Shown here one piece after another: positions 1 to 64,000 of a stretch of 64,000 nt of DNA (positions are counted from its first letter, which is position 1; every line of letters starts with the position of its first letter). The DNA lies in NCBI GenBank assembly GCA_025964675.1, contig JAOPYI010000207.1, positions 1 through 64,000 on the forward strand, given 5' to 3'. A program made the translations under genes and the position numbers. Below the pieces are notes generated by a model, which was not told where the DNA came from, made no database searches, and worked only from the letters and a program-made list of their open reading frames with translations. The DNA is from Sphaerisporangium sp. (lineage in GTDB: Bacteria > Actinomycetota > Actinomycetes > Streptosporangiales > Streptosporangiaceae).

Positions 1-105
1 GGGGCAGGCGCGGACATGCGCCTATGCCTACCACGCGTGGACACGATACGCAGGCGATGGCCGCGCTGCTGCGGCGCTCGCAGCCGTACCGGCTCGGGCT
101 TGGGG

Positions 106-1344
106 TTACCCGTCCAGTTGCGTGAGCCGGGTGGCGAGGAAGTCGCGTTCCAGGGAGTTCTCGGTGAGCAGGAGGGCCTCCTCGTACGCGGTGCGGGCCT
201 CGGCGGTCCGGCCGAGGCGGCGCAGGAAGTCGGCGCGGGAGGCGGCCAGGTAGCCGTACCCGGCGAGCTGAGGTTCAGCGGCGAGCGCGTCGAGTTCCTC
301 AAGCCCCCGGGCGGGTCCCTCGGCGAAGCCCACGGCGACGGCACGGTTGAGCGCCACCACCGGTGACGGCCAGATCTGTACGAGCAGGCCGTAGAGCGCG
401 ACCACCTCGCGCCAGTCGGTGTCCTGCCACTTCGGGGCCTCAGAGTGGACGGCGGCGATGGCGGCCATCAGCGCGAACCGCCCCGGCGGCCGGCGGCGCA
501 GCGCCTCGCGTACCAGGGAGACCCCCTCGCCGATCGACCTGTGGTCCCACTGAGTGCGGTCCTGGTCGGCGAGCAGCAGCAGACGCCCGTCCTCCGCCAC
601 GCGGGTGGCGCTCCTCGCGTCCGTCAGCAGGATGAGCGCGAGCAGCCCGGCGACGTCCGCGTCCCCGGGCAGCAGCGTACGCAGCATGCGCGCCAGGTCC
701 AGCGAGCGTTCCACCAGGTCATGGCGGACGAGGGTGTCGCCCGCCGGAGCGGTGTGCCCGGTGGTGAACAGCAGGTGCACGACGGTGAGCACGGCGTCGA
801 TGCGGGCGGGCAGCTCCTCGGGAGGCGGCACGCGGTAGGGGATGCCGGCGCTCGAGATCTTCTTCTTGGCCCTGGTGATGCGGGCCGCCATGGTGGTCTC
901 GCTGACGAGGAAGGCACGCGCGACCTCGGCCGTCGTCAGGCCGCATAGCAGGCGCAGCGTCAGGGCGACCTGCGCTTGCGGGGCTATCGCCGGGTGGCAG
1001 CAGGTGAAGATCAGACGCAGGCGGTCGTCCGCCACCTCGGGAGCGGCCGTCTCGCCGGGATCAGGCTCGACCTGGTCGTCCAGCAGGAGGGGCAGCGACC
1101 TGCGCATCGTCGCGTCGCGGCGCAGCAGGTCGATGGCACGGTTCTTCGCGACCGTCGTCAGCCACGCCCCCGCGTTGGCCGGGACGCCCCGCGTGTCCCA
1201 GGTGGTCAGGGCCTTGGCGTACGCGTCCTGGACGCACTCCTCGGCCAGGTCGAGGTCGCCGGTGACGCGCACCGTCGCGGCGAGCACGAAGGCCCACTCG
1301 CGGCGGTGCGCGTCCGCGACCGCGGCGGCGACCGTCGGAATCAC
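106..1344 (-). CDS. ECF sigma factor, ECF42-like, with C-terminal extension
   Basis: This is an RNA polymerase sigma factor of about 412 residues. The N-terminal part carries sigma region 2 (VRVTGDLDLAEECVQDAYAKAL, then NRAIDLLRR) and the region 4 helix-turn-helix (LLCGLTTAEVARAFLVSETTMAARI). About 200 residues follow that are rich in Arg, Leu and Ala and match the TPR-like extension of ECF42-type factors. The frame is open much further upstream, but a GTG at 1344 starts the conserved part (VIPTVAAAVADAHRREWAF) and lies 11 bp after the stop of the upstream DGPF/YCII gene. I therefore chose GTG 1344, with an operon in mind. ECF42 factors are known to be encoded next to DGPF proteins and usually lack a classical anti-sigma factor. 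Family call firm, exact start less so. Confidence 0.85.
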   Translation of the reverse strand: MIPTVAAAVADAHRREWAFVLAATVRVTGDLDLAEECVQDAYAKALTTWDTRGVPANAGAWLTTVAKNRAIDLLRRDATMRRSLPLLLDDQVEPDPGETAAPEVADDRLRLIFTCCHPAIAPQAQVALTLRLLCGLTTAEVARAFLVSETTMAARITRAKKKISSAGIPYRVPPPEELPARIDAVLTVVHLLFTTGHTAPAGDTLVRHDLVERSLDLARMLRTLLPGDADVAGLLALILLTDARSATRVAEDGRLLLLADQDRTQWDHRSIGEGVSLVREALRRRPPGRFALMAAIAAVHSEAPKWQDTDWREVVALYGLLVQIWPSPVVALNRAVAVGFAEGPARGLEELDALAAEPQLAGYGYLAASRADFLRRLGRTAEARTAYEEALLLTENSLERDFLATRLTQLDG

Positions 1345-1355
1345 GGATCCGGCGA

Positions 1356-1703
1356 TCAGTCGAAGATCATTACCGGACGGACCTCCACGCCCCCGTTGGG
1401 CGCGGGGACCTGCTTGGCCACGGCGATGGCTTCGTCGAGATCGGCTGATTCGATGAGGTAGTAGCCGGTGAGTGCTTCCTTGGTCTCGGCGAACGCGCCG
1501 TCGGTCACCATGAAGTTCCCGGAGGAATCCTGCCGAACGGACGTCGCGGTGGAGGTCGGGTGGAGCGCGTGGCCGCCCTCCAGCGACGCGGCGTTGTTCT
1601 CGCCGAACGCCGTGTGCCCCTTGTACGTCTGTTCGAAGTCCTCCGGCGCTCCGTTCGCCAAGGAAGCCTCGTCCCCGTAGATGAGAATGAGGTATTTCGC
1701 CAT
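1356..1703 (-). CDS. YCII/DGPF-domain protein, partner of the ECF sigma factor
   Basis: A small protein of 115 residues starting MAKYLILIYGDEA and ending GGVEVRPVMIFD, which is the YCII-related (DGPF) fold. Such proteins are the conserved genomic partners of ECF42 sigma factors; their biochemical role is unknown. On the minus strand a GGAAAGGA ribosome site precedes two adjacent ATGs (1706 and 1703). I chose 1703 because the spacing of about 7 nt is better. The sigma factor gene begins 11 bp downstream, so the two are probably one transcript. Confidence 0.85.
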   Translation of the reverse strand: MAKYLILIYGDEASLANGAPEDFEQTYKGHTAFGENNAASLEGGHALHPTSTATSVRQDSSGNFMVTDGAFAETKEALTGYYLIESADLDEAIAVAKQVPAPNGGVEVRPVMIFD

Positions 1704-1859
1704 CATGTGGTCCTTTCCGTGCTGTCTCGGCCCTTCGCTCGGGCGTCGTACACATCCGACGCGCGGCGGACACCCGGATCGACACATCGGCCGGCAAATT
1801 CGCCGAGACTTCGCTCGGCGCCACGGGGAACATCGGCGCTGGTCACAGGGGACCAAGGG

Positions 1860-2531
1860 TCAGAGGGCGCGGCGGAGCCACTCCTCGACGCCGGCGACGT
1901 GCACCGTGGCCCAGGCGCGGGCGACGTCGGGCTGGCGGGTGGCGATCGCCTCATAGATCGCGGTGTGCTGCTCCACGGTCTTCACCGTGGCGCCCTCCTG
2001 GGTGAGGCCCCGCCAGATGCGCGCCCGGGTCGTGGGGCCGGAAAGGCTTTCGATCAGGGAGGAGAGCACGGTGTTGCCGGAACCCTTGGCGATGCACTGG
2101 TGGAACTCCAGGTCGTTGGCCACGAGCTGCTCGATGTTCGGGTCCTCGGGCAGGGCGTCGAGGATCTTCCGTAGCTCCTCCACCTCACCCGGGGGCATGT
2201 TGACCGCGGCCATCGCGGTCGCTGAGGGCTCGAGGATGCGGCGGACCTGGAAGAACTCCAGCACGGTGTCGTCGCGGTGGAAGTCCACCACGAACGACAG
2301 CGCGTCGAGGAGCAGCCGTGGCTCCAGGCTCGTGACGTACGTGCCGTCGCCCTGCCGCACGTCGAGCACGTTGATGAGGGCCAGCGCGCGGACCGCCTCG
2401 CGCAACGAGTTACGGGAGAGGCCGAGCCGCTCGGCCAGGTCGGCCTCCTTCGGCAGCCTCGCGCCGGGGGCCAGCTCGCCCGAGACGATCATCCCTTTGA
2501 TCTTGTCGATCGCAGCGTCCGTGACCGCCAC
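1860..2531 (-). CDS. GntR family regulator, FadR/FCD subfamily
   Basis: A 223-residue repressor. Residues about 1-70 form the GntR winged helix (GARLPKEADLAERLGLSRNSLREAVRAL) and the rest is an all-helical FCD ligand domain (LEFHQCIAKGSGN, HTAIYEAIATRQPDVARAW). FCD regulators usually sense carboxylic acids and can use metal-binding His and Asp residues. The start is GTG with AAGGAAAG and GGGGTGG upstream. It is downstream of and codirectional with the thiolase gene but separated by about 126 bp that contain a perfect palindrome, so it probably has its own autoregulated promoter. The ligand cannot be told from the sequence. Confidence 0.88.
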   Translation of the reverse strand: MAVTDAAIDKIKGMIVSGELAPGARLPKEADLAERLGLSRNSLREAVRALALINVLDVRQGDGTYVTSLEPRLLLDALSFVVDFHRDDTVLEFFQVRRILEPSATAMAAVNMPPGEVEELRKILDALPEDPNIEQLVANDLEFHQCIAKGSGNTVLSSLIESLSGPTTRARIWRGLTQEGATVKTVEQHTAIYEAIATRQPDVARAWATVHVAGVEEWLRRAL

Positions 2532-2561
2532 GTAGCCACCCCGCTTTCCTTACCAGGTGCC

Positions 2562-2576
2562 AGACATCCGATGTCT
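2562..2576. promoter_or_regulatory. Perfect palindrome AGACATC-C-GATGTCT, candidate FCD-GntR operator
   Basis: Seven-base arms around a single central C, 31 bp upstream of the GntR start codon. The size and position fit an operator for autoregulation. Assignment to this regulator is inferred from proximity. Confidence 0.6.
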
Positions 2577-2657
2577 ATGAGTGTATGTGGTCCTTGTGAC
2601 GGTCCTGTGAACTGGACGGGATCACCAGGAGCCCCAAGTACGGTCCGCGCTGCGCCT

Positions 2658-3872
<1,215 letters not shown>

Positions 3873-3913
3873 TTTTGGGGCGGAAGGCCTGGAAGGGGCC
3901 GGGAAAGGTGTGG

Positions 3914-4588
3914 TCAGGCGACGAGGTCGGCGAGCAGGCGCTCGGCGGCGATCTCGATGCGGCGCTGTATCTGCTCATAGGTGCGGCGGCCGCGCAGCAT
4001 CTCGAGCAGCTCGTGAACCCACACGCTCGCCAGCGAGCCCGCCAGGGCCAACTGCTCCTCGGTCGCCGACTGGGCGGTGAGGCCGTCGCCCGAGACGCGC
4101 AGGATAAGGCCGGCCATGCGGTCGCCGAAAGGGGTGTCGACCTCGGCGATGATCAGCGAACGGATCAGCGCGTCGGCGAGCTCGGGCTCCCGCATGAGGC
4201 CGCGTGTGGCACGCATGAGCACGTCGACGGCCCGGCCGGGCGGGGACGCCGCGCTCGGCGGACGCCGCTCGATGCTGCTCTCGAGGAGGTCGATCTCCTC
4301 GCCGACGACCGCGACGACGAGATCCATCTTGGAGGGGAAGTAGCGGTAGAGCGTGCCGAGGGCGACTCCGGCGCGCTCGGCGACCGTCCTCATCTGCATG
4401 GCCTCGACGCCGCCTCGCGACGCGAGCGCGGCGGCGGCCTGGACGATGCGCTTGCGCCGCTGGTGCTGGCTGCGCGTGCGGACGCCGGAGGAGACCGGGG
4501 CCGCTGGAGGCGGGTGCGCCGTGTGATCGCCGCCGTCGGGGCCGATGAGGGCCGGGACGGCTGCGGTGCCTGCATGCGGGGTACGCAT
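3914..4588 (-). CDS. kstR: TetR family repressor of sterol catabolism, KstR-like
   Basis: A 224-residue TetR-type repressor. The DNA-binding domain at about residues 44-95 (RRKRIVQAAAALASRGGVEAMQMRTVAERAGVALGTLYRYFPSK) closely matches KstR, in particular the EAxQMR-VAxRA-VAxGTLYRYFPSK pattern. A proline-rich tail of about 40 residues precedes it. The ligand domain ends in a long helix with LASVWVHELLEMLRGRR. In mycobacteria KstR is released by a 3-oxo-cholestenoyl-CoA thioester and controls the cholesterol regulon. The ATG at 4588 has no clear ribosome site, and an operator core lies directly against it, so the mRNA may be leaderless. Matching operators flank both neighbouring transcription units. 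Confidence 0.88.
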   Translation of the reverse strand: MRTPHAGTAAVPALIGPDGGDHTAHPPPAAPVSSGVRTRSQHQRRKRIVQAAAALASRGGVEAMQMRTVAERAGVALGTLYRYFPSKMDLVVAVVGEEIDLLESSIERRPPSAASPPGRAVDVLMRATRGLMREPELADALIRSLIIAEVDTPFGDRMAGLILRVSGDGLTAQSATEEQLALAGSLASVWVHELLEMLRGRRTYEQIQRRIEIAAERLLADLVA

Positions 4589-4602
4589 AAGAACACGTTA
4601 CC
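4589..4602. promoter_or_regulatory. Degenerate KstR site at the kstR start codon
   Basis: AAGAACACGTTACC keeps the AAC-NN-GTT core but deviates at the outer T and A of the consensus. It touches the kstR ATG, which would fit autorepression. Confidence 0.5.
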
Positions 4603-4720
4603 GGATTACTCGCAGGTAGGCCTTGTTACTCGCCAGTCACAAGGAATGCCGGTCTTGCATGACGTTTGTGTTGCGGGGAGATATCTGGAGGTCTCACCGG
4701 AAATGACCCTGGACAGAGAT

Positions 4721-4734
4721 TAGAATGTGTTCTA
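4721..4734. promoter_or_regulatory. KstR operator over the -10 of the igr-like operon
   Basis: TAGAATGTGTTCTA matches the KstR consensus with one change (AAT for AAC). Its left half, TAGAAT, is also a good -10 hexamer, so a bound repressor would cover the promoter. Transcription would then start near 4733 and give a leader of about 75 nt to the ATG at 4809. Confidence 0.75.
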
Positions 4735-4808
4735 GTTTGCGGCTGGGCACGCTCATGGGAGGCGTCATGTCGGCTGACACGCTCCCGGCGCCACCTACTG
4801 GAGGGCTG

Positions 4809-5897
4809 ATGCGGTTCACCCTGGATGAGACACAGGCGGAGCTGAAGGAGCTGGCCGCGGGGCTGCTCGGCCGGGAGGCCGGTCACGAGCGCCTCGCGGA
4901 ACACGACAGGAGCGGCAGCGCGTACGACGCCGCGCTGTGGAAGGCGGTGGCGAGGGCGGGGCTGATCGGGGCGTGCCTGCCCGAGGAGGCGGGGGGCGCC
5001 GGGCTGGGCGCGGTGGAGATGGCCGTGATCCTGCGCGAGGCCGGGGCCCGCGTGATCCCGGTGCCGCTCCAGGACGGCCTGGTCGCGGCGATGGCCATCG
5101 GGCGGTACGGCTCCCCTGAGCAGCGCTCGGCGCTGAGCCGCCTCGCGGAGGGCGAGATCGTGCTGACGGCCGCGCTCCTGGAGCCGGGCCGGGAGCTGGG
5201 GGCGACACCGCTGACGACGGCACGGCCTTCCGAAGACGGTGGATGGGTGCTCTCCGGGCGCAAGACCATGGTCACCTACGCCGCCGAGTCCGACGCGATC
5301 CTGGTGCCCGCCCGGACGGCCCACGGTGTCGGCCTGTTCCTGGTGAAGCCCGAGGCGGCGGCCGTACAGGCGGTCCCGGTGTCCACGGGAGAGCCCGCCT
5401 CGGCCCTGACCCTGGACGACGCCCCGGGCGAGATCGTCGGCGAGCCCGACGGCACGGCCTTCGGCACGCTGCGGCTGCTCTCCCTGGTCGCGATCACCGC
5501 GAGCGCCTCGGGCGTGCTGGCGGGGGCGCTGGAGCTGACCACGGAGTACATCAGGACGCGCAAGCAGTTCGGCCGCGCGCTGGCCGAGTTCCAGGCGGTG
5601 ACCGTGCAGATCGCGGACGTCTACATCGCCGGGCGGGCGCTCGACGTCGCCGTCTGGTCGGGCGCGTGGCGGGTCGACGCCGGGCTCGACGACGAGGCCG
5701 AGCTGGACCTGGCCGTGGCGGCGCACACGGTCGCCGACGCCGCGCTCGTCGGCCTCTACACGTGCCAGCACCTGCACGGCGGCATCGGCCTCGACGTGAC
5801 GTATCCGCTGCACCGCTACTTCGCCTGGGGCAAGCACCGGGCCCACCTTCTCGGCGGCGTGGAGGCCCGGCTCGACACGATAGGAGCGCTCGTCTGA
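4809..5897 (+). CDS. chsE1: Acyl-CoA dehydrogenase subunit ChsE1 (FadE28-like)
   Basis: A 362-residue acyl-CoA dehydrogenase subunit for the sterol side chain. It has TEYIRTRKQFGRALAEFQAVTVQIADVYIAGRALDVAVWSG in the C-terminal domain and HLHGGIGLDVTYPLHRYFAW near the end, both like mycobacterial FadE28. The catalytic Glu of ordinary acyl-CoA dehydrogenases is not evident; in this family FadE28 pairs with FadE29 in an alpha2beta2 enzyme. The frame is open from 4725, but that stretch contains the operator. ATG 4809 has GGAGGG before it, and MRFTLDETQAELKELAAG aligns with the FadE28 start; ATG 4767 is a second option. It overlaps the next gene by one base (TGATG). Confidence 0.87.
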   Translation: MRFTLDETQAELKELAAGLLGREAGHERLAEHDRSGSAYDAALWKAVARAGLIGACLPEEAGGAGLGAVEMAVILREAGARVIPVPLQDGLVAAMAIGRYGSPEQRSALSRLAEGEIVLTAALLEPGRELGATPLTTARPSEDGGWVLSGRKTMVTYAAESDAILVPARTAHGVGLFLVKPEAAAVQAVPVSTGEPASALTLDDAPGEIVGEPDGTAFGTLRLLSLVAITASASGVLAGALELTTEYIRTRKQFGRALAEFQAVTVQIADVYIAGRALDVAVWSGAWRVDAGLDDEAELDLAVAAHTVADAALVGLYTCQHLHGGIGLDVTYPLHRYFAWGKHRAHLLGGVEARLDTIGALV

Positions 5898-7051
5898 TGC
5901 TGATCGACCTGACCCCCGAGCAGAAGCGGCTCCGCGCGGAGCTCCGCGAGTACTTCACGGGGTGCCTCACCGGCGAGGACCGCAAGAAGATCGCCCTGGA
6001 TCCGTTCGGCGAGGCGTACATCGAGCACTGCCACAGGCTCGGCCGCGACGGCAAGCTCGGCCTCGGCTGGCCGGAGGAGTACGGCGGGGGCGGCCTCGGG
6101 CCGCTGGAGCAGCAGATCTTCGCCAACGAGATCGCCCGCGCCGAGGTGCCGTACCCCATCATCACGCTGCAGACGGTCGGCCCGACCCTGATGCAGTACG
6201 GCACGGAGAAGCAGAAGGAGTTCTTCCTGCCCCGGATCCTCGCGGGGGACTGCCACTTCGCCATCGGGTACAGCGAGCCCGGAGCGGGTACGGACCTCGC
6301 CTCCCTGCGCACCACGGCCGTCAGGGACGGCGATCACTACGTCGTCAACGGGCAGAAGATCTTCACCTCGGGCGCGCACTACGCCCAGTACATCTGGCTG
6401 GCCGCCCGCACCGACCCGGACGCCAAGAAGCACCGGGGCATCTCGATGTTGATCGTCGACACGACCGATCCCGGGTTCTCCTGGACGCCGATCGTCACGA
6501 TGGACGGGCGCCACCACACCAACTCGACCTACTACGCCGACGTACGCGTGCCTGTGGACATGCTCGTCGGTGAGGACAACAAGGGCTGGGACCTGATCGT
6601 CAACCAGCTCAACCACGAGCGGGTCACGCTTGGCCCGGCCGGCAACATCGCGCACGTCTACGACCGGTTCGTCGCGTGGGCGCGGCGCACCGGGGCGATC
6701 GAGGAGCCCTCGGTACGGCGTGCGGTCGGGCGCGTCTACGCCTACTTCCGCACCAACGAGCTGCTGAACTGGCAGGTCGCCGCCAACATGGACCTCGGCT
6801 GGCTGGGCGCGCCCGACGCCTCCGCGACCAAGATCTACGGTTCCGAGCGCATGCAGGACGTGGGCCGGATCGTCGGCGAGGTGCTGGCGCGGTACGGCGA
6901 TCCGTCCGACCCGGAGACGGCGGCGTTCATCGACCTGCTGGATCACGGGGTCAAGGGTGCGCTGGTGCTCACCTTCGGAGGCGGCGTCAACGAGGTGCAG
7001 CGCGAGCTCATCGCGACGCTCGGGCTGCGGCTTCCCCGCCCGCCTCGATGA
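5897..7051 (+). CDS. chsE2: Acyl-CoA dehydrogenase subunit ChsE2 (FadE29-like)
   Basis: A 384-residue FAD-dependent acyl-CoA dehydrogenase, the likely catalytic partner of the preceding gene. In the mycobacterial pathway the pair oxidises 3-oxo-4-pregnene-20-carboxyl-CoA. Visible features are the FAD/substrate loop GYSEPGAGTDLASLRTTAVRDGDHYVVNGQKIFTSGAH and Glu241 in NQLNHERVTLGPAG at the expected catalytic position. The length is close to FadE29 (387). The start ATG overlaps the previous stop, indicating translational coupling. Electrons would go to an electron-transfer flavoprotein; an etfBA pair lies at 50.7 kb. Confidence 0.9.
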   Translation: MLIDLTPEQKRLRAELREYFTGCLTGEDRKKIALDPFGEAYIEHCHRLGRDGKLGLGWPEEYGGGGLGPLEQQIFANEIARAEVPYPIITLQTVGPTLMQYGTEKQKEFFLPRILAGDCHFAIGYSEPGAGTDLASLRTTAVRDGDHYVVNGQKIFTSGAHYAQYIWLAARTDPDAKKHRGISMLIVDTTDPGFSWTPIVTMDGRHHTNSTYYADVRVPVDMLVGEDNKGWDLIVNQLNHERVTLGPAGNIAHVYDRFVAWARRTGAIEEPSVRRAVGRVYAYFRTNELLNWQVAANMDLGWLGAPDASATKIYGSERMQDVGRIVGEVLARYGDPSDPETAAFIDLLDHGVKGALVLTFGGGVNEVQRELIATLGLRLPRPPR

Positions 7052-7096
7052 CCCCTCGCGTTCGCGAGCCGGCGATCGGCACTTGAGGAGAAGAGA

Positions 7097-8053
7097 TTGA
7101 GGACGACGGCTGAATCCGGCATCCACGAGCGGCTGACCGCCCTGGCCGAGCGGCAGATGGCGGTCGGCGAGGTGCGGGGCGTCGCCGCCACGGACCCGGT
7201 GAACCTGCCGATGATCCACCACTGGGCCGACGCGATGGGCGACGCCAACCCCGTCTACACCGACGAGAAGTTCGCCGCCGGGAGCGTGCACGGGGAGATC
7301 GTCGCGCCGCCCGCGATGATCCAGGTGTGGACCATGACGGGGCTGAATCAGGACAAAGGCGTGGCGACGCCCGTGGAAGACGTGCTCGCCATGCTGGACG
7401 AGGGTGGCTTCACCGGGGTGGTCGCCACCAACTGCGAGCAGACCCACCACCGGTACCTCCGGCTCGGGGAGCGGCTGGTCCCGGCCACCCGGATGACGGG
7501 GCTCTCAGGGCCGAAGACAACAGCCCTCGGAGTGGGATATTTCGTGACATGGCTGGTCACCTGGTACTCCGGGACTGAGCCGATAGCGGAAATGATGTTC
7601 CGGGTATTGAAGTTTCGTCCTCCGGAGAAGAAATCAGCTCCCGAAGAGCGTGAGCCGTACCCCCTGAAGCCGGCCGTCAACAGGGACACCGCGTTCTTCT
7701 GGGAGGGTGTGCGGCAGGGTGAACTACGCATCCAGAAATGCGGCGACTGCGGCGAGCTGCGGCATCCGCCCGGACCGGTCTGCCCGTCGTGCCGGTCGGT
7801 CAACCGGACGCATGCGGTGGCGAGCGGGCTCGGCGAGGTCTACAGCTTCGTCGTGCACCACAACCCCCGGGTGCCCGGGGTGGAGACGCCTTTCGTCGTG
7901 GCCGTAGTGGAATTGCCGGAAGGCATCCGTATTGTCGGGAATATTGTGGAATGCGCGACAGAAAAGGTGGGTATCGGTATGCCGGTGCGTGTGACATACC
8001 GACAGATGGACGACGAACTTATCTTGCCGATGTGGGTACCCCGGGAGTCGTAA
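7097..8053 (+). CDS. chsH2: ChsH2: MaoC-like hydratase subunit fused to a DUF35 domain
   Basis: A 318-residue two-domain protein. Residues about 1-170 are a MaoC-like hot-dog fold (HHWADAMGDANPVYTDEKFA). The remainder is a DUF35 domain with a rubredoxin-like zinc site (CGDCGELRHPPGPVCPSC) and an OB-fold. In mycobacteria and Thermomonospora the MaoC half pairs with ChsH1 to hydrate the steroid enoyl-CoA, and the DUF35 half binds the aldolase Ltp2. The start is TTG at 7097, 6 nt after GAGGAG, and gives the right length. The stop overlaps the next ATG (TAATG). Confidence 0.9.
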   Translation: MRTTAESGIHERLTALAERQMAVGEVRGVAATDPVNLPMIHHWADAMGDANPVYTDEKFAAGSVHGEIVAPPAMIQVWTMTGLNQDKGVATPVEDVLAMLDEGGFTGVVATNCEQTHHRYLRLGERLVPATRMTGLSGPKTTALGVGYFVTWLVTWYSGTEPIAEMMFRVLKFRPPEKKSAPEEREPYPLKPAVNRDTAFFWEGVRQGELRIQKCGDCGELRHPPGPVCPSCRSVNRTHAVASGLGEVYSFVVHHNPRVPGVETPFVVAVVELPEGIRIVGNIVECATEKVGIGMPVRVTYRQMDDELILPMWVPRES

Positions 8054-8460
8054 TGCGCACACTGACGGAAGACGACATCGAGTGCGGGACCGCGCTCCCT
8101 TTGCTGCGCATCGACCTGACCCCGACGGCGGTCGTCTCGGCGGCACTGGCGACCATGGATTTCACCCCGGTGCACCATGACGTCGAGCGTGCGCGAGCTC
8201 AGGGCTCCAAGGACATCTTCCTGAACATCCTGACGACCATGGGGCTGGTCGAGCGCTACGTCACCGACTGGGTCGGGCCCGAGGCGCTGATCCGGGGCAT
8301 CAACGTCAGGCTGGGCGTCCCCGCGTACGCCGGCGACACGCTCACCTTCAGCGGGACGGTCGCGTCGCGCGAGGGCGGCGAGGTCACCGTCGACGTACGC
8401 GGCACGGTCAGCCTGGGCGACCACGCCACCGGCACAGTCCGCTTCTGCCTCCCCGGCTGA
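8053..8460 (+). CDS. chsH1: ChsH1: MaoC-like steroid enoyl-CoA hydratase subunit
   Basis: A 135-residue single hot-dog MaoC-like protein. The motif ALATMDFTPVHHDVERAR carries the catalytic Asp/His pair of R-specific hydratases; the ChsH2 N-domain would supply the other half of the heteromer. It overlaps chsH2 by one base, so the two are probably made in equal amounts. The product would be the 17-hydroxy side-chain CoA ester that Ltp2 cleaves. Confidence 0.88.
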   Translation: MRTLTEDDIECGTALPLLRIDLTPTAVVSAALATMDFTPVHHDVERARAQGSKDIFLNILTTMGLVERYVTDWVGPEALIRGINVRLGVPAYAGDTLTFSGTVASREGGEVTVDVRGTVSLGDHATGTVRFCLPG

Positions 8461-8484
8461 GTCGTCATCAGAAAGGCGCGCCAC

Positions 8485-9657
8485 GTGTACTCCCTTTCCG
8501 GTCGCACGGCTGTCGCGGGCATCGGAGCCACCGAGTTCTCCAAGGAGTCCGGCCGCTCGGAGCTCCAACTCGCCGCCGAAGCGGTCTTCGCCGCCCTGGA
8601 CGACGCCGGGCTGTCGCCGTCCGAGGTGGACGGCCTCGTCACCTACACGCAGGACGCCAACCAGGAGATCGCCGTCGCGCGCGAGGTGGGGATCGGGGAC
8701 CTCTCGTTCTTCTCCCGCGTCGACTACGGGGGAGGGGCCGCGTGCGGCACTGTCCTGCACGCGGCCATGGCGGTCGCCACCGGGGCCGCGTCCACCGTCG
8801 TCTGCTACCGCGCCTTCAACGAGCGGTCGGGGCGCCGGTTCGGCCAGCCGGACGCCCGGCTCGGCGGCGAGCCGTCGTCGCAGGGCATCGAGATGAGCTG
8901 GCACGTGCCGTACGGGCTGATGACCCCGGCCGCCTGGGTCGCGATGTTCGCCCGCCGCTACATGCACACGTACGGCGCGAGCTCGGAGGACTTCGGTCGC
9001 GTCGCCGTCGCCATGCGGCGCCACGCGGCCACCAACCCGGCGGCGTGGTTCTACGACAGGCCGATCACACTCGAGCAGCACCAGGAGTCGAGGTGGATCG
9101 TGGAGCCGCTGCACCTGCTGGACTGCTGCCAGGAGAGTGACGGGGCCGTCGCCCTGGTCGTGACCTCGGCCGAGCGGGCGAGGGACCTGCGGCGGTCCCC
9201 GGCGATCGTCACCGCCGCCGCGCAGGGCTCGGGTGCCGGGCAGATGATGATGACGAGCTTCTACCGGGATGACATGTCGGGCTTGCCGGAGATGGGGGTG
9301 GTCGGGCGCGGCCTCTGGGAGATGTCGGGAATGTCGTCACAGGACATTCAGGTAGCCATCCTCTACGACCACTTCACGCCGTTCGTGCTGAGCCAGCTGG
9401 AGGCACTGGGCTTCTGCGGCAGGGGAGAGGCCAAGGACTTCATCGCCGACGGCGGGATCGAGATCGACGGCCACCTGCCCGTGAACCCGCATGGCGGGCA
9501 GCTCGGCGAGGCGTACATCCACGGCATGAACGGCATCGCGGAGGCCGTGCGCCAGATCAGGGGCACGTCGGTCAACCAGCTGGCCGGCATCCAGAACGTG
9601 CTCGTCACGGCCGGCACCGGCGTCCCGACGAGCGGCCTCATCCTCTCCCAGGACTGA
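8485..9657 (+). CDS. ltp2: Ltp2: steroid side-chain aldolase of thiolase fold
   Basis: A 390-residue thiolase-like protein of the SCP2/lipid-transfer type that lacks the usual nucleophilic Cys layout. In the known pathway Ltp2 with the DUF35 domain of ChsH2 performs the retro-aldol cleavage releasing propionyl-CoA and androstenedione. Tyr294 (VAILYDHFTPF) and Tyr344 (GEAYIHGMNG) are present, at the positions I recall as important in the Thermomonospora enzyme. NPHGGQLGEAYIHGMNG near the C-terminus is typical. It starts with GTG 8485, preceded by GAAAGG, 24 bp after chsH1. This is the last gene of the operon. Confidence 0.9.
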   Translation: MYSLSGRTAVAGIGATEFSKESGRSELQLAAEAVFAALDDAGLSPSEVDGLVTYTQDANQEIAVAREVGIGDLSFFSRVDYGGGAACGTVLHAAMAVATGAASTVVCYRAFNERSGRRFGQPDARLGGEPSSQGIEMSWHVPYGLMTPAAWVAMFARRYMHTYGASSEDFGRVAVAMRRHAATNPAAWFYDRPITLEQHQESRWIVEPLHLLDCCQESDGAVALVVTSAERARDLRRSPAIVTAAAQGSGAGQMMMTSFYRDDMSGLPEMGVVGRGLWEMSGMSSQDIQVAILYDHFTPFVLSQLEALGFCGRGEAKDFIADGGIEIDGHLPVNPHGGQLGEAYIHGMNGIAEAVRQIRGTSVNQLAGIQNVLVTAGTGVPTSGLILSQD

Positions 9658-9762
9658 TGCGACCTCTTCCCGGGCGGACGCGGGACAGATCTCGAGCGCG
9701 GCCTCGGCCGATCACCCTCGATCAGAGCCGACGCCCCCAGCTGACGATCTTGGTCTGGCCGG

Positions 9763-11625
9763 TCAGGGAGTGACGATCGTGGGGACCGCGAAGAACACGA
9801 TCATCGCGATGGCGACGCACACGAGGAACCCGGCCAGCTCCCACAGCCAGTCGTAGTGGTGCTCGCCCAGCTTGATCGGCTTGGGCCGCTCGTGCCGGCG
9901 CGGCCGGGACGCCACTGCCCGCCCCGCCGGCGCCTGCCTGGGCAGGACCGGCGCCTGTCCTGGTACGACGGGCACTTCGGCCGTCTCGCCGGAGGATGTC
10001 GTCGTCTCGGCAGGGGACGCCGTCAGGTCGGCGGGCGTGGTCCTTTGGACGGCGAACAGCATCCGGTCGATGGGCCCGGTGGTCTCCGCGTCAGATGCCG
10101 TCGAGTCCAGTGAGGAGAAGGACGGCAGGTTGCCGCTGGTCGCGGGCTCGGTGACCGAGGCGGTGGCCGTACGGTGAGAAGGCGCCGGGGCCTGAGGGGT
10201 GTCATCAGCCAGAGAGGGCGACGCCGTCGACGCCTCGCCGGAGACGGGCGAGGCCTCAAGCCGCTCTGTCAGCTCAACGAGCTCTACCGGCGCAGTCGGC
10301 TCAGCGGTTCTCCGCTTGGCAGCCTTCGAGAGACGAGGCTCAGCGGGTTTACGCGTGAACGCGGTGCTCGCGACGGCCAGGAGCTTCGCGAGAGCCCCGA
10401 ACTTGTCCGAACCCGTGCCCGCGGCGTCCTCGCCCTTGCCCGCGACCGTCTTATTCGCGACCTTCGTACGTGTGCCCGCGACCTTCTTGTCGGTGCCCGG
10501 AGCCTCGGCGGCTTTTCCGGCCGCCCGCGCAGAGGTCTTTCGCCTGGACCTGCCCGAGGACCCTTCAGCCTGCCCGGAGGGGGGAGCCGTGGCAGGCGGC
10601 GGCCGGCCGACGCTGAACGTGCGCTGGAGCGTGGGCCACTGACCGGCGGACAGTGCCTTGCTGAAGGGCGAGGCACCGCTGGAGGACGTGTCGTGCTCGG
10701 CGGCGGGCGTGGCCGGTGCGGCGGGCGGGTCCTCGGTGAGCACGTCGTCGGGCACCGGGGCGGCCGCCATCGTGGAGCGGCGCCGGGCCATGGCGAGCCC
10801 GGCCGTCGATCCGGGTGCCTGGTCGCGCACCTTCGGCATCGGCTCCGTGCTGGCCTCGTGCCTGGACCTGCGGCCGGGCTCGGGAGGCGACAGCTCCTTG
10901 GCAGGGAAGACGCCGGTGTTGGTGAAGGGGTTCGGCTCGGCGAGGGGCAGCGGCCACCGGGGCGTGGTCGGCCAGAGCCGCTTGGAATCCGGCCGCGCGG
11001 GGGCGGCGACCGTACCCGCGTCTTCGGGGATCTCGCTGAGGATCCGCAGGCGCAGAGCCGCTGACGGGGCGCGCCAGGGCAGCCGGGCGAGCGCGTGCTC
11101 GACGGGCGCGAGGGCGAGGCCGCCGTACACCTCGGCCACCTGACCGGGCACGAGGGCCGCGGAACGGGCCGAGGACACGGCGGCGGCGAGAGACTGGGTG
11201 AAGCGGTGGCGGGCGCTGACCACGAGTTGCTCGGCGGTGTCGGCGGCGACGTCCAGGACCCAGGCCAGCTCCACCGTGTCCAGCCCGCAGACGGCGGAGA
11301 GCAGGAGGACCTCGCGCTGGTGCGGGCGGACCTCGCGTACGACCCGCTCGATCAGGGCGCTCGCGGGGTCGGCGGCCGGATCGACGGACGGGAAGACGTA
11401 GGCGACGTCGCGCCGGTAGATCTCGCGACGGGCCAGCGCGTACAGCGCGGCGCGCGGGGGCTCTACGGCCGGGACGTCGCCGAGAACGGTCACCAGCGCG
11501 TCGGCAGCGGAGGTGCTGTCACCGAGCTGATCGTGGCAGTACGCGAACAGCCCGGCGGCGTGACGGTCGTAGAGCTCGGCGATCAGCTCGCCCCGCGGGC
11601 GTTGATCGATGAGCGATGGAGTCAC
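9763..11625 (-). CDS. Sigma-70-like protein with low-complexity linker and C-terminal membrane anchor
   Basis: A 620-residue protein. Residues about 10-70 resemble a divergent sigma region 2 (LYDRHAAGLFAYCHDQLGDSTSAADALVTVLGDV) and residues 95-150 resemble region 4 (RPHQREVLLLSAVCGLDTVELAWVLDVAADTAEQLVVSARHRF). About 350 residues of Pro/Ala/Thr/Ser-rich low complexity follow, with Lys/Arg-rich patches near the middle. The protein ends in one hydrophobic helix (about 593-615) and a short tail, so the sigma-like part would be on the cytoplasmic side. The frame runs up to 11862, but GTG 11625 with AGAGGAAC before it starts the conserved part. Whether it still directs transcription is unknown. 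Confidence 0.7.
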   Translation of the reverse strand: MTPSLIDQRPRGELIAELYDRHAAGLFAYCHDQLGDSTSAADALVTVLGDVPAVEPPRAALYALARREIYRRDVAYVFPSVDPAADPASALIERVVREVRPHQREVLLLSAVCGLDTVELAWVLDVAADTAEQLVVSARHRFTQSLAAAVSSARSAALVPGQVAEVYGGLALAPVEHALARLPWRAPSAALRLRILSEIPEDAGTVAAPARPDSKRLWPTTPRWPLPLAEPNPFTNTGVFPAKELSPPEPGRRSRHEASTEPMPKVRDQAPGSTAGLAMARRRSTMAAAPVPDDVLTEDPPAAPATPAAEHDTSSSGASPFSKALSAGQWPTLQRTFSVGRPPPATAPPSGQAEGSSGRSRRKTSARAAGKAAEAPGTDKKVAGTRTKVANKTVAGKGEDAAGTGSDKFGALAKLLAVASTAFTRKPAEPRLSKAAKRRTAEPTAPVELVELTERLEASPVSGEASTASPSLADDTPQAPAPSHRTATASVTEPATSGNLPSFSSLDSTASDAETTGPIDRMLFAVQRTTPADLTASPAETTTSSGETAEVPVVPGQAPVLPRQAPAGRAVASRPRRHERPKPIKLGEHHYDWLWELAGFLVCVAIAMIVFFAVPTIVTP

Positions 11626-12004
11626 AGCCGTTCCTCTGGAATTCTCGTGCGGGCTGGGGGGTTTGCCCTGGCTGAGGACGATAGGGAGGGGACTCGGGGA
11701 GCCGATCATGCCAAGGCTCCCAGGGACCGCACTAATCGATGCCACTTTGATAGATATCGCGAAAGTACCAGGAAGAAGCCGCCGGACAGCCAACATTCGC
11801 TCTTTTCCGAAATGCTGACAAGTCGGTATGACGGCGGTCTGGGACAGATTGGTGGAGATCACCGTAGGCTGTGCCGGGCGAGATCAAGTAGACCTGCGGT
11901 CGGAGCGTCACCTACCGTGGGGGCTGCCGAGCGGGTGGTAGCTGCGCGCAGCCGACTCGACGATTCCGGGCCAGGCGGTCCGGCCGAGAAGCACGAGGTC
12001 GTGC
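11626..12004. other. Divergent intergenic region, no gene seen
   Basis: This 379-bp stretch separates the membrane-anchored sigma-like gene (leftward) from the osmoprotectant transporter (rightward). It must hold both promoters, but I could not pick convincing hexamers. It contains a 12-bp palindrome GCTGCGCGCAGC at 11941-11952 and a small inverted repeat GGTG-GAGAT-CACC at 11851-11863. The frame extension of the leftward gene runs partly through it. Confidence 0.5.
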
Positions 12005-13045
12005 GTGATCACATTTGAAGGCGTTACCAAGCGCTATGGCGACGGAACCGTAGCCGTAGACAATCTGAGCCTTGAGGTGCCCACAGGCGCCATAACCGTA
12101 TTTGTCGGGCCGTCCGGCTGCGGCAAGACCACGTCGCTGCGGATGATCAATCGAATGATCGACGCCAGCGAGGGACGCATCCTGCTCGACGACCAGGACG
12201 TCCGCAAGATCGATCCTCCGACCCTCCGCCGGGGCATCGGCTACGTCATCCAGCAGTCCGGGCTCTTCCCGCATCGCAGGATCGTGGACAACGTCGCGAC
12301 CGTGCCGTACCTCCTCGGGTGGGACAAGAAGAAGGCCCGCGCGCGGGCCATGGAGCTTCTGGAGCGTGTCGGGCTCGACATCAAGCTGGCCGAGCGCTAT
12401 CCGTTCCAGCTCTCCGGCGGCCAGCAGCAGCGTGTCGGTGTCGCGAGGGCCCTCGCCGCCGACCCGCCGGTGCTGCTCATGGACGAGCCGTTCAGCGCGG
12501 TGGACCCGGTCGTGCGGACCAGCCTGCAGGACGAGCTGCTCCGGCTCCAGGCCGAGCTGCGGAAGACCATCGTGTTCGTGACGCACGACATCGACGAGGC
12601 GATCAAGCTGGGCGACACCGTCGCGGTGCTGCGCGTCGGCGGTCACCTGGCGCAGTTCGCCGATCCCTCGACCCTGCTCGCCAAGCCCGCCGACGACTTC
12701 GTCGAGGGCTTCCTGGGCAAGGACCGCGGCATCAGGCGGCTGTCCTTCGTCCCCGCCGGCGGCATCACCGTACAGTCCGCGCCGGCCGTGCCGGGGTGGT
12801 CGGTCGTGCTGGACGAGGACAAGCGGCCGCTCGGCTGGCGCCCGGACGACGCCGGTGGGCTCCAGCCGTTCGGGACATTCGACCTCAGGAAGGACTCCCT
12901 GCGCACGGCGCTGGACGCGGCGCTTCTCGCGCCGTCGGGATGCGCCATCGCCGTGGACGGCGACGGCCGGTTCGCCGGCGTCGTCACCAGGCAGGCGCTG
13001 GACGAGGCGCTCATCCGCGCCGCGGGGGTGGCATCCGGTGGGTGA
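12005..13045 (+). CDS. Osmoprotectant ABC transporter, ATP-binding subunit (OpuCA/ProV-like)
   Basis: A 346-residue ATPase that powers uptake of quaternary-amine osmoprotectants such as glycine betaine, choline or carnitine. It has Walker A GPSGCGKTTSL (Lys41), the family stretch RGIGYVIQQSGLFPHRRIVDNV, signature LSGGQQQR, Walker B LLMDEPFSAVDP and an H-loop VTHDIDEAIKLGD. About 100 C-terminal residues are degenerate and include a weak CBS-like segment (GCAIAVDGDGRFAGVVTR). The start is GTG 12005 with GAGG upstream. It overlaps the next gene by 8 bp and heads a four-gene operon closed by a terminator at 15375. Confidence 0.9.
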   Translation: MITFEGVTKRYGDGTVAVDNLSLEVPTGAITVFVGPSGCGKTTSLRMINRMIDASEGRILLDDQDVRKIDPPTLRRGIGYVIQQSGLFPHRRIVDNVATVPYLLGWDKKKARARAMELLERVGLDIKLAERYPFQLSGGQQQRVGVARALAADPPVLLMDEPFSAVDPVVRTSLQDELLRLQAELRKTIVFVTHDIDEAIKLGDTVAVLRVGGHLAQFADPSTLLAKPADDFVEGFLGKDRGIRRLSFVPAGGITVQSAPAVPGWSVVLDEDKRPLGWRPDDAGGLQPFGTFDLRKDSLRTALDAALLAPSGCAIAVDGDGRFAGVVTRQALDEALIRAAGVASGG

Positions 13046-13703
13046 CGGCGAGCCGCTGGTCCGGTGGGACTGGATCGGCCGCAACTGGCCCAGCGTCGAG
13101 TCACTGCTCGTGGACCACGTGATCATGGCTATCGTGCCGGTGGTGCTCGGGCTGATCATCGCCCTGCCGCTGGGTCTGGCGAGCGTGCGCTGGCGGCTGC
13201 TCTACCAGCCCACGGTCAGCGTCATGAACGTCGTCTACTCGCTGCCGTCCCTGGCCGTGTTCATCGTGCTGATCCCGCTCACCGGTCTGGCCGAGCGGGC
13301 GACGGTGATCATCCCCCTGACGTTCTACGCTCTCGCGGTGCTGATCCCGGCGGTGGTCGACGGGCTCGGGGCGGTGCCCGACCACGTTCGCCAGTCGGCG
13401 GTCGCCATGGGCTTCGGGCCGATGCGGCGGCTGCTTCAGGTGGACCTGCCCATCGCGGTGCCTGTCGTGCTCGCGGGCCTGCGGGTGGCCACGGTGTCCA
13501 GTATCAGCCTCGTCAGCGTCGGCGCGCTGATCGGCCGTGGTGGCCTGGGCTACCTGTTCATCGACGGATGGCAGCGCCAGTTCTACACGCCCATCGTCGT
13601 GGGCATCGTGCTCGTTACGGCGCTCGCCGTGCTCGCCGACGGGCTGATCATCCTCGCGCAGCGCCTGCTGACGCCCTGGGCCCGTGCCAGGAGGTCCGCG
13701 TGA
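13038..13703 (+). CDS. Osmoprotectant ABC transporter permease (OpuCB-like)
   Basis: A 221-residue inner-membrane permease with about five or six transmembrane helices. The BPD-transport EAA-type loop is seen at VRQSAVAMGFGPMRRLLQVDLPIAVPVVLAGLRVA. The likely start is GTG 13038, inside the end of the ATPase gene and 6 nt after GGGGTGG. The stop overlaps the next gene. Together with the second permease it forms the two-permease arrangement of OpuC/OpuB and mycobacterial ProXVWZ systems. Confidence 0.87.
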   Translation: MGDGEPLVRWDWIGRNWPSVESLLVDHVIMAIVPVVLGLIIALPLGLASVRWRLLYQPTVSVMNVVYSLPSLAVFIVLIPLTGLAERATVIIPLTFYALAVLIPAVVDGLGAVPDHVRQSAVAMGFGPMRRLLQVDLPIAVPVVLAGLRVATVSSISLVSVGALIGRGGLGYLFIDGWQRQFYTPIVVGIVLVTALAVLADGLIILAQRLLTPWARARRSA

Positions 13704-14371
13704 ACTGGCTGATCGACTTCTTCGGGAACTCCGCGAACTGGTCGGGTCCCGACGGCATCCCGGCACGGCTCCTGGAGCACATCGAGTTCTCCGTGGTGGC
13801 CCTGGCCTTCTCGATGATCATCGCGATCCCACTTGGCCTGCTGATCGGCCACACCCGGCGAGGCGCGGTGCTGGTCGTGGTCGCCGCGAACGCGGCCCGC
13901 GCGCTGCCCACCCTCGGCCTGGTGGTGCTCATCGTGCTGCTCGTCGGGGTCGGTACGACCTGGCCGGTGCTGATTCCGCTGGTCGCCCTCGCGATCCCGC
14001 CGATCCTGGTCAACACCTACGAGGGCATCCGCGGCGTCGACGAGGACCTGCGCGACGCCGCGTACGGCATGGGCCTGCGGGGTGGCCAGGTGCTCATGAA
14101 GGTGCTGGTGCCCGTGGCGCTGCCGCTGATCCTGCTCGGCCTGCGCATCGCGGCGATCCAGGTGGTCGCGACGGCCACCGTCGCCGCGTACGTCGGCCTG
14201 GGCGGGCTCGGCCGTTACATCATCGACGGGCTGGCGACGAAGGACTTCCCCAGCACCATCGGCGGAGCGGTCCTGGTCGCACTGCTGGCGCTGATCGTGC
14301 AGCTCATCTTCTCGCTCCTGCAACGCGTCATGGTCTCTCCGGGGGTGAGCCAGCGCGTCAAGGTCCGCTAG
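13700..14371 (+). CDS. Osmoprotectant ABC transporter permease (OpuCD-like)
   Basis: A 223-residue permease, paralogous to the previous gene. It has several hydrophobic helices and the cytoplasmic loop LRDAAYGMGLRGGQVLMKVLVPVALPLILLGLRIA. GTG 13700 has AGGAGG 5 nt upstream and overlaps the previous stop, so the two permeases are translationally coupled. A later region, VGLGGLGRYIIDGLATKDF, is typical of this permease type. Confidence 0.88.
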   Translation: MNWLIDFFGNSANWSGPDGIPARLLEHIEFSVVALAFSMIIAIPLGLLIGHTRRGAVLVVVAANAARALPTLGLVVLIVLLVGVGTTWPVLIPLVALAIPPILVNTYEGIRGVDEDLRDAAYGMGLRGGQVLMKVLVPVALPLILLGLRIAAIQVVATATVAAYVGLGGLGRYIIDGLATKDFPSTIGGAVLVALLALIVQLIFSLLQRVMVSPGVSQRVKVR

Positions 14372-14406
14372 TCTCTATTACCCCCCGATTTAGAAGGGAA
14401 TGCACG

Positions 14407-15327
14407 ATGAGGCGAATCATCACCACCGCGGCGGTCGCTCTGACCGCGGTGTTCACCCTAGGCGCGTGTGGTGGCGGGGACCCCCTGACCAGCACCAGCA
14501 GCGCGAGCGCCGCCCCGAGCGCGTCCGGCTCTGACAGCGGCGCCAAGGTCGTCGTCGGCTCCGCCAACTTCCCCGAGAACGTCCTGCTCGCCTCGATCTA
14601 CTCCCAGGCACTCACGGCCAAGGGAGTGCAGGTGGAGGAGAAGTTCAACATCGGCAGCCGGGAGGTCTACTACGACCAGATCAAGACCGGTGCGTTGACG
14701 ATCCTTCCCGAGTACAACGGGGGTCTGCTCAGCTTCATCGACCCGAAGAGCACCGCGGCGAGCACGGACCAGGTCAACACCGACCTCAAGTCCAAGCTCC
14801 CCGCCGAGCTCGAGCTTCTCGACTCCTCGGCCGCCCAGGACAACGACTCGCTGACGGTCTCCAAGGAGACCGCCACGAAGAACAGCCTGACCACGATCGA
14901 GGACCTGGCCAAGGTGTCCAAGGACTTCGTCGTGGGCGGCCCGCCGGAGTTCAAGAAGCGCCGTGAGGCCCAGTTCAAGGACGTGTACGGTCTCACGTTC
15001 AAGCAGTGGAAGCCGACGGGCGCGACCACGGCTGACGCGCTCAAGGGCGGCACGGTCCAGGTGGGCAACGTCTTCACGACCGACCCCAAGCTGCTGATCA
15101 ACGGCCTCGTGGCGCTGCAGGACCCGAAGAACGTCTTCAGCGCCCAGAACGTCACGCCACTGGTCAACAAGGCCGGCGCCAATGACGCCGTGCGCACGAC
15201 CTTGAACGCCATCTCCGCCAAGCTCGACACCAACGCGCTTGTTGACATGATGAAGCGCGTCGCCGTCGACAAGGACGACCCGCCCGTCGTCGCCAAGGAC
15301 TGGCTCACCCAGAACGGCCTCGCCTAA
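14407..15327 (+). CDS. Osmoprotectant-binding lipoprotein (OpuCC/ProX-like)
   Basis: A 306-residue extracytoplasmic substrate-binding protein. The signal sequence ends in a lipobox (FTLGACGGG), so it would be lipid-anchored at the Cys. A Ser/Ala-rich spacer precedes the binding domain, which starts KVVVGSANFPENVLLASIYSQAL, the usual opening of OpuAC-type domains. Tyr-rich stretches (REVYYDQIKTGALTILPEYNGGLLSF) fit quaternary-amine binding, but the ligand is not proven. ATG 14407 follows GAAGGGAA, and a strong terminator follows the gene. Confidence 0.9.
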   Translation: MRRIITTAAVALTAVFTLGACGGGDPLTSTSSASAAPSASGSDSGAKVVVGSANFPENVLLASIYSQALTAKGVQVEEKFNIGSREVYYDQIKTGALTILPEYNGGLLSFIDPKSTAASTDQVNTDLKSKLPAELELLDSSAAQDNDSLTVSKETATKNSLTTIEDLAKVSKDFVVGGPPEFKKRREAQFKDVYGLTFKQWKPTGATTADALKGGTVQVGNVFTTDPKLLINGLVALQDPKNVFSAQNVTPLVNKAGANDAVRTTLNAISAKLDTNALVDMMKRVAVDKDDPPVVAKDWLTQNGLA

Positions 15328-15374
15328 CCCACGAGCGCCTCATCCGTGAGCCGGTAACCGGTGCCGATCCCCTG

Positions 15375-15410
15375 AAGGTCCTCCTAGGAGTCATCCTGGG
15401 AGGACCTTTT
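15375..15410 (+). terminator. Rho-independent terminator of the osmoprotectant operon
   Basis: A perfect 10-bp stem AAGGTCCTCC / GGAGGACCTT encloses a 14-nt loop and runs into TTTT. It lies 47 bp after the binding-protein stop. Confidence 0.9.
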
Positions 15411-15443
15411 CTGATCGCACCAGGTCTTTCGATGCCCCTGATG

Positions 15444-15477
15444 AAAAAGCGCCGGCGTCCTCGACGGCGGCGAGGAC
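15444..15477 (-). terminator. Terminator of the GntR gene (minus strand)
   Basis: The perfect 7-bp stem GTCCTCG / CGAGGAC (15457-15477) is followed on the minus strand by a GC stretch and TTTTT (15444-15448). It is 46 bp beyond the GntR stop codon at 15523. Confidence 0.65.
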
Positions 15478-15522
15478 TACTTGTTCTGGACCAGGCGGAA
15501 TCTGTGCGGCATTGAAGATCCC

Positions 15523-16311
15523 TTATTCGGCTGGCACCTTGTATACGAGAACGTGCTTGTCGCCGGCCATGAGCTGGTCGAAGGCCTCGATGGGCCTGTC
15601 GTCCCCGTCATATGCGATCCGTAGGACCCGAACGACGCACACGCCGGGGTCCAGCCGAAGTGTGGTCGCCTCATCCGGAGTGGGCATGCGAAAGCTCAGT
15701 TCATCGACGAAATAGGCGATCGGCCTGCCATTGGCCTGTTCTAGTACGGCGAGGACGTCTTCCTCGACGGATTCCTCCCGCGCTATGGCGGTTTCGCGGA
15801 CCAGTTCGTGAATGTAGTAGCTGTCTCCCAGTTGGTACGGCTCCTCGTCGACCAGCATCACGCGACGCCGTGCCAACAGCTCCGTGCCCTCTGGCACCGC
15901 CAGCCACCTGGCCGTTTCCTCGGTGGCGAATACACAATCGACGCTTGTGATCCGCTGGCGTCCTATACCGCCGGCTATCTCGGCGTTGAAGGTGGCCGCA
16001 TTGTTCGCGGCTCGACGTGCGCGCCGATCTTGGTCCATGGCCATCACCCGGATCGGACGCGCTTTGCGGACGTACGTGCCCTGACCCTGCCCCGAACCGA
16101 TCAGCCCCTGCGATTTCAAGGCGGAGAGCGCAAGCCGCACTGTCGTCCTTGATGCATCGAAACGCTCGGCCAGGTCGCGTTCTGGTGGCAGCCGTTCTCC
16201 CGGAGAGAAGTCACCACGGGAGATCGCCTCGCGAAGCGCCGTCGCCAGAGTCACGTGGCGCGGTTCGGCCGGAGCCGGCTCGGCGTCGCCCTTCGAGCTG
16301 TCTTTCATCAA
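15523..16311 (-). CDS. GntR family regulator, HutC/UTRA subfamily
   Basis: A 262-residue repressor with an N-terminal winged helix (GERLPPERDLAERFDASRTTVRLALSALKSQGLIGSGQGQGTYV) and a C-terminal UTRA ligand domain (ARRRVMLVDEEPYQLGDSYYI to the end). UTRA domains often bind sugars, sugar phosphates or amino-acid derivatives. The start MMKDSSKGD follows AGGTGAAGGAAAATCTTG on the minus strand. Two strong palindromes lie between it and the divergent ATP-binding gene, so it probably controls both genes. The ligand is unknown. Confidence 0.88.
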   Translation of the reverse strand: MMKDSSKGDAEPAPAEPRHVTLATALREAISRGDFSPGERLPPERDLAERFDASRTTVRLALSALKSQGLIGSGQGQGTYVRKARPIRVMAMDQDRRARRAANNAATFNAEIAGGIGRQRITSVDCVFATEETARWLAVPEGTELLARRRVMLVDEEPYQLGDSYYIHELVRETAIAREESVEEDVLAVLEQANGRPIAYFVDELSFRMPTPDEATTLRLDPGVCVVRVLRIAYDGDDRPIEAFDQLMAGDKHVLVYKVPAE

Positions 16312-16355
16312 GATTTTCCTTCACCTAAGGCTGGAGCCATCTCCCACCCTAGCTC

Positions 16356-16371
16356 CTTGGTACGTACCAAG
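16356..16371. promoter_or_regulatory. Operator 1: CTTGGTACGTACCAAG
   Basis: A perfect 16-bp palindrome 45 bp upstream of the UTRA-GntR start. HutC-type regulators bind palindromes of the form GGT-N-ACC-type, so this is a good candidate site. Confidence 0.75.
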
Positions 16372-16401
16372 CATTGACAGAAGTCCGTCAGGCCTGCTCT
16401 C

Positions 16402-16417
16402 CTTGGTACGTACCTAG
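16402..16417. promoter_or_regulatory. Operator 2: CTTGGTACGTACCTAG
   Basis: A near-identical copy of operator 1 (15 of 16 bases), 46 bp further along, on the side of the divergent HATPase gene. Paired sites at this spacing suggest cooperative or looping repression. Confidence 0.72.
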
Positions 16418-16600
16418 CGTCACCGATCGAACACGTTCTGCATCCGGTCTTAGATGTGATCGGCCGGATCGCCATGTCTCAATTCGACTACTAGGAGCTA
16501 CTTGCCGGTCACTTCGGGGACCAGAAGAAGGGTGGCAACTCATGGCTGGGATCACAAGGCCTGGAGAAGCCGGGGACTCTGTCGTTCCGGAGGCGGGACG

Positions 16601-16996
16601 ATGACGATGCCGGAAGTCCATGCCATGGCATCATTTCCCGGTCTGCCTGAGCAGGTGGCCAATGTACGGGCGTTCGTTCGGGAGACTCTTGGGGACCCCC
16701 GTTTCAAGGCGGTGATCGAGGACGTAGAGTTGCTCGCCACTGAACTGGTCACCAACTCGATTCGCTACAGCAGGTCACGGGGGCCCGGTGACGTCCAGGT
16801 TGTGATCACGGTGAGTGGAACGATCCGCGTCAAGGTTGTGGACGACGGGTCGGACACTTCCATGCCGGTCCTCACTTCCGCTGAGCCGATGGACGTCAAC
16901 GGGCGCGGTCTGATGCTCGTCCAGGCGCTGGCGAGCCGGTTCGGGGTCCAGGTCGGCCAGGTGAGCACGACGACCTGGTTCGAGATGGCCTTATGA
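16601..16996 (+). CDS. Anti-sigma-type ATP-binding protein (HATPase_c, RsbW-like)
   Basis: A 131-residue stand-alone HATPase domain. It shows the N-box (LLATELVTNSIRYSRS), the G1 region (IRVKVVDDGSD) and the G2 region (NGRGLMLVQALASRFG). Such single-domain proteins in actinobacteria resemble the anti-sigma kinase RsbW; many are orphan regulators. The ATG at 16601 follows GGAGG with 7 nt spacing; the open frame upstream to 16502 lacks a good start. Its stop overlaps an in-frame ATG of the next gene's frame, so the two are probably cotranscribed. Confidence 0.85.
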   Translation: MTMPEVHAMASFPGLPEQVANVRAFVRETLGDPRFKAVIEDVELLATELVTNSIRYSRSRGPGDVQVVITVSGTIRVKVVDDGSDTSMPVLTSAEPMDVNGRGLMLVQALASRFGVQVGQVSTTTWFEMAL

Positions 16997-17043
16997 GGCC
17001 CGCCCCACGGCATGTCGGGCGATCAGTGGTAGGAGTGGGGGCC

Positions 17044-17523
17044 ATGAACGAGTTCACGGAGGCGATGAGGCAACTTGTCGCAGGGGTGGCCGTGGTCACC
17101 GTGCACGACGATCGGGATGACATCGGCACGACGGCCACCACCTTCTCCTCCCTGTCGGCCGATCCGCCGATGGTCATGCTGAGCCTCACCTCCTCCGGGT
17201 ACCTCTGTGAGGTGCTGCTCCGCCAGGACCGCTGGGCCGCGAGCCTTCTGTCCGGCGGCCAGGCCGTGATCGCCAGCCGATTCGCCAGTCCAGGGCGCCC
17301 GAGCGCCCGCCTGCTGGTCGCCGGAACGCCCCACCACCGTGGTCCTAACACCGAGGCGTTCATCATCGACGGCGGCGTGGCGGCTGTGGAAGCCGAGACG
17401 GCCCGAGTGATCCCAGCCGGAGACCACACCCTGTTCATCGCCCAGGTCCTCGCCGTCGACTACGTCAACCCCTCCCTCCCGCCCCTCGTACGGCTGCGCG
17501 GCCGCTATCGGGCCGTCAACTGA
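17044..17523 (+). CDS. Flavin reductase-like domain protein
   Basis: A 159-residue protein of the flavin reductase (FMN-binding split-barrel) family. The N-terminal stretch FTEAMRQLVAGVAVVTVHDDRDDIGTTATTFSSLSADPPMVMLSL is diagnostic. Family members supply reduced flavin to two-component monooxygenases, but no such monooxygenase is adjacent. I chose ATG 17044 because it follows AGGAG and matches usual N-termini; an upstream in-frame ATG at 16993 overlaps the previous stop and remains possible. Confidence 0.85.
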   Translation: MNEFTEAMRQLVAGVAVVTVHDDRDDIGTTATTFSSLSADPPMVMLSLTSSGYLCEVLLRQDRWAASLLSGGQAVIASRFASPGRPSARLLVAGTPHHRGPNTEAFIIDGGVAAVEAETARVIPAGDHTLFIAQVLAVDYVNPSLPPLVRLRGRYRAVN

Positions 17524-17615
17524 CGGGCTGTGGGATGGTCACTTCGGCACCGTGGTAGATCGGTTTTCGGGATGATCCGGTTATTCCGAGAGCGCGCCTG
17601 ATTCGCCGGACATCG

Positions 17616-18209
17616 TGAAAAGGTTCGTCCGCGACGACATCTGGACGTTCAGCACGAGCGACGGCGGCCTGGAGGTGACCCGATGGGATGGGACACGTCG
17701 GCGGAGAATGACCCCGCAGTTGCCTGAGCAGTTGCACGTCGAGGACGTCACCGGCACGGGCCGCGAGCCTGCTGAGGGACATCACCGCGCTCGCCGCGAA
17801 CGACGTGTGGGCCGTCGGCACGGTGACCACCTACCTCTGCTGCGACAACCGGATCTATCACCGTGAGGTCGTCATGCACTGGGACGGGCACACCTGGAGC
17901 CTTATCGACCTCGGCATTCGTGGCCTCGACGTAAGGCAGGCGGTCCTCGACGTAAGGCAGGCGGTCCCGGACGGGCACGGCGGCCTGTGGATCGCCGCGT
18001 GTTGTGACGATGGATCCGGGGCACTCATCACGATCCACTACCGCGACGGACGATGGAGCAAGAGCACGCTCCCACTGCCGGACAGCTACCAGAGTGTGGA
18101 AGCCGGCCAGATCACCCTCACGGACAGAGGGAAGATCCTGGTGACCACCACCGCCTACACCGCCCCGGATGGAATTCCGGTGACCGTGGAGTACACCCTC
18201 ACCTCGTAA
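17616..18209 (+). pseudogene. Broken beta-propeller-type secreted protein gene
   Basis: Two segments in different frames read as pieces of one protein of the DVWAVG/WDG repeat type, common in actinobacterial propeller-like proteins. The first (from about 17616) reads FVRDDIWTFSTSDGGLEVTRWDGTRR. The second, open from upstream of about 17760 to the stop at 18209, reads RDITALAANDVWAVGTV and VVMHWDGHTWSLIDLG. No single start joins them, so at least one frameshift is present, and the protein lacks a signal peptide and most repeats. The second segment contains a 21-bp tandem duplication. This is probably a remnant. Confidence 0.55.
17924..17965 (+). repeat. Two tandem copies of a 21-bp unit
   Basis: Two directly adjacent, identical 21-bp copies (17924-17944 and 17945-17965) beginning CCTCGACGTAAGG. 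In the propeller remnant they encode LDVRQAV-type heptads in frame. Exact identity suggests a recent slippage event. Confidence 0.85.
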
Positions 18210-18473
18210 CCTCGACGTGATTCCTTGGCCAGGTGGTTCTGCAGGGCCGCCGTCTCGGCCGTCCTGAACGGCGATCTCTGAGTCGTCAAAGCCGCGTCGG
18301 CGTCATGATCGGGCCGGTCACGGGCTCGCGGCGCGGCGCGGCGCCTGGTGTCTCGTCACCGGTAGGCGCCGAACCAGCCAGGAGCGTCGCGTCCCGTCAA
18401 CGGAAACCCGATCCCTTGGCGTTTCTCGGTCGATGATCGACAGATCCTATTCTGGATGTCTAGTATCTAGATC
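18210..18473. other. Gene-free stretch with a hairpin, before the Rrf2 gene
   Basis: No convincing gene is seen here. A hairpin GGCGCCT / AGGCGCC (18340-18370) has a second inner stem GGTG / CACC and could end transcription from the left, although no T-run follows. The promoter of the Rrf2 gene occupies the right end, overlapping a palindrome at 18459-18471. Confidence 0.5.
18452..18472. promoter_or_regulatory. Rrf2 operator candidate A, overlapping the promoter
   Basis: The motif CTGGATGTC-N5-TCTAGAT contains the palindrome TCTAG-TAT-CTAGA (18459-18471). TAGTAT at 18461-18466 can serve as a -10, with transcription starting at or near the GTG 18474. A second copy lies at 19002-19022. Confidence 0.65.
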
Positions 18474-18956
18474 GTGCGGATGAGCGAGGGTGTCGAGTGG
18501 GCGATGCACTGCTGCTTGACGCTGGCGTGGCTGGGTGATGACCAGCCGGTGCCGACGGCGAAGCTCGCGGCCGGGTACGAGCTGCCGCCGGCGTATCTCA
18601 ACAAGCAGCTACAGGCCCTGGTCAGGGCCGGGATCCTCGCGTCGACGCCGGGAGCGAGGGGCGGCTTCCGGCTGGCCCGCCCTCTGGACAAGATCACACT
18701 CATGGACGTCGTGACGGCGATCGAAGGTCCCGACGACGCCTTCCAGTGCACGGAGATCCGGCAGCGCGGGGCGGGTGCGGAGGCGCCGGTGCGGCAGTTC
18801 CGCGCGCCGTGCGCGATCTCTACCGCGATGCGCAAGGCCGAACTGGCGTGGCGGCGGGCGCTCACCGCCCAGACCCTGGCCGAGGTCCAGGCGGCGGCCG
18901 ACCGCCACGCGCCCAACTTGGCCGACGGCGTACGCCGCTGGTACGGGCGCGGCTGA
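18474..18956 (+). CDS. Rrf2 family transcriptional regulator
   Basis: A 160-residue winged-helix regulator. WAMHCCLTLAWLG, then YELPPAYLNKQLQALVRAGILASTPGARGGFRLARPLDKITLMDVVTAIEG, is the classical Rrf2 domain. Fe-S-binding members have three conserved Cys in the hinge; here I see Cys92 and Cys113, so a standard cluster is uncertain. The start is GTG 18474 or ATG 18480; no clear ribosome site is present, consistent with a leaderless mRNA. Matching motifs precede this gene and the AhpD-like gene downstream, which is the likely target. Confidence 0.88.
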   Translation: MRMSEGVEWAMHCCLTLAWLGDDQPVPTAKLAAGYELPPAYLNKQLQALVRAGILASTPGARGGFRLARPLDKITLMDVVTAIEGPDDAFQCTEIRQRGAGAEAPVRQFRAPCAISTAMRKAELAWRRALTAQTLAEVQAAADRHAPNLADGVRRWYGRG

Positions 18957-19001
18957 TCGCTTTCGATGCGAGAACCACTCGCGGAGACGTGGAAGGAGGA
19001 A

Positions 19002-19022
19002 CTGGATGTCAAATGTCTAGAT
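19002..19022. promoter_or_regulatory. Rrf2 operator candidate B, upstream of the AhpD-like gene
   Basis: CTGGATGTC-N5-TCTAGAT again, agreeing with the copy at 18452 at 18 of 21 positions, including both flanks. It lies 113 bp before the AhpD-like start. A GGAGGA and a 4-codon reading frame (Met-Ser-Asn-Val-stop) overlap it, perhaps by chance. Confidence 0.62.
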
Positions 19023-19134
19023 TTCGCGGCGGCGGTCGGCGGCCGGCTGACCGTCATCGCGTTCACGGCGGATCGAGAAGAGACCACACGCGTACGGACG
19101 GCAGACGCCGTACCGGATCAACTGGAGAGTCGGA

Positions 19135-19605
19135 ATGCAGGCACGGATGAACAACTTCGCCAATTTCGCAGCCGAGGGCTACCGGGCGATGCTCGACCTG
19201 GGGGCCTACGTCGCGAGCGGCGGGGTTCCGAAGACCACGCTGGAGCTCGTCAAGATCCGGGCCAGCCAGATCAACGGGTGCGGGTTCTGCCTTGACATGC
19301 ATGCCCACGATGCCAAGAAGGCGGGTGAGACCGACGAGCGACTCTTCGCGGTGGCCGCTTGGCGGGAGGCGCCGTACTTCACTCCGGAGGAGCGGGCGGC
19401 CCTGGCGCTCACCGAGGCGGCCACCCGGATCGCCGACAGCGAGCACGGTGTGCCAGACGAGGTCTGGGACGAGGCCGCCGATCACTACGACGAGCAGTCA
19501 CTCGCCGTGCTGGTGATGGCCATCGCCCACATCAACGCCTGGAACCGCATCAACGTGACTCTCCGCTCGGTCGCCGGCTCGCATCGCCGGGGTGCGGCCG
19601 TCTGA
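19135..19605 (+). CDS. AhpD/carboxymuconolactone decarboxylase family protein
   Basis: A 156-residue alkylhydroperoxidase AhpD-like protein. The peroxidatic motif is complete: Glu37 (LELVKIRASQ), Cys49 and Cys52 (NGCGFC) and His56 (DMHAHDA). Such proteins reduce peroxides using a CXXC pair, often in a trimer. Lengths match the family. The ATG follows GGAGAG with about 7 nt spacing. The neighbouring Rrf2 regulator and its repeated motif suggest redox-controlled expression. Confidence 0.87.
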   Translation: MQARMNNFANFAAEGYRAMLDLGAYVASGGVPKTTLELVKIRASQINGCGFCLDMHAHDAKKAGETDERLFAVAAWREAPYFTPEERAALALTEAATRIADSEHGVPDEVWDEAADHYDEQSLAVLVMAIAHINAWNRINVTLRSVAGSHRRGAAV

Positions 19606-19699
19606 CCGTCGTACGGCTTCATGTCGTCCTTCCCCCGTATCGGAGGTGGATCACCGGTGCGGGGGAGAGGCTGAGTTGCCGGGGCGCATCACGCGACGA

Positions 19700-20173
19700 C
19701 TACTGGTAGCCGCCGAACCAGCCGGGGACGTCGAGGCGGAAGAAGTCGGTTGGGGTGACCCGGCGGAGGTCGGACTCGAGGGCGCGGAGGCGGTCCTCGC
19801 CGAGGGTGTCGGCCCAGCCGGAACGGAGGTCCTCGAAGATGCGGGCCGACCGTACGAGGCTGTCGACGCCGCGCTGGGTGAGCCGCACGATCTTGCGCCG
19901 GGCGTCGTTCGGGTCGGTGCCGCGCTCGACGTAGCCGAGGTGTTCGAGGGCGTCGAGCGTCTTCCCGGCGGCCTGCTTGGAGACTCCCAGATGACGGCCG
20001 AGCTCGGCGGCCGTGGTGCCGCGCGTGCCAATGGCCTGAAGGACGAACCCGTGCATCGGCCGCAGGTCCGGGTGACCCTGGCGCGCCAGCTCGGCATGCA
20101 ACTCGTCGATGAGGACGCGGAATCCCATGAACAGCCGCAGGGGTAGCTCGAAACCGGGTGGGTCAGTTGACAC
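19700..20173 (-). CDS. MarR family transcriptional regulator
   Basis: A 157-residue winged-helix regulator (TTAAELGRHLGVSKQAAGKTLDALEHLGYVERGTDPNDARRKIVRLTQRG), which is the MarR recognition helix and wing. Many MarR proteins respond to phenolic compounds or oxidants. The start is probably GTG 20173, with GAACGAGG 9 nt upstream; TTG 20182 also opens the frame. It diverges from a cupin gene across about 60 bp with two AAC-N3-GTT elements. Confidence 0.85.
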   Translation of the reverse strand: MSTDPPGFELPLRLFMGFRVLIDELHAELARQGHPDLRPMHGFVLQAIGTRGTTAAELGRHLGVSKQAAGKTLDALEHLGYVERGTDPNDARRKIVRLTQRGVDSLVRSARIFEDLRSGWADTLGEDRLRALESDLRRVTPTDFFRLDVPGWFGGYQ

Positions 20174-20180
20174 GATGGAC

Positions 20181-20213
20181 AACCTCGTTCACTATATAGA
20201 CAACCACGTTGTC
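20181..20213. promoter_or_regulatory. MarR operator: two AAC-N3-GTT elements
   Basis: AACCTCGTT (20181-20189) and AACCACGTT (20202-20210) have the same phase, exactly 21 bp or two helical turns apart. The second is the core of the palindrome GACAAC-CAC-GTTGTC (20199-20213). TATATA lies between them. They sit between the divergent MarR and cupin genes. Confidence 0.65.
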
Positions 20214-20233
20214 GATCATAGGAGATGCTCACG

Positions 20234-20647
20234 ATGCCCATCATCCGTCACGCCGAAAGCCGCAGGACCGAGACGCCCAACGCCGTCATGACGACTTTCG
20301 CCTCCCCCACGCAGGGAGGGGCCGGGCTGGCAATGTGGCACGTGGACATGCGTCCCGGCCAGTCGGGGCCGCCGCACGCCTTCGACACCGAGCAGGTGTG
20401 GACGTTCCTCTCCGGAGGCGCGACCGTCGAGCTGGGCGACGAGAAGCTCACGATCGAGCCGGGGGACACGCTCGTCATGCCCGCTGGTGTGCGCCGCCAG
20501 GTGTTCTCGGACGTGGACTCCGGCATGACCGCGATCGTCGCCGCGCCGGCGGGCTGCCGGGCGTACAAGCTGGACGACTCGATCGACGTCTCACCCACGT
20601 GTGCCCTCCCCGACGGCGACAAGCTCGCGCCCGCCTGGGTCGTGTAG
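20234..20647 (+). CDS. Cupin-domain protein
   Basis: A 137-residue single cupin barrel. Motif 1 runs through PGQSGPPHAFDTEQVWTFLSGGATVELGDEKLTIEPGDTLVMPAGVRRQVFS, with His and Glu ligands (PPHAFDTEQVW). It could be a dioxygenase, isomerase or simple metal-binding protein; the substrate is unknown. ATG 20234 has AGGAG about 9 nt upstream; the ATG at 20225 is too close to it. The divergent MarR gene is the likely regulator. Confidence 0.8.
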   Translation: MPIIRHAESRRTETPNAVMTTFASPTQGGAGLAMWHVDMRPGQSGPPHAFDTEQVWTFLSGGATVELGDEKLTIEPGDTLVMPAGVRRQVFSDVDSGMTAIVAAPAGCRAYKLDDSIDVSPTCALPDGDKLAPAWVV

Positions 20648-20802
20648 CCGGCACTGGCCTGGGGTGATGATGTCGATCATAAATGCAGGATCATCCGTGC
20701 GTGAGGGCTGCTGGGCGGCCCGGGTTGATGATGTTCGATGCTAATCGTCACCGCAGGCTCGGCCTGATCAATCCGGGCGGCCGGTCTGTGTATCCCCGAC
20801 CG

Positions 20803-21438
20803 TCAGGCCGGTGGGAGGAGGGACGGGTCGGTCGCCACGGTGCGTAGCCGGGCCAGCATGGCCGTCCGGGCTGTGCGGATGGCCTCCGGGTCGTCGTGGA
20901 TGAGCGCGTCGCCGCCACCTGCGCGCGCGTAGGCGTCGAGCTCGAAGGCCAGCCCTCCGGCATCGGTGTCCTTGGAGATCTCGCCGGCGGCCATCGCGTC
21001 CTTGATGTCGTCCACGTTCTTCCGACGCCAGCGGCGCAGATTGGTGGCGATCTCGTCGCGGACCCGCCCCGGCCGGGCATCGAACTCGGCTGTCGCGGAG
21101 TAGAAGAAGCACCCTCCGGCGAAGATCGGCCGGGACATGTAGCCGAGCCGGGTCTCGCACATGCGCCACACCCGCCCCAGGCCGGGCGGGACCTGTTCGG
21201 CGGGCCGTACGACCTCGGCGACGAAGATCTCCGCGGCGGCGCGGACGGTGGCGAGCTGGAGCTCCTCCTTGGAGCCGAAGTGGGTGAAGACGCCGCTCTT
21301 GCTGACGTTCAAATCGGTGGCTAGCCGGCCGATGGACAGGCCCTCCAGCCCGTCGATCGAGGCGATGTTCACGGCCTGCTCGAGGATCAGTCGCCGGGTT
21401 TGCTCGCCGCGTAGCAGCCGTCCATCGGTCTGGTTCAT
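20803..21438 (-). CDS. TetR family transcriptional regulator
   Basis: A 211-residue repressor. The HTH domain is LILEQAVNIASIDGLEGLSIGRLATDLNVSKSGVFTHFGSKEELQLATVRAAAEIF. The ligand domain has a conserved MCETRLGYMSRPIFAGGCFFYSATAEFDARPGRVRDEI stretch found in a common TetR subgroup. The start is ATG 21438, after GAGGCGG; the frame upstream to 21519 overlaps an operator. It is divergent from the MFS remnant, which was presumably its target. Confidence 0.85.
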   Translation of the reverse strand: MNQTDGRLLRGEQTRRLILEQAVNIASIDGLEGLSIGRLATDLNVSKSGVFTHFGSKEELQLATVRAAAEIFVAEVVRPAEQVPPGLGRVWRMCETRLGYMSRPIFAGGCFFYSATAEFDARPGRVRDEIATNLRRWRRKNVDDIKDAMAAGEISKDTDAGGLAFELDAYARAGGGDALIHDDPEAIRTARTAMLARLRTVATDPSLLPPA

Positions 21439-21482
21439 CCCGTCACCGCCTCGCAAAAGAGAGCCCGGTCGAACCCAAACTA

Positions 21483-21496
21483 TACGACCATTCGTG
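21483..21496. promoter_or_regulatory. TetR operator half 1: TACGA-CCAT-TCGTG
   Basis: An inverted repeat with TACGA arms, near-identical to the site at 21531-21544 and 48 bp away. It is 45 bp upstream of the TetR start. Confidence 0.6.
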
Positions 21497-21530
21497 CATT
21501 TAGCCGGCTTGAAGTCCAATCAGAAGACTG

Positions 21531-21544
21531 TACGATCGTTCGTA
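21531..21544. promoter_or_regulatory. TetR operator half 2: TACGA-TCGT-TCGTA
   Basis: A perfect inverted repeat with the same arms as 21483-21496, placed 20 bp before the MFS-remnant start. A bound TetR here would block both directions. Confidence 0.65.
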
Positions 21545-21563
21545 TAATTTGATTGGAGCTCAC

Positions 21564-21959
21564 ATGCCCCTCACAGCACCCCCGCCACGCGGAGCCGCGG
21601 CGCTCCCGGCCACCCCGGATTTCCTCACGTTCTGGCTGCCCGCGGGGCTCATCGGCGGCGCTGGTATGGGCGCCGTCGCCTACGGTGTCGCGAGCGCCGC
21701 CGCGCTGTCGGTGAGCCCTTTGCGGTTCGCTGGGGCCACCGGGCTGAACACGACGGCTCGGCAACTCGGCGGGGCGTTGGGCGTTGCGGCGCTGGCGGCG
21801 ATCCTGCCGGCCCGGGCCGCACTGCACGACTTCGCCCATGTCTACCTGTTTTGCACCCTGATCTCGGCCGCGGCCGCTGTCACGGGCCTGGGTCTCTCGC
21901 TTCGGGCCCAGCCCGCGGCCGTATCGGAGTCGGCCCCGAAGGAGGAGGTCACCGCATGA
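21564..21959 (+). pseudogene. Internally deleted MFS transporter (DHA2 type)
   Basis: The frame starts normally (TTGGAG, then ATG 21564; MPLTAPPPRG) but after about 15 residues jumps to FWLPAGLIGGAGMGAVAYGVASAAALSVSPLRFAGATGLNTTARQLGGALGVAALAAIL. That is the last-quarter signature of 14-helix drug-efflux transporters of the DHA2 family. Only about four helices remain, of roughly 130 residues instead of about 480. The promoter, operator and coupling to the next gene (ATGA) are kept, so the deletion is in frame and perhaps recent. A functional short protein cannot be excluded. Confidence 0.65.
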
Positions 21960-22642
21960 ACGAGACCACCGACCCGTACTGCCTGAGCGACCAAGAGGCG
22001 GCCGGGCTGCTGGGCGGAGCCCCCTGGAAGCGTCTGGTCGGGATCGGCGACAGCGTCGTCGAGGGGATCAGGGAGCCCGTGAAGGGCTACCGCGACGAGG
22101 GCTGGATGGGGCATCTGGCGCGGGCTCTGCGCCTGGTGAGTCCCGGCCTGCACTACCTCAACCTCGGCAGGCGGGACCTGCTCGCGGCGGAGGTACGGGA
22201 GTCGCAGCTAGAGCCGGCGCTGGCCTTCCGCCCGGACCTGGCGGTTGTGGCGTGCGGTGGCAACGACACCTTCCGCCGCGACTTCGACGAGGCCGGCGTG
22301 GCGGCGGAGCTGACGGCGATGGTCACGGCGCTGCGCTCCGCCCGCTGTCAGGTCGTCACCATCGGGCTCCTCGACATCACCCTCTCCGGGCTCGTGCCAG
22401 AGAAGTACGCGAAAGCCTGGAGCTCACGACTGGGCCGATTGAACGCGTTGACCGCGGAGGTGGCGTCCCGGCAGGGGGCGATACACGTGGACAACACCGG
22501 TCACCCGTTGGCCGCGGACCCTGCCATCTACAGCTCGGACGGCATCCACCTCAACGCACGCGGCCACGCGATCGTGGCGGCCGGGACCGTACGGCGCCTG
22601 GCCGCCGCGATCACCGCTCTCAGTACAAGCGGAGGAGCTTGA
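21956..22642 (+). CDS. SGNH/GDSL-type hydrolase
   Basis: A 228-residue cytoplasmic SGNH hydrolase. Block I is VGIGDSVVEG with the nucleophilic Ser, a GN-type block is ACGGNDTF, and the C-terminal Asp-His pair is SDGIHLNARGHAIVA. Such enzymes act as esterases or lipases on varied substrates. It overlaps the preceding remnant by 4 bases (ATGA), with GGAGGAGG upstream, so it is probably expressed from the TetR-controlled promoter. Confidence 0.85.
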   Translation: MNETTDPYCLSDQEAAGLLGGAPWKRLVGIGDSVVEGIREPVKGYRDEGWMGHLARALRLVSPGLHYLNLGRRDLLAAEVRESQLEPALAFRPDLAVVACGGNDTFRRDFDEAGVAAELTAMVTALRSARCQVVTIGLLDITLSGLVPEKYAKAWSSRLGRLNALTAEVASRQGAIHVDNTGHPLAADPAIYSSDGIHLNARGHAIVAAGTVRRLAAAITALSTSGGA

Positions 22643-22662
22643 CCGGATCGCCCACCGATCCG

Positions 22663-24354
22663 CTACCGGATCGTCCACCAACCGGGAAGCATGAGCGGGC
22701 CGTACGCCGGCAGGCCAAGCTCGGCCGCGAGCCGGGTCAGCGGGCCCCAGGCCTCCAGGCGTACCTGGCTGAGCGCAGCGGCCTTGTCCTCGCTGGAGTC
22801 CGGCGGCCGGAGCCGCTCCAGCGGGTGCATGCGCGGATATGTCCGCACCGGGGCGTCCTTGGGGAGGTTCACCCTGCTCCGGGCGAGCGTCAGCGCGTCC
22901 TCCAGTCCACCCAGCTCGTCGACCAGGCCACCGCTGAACGCGTCGGCGCCCGTCCACACCCGGCCGCGTGCCAGCTCGTGGGCCCGGTCGCGGCCGATGC
23001 TCCGGCCGTCGGCGACCTTGCCCACGAAGTCGTCGTAGATGCGGTCGAGCCAGGCGTTGACGCGGTCCCACTGCGGCTCGGAGTAGGAGCGGCTCGTGGA
23101 GAACATGCCGGAGTTGGCGCCGACGTCCACAGACTCGGAGGTGACGCCGATCCGGCCGAGAAGCTCGCCCACCGAAGGCTTGCCGCCGAACACGCCGATG
23201 GAGCCGGTCAGCGTGCCGGGCTGGGCGACGATCACGTCGGCGGCCATGGAGACGAAGTAGCCACCGGACGCCGCGAGGTCGCCCATCGAGATGATCACCG
23301 GCTTGCCCGCCTTGCGGGCGAGCACGACCTCGCGCCAGATGGCGTCCGAGGCGACGTACGACCCGCCGGGGCTGTCGACGCGGAAGACGATCGCCTTGAC
23401 GTTGTCGTCGCGGCGGGCCGCCCGGAAGGCCGCGCAGATGGTGTCGGAGCCCATGGCGCCCCCGCCGCCGAGCGGGCTGCGCCCGCTGCGGCCGAGGCGG
23501 ATCTGGCCGTTGCCGTGGATGAGCGCGATGACCCGCTCGCCCGGATGCGGCAGCTTCCTGGGGATGACGCTCTTGGCGTACCGCGAGACGAACAGCAGCA
23601 GATCACCCTCGTCGCGGACCTCGTCGTACACCTCGTCGCGGTAGGCGAGACGGTCGACCAGCCCCGCCTCGACCGCCTCGGCCCCGATGAACGGCCCCTG
23701 GTCGATGAGCTCGCGCACGCGCTCCGAGGGCAGGCCGCGCCCCTCGGCGACGCCGGAGACGATCTGCTCGATGACGGACTCGGCGATCCGGGCGGCCGAC
23801 TCGCGGTGCGCCTCGGTCATGTGATCCTGGGTGAACATGTTGGCCGCGGTCTTGTACTCGTGCCGCTGGCCGATCTGGTAGTCCACGCCGATCTTGGAGA
23901 GGGCGTTCTTCACGAAGCGCTGCTCCAGAGAGATGCCCGTCAGCCCCACGTCGCCCGAGGGCTGGAGGTAGACCTTCTCGAAGGCGCTGGCGAGGTAGTA
24001 GGGCACGGTGCCCGAGCCGAACTCGCCGAACGTCTCGGCGAAGGCCACCGTCAGCTTGCCGGAGGCCCGGAGCTGGACGACGGCCCTGCGCAGCTCCTGC
24101 ACCATGGCCAGCCCGATGGGCCTCCCACCGATCTTGACGATGAGGCCCTTGACCCGGGGATCCCTGCGTGCCCGGCGCAACCCCTCCAGCACGTCGGCGA
24201 GGCGGGTCTTGCGCATGGACAGGATCGCGCTCAGCGGATCGGACGGCGGCCCCTCCGAGAGCCCTTCGGTGAGATCAAGCTCGAGAACCAGAGGGGCGGT
24301 GCGCCGCTGCCGGAACCGTTCGACCGTATCCATGATCGCCTTAGTCGCGTCCAT
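22663..24354 (-). CDS. sppA: Signal peptide peptidase SppA, 67-kDa type
   Basis: A 563-residue serine protease with two ClpP-like halves. The catalytic pair is visible: Lys168 in RHEYKTAANMF (first half) and Ser363 in GDLAASGGYFVSMAAD (second half). FRVDSPGGS is the second-half loop. Family members cut leftover signal peptides at the membrane. No N-terminal transmembrane helix is evident, so it may be peripheral or soluble. It starts with MDATKAIMDT; an internal ATG eight codons in is possible. It lies 42 bp after glgB on the same strand. Confidence 0.9.
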   Translation of the reverse strand: MDATKAIMDTVERFRQRRTAPLVLELDLTEGLSEGPPSDPLSAILSMRKTRLADVLEGLRRARRDPRVKGLIVKIGGRPIGLAMVQELRRAVVQLRASGKLTVAFAETFGEFGSGTVPYYLASAFEKVYLQPSGDVGLTGISLEQRFVKNALSKIGVDYQIGQRHEYKTAANMFTQDHMTEAHRESAARIAESVIEQIVSGVAEGRGLPSERVRELIDQGPFIGAEAVEAGLVDRLAYRDEVYDEVRDEGDLLLFVSRYAKSVIPRKLPHPGERVIALIHGNGQIRLGRSGRSPLGGGGAMGSDTICAAFRAARRDDNVKAIVFRVDSPGGSYVASDAIWREVVLARKAGKPVIISMGDLAASGGYFVSMAADVIVAQPGTLTGSIGVFGGKPSVGELLGRIGVTSESVDVGANSGMFSTSRSYSEPQWDRVNAWLDRIYDDFVGKVADGRSIGRDRAHELARGRVWTGADAFSGGLVDELGGLEDALTLARSRVNLPKDAPVRTYPRMHPLERLRPPDSSEDKAAALSQVRLEAWGPLTRLAAELGLPAYGPLMLPGWWTIR

Positions 24355-24396
24355 AGCGACACCCTAGGCGACGTTCCGCGCGGAGAGGCACGCCGC

Positions 24397-26655
24397 TCAG
24401 ATCAAGCTGCGCCCTTCCGCGGGATCGGGAGGCGAGTCCGCTCCGTCGGTCACAGCCGGTACGACCTCGTCTACCTCCGCCTGGACCGTGAGGGGTCCGG
24501 TGTAGCGCAGCCAGAGCGCGCCGAGGGGAGGGACCCGGATGTGGGCGGAGTACGGGAGGCCGTGGCGGGGCTCCTCGGCGGCCTCGACCGAGCCGAGGTT
24601 GCCCACCCCGCTGCCGTAGTAGTTGTAGGCGTCGGTGTTGACGACCTCGTCCCAGTGCCCTCCGGCGGGCAGGCCGATGACGTAGTCCTCGTGGGGCTGC
24701 CCCGAGAAGTTCGCCACGCAGGCCACCATCGAACCGTCGGCGCCGTGGCGCAGGAAGGAGAAGACATTGCCCGAGGCGTCGTCGGCGTCGATCCACTGGA
24801 AGCCCTTGGGCGAGTGGTCGAGCGTGTGCAGTGCGGGCGTCTCGGCGTACAGGCGGTTGAGGTCGCGGACGAGCCGCTGCACGCCCTGGTGGGGCTCGAA
24901 GTCCAGCACCCACCAGTCGAGGCCGCGTTCCTCGGACCACTCGGAGCCCTGGCCGAACTCGCTGCCCATGAACAGCAGCTTCTTGCCGGGGTGGGCCCAC
25001 ATGAACGCGTATAGGGCGCGGAGGTTGGCGAAGCGCTGCCACTCGTCGCCGGGCATCTTGCCGAGCAGCGACCCCTTGCCGTGCACCACCTCGTCGTGCG
25101 ACATGGGCAGCACGAAGTTCTCGGAGTACGCGTACATCAGCGAGAAGGTCATCTGGTGGTGGTGGTACTGCCGGAACACCGGCTCGTGCTGCAGATAGGC
25201 CAGCGTGTCGTGCATCCAGCCCATGTTCCACTTGAACCCGAAGCCGAGCCCGCCCAGGTGCACGGGCCGGGTGACGCCGGGCCACGCGGTCGACTCCTCG
25301 GCGATCGTGACGATGCCGGGCGCCTCGCGGTAGGCGACGGAGTTCAACTCCTTGAGGAACTCGACGGCGTCGAGGTTCTCACGCCCGCCGTAGATGTTGG
25401 GCGTCCACTCGCCCGCGCGACGGGAGTAGTCGAGGTAGAGCATCGAGGCGACCGCGTCGACCCGCAGGCCGTCGATGTGGAACTCCTTGAGCCAGTAGAC
25501 GGCGTTGGCCACCAGGAAGTTGCGGACCTCCCTGCGGCCGAAGTCGAAGATGTAGGTGCCCCACTCGGGGTGCTCGCCGCGCCGGGGGTCGGGGTGCTCG
25601 TACAGCGGGGTGCCGTCGAATCTGGCCAGCGCCCACTCGTCCATGGGGAAGTGGGCGGGCACCCAGTCGAGGAGCACGCCGATGCCGGCCTCGTGCAGCC
25701 GGTCGACCAGGTAGCGGAACTCGTCGGGGCTGCCGAAGCGGGACGTGGGCGCGTAGTAGGAGGTGACCTGGTAGCCCCAGGAGCCGCCGAACGGGTGCTC
25801 GGCCACCGGCAGGAGCTCCACGTGGCTGAAGCCCATGTCCTGGACGTACTCCACGAGCTGGGTGGCCAGCTCCTTGTACGTCAGGCCGGGACGCCACGAG
25901 CCGAGGTGCACTTCGTACGCGCTCATCGGCCTCTCTGTGGCTTTGCTCTCGGCCCGCAGGCGCAGCCACTCGTCGTCGTGCCAGGCGTACGTGGACGCCT
26001 CGACGATCGACGCGGTGGCGGGCGCCCGCTCCGTACGGCGGGCCATCGGGTCGGCCTTCGACCGCCAGACGGCGTCGGCGCCGAGGATCGAGAACTTGTA
26101 GTGCTCGCCCGCCCCGATGCCGGGGATGAACAGCTCCCACACCCCTGACCTGCCCAGGGACCGCATCGGGTGGCCGGAACCGTTCCAGTGGTTGAAGTCG
26201 CCCTCCACGCGGACGCCCATGGCGTTCGGTGCCCAGACGGCGAGGGCCGTGCCCTCCTCGTCGTCGTGCCGCATCACCCGGGCTCCGAGCACCTCCCACA
26301 GGCGCTCGTGGCGGCCCTCGCCGATCAGGTGCAGGTCGATCTCGCCCAGCGTGGGCCAGTGGCGGTACGGATCGCCCGACTCGTACGGCTTGGCGCCCAT
26401 GTAGGTCACCCGCAGCCGGTAGGGCGGGATCTTGTCCACCCCGGGCAGCGTCAGGGAGAACACGCCGTAAGCCTCGTGAGGCATCTCGTGGGCGCCGTCG
26501 TCCAGCACCAGCTCGACCCTCTCGGCCAGCGGTTTGAGAGCCCGTACGGTCAGGCCTTCGGGAGACAGGTGCGCGCCCAGGATCGAGTGGGGATCGTGGT
26601 GCGCGCCTCCGGCCAGCCGGTTCAGGTCAAGGTCCGCGTTCATCAGATCGGTCAC
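24397..26655 (-). CDS. glgB: 1,4-alpha-glucan branching enzyme
   Basis: A 752-residue GH13 enzyme that makes alpha-1,6 branches in glycogen and related glucans. It has two N-terminal CBM48-like domains, then the barrel with [19 protein letters not shown], Asp400 in [17 protein letters not shown], Glu453 in [11 protein letters not shown] and the third acid in [14 protein letters not shown]. The C-terminus has the all-beta domain. The start is GTG 26655 ([10 protein letters not shown]), though an ATG 12 nt later is also possible; GAGGAG lies nearby but its spacing suits neither perfectly. It ends the leftward GlgE-pathway cluster. Confidence 0.93.
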
Positions 26656-26786
26656 TGCTCCTCGGCACCGTGATTGCGCTTTATGAGCTAACCCTGCCCC
26701 AGATCCACGTGGCAACCCATGTTGTTGGCGTGATCACACCATGAGCATGGAAAACGTGCGGTCCGCAGGTCATGGGCGCCTGCGAA

Positions 26787-27254
26787 TCACCATTTCAGGA
26801 CGCGTACGTTACCAGTGGAGAGATCGACGATGACGCGGCCGACGTCGAACCAGGCGCCGTTGGGGAACCGGACGAAGAGCTGCAGACACCGGCGGGTCTC
26901 ACAGCCGTGCCGCCGGAAGATCAGGGAATGCACGCGCAGGTCGGCGGCCGACGCCGGTGGCCTGCCCGTCGCCTCGGTGAAGTCGTGCCTGAGCCTCCGG
27001 CCCAGCAGGGGGTCGGCGACAAGCAGCTCGGTCGCGCGCTCCTCCTCCCATCGGGAGGGCGCCTGATCTAGGCCGGGATCAGCGAGATCGCCGAAGGGCG
27101 CTGACACGCTCGCGGAGGGCTCGGCGCGGAGCCGGGCGCTGGTCTCGTCGTGGTGGGGCCACACCAGCGCCGCCACCGTCAGCCCCGTGCCGAGCACGAC
27201 GGCCAGGGTGGCGGCACACGCGAGTGTGACCGTGAGGCGCTTCTGCCGCTGCAT
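26787..27254 (-). CDS. Unrecognised protein with N-terminal membrane anchor
   Basis: A 155-residue protein I do not recognise. A single hydrophobic helix (LTVTLACAATLAVVLGTGLTVAALVW) near residues 8-35 would place the rest outside the membrane. Four-fifths of the protein is a small soluble domain with DPLLGRRLRHDFTEATGRPPASAADLRVHSLIFRRHGCETRRCLQLFVRFPNGAWFDVGRVIVDLSTGNVRVL; Cys residues near its centre could form a disulfide. It lies in the leftward direction between pep2 and glgB, about 70 bp from pep2. It may be independent of glycogen metabolism. Confidence 0.6.
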   Translation of the reverse strand: MQRQKRLTVTLACAATLAVVLGTGLTVAALVWPHHDETSARLRAEPSASVSAPFGDLADPGLDQAPSRWEEERATELLVADPLLGRRLRHDFTEATGRPPASAADLRVHSLIFRRHGCETRRCLQLFVRFPNGAWFDVGRVIVDLSTGNVRVLKW

Positions 27255-27326
27255 CCGTTCACCGCCTTCACGCACCGCTTACGTTCAGCTACGCATCGTA
27301 GCCCAAGACGTGGCGCGAAAGGCCGG

Positions 27327-28757
27327 CTACCTCACGGGGTTGGTGAAGACGGCGAGCGGGATGGGAAGCCAGGTGGGGCGGTTGCGCGACTCGTAGACGA
27401 CCTCGTACGCGGCCTTGCTCAGCTCGAGCGCCCGGAGCAGCACGGCGTCGTCGCCGTGGATCCTGCCGCCGCCTGCCGAGTATCCCGCGATGAAGGCCGC
27501 GCGGTTGCGCTCCGCCCACTCGGCCGCCCGAGGCTCCAGAGCCCGGGCGTTCGGGTGGTCCGACAGCAGGTGGCGGGCGGCGTAGTCGAAGGACCTGAGC
27601 ATGCCCGCCACGTCCCTGAGCGGGGAGTCAAGGGCCCGGCGCTCGTCCAGCGGCTGGCCAGGCTCGCCCTCGAAGTCGAGCACGACCCACTCGCTCGTAG
27701 TGCGCATGACCTGGCCCAGGTGGTAGTCGCCGTGGACCCGCTGGACGACGATCGGCCGGCCGACGTCGGCCAGCTGGTCGAACGCCTGGTGGGCGGTCCC
27801 GGCGTAGCCGGAGAGCTGGGGCACCTCGGCGATGGCCGCCTCGAGGCGGCGCCTGAAGCCTTCGACCATCCGCTTGACCTCGGGCGCCTCGACGGTGCTC
27901 GTGGGGAACGCGGTGGCCAGCTCCTTGTGCAGGTGTGCGGTGGCCATGCCGAGGCGGTGCGACTCGGCCGCGAAGTCGCCTCCGGCGTCGCCCGCGGCCA
28001 TGCCGGGCAGCGCCCCGTACAGGTCGCGCACGCTGGTGAGCGCCAGTGCCCACCCGTCGCAGGCGGTCGGCAGGAACTCCTGGGTGAACGCGAGCGTGGT
28101 GTTCTGGCCGTCGACGTCGGCCTCGATCCAGCCGTACGGGCGGGCGATGTTGGGCGAGCCGCGTTCCGCGAGCGCCGAGACCACCTCGAGCTCGGGGTTC
28201 ATCCCGGGGATGATCTTGCGGAACAGCTTGCAGATGTAGGCGTCGCCGAACACCAGCGAGGTGTTGGACTGCTCGCCGCCGAGCACCAGGCTCCGCGGCG
28301 AGGTGTCGATCTCCGTGCCCGGCATGTGGCGGAAGCGCAGGGCGCCGAGATCGGCGTCCTCGGCGATGGACGAGAGCAGGACGCCGGTGATGTCGGCGTC
28401 GTGGACGGCGTCGTAGGCGAAGCCGTCGCCGGTCTCACCGATCGCGACATGCCGCAACCGGTGCGGCAGCTCCGGGCGGAACCCCACGAGGAGCTGGTAG
28501 CGATCGGTGTGCGTCTCCTGACCAACGGTGATGACGAGATGGCGTACGCACACATCCGCCTGGGGTCGTGGCCTCGCGGCGTCGTCCGTGGTCCTGGAGG
28601 AACCCGCCACATCGCTGTGGAAGGATTCTGCAGGACCACGAAGGGGGAGCGGCGTGGTGGCCTCTATGGCCAGCTCGGTGATCGCACGGCCCTTGCCGGC
28701 GAACCACCGCTGATGGGTGATCCAGCCGGCAAGTAGCTCTTCGAGAGAATGTGTCAC
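27327..28757 (-). CDS. pep2: Maltokinase Pep2 (Mak)
   Basis: A 476-residue kinase that phosphorylates maltose to maltose-1-phosphate, the donor for GlgE. It starts [24 protein letters not shown], typical of Mak. The aminoglycoside-phosphotransferase fold shows [16 protein letters not shown] (catalytic loop) and [16 protein letters not shown] (metal site). GTG 28757 overlaps the treS stop by 4 bases (GTGA), so it is translationally coupled to treS. The frame extends upstream inside treS but has no suitable start. Confidence 0.92.
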
Positions 28758-30466
28758 GTCTCCTCGGCTGCTGCGCTCGTGGGCGGAAGGGTGAACCAAT
28801 AGAACCCATGCCCCGGCAGCGTCAAAAGATACGGAAGTTCGCCAATCGGTGGAAATGGAACTCCACCGGTGCACTCCACTGGAGTGACCCCCTCGAACCT
28901 CCGCAGGTCCAGCTCGACGGGTTGCGGGAAGCGGGACAGGTTGTTGACGCACAGCACCCGGTCGTCGCCGAGCTCGCGGACGAACGCGAGCACGCTCGGG
29001 TTGGAGGAGTTGAGCTCGGTGAACTCGCCCAGCCCGAAGACGGGGTGCCGCTTCCGGATCTCGATCATCTTCTTGGTGAAGTGAAGGAGCGAGCCGGGGT
29101 TCTTCTGCTGCGCCTCGACGTTGAGCGCCTGGTACCCGTAGATCGGGTCCATGATCGTCGGCAGGTAGAGGCGGCCGGGGTCGCAGTCGGAGAAGCCCGC
29201 GTTACGGTCGGGGGTCCACTGCATCGGTGTGCGCACGCCGTCGCGGTCGCCCAGCCAGATGTTGTCACCCATGCCGATCTCGTCGCCGTAGTAGATGACG
29301 GGGCTTCCCGGCAGGCTCATGAGCAGGGCGGTGAACAACTCGATCTGGTTGCGGTCGTTCTCGAGTAGCGGGGCCAGGCGGCGGCGGATGCCGACGTTGG
29401 CCCGCATGCGCGGGTCCTTGGCGTACTCGGTGTACATGTAGTCGCGCTCTTCGTCGGTCACCATCTCGAGCGTCAGCTCGTCGTGGTTGCGCAGGAAGAT
29501 GCCCCACTGGCAGTTCTCGGGGATCTTCGGCGTCTGGGCCATGATCTCCGAGATCGGGTAGCGGGTCTCCCGGCGCACGGCCATGAAGATGCGAGGCATC
29601 AGCGGGAAGTGGAACGCCATGTGGCACTCGTCGCCGCCGGTGACCGGGTCGCCGAAGTACTCGACGACGTCGGACGGCCACTGGTTGGCCTCGGCGAGCA
29701 GCACCCGATCGGGGTAGAGGCGGTCGACCTCGCTCCTGACCCGCTTGAGGTAGGCGTGGGTCTGCGGGAGGTTCTCGCAGTTGGTGCCCTCCTGCTCGAA
29801 CAGGTAGGGGATGGCGTCCATCCGGAACCCGTCGATGCCGAGGTCCAGCCAGAAGCGCAGCACCTCGAGCATGGCCTCCTGCACCGCGGGATTCTCGTAG
29901 TTGAGGTCCGGCTGGTGGTGGAAGAACCGGTGCCAGTAGTACTGCCCCCGGACCGAGTCGTACGTCCAGTTGGACGTCTCGGTGTCGATGAAGATGATGC
30001 GGGCGTCGTTGTACTCCTCGGCGGTGTCCGACCAGACGTAGAAGTCGCCGAACGGCCCGGTCGGGTCGTGCCGGGAGGCCTGGAACCACGGGTGCTGGTC
30101 GCTCGTGTGGTTCATGACCAGGTCGGCGATCACCCGCATCCCACGCTTGTGCGCCTCGTCGACGAGCTTGATGAAGTCCCCCAGATCACCGAAATCTGGG
30201 AGAATCTTCATAAAGTCGGAAATGTCGTATCCGCCGTCTTTAAGCGGTGACTCGTAGAGCGGCAGGAGCCACAGGCAGTCGACGCCGAGCCATTGGAGAT
30301 AGTCCAGCTTGTTGATGAGACCGCGGATGTCTCCGGTTCCGTCCCCATTTGAATCCGCGAATCCTCGAATGAGGACTTCGTAGAAGACGGCGCGCTTGTA
30401 CCAGTAAGGGTCGCGCGGCTTTTCGTGTGTGAAGGTGTTCGGGACGGGCTGAGACGTCAAGCTCAC
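28754..30466 (-). CDS. treS: Trehalose synthase TreS
   Basis: A 570-residue GH13 isomerase of trehalose and maltose. It has Asp217 in [12 protein letters not shown], Glu259 in VLLAEANQW and Asp329 in [11 protein letters not shown] as the catalytic triad, plus [18 protein letters not shown]. TreS and Pep2 form a complex in mycobacteria, consistent with their overlapping genes here. It starts with GTG ([10 protein letters not shown]) after GGGGAG. The glgE gene ends 53 bp upstream. Confidence 0.94.
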
Positions 30467-30519
30467 CTGTGGACTCCCCGCTGTGCTGATGCGCGCTTGT
30501 ACGTCGGTGTCGCCAGGTG

Positions 30520-32547
30520 CTAAGGCTGGCTGGCCGGCGTCGCTCGCAGTGAGAGGACGTGTGCTGGATTGATGTGCGGATCGAGGCGTACGTAGTTGGC
30601 CTGCCGCCAGTGGAACGACTCGCCCGAAAGCTCATCGTCCACGACGAATTCGGCGCCCCAATCGAGGCCAAGGCCGGGCATGTCCAGCCAGACCGTAGCC
30701 TCGTGCGTGTTGTGTGGGTCGAGATTCACGACGACCAGAACCACGTCGCCTAGGCCGTGCCGTCGTGTGGACGGGTCATAGGCGCCGGGGAGCCGCTTCG
30801 AGAAGCAGATCATGTCAGGGTGGTCGACGTTGTGGAATCGTAGGTTACGCAGTTCCTGCACCGCAGGGTGTGCTCTTCGAAACAAATTGAGGTGAGTGAT
30901 GAAAGGCGCCAGGCTCCGGCCCTCGCGTTCCGCGGCGGCCCAGTCGCGAGGTCTTAGCTCAAATTTCTCACTATGGAGATATTCCTCGCTGCCCGGTCGT
31001 ACCGGGGTGTTCTCGGCGAGCTCGTAGCCCGCGTATACCCCCCAGGAGGGTGACGCCAACGCCGCGAGGACAGCCCTTATCTTGAACGCCGGCATGCCGC
31101 CGTTCTGAAGGTACTCATGAAGGATGTCTGGAGTGTTGACGAAAAAGTTGGGTCGCACGTAATGCGAGGTCTCGTGTGACAGCTCGCTCAGGTAGCTCTC
31201 GACGTCGGCCTTGGAGTTCTTCCAGGTGAAGTACGTGTACGACTGGTCGAAACCGATCTTGGCCAGGCCCCGGAGCATCGGGGGACGCGTGAACGCCTCC
31301 GACAGGAACAGCACGTCGGGATCGGTGGAGTGGATGTCCGCCAGCAGCTTCTCCCAGAACCCCAGGGGCTTGGTGTGCGGGTTGTCCACCCGGAAGATCC
31401 GCACGCCGTGGTCCATCCAGTGCCGGACGACCCGCAGGACCTCGGCATAGACGCCTTTCGGGTCCTTGTCGAAGTTCAGGGGATAGATGTCCTGATATTT
31501 CTTCGGCGGGTTCTCGGCGTACGCGATGGAGCCGTCGGCCCGGATGGTGAACCACTCGGGGTGCTCCTTGACCCAGGGGTGGTCGGGGGAGCACTGCAGG
31601 GCCAGGTCGAGCGCGACCTCCAGGCCGAGCCCCCGGGCCCGCCGCACGAAGGCGTCGAAGTCGTCCAGGGTGCCGAGGTCGGGGTGGATCGCGTCGTGGC
31701 CGCCCTCTTCGGAGCCGATCGCCCAGGGGGAGCCGACGTCGTACGGCTCGGGGTGCAGGGTGTTGTTGGGCCCTTTGCGGAAGGTCTCGCCGATGGGATG
31801 GATCGGTGGGAGGTAGACCACGTCGAAGCCCATGCCGGCCACGGCCGGCAGCCGCTCGGCAGCAGTCCTGAAATTTCCGGACTTGGGCACTGCGCCGTCT
31901 TCAAGGATCGCGCCCTCGGACCGGGGGAACAGCTCGTACCACGAGCCGAACAGCGCCCGTCTCCTGTCGACCCGCACGCGGTATCTCGGCCCGCGGGTCA
32001 CCAGGTCGCGCAGCGGATGGACGGCCAGCACGCTCGCCGTCTCGGGGAGCTGTACCAGGGCCAGCCTGGCCCGGGGGTCGAGCTCGTCGTCGCGCAGCCG
32101 CCCGGCGACGTCCAGGAGCGCCGAGCGGTGGGCGCACCTGTCGCACCCGGCCTGCCGGACGGCTCTCGCGGCGCGCTCGAAGATGCGCGCGCCCTCCTCG
32201 CACATCAGATCCGTGTCGATGCCACGGGGGATCTTGATGTTGGCGTCGTGGAGCCAGGTGGCGACCGGGTCGCTCCAGGCTTCGACGCGGAAGTGCCAGT
32301 TGCCCTCCGTGGGGAGGGTCACCTCGACGGCCCAGCGATCGGTGCCGGGCTCGACCTCGCGCATGGGCAGCACCCGCCCGCGCCCCCCCTCGGGGTCGGT
32401 GAGCACGACCCCGGCGGCCACGGCGTCGTGTCCTTCTCGGAACACGGTGGCGCTGATCTCGAAGGTCTCTCCCGCCGCTGCCTTCGCGGGCCATCGCCCG
32501 CACTCGACAACAGGGTAAATGTCCTGTATTGGGATTCGTCCGATCAT
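30520..32547 (-). CDS. glgE: GlgE: alpha-1,4-glucan:maltose-1-phosphate maltosyltransferase
   Basis: A 675-residue GH13_3 enzyme that transfers maltosyl units from maltose-1-phosphate to alpha-glucan. The nucleophile is Asp388 in [11 protein letters not shown] and the acid Glu417 in [13 protein letters not shown], both in the GlgE context. [20 protein letters not shown] and the C-terminal domain N fit. It is the first gene of the leftward unit glgE-treS-pep2, diverging from glgP over 435 bp. The start ATG opens [20 protein letters not shown]. Confidence 0.95.
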
Positions 32548-32982
32548 CGCGTCTCAAGGTAGCGGCGACGCACCGGGCGCCACCGGGAGTTGTGAGGGCA
32601 AGGAGTGATCTTTGCTTTCAAGTTTAGGTTCCCGGCTTGATGCCGGTGTATGGGCAGGCGCGATCATATTCATCCCCACGAGTGACCCTTGTCACCCCGG
32701 GGATGGGAGGGTTCAGCTGAGGCTCTTACATGGGACTGCCCCCATAGTCCCTCTTCAAGCCTGCTTGAGGGAAGTTAGGGGTGCCCGGGGAACCTTTCCT
32801 CCGTGAGAGTTGCTGTGTGAGCCGTGGCCGTACATGATCAAGTTGAGATCACCATGGCGAGTCCGGTTTAGTGAGGTTTGATCTGGTTTGAGAGCGGTGA
32901 GAGCGAAACGCATGAGATCTGGTAGGCGCACAAGAGTGTTCCGGTCGCGCGTCGTGGCGCTGAGTAACTAGGGTCTGGCCCC
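32548..32982. other. glgE-glgP divergent region with nested inverted repeats
   Basis: No gene is seen in 435 bp. It holds GTGAC-CCTT-GTCAC (32682-32695), GGGACT / AGTCCC around an 8-nt loop (32732-32751) and the 14-bp palindrome TCAAGC-CT-GCTTGA (32755-32768). These lie within 90 bp and could be regulator sites or RNA hairpins. The right end has a likely -10 TAGGGT at 32969-32974. Confidence 0.55.
32969..32974 (+). promoter_or_regulatory. -10 element TAGGGT before glgP, probably leaderless
   Basis: TAGGGT fits the TANNNT form and lies 8 nt before the GTG at 32983. No ribosome site is visible, so transcription may begin at the start codon. Confidence 0.5.
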
Positions 32983-35586
32983 GTGAGAGCTATCCGCAGG
33001 TTCACCGTCCGCACCGTCCTTCCCGTGGAGCTGGCCGCCCTCGGCGAGCTCGTACAAAATCTGCGCTGGTCATGGCACCCCGAGACCATGGATCTGTTCG
33101 CGGAGGTGGATCCCGACACCTGGGAACGAGTCGGCCACGACCCGGTCGCGCTGCTCGGAGCGGTGGAGGCCGACCGGCTGGCCGAGCTGGCCCGTGATCG
33201 CAGGTTCCTCCGCAGGCTGGCCGACGCCGCGGACGACCTGCGCGAGTACATGACCGCGCCGCGCTGGTACCAGACGCTGCCCGAAGCGCCCGCCGCCGTC
33301 GGCTATTTCTCGCCCGAGTACGGCATCGCCGCCGCCCTCCCGCAGTACTCCGGAGGCCTCGGCATCCTCGCGGGCGACCACTTGAAAGCCGCCAGCGACC
33401 TCGGCGTCCCGATCCTCGGGGTCGGCCTGCTCTACCGCCACGGCTACTTCAGCCAGTCCCTGTCGGCCGAGGGCTGGCAGCAGGAGCACTACCCGAGCCT
33501 CGACCCCGGCGGCCTGCCCCTGAGCCTCCTCAAGGAGGAGGACGGCACGCCCGCCCGCGTCGCCATCCCGCTGCCCGGCGGGCGCACGCTGCACGCCCAG
33601 ATCTGGGTCGCCCAGGTGGGCCGCGTCCCGCTGCTGCTGCTCGACTCCGACGTGGCCGAGAACGACAACGCCGCGCGCGACGTCACCGACCGCCTGTACG
33701 GCGGGGGCACCGACCACCGGCTCATGCAGGAGCTGCTGCTCGGCATCGGCGGGGTGCGGGCGCTGCGCGCCTACTGCCGCGTCACCGGGCACGCCGAGCC
33801 CGAGGTCTTCCACACCAACGAGGGCCACGCCGGCTTCCTCGGCCTCGAGCGCATCCGCGAGCTGACCGAACACCGGCTGTCCTTCGACGAGGCGCTGGAG
33901 GCGGTCCGCGCCGGCACGGTCTTCACCACGCACACGCCCGTGCCCGCCGGCATCGACCGGTTCCCCGCCGAGATGATCGAGAAGCAGTTCGGCGGCGACA
34001 ATGTCTGGCCGACCGTTCCCGTGGAGCGCATCCTCGCGCTGGGCGCCGAGCCCGACTCCCCTGAGGGCGGCGGCGACACGGCGGTCTTCAACATGGCTGT
34101 CATGGGCATGAGGCTCTCGCAGCGCGTCAACGGCGTCTCCGAGCTGCACGGCGCGGTCAGCCGAGGGATGTTCCAGGGGCTCTGGCCGGGGTTCGACCTC
34201 GACGACGTCCCGATCGGCTCGATCACCAACGGCGTGCACGCCCCGACCTGGGTCGCCCGCGAGGTGATGGAGCTCGCGGGCAAGGAGCTCCCCTCGCTCA
34301 TCGAGAAGGCCCAGGGCTGGGAGGGCGTGCAGAAGCTCTCCGACGAGGACATCTGGGCCATCCGGGGTCGGCTGCGCCGTCAGCTCGTCGACGCGGCCCG
34401 CGACCGGCTGCGGGCTTCCTGGCGTGCCAGGGGAGCCTCCACGGCCGAGCTCGGCTGGATCGACGAGGCCCTCGACCCGGAGGCGCTGACCTTCGGCTTC
34501 GCGCGGCGTGTTCCCTCGTACAAGCGGCTCACGCTCATGCTGAAGGACCCCGACCGCCTCAGGGAGCTGCTGCTCAGCCCCGACAAACCCGTCCAGATCG
34601 TGATCGCCGGCAAGGCCCACCCGGCCGACGAGGGCGGCAAGCGGCTGATCCAGCAGATCGTGAAGTTCGCCGACCAGGAGGACGTGCGCCACCGCATCGT
34701 CTTCCTGCCCGACTACGACATGAACCTCGGCCAGCTCATGGTCCAGGGCTGCGACGTCTGGATGAACAACCCGCTGCGCCCTCTGGAGGCGTGCGGCACC
34801 TCCGGCATGAAGGCCGCTCTCAACGGCGGGCTCAACCTGTCCATCAGGGACGGCTGGTGGGACGAGTGGTTCGACGGCAACAACGGCTGGGCCGTCCCGA
34901 CGGCCGACGGCGTCGAGGACCCCGACCGCCGTGACGAGCTGGAGGCCGGCGCACTGTACGACCTGATCGAGCGCGAGGTCGCCGACCGCTTCTACGACCG
35001 TACGGGCGGCGAGCATCCCCGCCGCTGGCTCGACATGGTCAAGCACACGCTCAGCTCGCTCGGGCCGAAGGTCCTCGCGGGCCGCATGCTCCGCGACTAT
35101 GTCGTGGACCTTTACACCCCGGCCGCCGGGTCGGCGCGCGAGCTTTCCAAGAGCGACCACGCGAGAGCGCGAGAGTTCGCCGCCTGGAAGCTGCGGGTCA
35201 CCCGCGCCTGGCCCGGCCTTCGGGTGGAGCACATCGAGGCGTCCGGCATCGGGGACACCCCGGAGCTCGGGGCGGCGATGGAGGTCCGCGCGACGATCGC
35301 GCTGGGCGAGCTCTCCCCGGACGACCTGAGCGTGCAGGCCGCGTACGGCAAGGTGGGCGTGCACGACGAGCTGATCGGCCCGTCGTACGTCACGCTCTCG
35401 GTCGAAGCGGTGGGGGACGACGGCAAGGCGACCTACACCGGCGTCGTGCCGCTCGATCGCACGGGCGCCTTCGGGTACACCGTCCGGGTCGTGCCCGCCC
35501 ATCCGCTGATGTCGTCTCCGGCCGAGCTGGGTCTCATCGCCGTCCCCGAGGAGCCCGTCGGGATGACCAACGGCACGCTGCGCTAG
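32983..35586 (+). CDS. glgP: Alpha-glucan phosphorylase, GT35
   Basis: An 867-residue phosphorylase that releases glucose-1-phosphate from alpha-1,4-glucan. It has the N-terminal DUF3417 segment (VQNLRWSWHPETMDLF), GIAAALPQYSGGLGILAGDHLKAASDLG, the phosphate site region and the PLP Lys610 in GTSGMKAALNGGLNLSIRDGWWDEWFDG. This is the alpha-glucan/maltodextrin phosphorylase type, not the glycogen phosphorylase of enterics. It starts GTG 32983 without a ribosome site. It diverges from glgE, so synthesis and breakdown share a control region. Confidence 0.93.
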   Translation: MRAIRRFTVRTVLPVELAALGELVQNLRWSWHPETMDLFAEVDPDTWERVGHDPVALLGAVEADRLAELARDRRFLRRLADAADDLREYMTAPRWYQTLPEAPAAVGYFSPEYGIAAALPQYSGGLGILAGDHLKAASDLGVPILGVGLLYRHGYFSQSLSAEGWQQEHYPSLDPGGLPLSLLKEEDGTPARVAIPLPGGRTLHAQIWVAQVGRVPLLLLDSDVAENDNAARDVTDRLYGGGTDHRLMQELLLGIGGVRALRAYCRVTGHAEPEVFHTNEGHAGFLGLERIRELTEHRLSFDEALEAVRAGTVFTTHTPVPAGIDRFPAEMIEKQFGGDNVWPTVPVERILALGAEPDSPEGGGDTAVFNMAVMGMRLSQRVNGVSELHGAVSRGMFQGLWPGFDLDDVPIGSITNGVHAPTWVAREVMELAGKELPSLIEKAQGWEGVQKLSDEDIWAIRGRLRRQLVDAARDRLRASWRARGASTAELGWIDEALDPEALTFGFARRVPSYKRLTLMLKDPDRLRELLLSPDKPVQIVIAGKAHPADEGGKRLIQQIVKFADQEDVRHRIVFLPDYDMNLGQLMVQGCDVWMNNPLRPLEACGTSGMKAALNGGLNLSIRDGWWDEWFDGNNGWAVPTADGVEDPDRRDELEAGALYDLIEREVADRFYDRTGGEHPRRWLDMVKHTLSSLGPKVLAGRMLRDYVVDLYTPAAGSARELSKSDHARAREFAAWKLRVTRAWPGLRVEHIEASGIGDTPELGAAMEVRATIALGELSPDDLSVQAAYGKVGVHDELIGPSYVTLSVEAVGDDGKATYTGVVPLDRTGAFGYTVRVVPAHPLMSSPAELGLIAVPEEPVGMTNGTLR

Positions 35587-35702
35587 GACAGGCCACTACA
35601 AATCGCTTAAATGGGGGCATTTGTTTCGAATGTATCGACTGCCAACTGGGCAGGGCTTGACGGAGGCGACGCGATTTCATCCGTGAAGGAGCGTGATCCG
35701 TC
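35587..35702. other. Short gap between glgP and the debranching gene
   Basis: No gene. AAGGAG at about 35686 lies 12 nt before the ATG 35703, which is a long spacing. An AT-rich patch (AAATCGCTTAAATGGGGGCATTTG) may hold a promoter. Confidence 0.4.
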
Positions 35703-37856
35703 ATGGACGGCTGGACTTTCGAGGGCCAACCGGGGGCGTTGGGGGACACCACGACCACGCTGGTCGAGGGTGGATCGTTCTGCGTCTGCCAGCGGAACGG
35801 CGACATCCTGCCGGGCGGGGCCCAGGGCGTGTACTACGCCGACACCCGCCTGGTGTCCCGCTGGGAGCTGCGCATCGACGACGCGCCCCTGGAGAGCATG
35901 AAGGTGGTGCCGGGGGAGCCGTACCACTCCGCATTCCTCGCCAGGACCCCGCCCCGCCCGGGCAGGGCCGACAGCACCATGCTGGTGATCAGGGACCGCT
36001 ACATCGGCGGCGGGCTCCGCGAGGATGTCACGCTGCGTAACCTCGCTGACGAGGCGGCCGGGTGCCTGGTCACCCTCCTGGTCGCCTCCGACGTGGCCGA
36101 CCTGTTCGAGGTCAAGGCCCACCGCATCCAGCACGTTGTGGACATCGAGACCATGGTCGACCGGAGCGGACTGAAGATCGTCTCGGCGAGCAGGTCCCGG
36201 GGGGCACGGGTGATCGCGGAGTGCGAGGAAGCGGAGTTCGAGGCGATCCCGGGTCTGCTGACCTTCAAGACGGTGGTCCCCGCGCGCAGCCAATGGCGGG
36301 TGACCCTCCAGGTGAATCCCATCCTCGACGGCGAGGAGGCACCGGCCTGGTTCTCCACGAGGCACCCAGTCGAGCACGCCGAGCCCGCCATGCGCCTGGC
36401 CGAATGGCTGCGGAGCAGCCCGTCCATGAGCACCACGAACGTCGTCCTGGCGGAGGCGCTCCGCAGGTCCAGGACCGATCTCGGGAGCCTGCGGCTCTTC
36501 GAGAAGGACCATCCGGACGACCTTCCCTCGATCGCCGCCGGGGCGCCGTGGTTCATGACCCTCTTCGGCAGGGACTCCCTGCTGACCTCCTGGATGGCGC
36601 TCCCGCTCGACCAGACCCTCGCCCTCGGGACGCTCCGCCGCCTCGCCGACCTGCAGGGCACCAAGGTCAACCTGCTCACCGAGGAGGAACCCGGCAAGAT
36701 CCTGCACGAGCTGCGGTACGGCGTGGAGCCGGGGGCGCCCGCCTTCGCCGGCGGCCAGCCGTACTACGGGTCGGTCGACTCGACGCCGCTGTTCGTCATG
36801 CTGCTCGGCGAGCTGCGCCGATGGGGCCTGCACGCCGACGAGGTGTCCCGGTTCCTGCCGCACGCCGACGCGGCGCTGGGCTGGATCGAGAACTACGGCA
36901 TGCGCGACGGGTTCCTGTCGTACCGGCGCAAGACCGACCGCGGCCTGGTGAACCAGGGATGGAAGGACTCCTTCGACGGCGTCAACTACGCCGACGGCAG
37001 CCTGGCGAGGCCCCCCATCGCCCTGGCGGAGGCGCAGGGCTACGTCTACGGGGCCTACGTCGCGCGCGCCAACCTCGCCCAGGACCTCGGTGACACCGAG
37101 ACGGAGCGGCGCTGCGAGAAGCAGGCCGTCGTCCTGCGCGAGGCCTTCAACGAGCGGTTCTGGATGCCGGACAGGGGCTACTTCGCGATCGGGCTGGACG
37201 GGGAAGGGCGGTTGATCGACTCGCTCGCCTCCAACATGGGCCACTGCCTGTGGACGGGGATCGTGGACGAGGACAAGGCGCGATCGGTGGCGGAGCACCT
37301 GCTCTCGCCCGAGATGTTCAGCGGGTACGGCGTGAGGACCCTCGCCTCGAGCATGGGCGCCTACAACCCCATGAGCTACCACAACGGATCGGTCTGGCCG
37401 CACGACAACGCGATCATCGCGGCCGGGCTGATGCGCTACGGCTTCGTCGAGGAGGCGCAACGGATCGCCAAGGGCCTGCTGGACGGGGCGCACGCGTCCG
37501 CGGGCCGCCTCCCTGAGCTCTTCTGCGGCTTCGAGCGGGAGGAGTTCCCGACGCCCATCCCGTACCCGACGTCGTGCGCGCCCCAGGCGTGGGCAGCGGC
37601 CTCGCCCATCCACCTCGTACGGTCGCTGCTGCGCTTCGACCCGTGGGTGTCTCGCGGCAAAGTCTGGCTCGCGCCCGCCCTGCCGGAGGGGTTCGGGCTG
37701 CTCCAGGTGTCGAACCTGCCCGTCGGTGAGTCCAGGATTATGGTGAAGGTACAAGAAGGCGATGATTCCGCCATCGTCTGCGGTCTTCCCGCCGGGGTCG
37801 AGCTGATCAACCAACCTCGCCCGCCGACCCTGATCTCGATGCCCGGCTCCGACTGA
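35703..37856 (+). CDS. Amylo-alpha-1,6-glucosidase (glycogen debranching-type)
   Basis: A 717-residue protein with the N-terminal glycogen-debranching (GDE_N) domain, opening LVEGGSFCVCQRNGDILPGGAQGVYYADTRLVSRW, and a C-terminal (alpha/alpha)6 barrel. The barrel has PWFMTLFGRDSLLTSWMALP, GWKDSFDGVNYADGSLARPPIALAEAQGYVYGAY and MSYHNGSVWPHDNAIIAAGL. Family members remove alpha-1,6-linked glucose, though some act on other glycosides. It follows glgP by 116 bp and would relieve branch points left by the phosphorylase. Confidence 0.85.
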   Translation: MDGWTFEGQPGALGDTTTTLVEGGSFCVCQRNGDILPGGAQGVYYADTRLVSRWELRIDDAPLESMKVVPGEPYHSAFLARTPPRPGRADSTMLVIRDRYIGGGLREDVTLRNLADEAAGCLVTLLVASDVADLFEVKAHRIQHVVDIETMVDRSGLKIVSASRSRGARVIAECEEAEFEAIPGLLTFKTVVPARSQWRVTLQVNPILDGEEAPAWFSTRHPVEHAEPAMRLAEWLRSSPSMSTTNVVLAEALRRSRTDLGSLRLFEKDHPDDLPSIAAGAPWFMTLFGRDSLLTSWMALPLDQTLALGTLRRLADLQGTKVNLLTEEEPGKILHELRYGVEPGAPAFAGGQPYYGSVDSTPLFVMLLGELRRWGLHADEVSRFLPHADAALGWIENYGMRDGFLSYRRKTDRGLVNQGWKDSFDGVNYADGSLARPPIALAEAQGYVYGAYVARANLAQDLGDTETERRCEKQAVVLREAFNERFWMPDRGYFAIGLDGEGRLIDSLASNMGHCLWTGIVDEDKARSVAEHLLSPEMFSGYGVRTLASSMGAYNPMSYHNGSVWPHDNAIIAAGLMRYGFVEEAQRIAKGLLDGAHASAGRLPELFCGFEREEFPTPIPYPTSCAPQAWAAASPIHLVRSLLRFDPWVSRGKVWLAPALPEGFGLLQVSNLPVGESRIMVKVQEGDDSAIVCGLPAGVELINQPRPPTLISMPGSD

Positions 37857-37858
37857 TC

Positions 37859-39046
37859 ATGATGACGACCTTGAGCGGGCTCGGCGGGGGTCTGAGGACG
37901 CCTGGGCTCCGGGGGGAGGTGGGCTCCGACATGGCCACACCGATCGGTGTCACCGGGCGGCGGCATTGTGCGCGAGATGCCGGGCGATCCGGCCCCCTGC
38001 GTATCGCGATGATCGCTCCGCCGTGGTCGGAGGTGCCCCCGAGCGGTTACGGCGGCATCGAGGCGATGCTGTACGACCTCGTCGGCGGCCTGATCCGTCT
38101 GGGCCATGAGATCACCCTGATCGGGGCGGGCAGGACCACCACCAAGGTTCCGTTCCTGCGGACCTTCCTGCGGGCGCCGTCCGAGCGCATCGGCGAGACG
38201 ATGCCGGAGGTGCTGCACGCGGCGCTGGCGGCCCGCATGGTGTCCCGGCTGGACGCCGACATCGTGCACGACCACACGCTGGCGGGGCCGCTGGCCGCCA
38301 TGGGCAGGCCCATCCCGACCGTCGTGACGTGTCACGGCCCGGTGGACGGCGAGCTGGGGGAGTATTACCGCACCTTCGGCGATGACATCTCCCTGGTCTC
38401 GATCTCCCTCGCCCAGCGGACCTTCGCCCCGGACCTCAACTGGGTCGGGCAGGTGTACAACGCCGTGGACACCCGGACGTACCCGTTCACCGACCGCAAG
38501 GAGGACTGGGTCCTTTGGATCGGGCGGTTCGCCGGTGACAAGGGGGCCCACCTGGCCATCGACGCCGCCCGCGCCGCGGGCCGCCGCATCGTGCTCGCGG
38601 GCAAGCTCGTCGAGCCATCGGAGCACGCCTACTTCGAGGAGCACATCCGCCCGCGGCTCGGGCCCGACGCGCGGTACGAGGGGGAGGCGGACATCGTGCG
38701 CAAGCGCCAGCTCATGGCGGCGGCACGCTGCCTGCTCTTCCCCATCACCTGGCAGGAGCCCTTCGGCCTGGTGATGATCGAGGCCATGGCCTGCGGGACC
38801 CCGGTGGTCGCGTTGGGGCTCGGGGCCGTGCCTGAGGTGGTGGTGGACGGCGTGACCGGGTTCATCCGGCGGTTCCCTCACGAGCTGCCGGAGGCCATCG
38901 AGGCCGTAGGCGATCTGAGGCCGAGGGACAGCCGCAGGCACGTCGAGCGCGACTTCGACGTCATGTCGATGGCGGTGGGGTACGACCGCGTCTACCGCCA
39001 GGTCGTCACGCGGGCCGCGTCGCTGCCGGGCCCCCGCGTCGGATGA
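37859..39046 (+). CDS. Glycosyltransferase family 4 (GT-B)
   Basis: A 395-residue glycosyltransferase. The N-domain has PPSGYGGIEAMLYDLVGGLIRLGHEITLIG and the C-domain the nucleotide-sugar site EPFGLVMIEAMACGTPVVAL-GLGAVPEVVVDGVTGF. The acceptor and sugar are unknown; GT4 members near glycogen genes sometimes build alpha-glucans or related polymers, and one could be GlgM-like. It starts 2 nt after the debranching stop (ATG 37859 or 37862), so coupled expression is likely; ATG 37931 is an alternative after GGGAGG. Confidence 0.82.
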   Translation: MMTTLSGLGGGLRTPGLRGEVGSDMATPIGVTGRRHCARDAGRSGPLRIAMIAPPWSEVPPSGYGGIEAMLYDLVGGLIRLGHEITLIGAGRTTTKVPFLRTFLRAPSERIGETMPEVLHAALAARMVSRLDADIVHDHTLAGPLAAMGRPIPTVVTCHGPVDGELGEYYRTFGDDISLVSISLAQRTFAPDLNWVGQVYNAVDTRTYPFTDRKEDWVLWIGRFAGDKGAHLAIDAARAAGRRIVLAGKLVEPSEHAYFEEHIRPRLGPDARYEGEADIVRKRQLMAAARCLLFPITWQEPFGLVMIEAMACGTPVVALGLGAVPEVVVDGVTGFIRRFPHELPEAIEAVGDLRPRDSRRHVERDFDVMSMAVGYDRVYRQVVTRAASLPGPRVG

Positions 39047-39132
39047 GGCGCGCGCCGGTTTGTTGATCGGGCGCGCCCGTATCGTGGTGGTGCCGCACCG
39101 CGGGACCGCGATGCCGCACTGAGGAGGGCGTC

Positions 39133-39906
39133 ATGACGGACTTCGTACGTGTCGAGGTCAGCGGCAGGGTCGCGACCATCCGGCTGGACCGGCCGAAGAT
39201 GAACGCCCTCAACGGGCAGGCCCAGGAGGAGCTCGGCGTGTGCGCCCGCCAGGTGGACGCCGATCCTGGGGTGCGCGCCGTGGTGATCTACGGGGGTGAG
39301 CGGGTGTTCGCCGCCGGGGTGGACGTCAAGGAGATGGCCGACATGACTTATGCGGATATGTCGGCGCATTCAAGTGCGCTGCAGGCCTGTTTCACCGCTG
39401 TGGCGAAGATCGGCAAGCCGGTGGTGGCGGCGATCACGGGATACGCCCTCGGGGGTGGCTGCGAGCTCGCGCTCTGCGCTGACTTCCGCGTCGCCGGGGA
39501 GGGGGCCAAGCTAGGCCAGCCCGAGATCTCGCTCGGCATCATCCCCGGAGCGGGCGGCACCCAGCGGTTGCCCCGCCTGATCGGCCCCGCCCGTGCCAAG
39601 GACCTGGTATTCACGGGCCGCCATGTGGACGCCGCCGAGGCGCTCGCCATCGGCCTGGTCGACAGGGTCGTCCCCGATGCCGACGTGTACGCCGAGGCGG
39701 TCGCCCTGGCAGAGCGGTTCGCGGACGGGCCGGCCATCGCGCTGCGCGCGGCCAAGCAGGCCATCGACCACGGCCTCGACGTAGACCTCACCACGGGCCT
39801 GGAGATCGAGCGGCTCCACTTCTCGGCCCTGTTCGCCACCGAAGACGGCCAAGCCGGCCTCCGCGCCTTCACCGAGAAGACCAAACCGGAGTTCACCGGC
39901 CGCTGA
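39133..39906 (+). CDS. Enoyl-CoA hydratase/isomerase family protein
   Basis: A 257-residue crotonase-fold enzyme. The oxyanion-hole motif ALGGGCELALCADFRVA and the catalytic Glu region GQPEISLGIIPGAGGTQRLPRLIG are intact, so hydratase activity is likely. The chain-length preference is unknown. ATG 39133 follows GAGGAGGGCGTC. It is alone, with about 86 bp upstream and 129 bp downstream, and could serve fatty-acid or sterol ring degradation. Confidence 0.88.
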   Translation: MTDFVRVEVSGRVATIRLDRPKMNALNGQAQEELGVCARQVDADPGVRAVVIYGGERVFAAGVDVKEMADMTYADMSAHSSALQACFTAVAKIGKPVVAAITGYALGGGCELALCADFRVAGEGAKLGQPEISLGIIPGAGGTQRLPRLIGPARAKDLVFTGRHVDAAEALAIGLVDRVVPDADVYAEAVALAERFADGPAIALRAAKQAIDHGLDVDLTTGLEIERLHFSALFATEDGQAGLRAFTEKTKPEFTGR

Positions 39907-40021
39907 CCCACTCCCGGCTCAGTGCGGTGCCGCGACCGTCCACCGCGCAGCGGCGCCGTCAGCACCGAAAATGTGACGTAACGGTATTCGGTGGGAATTC
40001 GGGGAGATCATGTTTTACCGC

Positions 40022-40027
40022 TAGGGT
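40022..40027 (+). promoter_or_regulatory. -10 element TAGGGT for the PP-loop operon
   Basis: TAGGGT lies 8 nt before ATG 40036, the same geometry as upstream of glgP, and no ribosome site is seen. The operon may start with a leaderless mRNA. Confidence 0.5.
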
Positions 40028-40035
40028 GACCGGTC

Positions 40036-40404
40036 ATGGCGCGGTTTGTAATGCGCGTCCTGGCACCCTTGCGGGTCCGGCGCGCCATACTGGGCCGGTT
40101 CGACGGCCGTTACGTCACGCGGGCCGATCACCGGCAGGACGTCCGGGATTCGCTGTGGGAGGTCCAGGCGCTCAAGCGGGAGGTCGCGGCGCTGCGGCGC
40201 GAGGTCGACCAGTTGCGCCAGCGGGCGGCGAGCACGACCAAGCCCTCCACCGACCCGGCGCTCGCGGCCAAGGTCGAGGACGCCCACCGGCTCGCCACGG
40301 AGACGGCCTCGGCAGTGGACCACGTGCTCCAGGCCGAGGTTCTGATCTGGCAGGCCATCGACACGATGCGCGAGGCCGGGGGTTCGGACAAGGCGGCCCC
40401 ATGA
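40036..40404 (+). CDS. Small coiled-coil protein, first gene of the PP-loop operon
   Basis: A 122-residue protein I cannot place in a family. A basic start (MARFVMRVLAPLRVRRAILGRF) is followed by a clear heptad-rich coiled coil at about residues 30-70 (VRDSLWEVQALKREVAALRREVDQLRQRA) and a second helical stretch (KVEDAHRLATETASAVDHVLQAEVLIW). No transmembrane helix or signal peptide is seen. Its stop overlaps the PP-loop gene start (ATGA). A scaffold or regulator role is possible but unproven. Confidence 0.65.
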   Translation: MARFVMRVLAPLRVRRAILGRFDGRYVTRADHRQDVRDSLWEVQALKREVAALRREVDQLRQRAASTTKPSTDPALAAKVEDAHRLATETASAVDHVLQAEVLIWQAIDTMREAGGSDKAAP

Positions 40405-41642
40405 GGGTGAGCTGGACGTCCGATGGGGATCTCCGGCTGCTGGGCCTCCGGCTGGATCCCGGTGAGGATCTCACCGGCACCGTCACCGACGGCCAGCGGG
40501 TGGAGCTCGCCACCGACACCTGCCACGTACGACTGCCGCGCCCCGCGTCCCCCCGTGAAGTGTCCATCCATCCTGACCTGCTCGCCCTCGCCGCGTGGAC
40601 GGTCGTCGCTCCCTGGACGGCCGACAGGATCGTCTTCGACCGGCCGATCTCCTCCGAGCTGGCCGCCGCCCTCCACAGCGGCTGGGGCGTCGAGGCCGGG
40701 CCGGTCGGCGAGGCGCCCCGGGCACCGGGCACCGGGCTCGCGATCTCTTACAGCGGGGGCGCCGACTCGGCGGCCGTGGCCGGGATCCTGCCGGACGCGC
40801 CACTGGTCCACTTCCGCCGGGTGAGCCATCCCCGGGTCCCGAACCGGTGGACGCACTACCGGTCCGACGTGCTCGCCGAGCTGGCGGAGAAGACCGGCAG
40901 GGATGTGACCACCGTCGAGTCGGACCTGGAGTTCCTGCTGCGGCATCCCCGGCCCGGATACCCCGAGCACCACGCCGTGATGATCGGTGCCGTTCTCCTC
41001 GCGGATACCATGGACCTCGGTGGTGTGGCCCTGGGCTACGAGCTCGGCTCGCGTTGGCTGGGCGGCGGCCGGTACGTCCACAGGTACACGCCCGACAACC
41101 CCATGTGGTCGGCTCACGGGCCGTGGGGCCGCCTGTTCGCCTCGGCCGGGCTTCCTCTCGTCCTCCCCGTCGGCGGGATAAGCGAGGCGATGACGATGCG
41201 GCTGGCGCTCGGATCCCACCTGCGCGAGCAGGTGCGCTGGTGCCTGCGCGGCGACAGCCACGGCCCCTGCGGCCGGTGCGGCAAGTGCCTGTACAAGGAG
41301 CTCATCCAGGCCGCCGTCGAGCGGCGCCCGATGCGTACGACGATCACGGCGGACCGGCCGGTGGCCCGCAAGTGGCAGCAGCCCCCGCCGTACGGGGGCC
41401 AGGAGATGATCGAGTACGGCTGCGCCCACGTCCCCGGCATCGAGGACACCCCCTTCGCCAAGGCGGCCGGGTACCTCCAGACGACCCGCGAATCCACCGA
41501 ATGGCTGGAGCGGTGCTACCCTCCGGCCGTCGAGGAGATCCCCGGACCATGGCGGAAGGGGATCGAGGCGATGATGCGTGAGCGGTTCGGCTTCATGCGT
41601 CCGGAGGACATGGAGCGGGTGGAAAGCTGGGGACAGCGATGA
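40401..41642 (+). CDS. PP-loop ATPase-type protein with CXXCXXC site (MurL/QueC-like)
   Basis: A 413-residue protein. Residues 1-112 are a separate N-terminal domain; from 113 the PP-loop SYSGGADSAAV (Ser118-Ser123) begins a nucleotide-binding domain of the ATP-pyrophosphatase type. Cys281, Cys290, Cys293 and Cys296 (CLRGDSHGPCGRCGKCLYKEL) resemble a zinc site as in QueC, and the overall plan recalls the glutamyl epimerase MurL. It is unlikely to be a QueC orthologue: the N-domain and length differ and no queuosine genes are adjacent. It overlaps both neighbours by 4 bases. Function unknown; the tie to a D-aminopeptidase hints at cell-wall or D-amino-acid chemistry. Confidence 0.6.
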   Translation: MRVSWTSDGDLRLLGLRLDPGEDLTGTVTDGQRVELATDTCHVRLPRPASPREVSIHPDLLALAAWTVVAPWTADRIVFDRPISSELAAALHSGWGVEAGPVGEAPRAPGTGLAISYSGGADSAAVAGILPDAPLVHFRRVSHPRVPNRWTHYRSDVLAELAEKTGRDVTTVESDLEFLLRHPRPGYPEHHAVMIGAVLLADTMDLGGVALGYELGSRWLGGGRYVHRYTPDNPMWSAHGPWGRLFASAGLPLVLPVGGISEAMTMRLALGSHLREQVRWCLRGDSHGPCGRCGKCLYKELIQAAVERRPMRTTITADRPVARKWQQPPPYGGQEMIEYGCAHVPGIEDTPFAKAAGYLQTTRESTEWLERCYPPAVEEIPGPWRKGIEAMMRERFGFMRPEDMERVESWGQR

Positions 41643-42481
41643 AGGTTTACGTGTCGGTCGACATGGAGGGCGTGAGCGGGCTCACCGACCCGGAGGAGAT
41701 GCACGCCGGAGGCCGTGGCTACGAGCGTGGCTGCGAGCTGATGACCGCCGACGCCAACGCCGTCGTGGCGGGAGCCTTCGAGGCGGGCGCCTCCGCCGTG
41801 ATCGTCAACGACGCCCACGGCTCGACCAAGAACCTCCGAGTCGACCTGCTCGACGCGCGTGCCTCGCTGATCCGCGGCCCCGGCAAGCCGATGCGCATGG
41901 CGCAGGGCCTGTCCGCCGACTTCCAGGCCGCCTGCTTCGCCGGCTACCACGCACGGGCCGGCATCCAGCACGGAGTGCTCAACCACACGTGGATGGGCAA
42001 AGAGATCCACAACATCTACCTCAACGGCGAGGTCTGCGGGGAGACCCGGCTGGTCGCCGGGTTCGCGGGGTTCCTCGGCGTGCCGGTGGCACTGGTGACC
42101 GGCGACGAGGCGGTGTGCGAGGAGGCGCGGGCGCTCCTCGGCGACGTCGAGACCGTCGCGGTCAAGAAGGGCATCGACAGGTTCGCCGCCGAGCTGCTGC
42201 CGCCCAGCGTCTCCCAGGCGCTGATCCGTGAGGCCGCCGCGCGTGCGCTGAACCGCCTGAGCGACTTCCGGCCGCACGAGGTCACGCCGCCGTTCACGCT
42301 CGGCGTCGAGTGGAACTCCACGGCCATCGCCTCGGGCTGCTCCCTCATCCCCGGCACCCGGCAGGTGGGTCCGCGGCACACCGAGTTCACCACCGACGAC
42401 TTCCGCGACATCATGGGCCTGCTCGGCGTCTTCGCGATGATCGCGGGCCAGGTGGCCTGCGGCAGCGGCGTGTACGGCTGA
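41639..42481 (+). CDS. D-aminopeptidase, M55 family (DppA-like)
   Basis: A 280-residue zinc peptidase. MKVYVSVDMEGVSGL gives the metal ligands Asp8 and Glu10; His60 (NDAHGS) and His104 (GYHARAG) follow at the positions of B. subtilis DppA. HGVLNHTWMG supplies the active-site His region and NGEVCGE the next acid. DppA cleaves D-amino-acid-containing peptides such as D-Ala-D-Ala. It is translationally coupled to the PP-loop gene (ATGA). The peptide source, for example wall turnover, is not evident. Confidence 0.9.
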   Translation: MKVYVSVDMEGVSGLTDPEEMHAGGRGYERGCELMTADANAVVAGAFEAGASAVIVNDAHGSTKNLRVDLLDARASLIRGPGKPMRMAQGLSADFQAACFAGYHARAGIQHGVLNHTWMGKEIHNIYLNGEVCGETRLVAGFAGFLGVPVALVTGDEAVCEEARALLGDVETVAVKKGIDRFAAELLPPSVSQALIREAAARALNRLSDFRPHEVTPPFTLGVEWNSTAIASGCSLIPGTRQVGPRHTEFTTDDFRDIMGLLGVFAMIAGQVACGSGVYG

Positions 42482-42485
42482 CGCT

Positions 42486-44147
42486 GTGGAGAAAGACGGG
42501 TTACCGCGGCACTCTGACACCCTGACGCGGCGATCGTTGCTCGTCGGGATCGGTGCGGCAGGTGGCGCGGGCGCCATGTACGCCGCGATGGGAGTGCTGG
42601 GACTCGCGCCCTCCAAGGAGACGGGACCCGTACCCACCGTCGGCGGGGCCGCCGCCCCTGCGCCGTACGTCCCGCCCCAACGGTCCGACTTCTCCCTGCG
42701 CGGTGGCAGGCCCGCGACGGTGCTCGTGCTCGGTGCGGGCGTGGCCGGGCTGGCCTGCGCGTACGAGCTGGGCAAGGCCGGGTACGACTGCACGGTGCTG
42801 GAGGCGCGCGACCGGGTGGGCGGGCGCAGCATGACCCTGCGTGGCGGCGACGCCGTGACCGAGCTGCCGGCCCGGGTCCACTCCGGCACCACACAGGCCG
42901 CGGCCACCCTGGGAGCCGGTGAGACGCAGCAGGTGACCTTCGGCGCCGGAACGTACTTCAACGCCGGCCCTGCCCGGATCGCCCAGTGGATGGTGACGCT
43001 GGACTACTGCCGTGAGCTTGGCGTCCCTCTCGAGGTGTTCGTCAACGCCAACGCCAGCGCCTACATCCTCACAGAGGGCATGAAGGCGCCCGTACGCGCC
43101 CGTACGGCCCGCGCGGACGCCTACGGGTACGTCTCCGAACTGCTGGCCAAGGCGACCGACGCGGGGGCCCTCGACGCCCGCCTGAGCGACGCCGACAAGG
43201 AACGCCTGCTGGACTTCCTGTCCGACTTCGGGGAGATCGGCGAATCATACGGGTACACCGGCGGCGATCGGCGGGGCTACCGCGTGAACCCCGGGGTCGG
43301 GGCGGGCACCGGTCTCGGCACGCCGCCGTCGCTGACCGAGGTGCTGAGCCAGGCTCTCGGCCGGATGCTGACCATGGACGCCGGCTACGAGCAGGCCATG
43401 CCGATGTTCCAGCCCGTGGGCGGGATGGACGGCATCGTCCGCGCACTGGCGGCCCAGGTGGGTGCCGAACGCATACGGACCGGCACACGGGTGACGAGGA
43501 TCATGAACAGGCCGGAGGGCGTGGAGGTCACCTTCGACGGCGGCGCCCCCCTGAAGGCGGACTACTGCGTCGCGGCCCTTCCCCCGCACCTTCTCGCCAG
43601 GATCCCCGGCAACCTCGGCGCCGACGTCAGGACGGCGCTCGCCACCCCGGTCCCGATGTCGGCGGGCAAGCTCGGGCTGGAGTACGGCCGGCGCTGGTGG
43701 GAGATCGAGGACCGCGTGTACGGCGGCGCCACCGAGACCGACCTGGACGTGGGCCACATCTGGTACCCCTCCTACGGGTTCCACACCGAGCGCGGCCTGA
43801 TCGTGGGCTACTACAACACAGGCGAGGACGCCGAGACGTACAACGCGCTGCCCCACCGCGAGCGCCTGCGCCGGGCCCTCGCGCAGGGCCGCAGGGTCCA
43901 CGGCGGGAAGTACGGCACCGACCTGATCGCGAGCGTCTCGGTCGCCTGGCGGCGGCAGCCGCACATCGAGGGCTCCTGGGTTCGCTGGCCGTCGCTGAGC
44001 GGGTTCACGCTTCTCCAGCGTCCCGCCGGGCGGGTGTACTTCGCGGGCGACTGGCTGACCCACCTGATCGCCTGGCAGGCGGGGGCCTTCGAGTCCGCCC
44101 GTAAGGTGGTCACCGAGCTTCACCACCGCGTACTGAAGGAGGGGTGA
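42486..44147 (+). CDS. Flavin amine oxidase, Tat-exported
   Basis: A 553-residue FAD enzyme of the monoamine/L-amino-acid oxidase type. Arg15-Arg16 (TLTRRSLLVGIGAAGGAGAM) is a Tat signal, so it is probably exported folded with FAD. The dinucleotide site ATVLVLGAGVAGLACAYELGKAGYDCTVLEARDRVGGRS starts near residue 78, and the C-terminus has GRVYFAGDWLTHLIAWQAGAFES. GTG 42486 is 4 bp after the D-aminopeptidase stop, so it belongs to the operon. It may oxidise an amino acid or amine released by the peptidase; the substrate is unknown. Confidence 0.85.
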   Translation: MEKDGLPRHSDTLTRRSLLVGIGAAGGAGAMYAAMGVLGLAPSKETGPVPTVGGAAAPAPYVPPQRSDFSLRGGRPATVLVLGAGVAGLACAYELGKAGYDCTVLEARDRVGGRSMTLRGGDAVTELPARVHSGTTQAAATLGAGETQQVTFGAGTYFNAGPARIAQWMVTLDYCRELGVPLEVFVNANASAYILTEGMKAPVRARTARADAYGYVSELLAKATDAGALDARLSDADKERLLDFLSDFGEIGESYGYTGGDRRGYRVNPGVGAGTGLGTPPSLTEVLSQALGRMLTMDAGYEQAMPMFQPVGGMDGIVRALAAQVGAERIRTGTRVTRIMNRPEGVEVTFDGGAPLKADYCVAALPPHLLARIPGNLGADVRTALATPVPMSAGKLGLEYGRRWWEIEDRVYGGATETDLDVGHIWYPSYGFHTERGLIVGYYNTGEDAETYNALPHRERLRRALAQGRRVHGGKYGTDLIASVSVAWRRQPHIEGSWVRWPSLSGFTLLQRPAGRVYFAGDWLTHLIAWQAGAFESARKVVTELHHRVLKEG

Positions 44148-44150
44148 CCC

Positions 44151-44675
44151 ATGATGCTGGGCACGCTCGACTGGGTGTCTGCCGGGGAACGGAACGACCT
44201 GCTCGCCGCCCCGGTGGCACGGGCCGTCGCGGACATGGCCGACGAGGTCGCGGTCGCGCCGATCGACCCGGCGCTCGCCGACACCGCCGCCTTCTGCGAG
44301 CGGTACGGCGTGGCGCTCGAGGAGTCGGCCAACTGCGTGATCGTGGCGGCGAAGCGGGGCGGCGAGACGCGCTACGCGGCCGTCATGGTGCTCGCGACGA
44401 TGCGGGCCGACGTCAACGGGGTGATCCGCCGCCACCTGGACGCCCGCAAGACCTCGTTCGCCCCGCAACAGGACGCGGTCGCGATGTCGGGCATGGAGTT
44501 CGGAGGCATCACCCCCCTCGGCCTGCCCGAAGACTGGCCCGTGCTGGTGGACTCCGAGGTCGCGCGGCAGCCGTACGTCGTCATCGGCAGCGGCATCAGG
44601 GGCTCCAAGCTGGCGCTCGCAGGTGAGGCCTTGACCCGCCTGAAGACCGCTGAAGTGCTGCCTCTCGCCCAGTGA
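44151..44675 (+). CDS. YbaK/ProX-type aminoacyl-tRNA deacylase domain protein
   Basis: A 174-residue protein with the YbaK/EbsC fold. The nucleotide-free editing domain is suggested by EESANCVIVAAKRGGETRYAAVMVLATMRADVNGVIRRHLDARKTSFAPQQDAVAMSGMEFGGITPLGL, close to the Cys-tRNA(Pro) hydrolases, whose conserved Lys and Gly-Met region it retains. ATG 44151 follows GGAGGGG. It starts 3 bp after the amine oxidase stop and may be the fifth gene of that operon, though a link in function is uncertain. Confidence 0.78.
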   Translation: MMLGTLDWVSAGERNDLLAAPVARAVADMADEVAVAPIDPALADTAAFCERYGVALEESANCVIVAAKRGGETRYAAVMVLATMRADVNGVIRRHLDARKTSFAPQQDAVAMSGMEFGGITPLGLPEDWPVLVDSEVARQPYVVIGSGIRGSKLALAGEALTRLKTAEVLPLAQ

Positions 44676-44931
44676 CGTCCCAGGCTGTAAGACTTTGCGG
44701 ATATGGGAAACCCTTGGGGCCACTTCATCCGTTGTATTACCGGGGATGTGGCCTCATGGTTCATCTAAGGGGCGGTGTTCAAGCCGGTATGGTGCTATGT
44801 GCCGTCAAGGGCCGAGGGTAAATGCCCACGGTGATTTCCGGTTCGGGCATTGCGCACAGTGAGCGAAATGTGACAATTGGAGCAAGGTGCTTGCCTCCGG
44901 ACACCAGCGCCGGGGCACCGCCGGAGATCAG
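44676..44931. other. Gap before the first kinase gene, with an inverted repeat
   Basis: No gene in 256 bp. The repeat GGCCA-(CTT)-CATCC / GGATG-TGGCC (44718-44753) forms a 10-bp bulged stem and may be a terminator for the operon to the left, although it lacks a T-run. A promoter for the kinase operon must lie to its right. Confidence 0.45.
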
Positions 44932-47112
44932 ATGAATCAGGACGACCGATTGGGCCCCTACCGACTGCTTCGGCGGCTCGGTGAAGGCGGCATGGGCGTG
45001 GTGCATCTCGCGCTCGACTCCCAAGGCAGGCAGGTCGCCGTCAAGGTGCTGCGCGCCGAGGTCACCGGGGACGACGTCGCGCGCAGGAGGCTCGCGCGCG
45101 AGGTCGAGACCATGCGCCGCGTGCGGAGCAGGCACATCGCCGAGGTGGTCGACGCCGACGTGACCGGCAGCCGCCCGTACATCGTGACCCGTTACGTCCC
45201 GGGCCAGCCCTTGGACGACACGGTCAAGCAGGACGGCCCGCTCGCCGTCGGCCCGCTGCTCCGGCTGGCCCACGGCGTGGCCTCGGCGCTCGCGACCGTG
45301 CACGCGGCGGGGATCATCCACCGCGACCTCAAGCCCGGGAACGTGCTGATGCTCGACGGTGAGCCCGTTCTCATCGACTTCGGCATCGCGCAGGCCGTCG
45401 ACGCCACCCGGCTGACCCAGACCGGCATGTTCATCGGCACCCCCGGCTACCTGGCCCCCGAGATCATCGAGGGCCACGAGGCGGGTCCCCAGGTCGACGT
45501 GCACGCCTGGGCGGGCACGATGCTGATGGCCGCCACCGGCCAGCCGCCGTTCGGCAAGGGCACGCTGGAGATGGTCTTCTACAACATCACGGCGGGCAGG
45601 GCCAACGTCGACGCCGCACCCGCCATCCTTCGGCCGCTGCTCCGCGCGGCCTTCCAGCGCGATCCCGCCAAGCGGCCCACCGCCGCCGACCTCGCCGCGC
45701 AGCTCTCCCGGCTCGTCGCCCCGCGCCCGGGCCAGGGCCGTCCGAACGTTCCCGACGAGATCCTCACGGTGCCCGACATGTCCGGCACCCCGGCGACGGG
45801 GACGCACGAGCCGCCGCCCACGGGGACTTCCGAGCCCCGCCGCGCGGGGCAGTCGCCGGTGCCGGAGCCGCGTCCCGGCGCGGCGGCGCCCGAGGAGTAC
45901 GTCTCGCTGCTCAGCGACGCGCCGCAGGGCTCCGGAGCGGGTGACCCGTGGCCGACGGTGCGGGTGACCGGCGATGAGCTCCGCAACGCGGGCATCGCCT
46001 ACGAGAGGCCGACGGTCCGGCCGGGCGCAGGTGTTCCCGCCGGGACGGGTGCCGCCGACCTTCATCGGCCCGGCTCACCGGGCGTCCCGGCCGAGCGGGC
46101 GGGGCAGGGCGACGTGCCGACCCGGTTCGCCCCGCCGACCCCGTCCCAGCCGTGGAAGGCCGCCCAGCCCTTTCCGCTCGACCAGGGCGAGGTGCCGACC
46201 AGGCGGGTCAGGCCGGAAGAGCTGAGCGATCTCGACGCCCAAGCCAAGGCCTACCGCGCCACCCCGGCCGCCCCCGCGACGCCGACGGGCGCACCCGGTC
46301 CGGCGCGGCCGGCACCGCTGGCCCCGCCCGGGCAGTCCTCGCCCGCCGCGCGGCCGTACCACCACCAGGCGCTGTTCGAGCAGCCTCCGGACATGTTCGA
46401 GCAGACGCCGCACATCCGGCAGCAGCAGCCGGCCGCGCAGTACGTCCCGACCGTGCACCTGCCGCCGGAGGCGACGCCGGGCTTCGGCCCGCACCACGGG
46501 CGGGGCGACCTCCGGCGCTCCCCGGTGTACGGCGTGGCGAGCGTGCTCGCGCTGATCGTCGTGGTCGGCGCGGCCGTCGTGGCCCCGGTGCTGGTGTCGG
46601 TGCCGGTGCTCCTCGCGGCCGTGCTCCTGAGGGCCGCCGACATCGCCCAGCCGAGGCTCGACGCCAGGCGCCCCGCGAGCGCCGCCGCGAGCGACGTGCT
46701 GCGCGTCCTCGGGCAGCCCCTGGCGCTGGTCAAGTCCGTCGGCGTCACGGTCGCGCTCGTGCCGTACGCCCTCATCCTCGGCGTGCCGGTGGCGCTGGTG
46801 CTGACCTTCCTCGTGAAAACCGTGCCCGCGGCCACCGTTCTGAGCTGGGGAGTCGCCGTCTCCCTCTGGATCATCTGCGCGGGGCCGGGTGTCGAGGGGC
46901 CGGGCCGCCAGATGAGCAGGACGCTCGCCTCCGTCTTCCCGTCGAAGGGCGCCGCCACGGCGCTCGCCTGGGTTCTCGGAGTGGTGGCCGCCCTTGTGGC
47001 GGTATACACGGTCAGCACGCTCGTCTGGCCGTCGATGGAGGCACTCTGGAATCCAGTGGACATGGGTATGTGGCGGCAACGAGTTGAAGACCTGCGGTCG
47101 CAGGCGGGATGA
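44932..47112 (+). CDS. Ser/Thr protein kinase 1, with C-terminal membrane module
   Basis: A 726-residue Hanks-type kinase. The catalytic domain covers about residues 9-275: GEGGMG, Lys38 (VAVKVL), HRDLKPGN (Asp132), DFG (Asp149) and the activation loop GTPGYLAPE. A Pro/Gly-rich linker to about residue 525 follows, then several hydrophobic segments (YGVASVLALIVVVGAAVV; LVKSVGVTVALVPYALILGVP; AATALAWVLGVVAALVAVYTV). There is no PASTA repeat. ATG 44932 follows CCGGAG with 5 nt. Its stop overlaps the start of kinase 2 (ATGA). Confidence 0.88.
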   Translation: MNQDDRLGPYRLLRRLGEGGMGVVHLALDSQGRQVAVKVLRAEVTGDDVARRRLAREVETMRRVRSRHIAEVVDADVTGSRPYIVTRYVPGQPLDDTVKQDGPLAVGPLLRLAHGVASALATVHAAGIIHRDLKPGNVLMLDGEPVLIDFGIAQAVDATRLTQTGMFIGTPGYLAPEIIEGHEAGPQVDVHAWAGTMLMAATGQPPFGKGTLEMVFYNITAGRANVDAAPAILRPLLRAAFQRDPAKRPTAADLAAQLSRLVAPRPGQGRPNVPDEILTVPDMSGTPATGTHEPPPTGTSEPRRAGQSPVPEPRPGAAAPEEYVSLLSDAPQGSGAGDPWPTVRVTGDELRNAGIAYERPTVRPGAGVPAGTGAADLHRPGSPGVPAERAGQGDVPTRFAPPTPSQPWKAAQPFPLDQGEVPTRRVRPEELSDLDAQAKAYRATPAAPATPTGAPGPARPAPLAPPGQSSPAARPYHHQALFEQPPDMFEQTPHIRQQQPAAQYVPTVHLPPEATPGFGPHHGRGDLRRSPVYGVASVLALIVVVGAAVVAPVLVSVPVLLAAVLLRAADIAQPRLDARRPASAAASDVLRVLGQPLALVKSVGVTVALVPYALILGVPVALVLTFLVKTVPAATVLSWGVAVSLWIICAGPGVEGPGRQMSRTLASVFPSKGAATALAWVLGVVAALVAVYTVSTLVWPSMEALWNPVDMGMWRQRVEDLRSQAG

Positions 47113-49130
47113 CGGGGGAAACGGTGCCGGAGACGCTTGACAGACTCGGTCCCTACCGGCTGTTGCGCCGGCTCGGCGAGGGCGGGATGGGCGTCGTCCA
47201 TCTCGGCCTCGACGGGGAGGGCAGGGAGGTCGCCGTCAAGGTGCTCCACCCTCACGTGGCGGCCGACCTCAAGGCCCGCGACCGCCTGACCCGCGAGGTC
47301 GAGACCATGCGGCGGGTGCGCAGCGCGAGGGTCGCCGAGGTGCTCGACGCCGAGCTCACAGGGGCCACGCCCTACATCGTCACCAGGTTCGCCCCCGGGC
47401 GCACGCTGGAGGAGACCGTCCTGTCGGACGGCCCGCTGTCGCAGCGCGAGGTCGTACGGCTGGCGCGCGGCCTGTCCGAGGCGCTGATCGCGATCCACGC
47501 CGCCGACGTGATCCACCGTGACTTCAAGCCGGCGAACGTCATGCTGGTCAACGGCGATCCGCTGGTCATCGACTTCGGCATCGCCCACCTGGTCAACGCC
47601 ACCAGGCTCACCCAGACCGGCATGTTCGTCGGCACCCCTGGCTACCTCGCGCCCGAGATCATCAGGGACGAGGAGATCACCCAGGCGGCCGACGTCCACG
47701 CCCTGGCGGCCACGGTGTTCTTCGGGGCGACCGGAAAGCCGCCGTTCGGGTCGGGCTCCTTCGAGTCGGTCTGTTACAACATCATGGAAGGCCGGGCCAA
47801 CATCGAGCAGGCGCCGCCCTGGCTGCGCGGCTGGCTGCGCGCGGCCTTCGCGGTGAACCCGGGCGCCCGTCCGAACGCCCAGGGCCTGCTGGCGATGGCG
47901 AGGTCCCTCGACCCGAGCGTGACGGCCTTCCAGGAGACCTCGGCCGGCCACACCCGCAGGCTCGACAGCGCCCAGGGAACCGGACGCGTCCCCGACGGCA
48001 CCCGCGTGCTCAACGGGTCCGCGCCGGACGCCACCCACGTGCTGAACGGCTCGGCGCCCGGCCTGCCGGGGGTGACGGACGACCTCCCGCCGACCAAGCG
48101 CACCAAGCCGGCGTCGGAGGACAGCTACTCCGACCTGCTGCCTCCCGTGCGCTACGCCGAGCCCGATCGCAGGCGCAACCGCGCCGACGCGCCCGGCGCC
48201 TTCGCGCCGCCCCCGCCCGCCTCCGGATACCCCGCCGCGCCGTACGCCCCTCCCGGGCAGTACGCGCCCGTGCCCTACCCAGACCAGCGGGTGGCAGGCC
48301 CCCCTCCACCGGCCTACCCAGGGTCCACCCGGGGCTCCATGGCGCCGCCGACCCACGGCGTGCCGTACGCCCCCGACCAGCGGCGAGGGGCGTACCCCCC
48401 CGAGCAGGGACGCGGGCCGTACCCTCCCGCGCAGGAGCGCAGGCCAGAGCCGGAGCGCGACCGCCCGCCCTATCGCACCGGGCACCCGCTGCTCGCCGCC
48501 CTGCTGCTGGTGGTGGCGGTCACGGGCGCGCGCATGCTGCCCGTGCTGGTCGGCGTCTTCATGGTGGTCGCGGTGCTCTGCCTGCGCGTCGGCGAATACC
48601 TGTGGAGCGACCTGGCGCAGCGCCGCTCGGTCCGGGGCAACAGCGCGAGCGATCCGCTGCTGGCCCTTCTCGGCACGCCGTGGGCGCTCATCAAGGCCGC
48701 GCTCATGACGATCGTCGTCACGCCGCTGGCGGGGATGTTCGCGCTGTGCGTCTGGGGCGCGCTGCACTTCCTAGCCGGGCTGACCACCGACACCGCAGCC
48801 GCCTACGGGGCGTCCGCGTTCGTCGGCGGCCTGTTCCTGCTGCCCGGCGGCGGGCCGCCCCGCAAGGCGGTGGCGCGCACCCTTACCGCGGTGATCCGGA
48901 GTCCCGGGGCGGGGATGGTGGTTACGATCATCGTCGGCACCCTGGCGTTCTTCGCCCTGGTGAGCGCGATGTCCGCCCTTCCGTCCTGGGTGCCCTGGCA
49001 GGCGCCGTCGAAGGCGATCAACACGCTGAGCGACCACGCCAGGAGCAGTGCGACCGGCCTTATGAGCGGCCTGGTGAAGGACCTGATGGACAATCTGGGC
49101 CTCGGGTTCCTCGCATTCTGGGGCAACTGA
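47109..49130 (+). CDS. Ser/Thr protein kinase 2, with C-terminal membrane module
   Basis: A 673-residue kinase, closely paralogous to the previous one. GEGGMG, Lys44 (VAVKVL), HRDFKPAN (Asp138), Asp155 (IDFGIAHL) and GTPGYLAPE are intact. The linker to about residue 455 is very rich in Pro, Tyr and Arg, and the membrane module has several helices (HPLLAALLLVVAVTGARMLPVLVGVFMVVAVLC; LTTDTAAAYGASAFVGGLFLLPGGGPPRKAVARTLTAV). The GPG-to-RTL segment recurs in kinase 1, so the module is homologous. It starts at ATG 47109 overlapping the previous stop. Confidence 0.88.
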   Translation: MTGETVPETLDRLGPYRLLRRLGEGGMGVVHLGLDGEGREVAVKVLHPHVAADLKARDRLTREVETMRRVRSARVAEVLDAELTGATPYIVTRFAPGRTLEETVLSDGPLSQREVVRLARGLSEALIAIHAADVIHRDFKPANVMLVNGDPLVIDFGIAHLVNATRLTQTGMFVGTPGYLAPEIIRDEEITQAADVHALAATVFFGATGKPPFGSGSFESVCYNIMEGRANIEQAPPWLRGWLRAAFAVNPGARPNAQGLLAMARSLDPSVTAFQETSAGHTRRLDSAQGTGRVPDGTRVLNGSAPDATHVLNGSAPGLPGVTDDLPPTKRTKPASEDSYSDLLPPVRYAEPDRRRNRADAPGAFAPPPPASGYPAAPYAPPGQYAPVPYPDQRVAGPPPPAYPGSTRGSMAPPTHGVPYAPDQRRGAYPPEQGRGPYPPAQERRPEPERDRPPYRTGHPLLAALLLVVAVTGARMLPVLVGVFMVVAVLCLRVGEYLWSDLAQRRSVRGNSASDPLLALLGTPWALIKAALMTIVVTPLAGMFALCVWGALHFLAGLTTDTAAAYGASAFVGGLFLLPGGGPPRKAVARTLTAVIRSPGAGMVVTIIVGTLAFFALVSAMSALPSWVPWQAPSKAINTLSDHARSSATGLMSGLVKDLMDNLGLGFLAFWGN

Positions 49131-49189
49131 CCCCCGGAGTGTGCGTGGCACGCGTCCGGGGCACGATTGATGGCGCCGGAAGGAGTGGC

Positions 49190-50410
49190 ATGAGCGTGCC
49201 AACGGCTGGTCAGCTCGGGCCCTACCGCCTGCTGTCGCGGCTGGGGGCGGGCGGGTTCGGCGAGGTCCACCTGGCGCTCGACCCCGAGGGCCACACGGTG
49301 GCGGTCAAGGTCCTGCATCCGCACGTCGCGGCGGACGACGTCGCGCTCGCGCGGCTGGCGCGCGAGGTGGACACCATGCGCCGGGTCCGTGGGCCGTACA
49401 TCGCGGAGGTGCTCGACGCCTCCCTGGAGGGCCCTCGCCCCTACCTCGTCACGAAATACGTCCAAGGGCGCTCCCTGGGGGCCGTGCTGGCCACCGGGGG
49501 GCCGGTGCGGGGCGACGAGCTCGTACGGCTGGCGCGCGGGCTCGCCGAGGCGCTGGCGTCCATCCACGGAGCCGGCGTCGTGCACCGTGACCTGAAACCG
49601 GCGAACGTCATCATCTCCGACGGTGAGCCCCACGTCATCGACTTCGGCATCGCGTACGCGCTCGACTCGGCCGCGGTGACGGTGTCGGGGGCCGTACTCG
49701 GCACGCCCGGCTACCTCGCGCCCGAGGTGCTGGAGGGCGGGGAGGTGAGCCCCTCGGCCGACGTGTTCGCCTGGGGCGCCACGATGGCCTACGCCGCCTC
49801 GGGCCGGCAGCCGTACGGCACAGGCCCGGCGCCGGCGGTCGCCTACCGCGTCGTGCACCAGGAGCCCGACCTGGACGACGTGCCGTCGTGGCTGGTGTCG
49901 CTGGTGCGCGAGTGCCTGAGCGACGACCCGGCCGCCAGGCCCACGGCCGCGCAGCTCCGCGCCAGGCTCGGGGTCGCCGCGCCGCCGCCGACGATCCCGC
50001 CCGAGCGGCGCCGCGTCACCGACATGAGGGAGCCGCCCACCGAGCGGTGGCGGCCGGGCAAGCGTGACTCTCCAGGCATCGTCGACGCGCTGGTCCGGCA
50101 CCGCGACAAGGTGCGCAGGCGCTGGGTGGTGGCCACGGGCGTCCTCGCCGGTCTGGTGGCCGCCGCCGTCCATCAGTACTTCCCGGAGACCTCCGTGCTG
50201 GTCCTCGCGGCGTACGGCGTGGGCATGCTGGTCGACGCCGGCTTCGGCGTCGTGGCCAGGTCCCGGCCACGCGCGCTGTTCGACCTGGTCAGCGGGGCGG
50301 GTACGGTCGGGTTGTACGCCGCGCTGATCGCGCTTTTCAGCCCTTTCACGCTGCTTCTGGCCCTCGCCACCGTGATCGTCGTGCTGGTGATGATCGCCTT
50401 CGCGAGCTGA
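49190..50410 (+). CDS. Ser/Thr protein kinase 3, shorter, C-terminal helices
   Basis: A 406-residue kinase. GAGGFGEVHLAL, Lys40, HRDLKPAN (Asp134), Asp151 (IDFGIAYAL) and LGTPGYLAPE are present. The linker is short (PPPTIPPERRRVTDMREPPTER) and about three hydrophobic helices follow (WVVATGVLAGLVAAAVH; LVLAAYGVGMLVDAGFGVV; LYAALIALFSPFTLLLALATVIVVLVMIAFAS). AGGAG lies 4 nt before ATG 49190. It is the last of three tandem kinases, separated by 59 bp from kinase 2. Confidence 0.87.
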   Translation: MSVPTAGQLGPYRLLSRLGAGGFGEVHLALDPEGHTVAVKVLHPHVAADDVALARLAREVDTMRRVRGPYIAEVLDASLEGPRPYLVTKYVQGRSLGAVLATGGPVRGDELVRLARGLAEALASIHGAGVVHRDLKPANVIISDGEPHVIDFGIAYALDSAAVTVSGAVLGTPGYLAPEVLEGGEVSPSADVFAWGATMAYAASGRQPYGTGPAPAVAYRVVHQEPDLDDVPSWLVSLVRECLSDDPAARPTAAQLRARLGVAAPPPTIPPERRRVTDMREPPTERWRPGKRDSPGIVDALVRHRDKVRRRWVVATGVLAGLVAAAVHQYFPETSVLVLAAYGVGMLVDAGFGVVARSRPRALFDLVSGAGTVGLYAALIALFSPFTLLLALATVIVVLVMIAFAS

Positions 50411-50484
50411 GCCGGAGCATAGTTCTGGAATATTGTTCGGTATGGTGTGCAGTGGAACGCCGCCCGGGCCGTACAGCCGCGGGT

Positions 50485-50512
50485 TTGCCACTAAGCTACT
50501 AGTGGGTAACAT
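50485..50512 (+). promoter_or_regulatory. etfBA promoter with a palindrome in its spacer
   Basis: TTGCCA (50485-50490) and TAACAT (50507-50512) are 16 bp apart, a good sigma-A-like pair. The palindrome CCACTA-AGCTAC-TAGTGG (50488-50505) fills the spacer and could be the operator of an unidentified repressor. Transcription would begin near 50519. Confidence 0.65.
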
Positions 50513-50518
50513 AATGCG

Positions 50519-50731
50519 GAGGGAAAGGGACGAGCTGCCGACACGGAGATCGTCTCGGGCCACCCGATGTCACCGCGTCCCAGGGCGCATGACAGTCTGA
50601 AGGCGGCTCCCGGTGCCGGTCACCGGGGTAGCCCGCAAGACGTGTGCGTACCCCGCGCGCACGTGCCGAGGAATCGGCGCCAGCCCCAGCGATGTGGTGG
50701 CGCCTGTGAAACGGGAGGTCGGCCACCGGCC
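50519..50731 (+). ncRNA. Structured 5' leader of etfBA, candidate cis-regulatory RNA
   Basis: The approximately 210-nt leader forms several strong helices: GGGACG / CGTCCC (50527-50532 with 50576-50581), TCGGG-CCA-CCCGA (50555-50567), an 11-bp bulged hairpin at 50605-50633, a 10-bp hairpin at 50640-50664 (two G-U pairs), GCCGA-GGAA-TCGGC (50665-50678) and GGCGCCA / TGGCGCC (50676-50704). The last two share 50676-50678, so they exclude each other. CTCCCG (50607-50612) can also pair with the likely ribosome site CGGGAG (50712-50717). No small-molecule family was recognised. The fold is by eye. Confidence 0.5.
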
Positions 50732-51511
50732 ATGAATATCGTCGTCTGCGTGAAGCAGGTCCCCGACACGGCGACCGAGCGCAAGCTGAGGTCCGATGAC
50801 AATACGCTCGATCGTGACGCCGCGGACGGCGTCATCAACGAGCTGTGCGAATACGCCGTCGAAGAGGCACTCAGGATCAAAGAGGCCCACGGCGGCGAGG
50901 TCACTGTGCTGACCATGGGTCCGAGCAAGGCCGCCGACACGATCCGCAAGGCCCTCGCGATGGGTGCCGACAAGGCCGTCCACCTGCTGGACGACGCGTT
51001 GCACGGCTCGGACGCCCTGTCCACGTCCTACGCCTTGGCCCAGACGCTGAAGAAGATCGGGTTCGACCTGGTCGTCCTCGGCTCGGAGTCCACCGACGCG
51101 CGCACGGGCGTGCTGGCGGCCATGCTGGCCGAGCGCCTCGGCACGCCGCAGCTCACGCTGGCGCGCAAGGTCGACATCGACGGTTCCACCATCAGCGTCG
51201 AGCGCGTCACCGACTACGGCTTCGACAAGGTCGAGGCCACGTTGCCCGCCGTCGTCTCCGTGGTGGAGAAGATCAACGACCCGCGTTACCCCTCCTTCAA
51301 GGGCATCATGGCCGCGAAGAAGAAGCCGGTGGAGACCCTCGGAGTATCCGACGCGGAGATCGACACCGCCCAGGTCGGCCTCGGCGGCGCCTGGAGCGAG
51401 GTCGCGGAGTTCGCCGTCGCCCCGCCGCGCGCGGCCGGCACCATCGTCAAGGACGAGGGCGACGGTGGCTCCAAGGCCGCCGACTTCCTCGCGTCGAAGA
51501 AGTTCATCTAA
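50732..51511 (+). CDS. etfB: Electron transfer flavoprotein subunit beta
   Basis: A 259-residue subunit of the ETF heterodimer, which carries electrons from acyl-CoA dehydrogenases to the membrane ETF dehydrogenase. It starts MNIVVCVKQVPDTATERKL and has the nucleotide fold with ALAMGADKAVHLLDDALHGSDALSTSYALAQTLK and VLGSESTDARTGVLAAMLAERLGTPQLTLA. The ATG 50732 is about 13 nt after GGGAGG, longer than usual. The alpha subunit starts 10 bp downstream, and the two acyl-CoA dehydrogenases at 4.8-7.0 kb are plausible clients. Confidence 0.94.
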   Translation: MNIVVCVKQVPDTATERKLRSDDNTLDRDAADGVINELCEYAVEEALRIKEAHGGEVTVLTMGPSKAADTIRKALAMGADKAVHLLDDALHGSDALSTSYALAQTLKKIGFDLVVLGSESTDARTGVLAAMLAERLGTPQLTLARKVDIDGSTISVERVTDYGFDKVEATLPAVVSVVEKINDPRYPSFKGIMAAKKKPVETLGVSDAEIDTAQVGLGGAWSEVAEFAVAPPRAAGTIVKDEGDGGSKAADFLASKKFI

Positions 51512-51520
51512 GGGGGACCG

Positions 51521-52474
51521 ATGGCTGAGATTCTGGTTCTCGTCGAGCACGTCGACGGTGAGGTCAAGAAGGTCACCCTTGAGCTGCTGACCCTGGCCCG
51601 GTCGCTGGGCTCCCCGTCGGCGGTCTGGGCGGGCCCCGGCTACTCCGGCGCCGCCAAGGCCAGGCTCGGTGAGTACGGCGCGGAGAAGATCTACGTCGCC
51701 GACTCCGCCGAGATCGTCGACTACGTCGTGGCGCCGAAGGCCGAGCTGCTGGCCCAGCTCGTCTCCTCCGCCTCCCCGGCGGCGGTCCTCGTGGCCGCCA
51801 CGGCCGAGGGCAAGGAGGTCGCCGGACGCCTCGCGATCAAGACGGACTCCGGCGTCATCACCGACGCCGTGGGCCTCGGCGACGGTTTCGTCGCCGAGCA
51901 GTCCATCTTCGGTGGCGGCGTCAACGTCAAGTCCAAGGTCAGCAAGGGCACCCCCATCGTGGCGGTACGCCCCAACTCGACCGCCCCAGAGGCCTCCGCG
52001 GGAGCGGCGGCCGAGGAGCAGGTGACGGTGTCGCTCTCCGAGACCGCCAAGGCCGCCAAGGTCGTCGAGCGCGTCAAGCAGGAGAAGGGCGCCCGTCCCG
52101 AGCTGACCGAGGCCGCGATCGTGGTCTCCGGCGGCCGCGGGGTCGGCTCCGGGGAGAACTTCTCGATCATCGAGAAGCTGGCGGACGCCCTCGGTGCCGC
52201 CGTCGGCGCCTCGCGCGCCGCGACCGACGCCGGGTGGTACCCCCACCAGTTCCAGGTCGGGCAGACGGGCAAGACGGTGTCCCCGCAGCTCTACATCGCG
52301 GCGGGCATCTCCGGGGCCATCCAGCACCGGGCCGGTATGCAGACCGCGAAGACGATCATCGCGATCAACAAGGACCCCGAGGCCCCGATCTTCGAGCTGG
52401 CCGACTTCGGCGTCGTGGGCGACCTGCACCAGATCGTCCCGCAGCTCTCCGAAGAGGTCGAGAAGCGCAAGTAG
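51521..52474 (+). CDS. etfA: Electron transfer flavoprotein subunit alpha
   Basis: A 317-residue ETF alpha subunit. The N-terminal domain starts [30 protein letters not shown] and the C-terminal FAD-binding domain has [72 protein letters not shown]. It lies 10 bp after etfB, preceded by AGGGGG, and is the end of the operon. Confidence 0.94.
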
Positions 52475-52488
52475 GTCTGACGCACAGG

Positions 52489-52523
52489 CGGCGCCGCACC
52501 CGTTTTCGGCGGGGGCGGCGCCG
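52489..52523. terminator. Hairpin between convergent etfA and MFS genes
   Basis: Two copies of the self-complementary octamer CGGCGCCG (52489-52496 and 52516-52523) can pair to form an 8-bp stem around a 19-nt loop. No T-run follows on either strand. It is 15 bp after the etfA stop, so it probably ends etfBA. Confidence 0.55.
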
Positions 52524-52627
52524 TTCGCATGTGCGGCGTGCCGTCCCGCGAGGCGCCGGCCGCTCACGCGGGGTGTCGTACGGGCTCGCGTGTCACGCAC
52601 ATGGCGTCAGGACGGTCCGCCTGCCGG

Positions 52628-53833
52628 TTACGCGGCGGCCTTCAGGGGCTCCCGCTCGGTGAGCCGGTGGATCTCCGCGCCTGCCGTACGGGACTCGCGG
52701 CGGGGCAGGAAGTACGCGGCCACCGAGATGAGCACCCCGAGCACGACGGCGACGCCCAGCGCGACCCGGAGCGTCGCGGCGTGGCTCAGGAAGCCGATCA
52801 CCACTGGGCCGAGGAGCAGGCCCGCGTAGCCCATCGCGCCGGTCTGGGCGATGGCAGGGCCCGGGTTGCCGGTGGCCGTGCCCGCGAGCGAGATCGCCAT
52901 CGGGGAGACCGTCGCGACGGTGAGTCCGATGAGGATCATCCCGCCGACGGCGACCACCGGGGACGACGTGGTGATCACGAGCGTGAAGGTCAGGGCCGTG
53001 CCGAGGCCGGAGGCGATGATGAGCCGGCGGGCGCCGACCCGGGTACGCAGCCGGTCGCCGGTGAGCCGGGCGATCAGCATGCCGCCCTCGAAGATCGGGT
53101 AGCCGAGGGCGGCGACCGCCTCGGGGGCGGCGACGGTGTCCCGCAGGAACAGGCCGTTCCAGTCGGCGACGGCACCCTCGACCATGAAAGCGCCGAACGC
53201 GATGGCGCCGAGCAGGTACACGACCGGGGGCATCCGCCGCCGTGCCCCGCCGGACGCGGGCTCCACGAAGACCGGGTCCGGCAGGAAGCCCCGGCTGAGC
53301 CAGTACGCCCCGGGGGCCGACACGAGGGCGATGGCGGCCAGGTTGGCCGTGAACGAGACCCCGAAGGAGATGGCCACGGTGCCGAGAAGGCCGGCCGACA
53401 TGGCGCCCACGCACCAGCCGGCGTGCATGCCGTTCATCAGCGGGCGGCCGTAGGCGCGCTCCACGGCCGAGCCCTGGGCGTTCATCGCGACGTCGACCGC
53501 TCCGAAGAACATGCCGAACAGCGCGGCCACCACGACCATCGACGGGAGCGACGGGGCGAGCGCGACTCCGAGGAGCGACGCCGCGCAAAGGGGGGCGCAG
53601 GCCCGGAGGACGGCGCGGCTGCCCGCGCGTGCCATCACGCCCCGCATGGACTGCATGGTCACCAGCGCCCCGACTCCCCAGGCGAGGAGCACGAGAGCGA
53701 CCGACGCCTCGGATATGCCGAGTCTGTCGGTCAGCGCGGGGATGCGCACGGTGAACGTGCCGCACATGAGGCCGGCGAGGACGAAGGTGAGGATCGCCCG
53801 GGAGCGGGCGGTCCTCAGGTCGCGGGTCATCAC
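52628..53833 (-). CDS. MFS transporter
   Basis: A 401-residue membrane protein of the major facilitator superfamily with about 12 hydrophobic helices. Loop features include MNAQGSAVERAYGRPLMNGMHAGWCVGAMSAGLLG and DWNGLFLRDTVAAPEAVAALGYPIFEGGMLIARLTGDRL. This looks like a sugar/drug-type MFS subfamily seen in actinobacteria, substrate unknown. The start is GTG 53833 or ATG 53830 after AAAGG. A TetR gene lies upstream on the same strand, with a 208-bp gap containing a hairpin. Confidence 0.82.
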   Translation of the reverse strand: MMTRDLRTARSRAILTFVLAGLMCGTFTVRIPALTDRLGISEASVALVLLAWGVGALVTMQSMRGVMARAGSRAVLRACAPLCAASLLGVALAPSLPSMVVVAALFGMFFGAVDVAMNAQGSAVERAYGRPLMNGMHAGWCVGAMSAGLLGTVAISFGVSFTANLAAIALVSAPGAYWLSRGFLPDPVFVEPASGGARRRMPPVVYLLGAIAFGAFMVEGAVADWNGLFLRDTVAAPEAVAALGYPIFEGGMLIARLTGDRLRTRVGARRLIIASGLGTALTFTLVITTSSPVVAVGGMILIGLTVATVSPMAISLAGTATGNPGPAIAQTGAMGYAGLLLGPVVIGFLSHAATLRVALGVAVVLGVLISVAAYFLPRRESRTAGAEIHRLTEREPLKAAA

Positions 53834-54002
53834 AAAGACCTTTCAAGGATTTCGCGCATGGCTGAACGGTGTGGTGAATGTGGTGCGGTCGCGCGGGATC
53901 CGCACGCGGCGCTGGTTCGGGAGGCGTGGCGCGCTCGAACGTGACAGGGGAGCGGCGCGATACCTGGGGGAGTGTCAGCTGGGGCGTCGCACGCTGGAGC
54001 GG

Positions 54003-54026
54003 CCCTTCCGGATCCGTCCGGAAGGG
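54003..54026. terminator. Strong hairpin after the TetR gene
   Basis: The perfect 10-bp stem CCCTTCCGGA / TCCGGAAGGG with a 4-nt loop lies 16 bp beyond the TetR stop (minus strand). No T-run follows, as is common for actinobacterial terminators. Confidence 0.65.
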
Positions 54027-54041
54027 TGGCGGCTCACAGGG

Positions 54042-54548
54042 TCAGGGGCTCGCGAGTGCCCGGAGCCGGCTATGCAGCTCCTCGTAGTGGGCGTCTTCGT
54101 AGAAGCCCGGGTCGTGGGTGACGACCTCCCACAGCCCCTCGCAGGCGAGCCGGACGATCTGGGCCGCCATCGGGTCGGCCTCGGTGTCCATGCCCTCGCG
54201 ATGCCACCGGGCCATCGCCTCGCGCAGGGGCGCGAGTAACCCGGGGTCACCCGCAGCCCCGGTGACGACGGCCCAGCGTCTCAGGCGCGCGCTCCGGATC
54301 GCGGCGAACGTCGCCGCGAGATAGGCCCGGGTGTACGAGCTCTCGCTCTGGGAGGCGACCAGTTCGTCGAAGTCGGCGATGAGCCGCTCGATCATGCCCT
54401 TGATGAGGGCTTCCTTGGTGTTGAAGTGGTAGAGGAGACCGCCTTTGCTCACGCCGGCACGCTCGGCCACGGCCGACAGGGTGAGACACTGGGCCCCCTG
54501 GTCGGCCAGCAGCCTTTCCGCCGCGTTCAAAAGCTCATCTCTCCGCAC
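54042..54548 (-). CDS. TetR family transcriptional regulator
   Basis: A 168-residue repressor with the HTH MRRDELLNAAERLLADQGAQCLTLSAVAERAGVSKGGLLYHFNTKEALIKGMIERL. The ligand domain is short and unassigned. The start is GTG 54548. On the minus strand TATAGT lies about 7 nt before it, so the mRNA may be leaderless. A palindrome (54560-54575) overlaps this promoter. It is divergent from the cysteine desulfurase gene and upstream of the MFS gene on the same strand; the MFS transporter is the usual target for this arrangement. Confidence 0.87.
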   Translation of the reverse strand: MRRDELLNAAERLLADQGAQCLTLSAVAERAGVSKGGLLYHFNTKEALIKGMIERLIADFDELVASQSESSYTRAYLAATFAAIRSARLRRWAVVTGAAGDPGLLAPLREAMARWHREGMDTEADPMAAQIVRLACEGLWEVVTHDPGFYEDAHYEELHSRLRALASP

Positions 54549-54559
54549 ATGAGTAACTA

Positions 54560-54575
54560 TACCGTCTGGACGGTA
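54560..54575. promoter_or_regulatory. TetR operator TACCGTC-TG-GACGGTA
   Basis: A perfect 7-bp inverted repeat 12 bp from the TetR start, overlapping its -10 and lying upstream of the divergent cysteine desulfurase gene. A common TetR target form; autoregulation is likely. Confidence 0.75.
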
Positions 54576-54607
54576 CAGTTCTCAAACTAGGTATTCTGGG
54601 GTACGCC

Positions 54608-55768
54608 ATGGCTTACCTAGACCACGCGGCTACGACGCCGATGCTCCCCGAAGCGATCGAGGCGATGACCGCACAGCTCGTGCGGGTCGGCAACGCCTCG
54701 TCCCTCCACGCGGCGGGCCGCCGCACCCGCCGGGTCGTCGAGGAGTCGCGCGAGACCATCGCCGGCGCGCTCGGCGCACGGCCCAGCGAGGTCGTCTTCA
54801 CCTCCGGGGGCACGGAGGCCGACAACCTCGCCATCAAAGGGCTCTTCTGGGCGCGCCACGCGGCCTCCGGAGCCGATCGGGTGCTGCTGAGCGCGGTCGA
54901 GCACCACGCCGGCCTCGATCCCGCACACTGGCTGGGCGACCGGCAGGGCGCGTCCGTCGAGCTGCTCGACGTCGACGAGTACGGCCGCGTCCATCCCGGC
55001 ACCCTGCGCGCGGCGATCGAGAGCGCCCCCGAACGCGTCGCGGTGATCAGCGTGATGTGGGCCAACAACGAGGTCGGCACCGTCCAGCCGATCCACGAGC
55101 TGGCCGCCATCGCCCGCGAGCACGGCATCCCGTTCCACACTGACGCGGTCCAGGCCGTCGGACAGTTGCCGGTGTCGTTCTCCGGGTCAGGGGTCGAGGC
55201 GCTCACCGTGTCCGGGCACAAGGTGGGCGGCCCGATGGGCGTCGGAGCCCTCCTGCTCGCCAGGGGCGTCGACCCGGTCCCGGTGCTCCACGGCGGCGGT
55301 CAGGAGCGCGACGTGCGTTCCGGCACCCTCGACGCCCCGGCCATCGCCGGGTTCGCGGCGGCCGTACGGGCCTCGGTGGACAACCGCGAGGAGCACGCCG
55401 CGCGGCTGCGCGCCCTGCGTGACGAGCTGATCGCCCGGGTCAGGCACGCGGTGCCCGACGTGATCCTCAACGGCCACCCCGACGAGCGCCTCCCCGGCAA
55501 CGCCCACTTCTCCTTCCCCGGATGCGAGGGCGACGCCTTGCTGATGCTGCTCGACGCCAAGGGCGTGGAGTGCTCCACGGGGTCGGCCTGCTCGGCGGGC
55601 GTCGCCCAGCCGTCGCACGTCCTGCTCGCCATGGGCTCCGACGCCGTACGGGCGCGGGGGTCGCTGCGTTTCTCCCTGGGGCACACCTCGACCCGGGCCG
55701 ACGTGGACGAGCTGGTCAACGTGATCGGCGGCGTGGTGGAGCGTGCCCGCCGCGCCGGCCTGACGTAG
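54608..55768 (+). CDS. Cysteine desulfurase (NifS/IscS family)
   Basis: A 386-residue PLP enzyme that frees sulfur from cysteine as a persulfide. The PLP Lys205 lies in [13 protein letters not shown] and the catalytic Cys328 in [17 protein letters not shown]. It starts [14 protein letters not shown]. Together with mnmA 1.2 kb downstream it would supply sulfur for tRNA 2-thiouridine. The leader is short, with a TATTCT -10 near 54591. Confidence 0.92.
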
Positions 55769-55832
55769 CAGGGCGGCCCGCTGAATCCTTGATCTCCCGA
55801 GGCCCGTGTGGAGCCGGATTCGGCCGCCTCGG

Positions 55833-56876
55833 TCAGCTCAGGAAGGGTGAGATCGCGATCCAGCCGGGGTCGCCGGTCACGTCGACGCTCGGCGCGCCTT
55901 CCTCCCAGCCGGTGATCAGCTCCTTGGCGTGGATCGCCGCGTCACTCGAGGGGTCGGCGTACACGTGCAGCACGCGGGAGCCCTCGGCGCTCATGTGGGC
56001 GGCGAGCACGGCGGTGCCGCCGAGGCGCTCGACGCGGTCGGCCAGCCGCTCCTCGAACGCGCGGAGCGCCGCCGGTGACTCCCCGGTGGGCAGGCCGTCC
56101 TCGTCGGACTCGGCGTACGGCAGGGTGATCTCGATGTGCTGGTCGAACAGCGGGTAGTCCACCGGGCGAAGGGGATGGCGGGCGGTGGCGATCAGGCGTG
56201 CCCCACCGGCCGTCCGGCCCTCCAGCAGGGCCCACTGCTCGTCGTGGTACTCGGAGGCGAGGTCGGCGACCACGGCGGGAAGGTGGACGGCGGCCACGGC
56301 GTCGAGAGGCTGGAAGGGGGCGGCGACGATGTCACCGACCCAGCGGGCCACTTCGTCCTCCCCGAGCAGCCAGTCGAGGGCGAGCACGGCCGCCTCGGTG
56401 CGGGTCTCGTCCTCCAGGTCCGGAAATATCGGGTGATAGGCGGACACGTCGATTCGAGGAGTCCCGTTTGGGACCCTCAGCCCGAGCACCAGTTCGTCGA
56501 GCCCGAACCGGCGCCCGCCCACGTCCAAGGTGAGCTCCATCGCGGCCGGGTGGGCCTGCCGGGACGGGTGGAACTCCCAGATCGTGCCGGCAGGCGGCGC
56601 GGCGAGCGCCCAGCGGTGGGCGAGCGGGCGAAGCTCGGGATTGCCCGCCGCGGAGACGATCAGGGCCCGCTCAGCCGTCGTGCCGGGCGCGATGTCCCAG
56701 ACCAGTCCGGGATTCAGGGCCGTGACGGCCGGGGCGATCTCCTCGGCGAGCCCGGCGGCGTCACCCGCCTCCAGCAGAGCTTCGGCCTTGGGCCGGGCCT
56801 CGGCCCACCATGCCCAGAAGCCGGCGATCTCGCCGACCGGCTCACCCGGCTCACTTCCCCGCCCGAACAGTCGCAT
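55833..56876 (-). CDS. DUF695-type protein of unknown function
   Basis: A 347-residue protein with two recognisable parts: an N-terminal domain ([51 protein letters not shown]) and a C-terminal segment ([26 protein letters not shown]), both reminiscent of DUF695 proteins. A catalytic site is not visible, and there are no membrane helices. It lies between the desulfurase and mnmA in the opposite direction, so it is not in their operon. Confidence in the family name is moderate. Confidence 0.6.
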
Positions 56877-56974
56877 GGCATTCGATCCTCCCAGGTGTCC
56901 GCCCCGGACGCCAACGCGGAAAGGCGTCGCCGGTACCGCTTGGGAGCCGGCGGCCGGGTAACCTCAAGAGTGTT

Positions 56975-58045
56975 ATGAGTCTTCGTGTGCTTGCCGCCAT
57001 GTCGGGCGGCGTCGACTCCGCGGTGGCGGCTGCCCGCATCGCCGAGGCCGGCCATGACGTCACGGGCGTCCACCTGGCGCTTTCCTCCAACCCGCAGTCC
57101 TACCGCACCGGCGCCCGCGGCTGCTGCACGCTGGAGGACTCCCGCGACGCCCGGCGTGCCGCCGACGTGATCGGCATCCCGTTCTACATATGGGACATGG
57201 CCGAGCGGTTCCACCGCGACGTCGTAGAGGACTTCGTCAACGAGTACGCCGCGGGCCGCACGCCCAACCCCTGCCTGCGCTGCAACGAGAAGATCAAGTT
57301 CGAGGCGGTGCTCGACCGGGCGCTGGCGCTGGGGTTCGACGCGGTGGCCACGGGCCACCACGCCCGCCTATCCGACGGCCTTCTGCTCCGGAGCGTCGAC
57401 CAGGGCAAGGACCAGTCGTACGTCCTCGGGGTCCTCACCCGCGAGCAGCTCTCCCACGCGATCTTCCCGCTGGGCGGATCCACGAAGGCCGAGGTGCGTG
57501 AGGAGGCCGCCGCCCGGGGTCTGGCCGTGGCGGACAAGCCCGACAGCCACGACATCTGCTTCATCGCAGACGGCGACACCCGCGGCTTCCTGGCCGAGCG
57601 GCTGGGCGCGGAGCAGGGCCCGATCGTCGACGAGTCAGGGGCCGTCCTCGGCACCCACGCCGGGGCGTACGGCTTCACCGTGGGCCAGCGCAAGGGCCTG
57701 CGCATCGACCGCCCGACACCCGACGGCCGCCCGCGTTACGTGCTGTCGATCGAGCCGGTGTCCAACACGGTCACGGTCGGCCCCCGCTCGTCCCTGGCCG
57801 TCAGCTCGATCGTGGCCGAGCGCCCCGTCTGGAACGGCCCGCTCGCCGAGCCGTACGAGCCGCTGGCGTGCCACGTGCAGCTGCGCGCCCACGGCGAGGT
57901 GTACGGCTGCCGCGCCCAGGTCTCGGGCGGCGTGCTCCACATCGAGCTGGACAGCCCCGCGACGGGTGTGGCGGCGGGCCAGGCGGCCGTCCTGTACAGC
58001 GGGGACACCGTCCTCGGCTCCGCCACCATCGCCTCGTCCTCCTGA
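56975..58045 (+). CDS. mnmA: tRNA 2-thiouridylase MnmA
   Basis: A 356-residue enzyme that thiolates U34 of Lys, Glu and Gln tRNAs with ATP. The PP-loop is SGGVDSAV (from residue 10), the catalytic Cys100 is in [14 protein letters not shown] and Cys195 in [25 protein letters not shown] begins the C-terminal beta part. ATG 56975 has no strong ribosome site, and TAACCT (56959-56964) could be its -10. The cysteine desulfurase upstream on the same strand is its natural partner. Confidence 0.95.
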
Positions 58046-58073
58046 CCGCGCGCGACGTATGGCCCAGGGGTGG

Positions 58074-58709
58074 TCAGCCGCCCAGGAGTACGCTCTCGCC
58101 GGGCTTGAGCCGGCGGAAGTCGCCACCCTGCGCTTTGCCGCGCCGCTCCAGGATGCCGTCCACCAGCATCAGGCCGATGTCGTTGTAGAGGCCCTCGTGG
58201 ATGGAGTAAGCACGCCGGGGCGCCACCTCCAGCAGGTAGTCGACCATCTCCGAGGCCTTCATCCAGGGGCCGCTCGCCGGCGTGAGCAGCGTGGCCACCG
58301 GCTGGCCGGGCACGGTGAACGCGTCGCCGGGGTGGAACACCTCGCCGTCGACGAGGAAGCCGACGTTCTGCACCACGGGCACGTCGAAGGCGATCACGGC
58401 GTGGTCCCGGCCGACCACCCCGACCTCGAAGCCGGCCGCCGTGAAGGAGTCGCCGTCGCCGATGACGTTGACCTTGGCGCTCACGCCCTCCAGTTGCTTG
58501 GCGACGGCGGCGCAGGTCCAGATCGGCACGTCGGTTCCGAGAGCGGCGAGGCGCTTGACCTCCAGGTGGTCGAAGTGCTCGTGGGTGATGAGGACGGCGT
58601 TGGCCCCCTCGATGGCCGACTCCTCGGTGAGGCCTCCGGGGTCGATGACGAGGGTGGAACCGTCCTTCTCCAGGCGCACGCACGCGTGGCCGTGTTTGGT
58701 GAGCTTCAT
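58074..58709 (-). CDS. Metallo-beta-lactamase-fold metal-dependent hydrolase
   Basis: A 211-residue hydrolase with the HxHxDH motif ITHEHFDHLEVKR and a second His region. MKLTKHGHACVRLEKDGSTLVIDPGG is a standard N-terminus of the UPF0173-like group. Substrate unknown. I start it at ATG 58709, where the conserved domain begins, because the frame runs on upstream without a clearly better start; the ribosome site is weak. It is convergent with mnmA, with 28 bp between them. Confidence 0.82.
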   Translation of the reverse strand: MKLTKHGHACVRLEKDGSTLVIDPGGLTEESAIEGANAVLITHEHFDHLEVKRLAALGTDVPIWTCAAVAKQLEGVSAKVNVIGDGDSFTAAGFEVGVVGRDHAVIAFDVPVVQNVGFLVDGEVFHPGDAFTVPGQPVATLLTPASGPWMKASEMVDYLLEVAPRRAYSIHEGLYNDIGLMLVDGILERRGKAQGGDFRRLKPGESVLLGG

Positions 58710-58946
58710 CTTTCCATCATTGCGCGTGCCGGATTCTGACCTTTCCACCAGTGCCGTGTACTCGCCTCCGAGATCGAGGCGCTCGCGCACGCCGCCCTCG
58801 CGCCAGTCCCGCGGGACGAGGATCAGGTCGGCGTCCCTGATGTCGCGGAGCCGGCGCGCGATCACGATGCCCGCTCCGCCCACGAAGTGCAGGCTGAACG
58901 GGCACGCCGGGTCATCGCGTCTGGACAGTCCCTAAGCTTGCGCTTT

Positions 58947-59954
58947 GTGAGCGAGTTTCCGTGGAACGCGGCGAGTGCCACCGGGGTGGGTTCCCACCCG
59001 GGTGATGACCATGTCGAGACGCTGCGCATGGTGTTCGGCGAGCTTCCCGACCTGCCGTACCTCCCGGAGCTGCCTGACCGGGGCGTGGGCGCCGACATGG
59101 TCGGGCGTACCGCCTCGTTGCTCGTGGAGCTGCCGGTGGAGGTGCAGCCGTCCGGCTGGCGCCTCACCGACCGCCCGGGGCGGGACGTCCGTCGTGCCAG
59201 AGACCACCTCGCCCGTGACCTCGACGCCCTGGAGGAGATCGCCCATGGGTACGCCGGACGGTTCAAGGTCCAGGTCTGCGGGCCGTGGACCCTCGCGGGC
59301 GCGATCGAGCTGCGGTACGGGGACAAGATGCTCGCCGACCCCGGAGCGGTGCGCGACCTGACCGATTCCCTGGCCGAAGGGCTGAAGGCACACATCGCGG
59401 GCGTGCGCGCCCGGCTGCCCGGCGCCGAGATCCTGGTCCAGATCGACGAGCCAGGCCTGCCGGGAGTGCTCGCCGGCACGGTGCCGACGGCTTCGGGCTT
59501 CGGACGGCTCGCCGCCGTCGAGCCCCCGGTCGCCGCCGAGCGGCTGCGCGCCGTGCTGCCCCCCGAGACCTTCACCATCGTGCACTGCTGCGCCCCCGGC
59601 CTGCCCTTCGAGTTGCTCCGTACGGTGGGAGCGGGCGGGATCTCGCTGGACGCGAGCCTGCTGCGGCGCCGCGACGAGGACCGCATCGGCGAGGCGATCG
59701 AGGCCGGCACGGCGTTCTTCCTCGGTGTCGTCCCCGGCACGGACACGCCGCTCCAGGACCTCGACGTGATAGCCAGGCCCGCCGTCGAGCTGTGGCGGAG
59801 GCTGGGCTTCAATCCTTCGAGGCTCGCCGAGCAGGTCGTGCTCACGCCGTCGTGCGGGCTCGCGGCGGCCTCTCCGCCGTACGCCCGGGCGGCGCTCGCC
59901 CGCTGCCGGGAGGCGGCGCGCGTGTTGCGGGACGACCCTGAGGACCGCCGCTGA
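58947..59954 (+). CDS. MetE-like cobalamin-independent methionine synthase family protein
   Basis: A 335-residue protein with the UROD/MetE-like barrel. ATGVGSHPGDDHVETLRMVFGELPDLPYLPELPDRG is typical of the short actinobacterial MetE-like proteins, and IVHCCAPGLPFELLRTVGAGGISLDAS gives the zinc-thiolate His/Cys, with a further Cys in LTPSCGLAAASPPYAR. The N-terminal half of true MetE is missing, so full methionine synthase activity is unlikely; it might act with another methyl donor. GTG 58947 follows TAAGCT by 8 nt and may be leaderless. Confidence 0.78.
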   Translation: MSEFPWNAASATGVGSHPGDDHVETLRMVFGELPDLPYLPELPDRGVGADMVGRTASLLVELPVEVQPSGWRLTDRPGRDVRRARDHLARDLDALEEIAHGYAGRFKVQVCGPWTLAGAIELRYGDKMLADPGAVRDLTDSLAEGLKAHIAGVRARLPGAEILVQIDEPGLPGVLAGTVPTASGFGRLAAVEPPVAAERLRAVLPPETFTIVHCCAPGLPFELLRTVGAGGISLDASLLRRRDEDRIGEAIEAGTAFFLGVVPGTDTPLQDLDVIARPAVELWRRLGFNPSRLAEQVVLTPSCGLAAASPPYARAALARCREAARVLRDDPEDRR

Positions 59955-60067
59955 ACATGGTGGCTTTAGCGCCGAACAGTTCGGTGCAAGTCACCTCAAG
60001 TGCCCTGCAAGGGTGCTGGCCTATCTCTTGGTGTGCGTCAACAACGACACGTTCAGGAGAGAAAGTC

Positions 60068-60517
60068 ATGCGTAGCGGTCTTCGCGTACTGCTCGGACTC
60101 ACCACCGCGGCCGCCCTGGGCCTCGGGCTGCCCGCCACGGCGTCGGCCTCGACCGCCTCGGCCACGACTCGGGCCTCCGCCGCCGAATCATGGTCATGGG
60201 GTCCGATCGCCTCAACGGATGCCAAGGGGTGGGCCGGCGGCAAGATCCGCGCGACGAGCGCCGGCCTGCGGATCACCGGCGACCTGTACGACGCGGGCGG
60301 CGCGAGCACGTGCTCGTGGCTGAAGATCAAGTGGCTGACGGACCAGGGGAAGTACCGCACGGCCACCTTCAAGAACTGCTCGCAGTCGCGGACCCGCTCG
60401 TTCCACGTGAACGCCGGCTACATGCTCTCCTCCACGGCCAAGGTCTGCCGAGGCACCTCCACCCGCATCACGGGCAAGTGCTCCACCTGGGATGGCGTCT
60501 GGGCCCAGGGCGGCTGA
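60068..60517 (+). CDS. Secreted small protein of unknown function
   Basis: A 149-residue protein with a clear signal peptide (MRSGLRVLLGLTTAAALGLGLPATASAST, Ala-X-Ala cleavage near residue 27). The mature part (about 110 residues) reads WSWGPIASTDAKGWAGGKIRATSAGLRITGDLYDAGGASTCSWLKIKWL and has a few Cys, perhaps disulfide-linked. Function unrecognised. The AGGAGAG 6 nt before the ATG supports the start. It lies alone between the MetE-like gene and ligA and has its own terminator. Confidence 0.65.
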   Translation: MRSGLRVLLGLTTAAALGLGLPATASASTASATTRASAAESWSWGPIASTDAKGWAGGKIRATSAGLRITGDLYDAGGASTCSWLKIKWLTDQGKYRTATFKNCSQSRTRSFHVNAGYMLSSTAKVCRGTSTRITGKCSTWDGVWAQGG

Positions 60518-60529
60518 CGCCGGTCCTCG

Positions 60530-60567
60530 CGAGGCGATCCGGGGTGCCCTCGCCCGGGGTCGCCTCG
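60530..60567. terminator. Hairpin terminator of the secreted-protein gene
   Basis: CGAGGCGA / TCGCCTCG (60530-60537 with 60560-60567) is a perfect 8-bp stem, with an inner GC-rich stem. No T-run. It lies 13 bp past the stop. Confidence 0.6.
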
Positions 60568-60723
60568 TCTGGCGTGATGCGGATGACATTGACGCGAACG
60601 GCCCTTTCTCCTCCAGAAATGTCGGTGGTGGATGGCATGGTGGAAGTAACGATTCCCCAGGTAGACCGCATGTGCGGGGGCGTGAGCACTCGTCGCTGCC
60701 CGTAGCGTTCTCCTTGGGGTTGA

Positions 60724-62940
<2,217 letters not shown>

Positions 62941-63250
62941 GCGGGTTCCGAAGACAGACAGCCTTTTCTTCCCACCGCGAGGTCGCCGGCCGTCCACGGC
63001 GGGCGTGTCAGGCGTGGTCGTGGGATCGGGCGATGTGGCATGGGCGATGGCTGGTCGTTTGACCGATCGGAGGCGTTCAGCCCCTAGAGGAACAATTATC
63101 CCAATATTTGTCATCCGTGATCGTGACTGGTGACGAACAGGAAGAGTGGAAGTCCCGGAACTTTCGGTGACGGAACGTGCCCAACCGGTTTCGCGAAGTG
63201 GCCCAGAGGTCGTACCCTCCCATAGTGACCTCTTGGGGGTTTACTTGCCT
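62941..63250. other. Gap after ligA, with an inverted repeat
   Basis: No gene in 310 bp. AGAGGTC / GACCTCT (63205-63233) surrounds a 15-nt loop just before the last gene and may be an operator or 5' hairpin. TACCCT at 63213-63218 could be a -10. Confidence 0.45.
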
Positions 63251-64000
63251 ATGACGGACCCATCCGACACGCGCGACACCGCACCGCGGCCGTCCTCCCC
63301 GCTCTGGACCTACCTGACGGGAGTCGTCGTCACGGGCTTCGCGGCACTCCTCGCCGCGGAGATCCGGCTCGGTTTCGGCGAGTTCGCCTCGCTGGCGCGC
63401 ACTCCGCTGTTCTGGGTGCTCGTGGCACTCGTCGTGCTGGGGGAGCTCCGGCCCATAGTGGTCTCCACCTCGCGCCTGGCGGGTGGCACGGCCACCTCGA
63501 CGCTGTTCACCTTCGCCGTCCTGCTGTACGACGGCCTGTCCGTGGCGGTGCTGATCCACACGCTCGCGATGGTCGTCAGCGGCCTGTCGCACCGCAGGGC
63601 CTGGCACCGCACGCTGTTCAACGTCGCGCAGGTGGCCCTGGCCTCGACCGCGGCGGCGGTGGTGCTCGGCGTCTTCGGCCACCATCCCCATCCGGCCAGG
63701 CCCTGGGTGCCGGAGGGCACCGACATCACGGCGGTCGCGCTGGCGGCCGTGGCGTACTTCGTCGTGCGTGGAGTCCTGGTTTGCGGGGCCGTGGCACTGC
63801 ACGAGCGCCGTCCCCTCCTTCGGGTGATCCGCTCGACGATCGGGCACCAGAGCCTGGTCTACGCCGCGCTCCTCGGCCTCGCCCCGCTGGTCGTCGTCGT
63901 GATGAGCCGCTCGCCGGCCCTGGTCCCCCTCTTCGTGGCCCCGCTCGCCACCATGTACTTCACCGCCTCGCTGTCGATGCGCCGTGACCACCAGGCCATG
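63251..64000 (+). CDS. Membrane protein, 5' part (probably GGDEF-type), runs off the window
   Basis: The first 250 residues are visible and reach the window end. There are about six hydrophobic helices (LWTYLTGVVVTGFAALLAAE; LFWVLVALVVLGELRPIVVS; and ending LGLAPLVVVVMSRSPALVPLFVAPLATMYFTASL). The end SLSMRRDHQAM resembles the helix that precedes a GGDEF domain (…LHDALTGLPNR) in actinobacterial c-di-GMP proteins, so a diguanylate cyclase or GGDEF-EAL protein is my guess; the catalytic part is not in view. It starts ATG 63251 with GGGGG about 11 nt upstream. Confidence 0.55.
   Translation, partial: MTDPSDTRDTAPRPSSPLWTYLTGVVVTGFAALLAAEIRLGFGEFASLARTPLFWVLVALVVLGELRPIVVSTSRLAGGTATSTLFTFAVLLYDGLSVAVLIHTLAMVVSGLSHRRAWHRTLFNVAQVALASTAAAVVLGVFGHHPHPARPWVPEGTDITAVALAAVAYFVVRGVLVCGAVALHERRPLLRVIRSTIGHQSLVYAALLGLAPLVVVVMSRSPALVPLFVAPLATMYFTASLSMRRDHQAM

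Follow-up and report, generated by a model that had tools for sequence, protein, structure and literature searches.

Which reaction does a PP-loop ATPase of the DUF6395 family perform, and do the genes that surround it belong to one pathway? The question is raised by five consecutive plus-strand genes in a 64,000-nucleotide (nt) stretch of Sphaerisporangium sp. DNA, here referred to as the window. They encode a coiled-coil protein (positions 40036 to 40404, 122 amino acids [aa]), a PP-loop ATPase carrying DUF6395 (PF19932; 40401 to 41642, 413 aa), an M55 (DppA-like) D-aminopeptidase (41639 to 42481, 280 aa; PF04951, E value of 1e-93), a predicted flavin L-amino-acid oxidase of the RoLAAO type with a Tat-like signal (42486 to 44147; PF01593) and a protein with a YbaK-like aminoacyl-tRNA editing domain (44151 to 44675, 174 aa; PF04073, E value of 5e-20). 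All five open reading frames were confirmed at these positions.

A five-gene operon kept across Streptosporangiaceae

The genes are joined by two 4-bp ATGA overlaps, at 40401 and 41639, followed by gaps of 4 and 3 bases; this layout agrees with the original prediction. A possible leaderless promoter had also been placed at the front of the operon. A TANNNT box precedes the first start by exactly 14 nt in 48 of 73 sequences, one of them the window (−10 box TAGGGT, 40022 to 40027, plus strand), while any other offset is shared by at most 3 sequences. The 73 sequences were drawn from 79 coiled-coil loci and the window, leaving out loci with an uncertain start or a short flank. The fixed offset bears out the promoter and indicates that the operon begins at a conserved leaderless promoter. 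Generic sigma-70 and terminator scans of positions 39850 to 45000 returned no match. The dN/dS values of the five genes, calculated for the window against three relatives, ranged from 0.135 to 0.340.

A scan of named genomes yielded 106 related loci, of which 80 were kept. Among these 80 PP-loop loci, the coiled-coil gene was found in 79, the oxidase gene in 75, the YbaK-like gene in 73 and the peptidase gene in 71, the last being absent from 9; the loci lacking a gene include L098, truncated by the end of its contig, L087, whose downstream side seems to be rearranged, and L062, a second copy that stands alone. With start codons picked by rule, no more than 20 bp separated the coiled-coil and PP-loop genes in 75 of 79 loci, and 45 of the 71 loci with a peptidase gene showed a 4-bp overlap between it and the PP-loop gene. 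The flanking genes were likewise kept (ECH in 65 and kinases in 76 of the 80 loci), and part of the linkage is therefore plain synteny. The upstream carbohydrate genes of the window family comprise glycogen-type enzymes and a GT4 glycosyltransferase, and the glycogen genes were dropped as members of the system because the gap between ECH and the coiled-coil gene is as large as 7,068 bp.

In a hand-sorted sample of 100 genomes of the family, the PP-loop gene was intact in 32 and missing from 66. Of these, 28 and 5, respectively, carried a peptidase orthologue (at least 74% identity), and 30 and 4 had the oxidase gene at the locus; the Fisher test on these counts was applied without correction for phylogeny. 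Two genomes with PP-loop remnants (G034 and G096), kept apart from both groups, have both retained the peptidase, and neither has the oxidase; their genus-mates are intact. Some genomes without the PP-loop gene retain the peptidase and part of them the oxidase too. More generally, M55 and the oxidase have each been lost at times while the PP-loop gene remained, and vice versa. Collectively, these data revealed that the coupled arrangement originally proposed is a real operon, retained across the family, and not a chance grouping.

DUF6395 and its coiled-coil partner

The PP-loop protein of the window scored 225.3 bits against DUF6395 (cut-off of 25), which is a PP-loop family of unknown function. 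Our literature search did not find DUF6395 by name and, at the level of titles, found neither work on this family nor a described system with such a gene combination, in line with the original statement that none was known. The PP-loop motif SYSGGADS (residues 116 to 123; 40746 to 40769, plus strand) contains G120, D122 and S123, all invariant in 30 diverse members. The predicted CXXCXXC site reads CGRCGKC and is joined by a fourth cysteine, Cys281; all four residues of the resulting motif C281...C290xxC293xKC296 (41241 to 41288, plus strand) are invariant across the 30. By analogy with QueC and MurL, this motif is probably a metal site with a structural role. The A2 alignment comprised 48 of 50 non-redundant sequences, L112 having been left out earlier.

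An AlphaFold2 model of the protein (pLDDT of 87, pTM of 0.87) gave no match at an E value of 0.001 or better in a fold search; the first rows were F1-ATPases with a probability of less than 0.1, and ranking by probability put the PP-loop enzymes MnmA/TrmU and TilS on top (0.63 to 0.80). A PDB search with the single sequence returned no match up to an E value of 5, and a search with the PP-loop profile gave ATRX matches only, all weak (best E value of 0.044). The protein (P0006) matched no NCBIfam model at an E value of 1, and its single PHROGs match was to a QueC-like family, over the Cys region (E value of 0.023).

DUF6395 was also compared with MurL, QueC and MnmA. The MurL set was assigned by gene location, adjoining murD where the genome gave no MurI match, and not by likeness to XOO_1319. 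An early comparison matched DUF6395 to MurL at 89% and to single QueC and ThiI sequences at less than 2%. However, this specific kinship faded once QueC and MnmA entered as alignments of 20 and 29 sequences: the diverse DUF6395 profile matched MurL at 93% (181 columns), QueC at 95% (175 columns) and MnmA at 76%, with reversed MurL at 0.2%, and the MurL alignment itself matched QueC at 93%. The PP-loop region alone matched MnmA at 83% versus MurL at 10%, and the C-terminal region alone matched QueC at 72% versus MurL at 17%. The N-domain (residues 1 to 112), for which a profile check against MurL and QueC had been suggested, matched neither (0.2% and 0.3%). Furthermore, a MurL protein search of the source genome gave no match at an E value of 1e-6, and this genome encodes MurI (E value of 1.5e-72). 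As the profile fits MurL and QueC equally and MurI is present, we rejected the reading that the PP-loop protein is MurL itself; it also has the coiled-coil and M55 genes rather than murD as neighbors. Identity with QueC was rejected as well, on the grounds that the source genome has no TIGR00364 match at an E value of 0.001 and that the protein matches no NCBIfam model.

The coiled-coil protein carries a conserved C-terminal motif, in most sequences HRLA.E...LQ.EVL.WQ.ID (40285 to 40362, plus strand), which is gone from four loci (L145 to L148) that have lost the PP-loop gene as well. A PHROGs search with P0001 gave weak coiled-coil matches. In a distant actinobacterium, G430, a coiled-coil homologue lies beside four DUF6395 genes and scored 63.2 bits, versus at most 9.1 bits for 500 heptad-preserving shuffles. 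The two genes are paired in so distant a genome too, and this pair forms the core of the operon.

The downstream enzymes and other genomic contexts

The original prediction assigned the third gene to a DppA-type peptidase with intact metal ligands, and alignment with DppA (1hi9, E value of 9e-49) agreed: Asp8, Glu10, His60 and His104 are aligned, as is a fifth position, Glu135 in the window M55 and Glu133 in DppA. These five residues of DppA we take to be its metal ligands. Residue 1 of the window M55 aligns with residue 1 of DppA, so it has no added signal peptide, and we infer a putative cytoplasmic enzyme acting on D-amino-acid peptides.

The closest solved relative of the oxidase is the L-amino-acid oxidase of Rhodococcus opacus (2jae, E value of 4e-129, residues 78 to 552). 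The Arg, Tyr and Trp of 2jae that presumably form its substrate site are aligned in the window oxidase, which is thus predicted to be an L-amino-acid oxidase of this type. A Rhodococcus L-amino-acid oxidase, its sequence not compared with the window oxidase, is reported to oxidize L- and not D-amino acids (PMC2962901). Membership in the L-amino-acid-oxidase family speaks against the step of the originally proposed route in which a released D-residue is oxidized, and we rejected that step as the main reading. The Tat-type signal foreseen for the oxidase held up: it contains the twin-arginine motif TRRSLLV (42525 to 42545, plus strand), and 66 of 75 relatives have a loosely defined RR pattern within their first 45 residues.

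DUF6395 also occurs in other surroundings. G430 carries its four tandem copies and the coiled-coil gene among glycosyltransferase, NAD-epimerase and ABC-2 export genes, and on a Priestia megaterium plasmid a span of about 18 kb brings together DUF6395, galU and genes for glycosyltransferase, polysaccharide pyruvyl transferase and UDP-glucose dehydrogenase; these surface-polysaccharide genes suggest a different substrate class. Another family contributed nine loci. In six of them, all of one genus, an aldehyde dehydrogenase gene immediately precedes DUF6395, and transaminase, glutamine-synthetase-like and hydantoinase/lactamase-like genes lie near the nine; neighbor families were scanned in two of these loci (L256 and L257) and assigned by likeness in the rest. 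Neither peptidase nor oxidase was found in the DUF6395 stretches read in G430, 12 genomes of its order and the Priestia plasmid. The proposed D-peptide route linking PP-loop protein, peptidase and oxidase is therefore upheld only in part: the genes are linked within the family, but the peptidase persists without the PP-loop gene, 9 of 80 loci lack it, and both enzymes are absent from the contexts read outside the family.

A defense role was dropped, as PADLOC gave no match for proteins P0001, P0002, P0004 and P0006 and only a desaturase-type model for P0003 (E value of 1e-29). Among viral sequences, 86 pattern matches to DUF6395 yielded no confirmed copy. Only 2 of 72,556 plasmid records carry DUF6395, and one, from Nonomuraea, is 11.85 Mb long and so in effect a chromosome.

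Possible functions and relation to known systems

The operon, its conservation, the family assignments and the pairing are observed; that the enzyme activates a carboxylate, that it acts on an amino acid or peptide and that the genes share any pathway go beyond these observations. We give about even chances to DUF6395 being an AMP-forming, carboxylate-activating enzyme that works with its coiled-coil partner on amino-acid or peptide substrates, within one leaderless, family-wide operon. By the logic of its family, the PP-loop protein would convert ATP to AMP and pyrophosphate and adenylate a carboxylate; M55, whose translation is coupled to that of the PP-loop protein in most loci, would act on cytoplasmic D-amino-acid peptides; and the oxidase, exported by Tat, would deaminate L-amino acids outside the cell. 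What these activities would most likely have in common is the processing of free amino acids or short peptides.

It is possible, if doubtful, that common descent has simply kept unrelated metabolic genes together in this lineage and that they share no pathway. The largely syntenic neighborhood, the one-by-one gene losses, in which either M55 or the PP-loop gene was retained without the other, and the differing compartments inferred for the exported oxidase and the nonexported peptidase would agree with this. However, the 4-bp overlap of the PP-loop and M55 genes in 45 of 71 loci contrasts with the gap of up to 7,068 bp behind ECH, and the oxidase was also lost in both PP-loop-remnant genomes, whose genus-mates are intact. 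We see a similarly limited chance that DUF6395 modifies cell-surface glycan precursors, for instance by amidation or aminoacylation of a sugar carboxylate, and that peptidase and oxidase merely share its promoter. The tandem copies with the coiled coil among glycosyltransferase and export genes in G430 and the copy near polysaccharide genes on the Priestia plasmid point that way, but in the window family the neighbors are a peptidase, an oxidase and a tRNA-editing domain, with glycogen-type and GT4 genes upstream, and the aldehyde dehydrogenase loci have neighbors of amine and lactam catabolism.

An unlikely alternative would make the PP-loop protein a MurL-like, ATP-driven, one-way L-to-D epimerase of a peptide C-terminal residue, with M55 handling the resulting D-peptides. 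The PP-loop and C..CxxCxKC motifs common to DUF6395 and the place-assigned MurL proteins, the profile matches of 89 to 93% and the coupling to a D-aminopeptidase are consistent with it. Yet QueC matches equally well (95% versus 93%) and is itself matched by the MurL alignment at 93%, the separate parts fit MnmA or QueC better than MurL, the N-domain matches nothing, there is no murD pairing, MurI is in the genome, and M55 is missing both at 9 of the 80 loci and in the other surroundings that were read. Improbable still further would be that the pair is a new two-protein, ATP-driven L-to-D peptide epimerase that in Streptosporangiaceae forms a cycle with the internal D-aminopeptidase and the external L-amino-acid oxidase, by which the cell would make and keep D-amino acids and destroy the L-amino acids in its surroundings; enzymes of this type would serve glycan loci elsewhere. 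In this work, DUF6395 gains a conserved partner, a promoter and operon that are likewise conserved, three different genomic settings and a short set of candidate reactions. Were it an ATP-driven epimerase, it would be a second family of that rare type; were it to activate another carboxylate, it would be a new two-protein PP-loop enzyme in actinobacterial amino-acid or glycan chemistry.

Among known systems, MurL shares with DUF6395 the PP-loop motif, the four-Cys motif with a Lys before the last Cys and a similar length, whereas the N-domain is unrelated by profile and many other invariant residues differ; MurL adjoins murD2 in MurI-less genomes, whereas DUF6395 has a coiled-coil partner and no murD neighbor. 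QueC has the PP-loop and the Cys-rich C-terminal motif in common with it, but spans 231 residues in Escherichia coli against about 413, DUF6395 having extra N- and C-terminal parts. The window M55 departs from Bacillus subtilis DppA in scoring 214 bits where the NCBIfam DppA equivalog cut-off is 430, and the window oxidase differs from the R. opacus enzyme (2jae) by its Tat-like signal. Finally, the YbaK-like protein shares the PF04073 domain with the YbaK/Cys-tRNA(Pro) deacylase, but it reaches 46.6 bits against the TIGR00011 equivalog cut-off of 153.25.

Organization and conservation of the operon

The five genes follow one another on the forward strand of the window: a coiled-coil gene (40036-40404; no Pfam family above the cut-off), a PP-loop gene (40401-41642; DUF6395, E value of 7e-67), an M55 peptidase gene (41639-42481; Peptidase_M55, 1e-93), a flavin oxidase gene (42486-44147; Amino_oxidase, 2e-43) and a YbaK-like gene (44151-44675; tRNA_edit, 5e-20). 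As originally predicted, the first two junctions are ATGA overlaps and the last two leave 4 and 3 bases between genes. The dN/dS ratios against three relatives were 0.135-0.340 for all five genes, and purifying selection acts on each of them. The PP-loop protein is 79-85% identical to five aligned Sphaerisporangium proteins (L066, L076, L091, L103 and L116), which suggests that the window comes from this genus or from close to it.

A TAGGGT box (40022-40027, forward strand), which ends eight bases 5′ of the coiled-coil start codon, had been proposed to form a leaderless promoter. In support of this, TANNNT starts exactly 14 bases before the coiled-coil start in 48 of the 73 sequences in which this start is clear, and at any other offset in at most 3 of them. 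A generic sigma-70 scan did not detect the box at 40022-40027. As judged by eye, the box is still present in loci lacking the PP-loop gene.

When an alignment of DUF6395 was used to scan named genomes, 106 stretches were confirmed, 80 of which were kept for counts. From their titles and taxonomy, we take these to be Streptosporangiaceae; they include two MAGs, one with Actinobacteria as its whole title. By tblastn, the coiled coil was found in 79 of the 80 loci, M55 in 71, the oxidase in 75 and YbaK in 73, while an enoyl-CoA hydratase gene lies upstream in 65, inverted in one of these. With start codons chosen by rule, the coiled-coil and PP-loop genes are spaced by ≤20 bases in 75/79 loci, the PP-loop and M55 genes overlap by exactly 4 bases in 45/71 and are spaced by ≤100 bases in 65/71, and M55 and oxidase genes lie within 100 bases in 47/68. 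Because of these spacings and overlaps, we regard the coiled coil, PP-loop protein and M55 peptidase as the core, and the oxidase and YbaK as more loosely attached. Collectively, the operon as a whole was confirmed as a set of genes conserved together; no description of it was found in the literature searched. DUF6395 occurred in 34 of 100 genomes drawn from the family (two being remnants) and in 2 of 396 drawn from the phylum, one of these two being the genome of the window itself.

The operon is followed by a row of serine/threonine kinase genes (44932-50410; two assigned by family scan, the third by eye), the first two of which were found by tblastn in 76/80 loci. On its 5′ side (30520-39046) lie genes of glycogen type (minus-strand GlgE, a phosphorylase and a debranching-like enzyme) and a GT4 glycosyltransferase gene.

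Gene losses, the peptidase and the oxidase

In the 100-genome family sample, sorted by hand, an M55 orthologue (at least 74% identity) was present in 28 of the 32 genomes whose PP-loop gene is intact versus 5 of the 66 that have none, and an oxidase at the locus in 30 of 32 versus 4 of 66; the two remnant genomes, left out of both groups, kept M55 in both cases and the oxidase in neither. The association is strong by Fisher test, which ignores the family tree. None of the operon genes strictly requires another. M55 is missing from 9 and the oxidase from 5 of the 80 PP-loop loci. Conversely, four genomes of two genera (L145-L148) lack the PP-loop gene and keep M55, oxidase and YbaK; their coiled coil, counted by eye, ends after 64-66 residues without the conserved C-terminal motif, being longer if the gene caller's upstream starts are used. 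One deletion could explain both changes. The shortened frame sits upstream of M55 and is likewise preceded by a −10 box of this kind. In two genomes with intact genus-mates, the PP-loop gene is reduced to a C-terminal scrap; M55 and YbaK are kept, and the oxidase is gone from both apart from a 22-residue scrap in one. M55 is retained with YbaK in L149 and L152, and is the sole survivor of the five genes in L150, L151 and L153-L156.

The original prediction envisaged modification by the PP-loop protein, release of a D-residue by a DppA-type peptidase and its oxidation outside the cell. The M55 protein indeed aligns with DppA (1hi9) at residues Asp8, Glu10, His60, His104 and Glu133 of the latter, which we take to be its metal ligands. 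The oxidase aligned across the whole domain with the L-amino-acid oxidase of Rhodococcus opacus, retaining Arg, Tyr and Trp, presumably its substrate-site residues. A Rhodococcus L-amino-acid oxidase is described as active on many L- but not D-amino acids (PMC2962901). An oxidase of this type removes the last step of the predicted route; the conserved operon and the DppA-like peptidase are supported, the oxidation of a released D-residue is not. A second L-amino-acid oxidase gene, 62% identical, lies elsewhere in the window's genome (G000:C96:9118-10692).

The coiled-coil partner and other settings of DUF6395

The core of the operon is best described as a family of PP-loop enzymes that has a coiled coil as its partner. 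An actinobacterium outside the window's class (G430) carries four tandem DUF6395 genes (L039, 8066-13690), and the opposite-strand ORF between the second and third is a coiled coil. It scored 63.2 bits against the coiled-coil profile (best of 500 heptad-preserving shuffles, 9.1) and terminates in the like motif HRLA.E...ILQ.EVL.WQ.ID. These genes stand in a surface-polysaccharide locus of a small genome, next to glycosyltransferase, methyltransferase, NAD-epimerase and ABC-2 export genes. No coiled coil of this kind was found at an E value of 1 or better at a Priestia locus, at 12 loci of G430's order or at the solitary second copy L062.

In that order, 12 of 138 genomes exceeded the DUF6395 cut-off, including G430 and a partial one (G672). 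In six of nine loci from one family, the gene directly 5′ of DUF6395 encodes an aldehyde dehydrogenase (L257, 2638-10301; L255, L256 and L258-L260); these six come from a single genus and hence are not independent. Their clusters hold class III transaminase genes together with glutamine-synthetase-like and hydantoinase/lactamase-like ones (assigned by family scan in L256 and L257 and by likeness in the rest); some have HyuA/HyuB-type genes, and one transaminase of L257 is fused to a glutamine amidotransferase domain. Far beyond actinobacteria, a Priestia megaterium plasmid carries DUF6395 (L250, NZ_CP109861.1, 177-1493) near polysaccharide and YheC/YheD genes. M55 and the oxidase gave no tblastn match at an E value of 0.001 in the G430, order and Priestia stretches, several of which are short contigs, the Priestia one reaching the record end on one side.

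DUF6395 among PP-loop enzymes

The AlphaFold2 model of the PP-loop protein was good (pLDDT 87, pTM 0.87; 48-sequence alignment). Foldseek gave no match at an E value of 0.001 or better; the top hits by probability were the PP-loop enzymes TrmU/MnmA and TilS (0.63-0.80), and the first by E value were F1-ATPases (probability below 0.1). In 30 diverse members, whose range extends from Streptosporangiaceae to the Priestia plasmid, G120, D122, S123, C281, C290, C293, K295, C296 and eleven other residues are invariant. The arrangement of PP-loop and four-Cys residues is the same in MurL, for which copies were gathered from 17 genomes and taken as such by their place beside murD in genomes without a MurI match, not by comparison with the characterized XOO_1319. 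These putative MurL proteins (e.g., L140, 4779-6155) have a clear PP-loop and four-Cys motif, and the two scanned matched no Pfam family at an E value of 0.01.

The diverse DUF6395 profile matched MurL at 93% (E value of 3e-7), QueC at 95% (6e-8) and MnmA at 76% (2e-5), and reversed MurL, as a control, at 0.2%. A narrower alignment placed MurL ahead (89% versus 61% and 44% for the others). By parts, the PP-loop region favored MnmA (83% versus 10% for MurL) and the C-terminal region QueC (72% versus 17%); the N-domain, for which a comparison with MurL and QueC had been suggested, matched neither these nor any other profile. MurL and QueC match each other at 93%. Based on these whole and partial comparisons, we assign DUF6395 to the PP-loop enzymes of QueC/MurL type; they do not single out MurL as its closest kin. 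The window's genome encodes MurI and has no QueC match at an E value of 0.001.

We propose that the coiled-coil/DUF6395 pair would activate a carboxylate by AMP transfer, most likely on amino acids or peptides, and that M55 and the exported oxidase would be accessory steps beside it. According to two reports, MurL converts a peptide carboxylate from L to D while ATP yields AMP, and its adenylation of the carboxylate is those authors' hypothesis (PMC8788868; PMC5808125). Because MurL epimerizes at this cost, epimerization by the DUF6395 pair would be the boldest reading; QueC-like chemistry would fit the profile evidence equally well.
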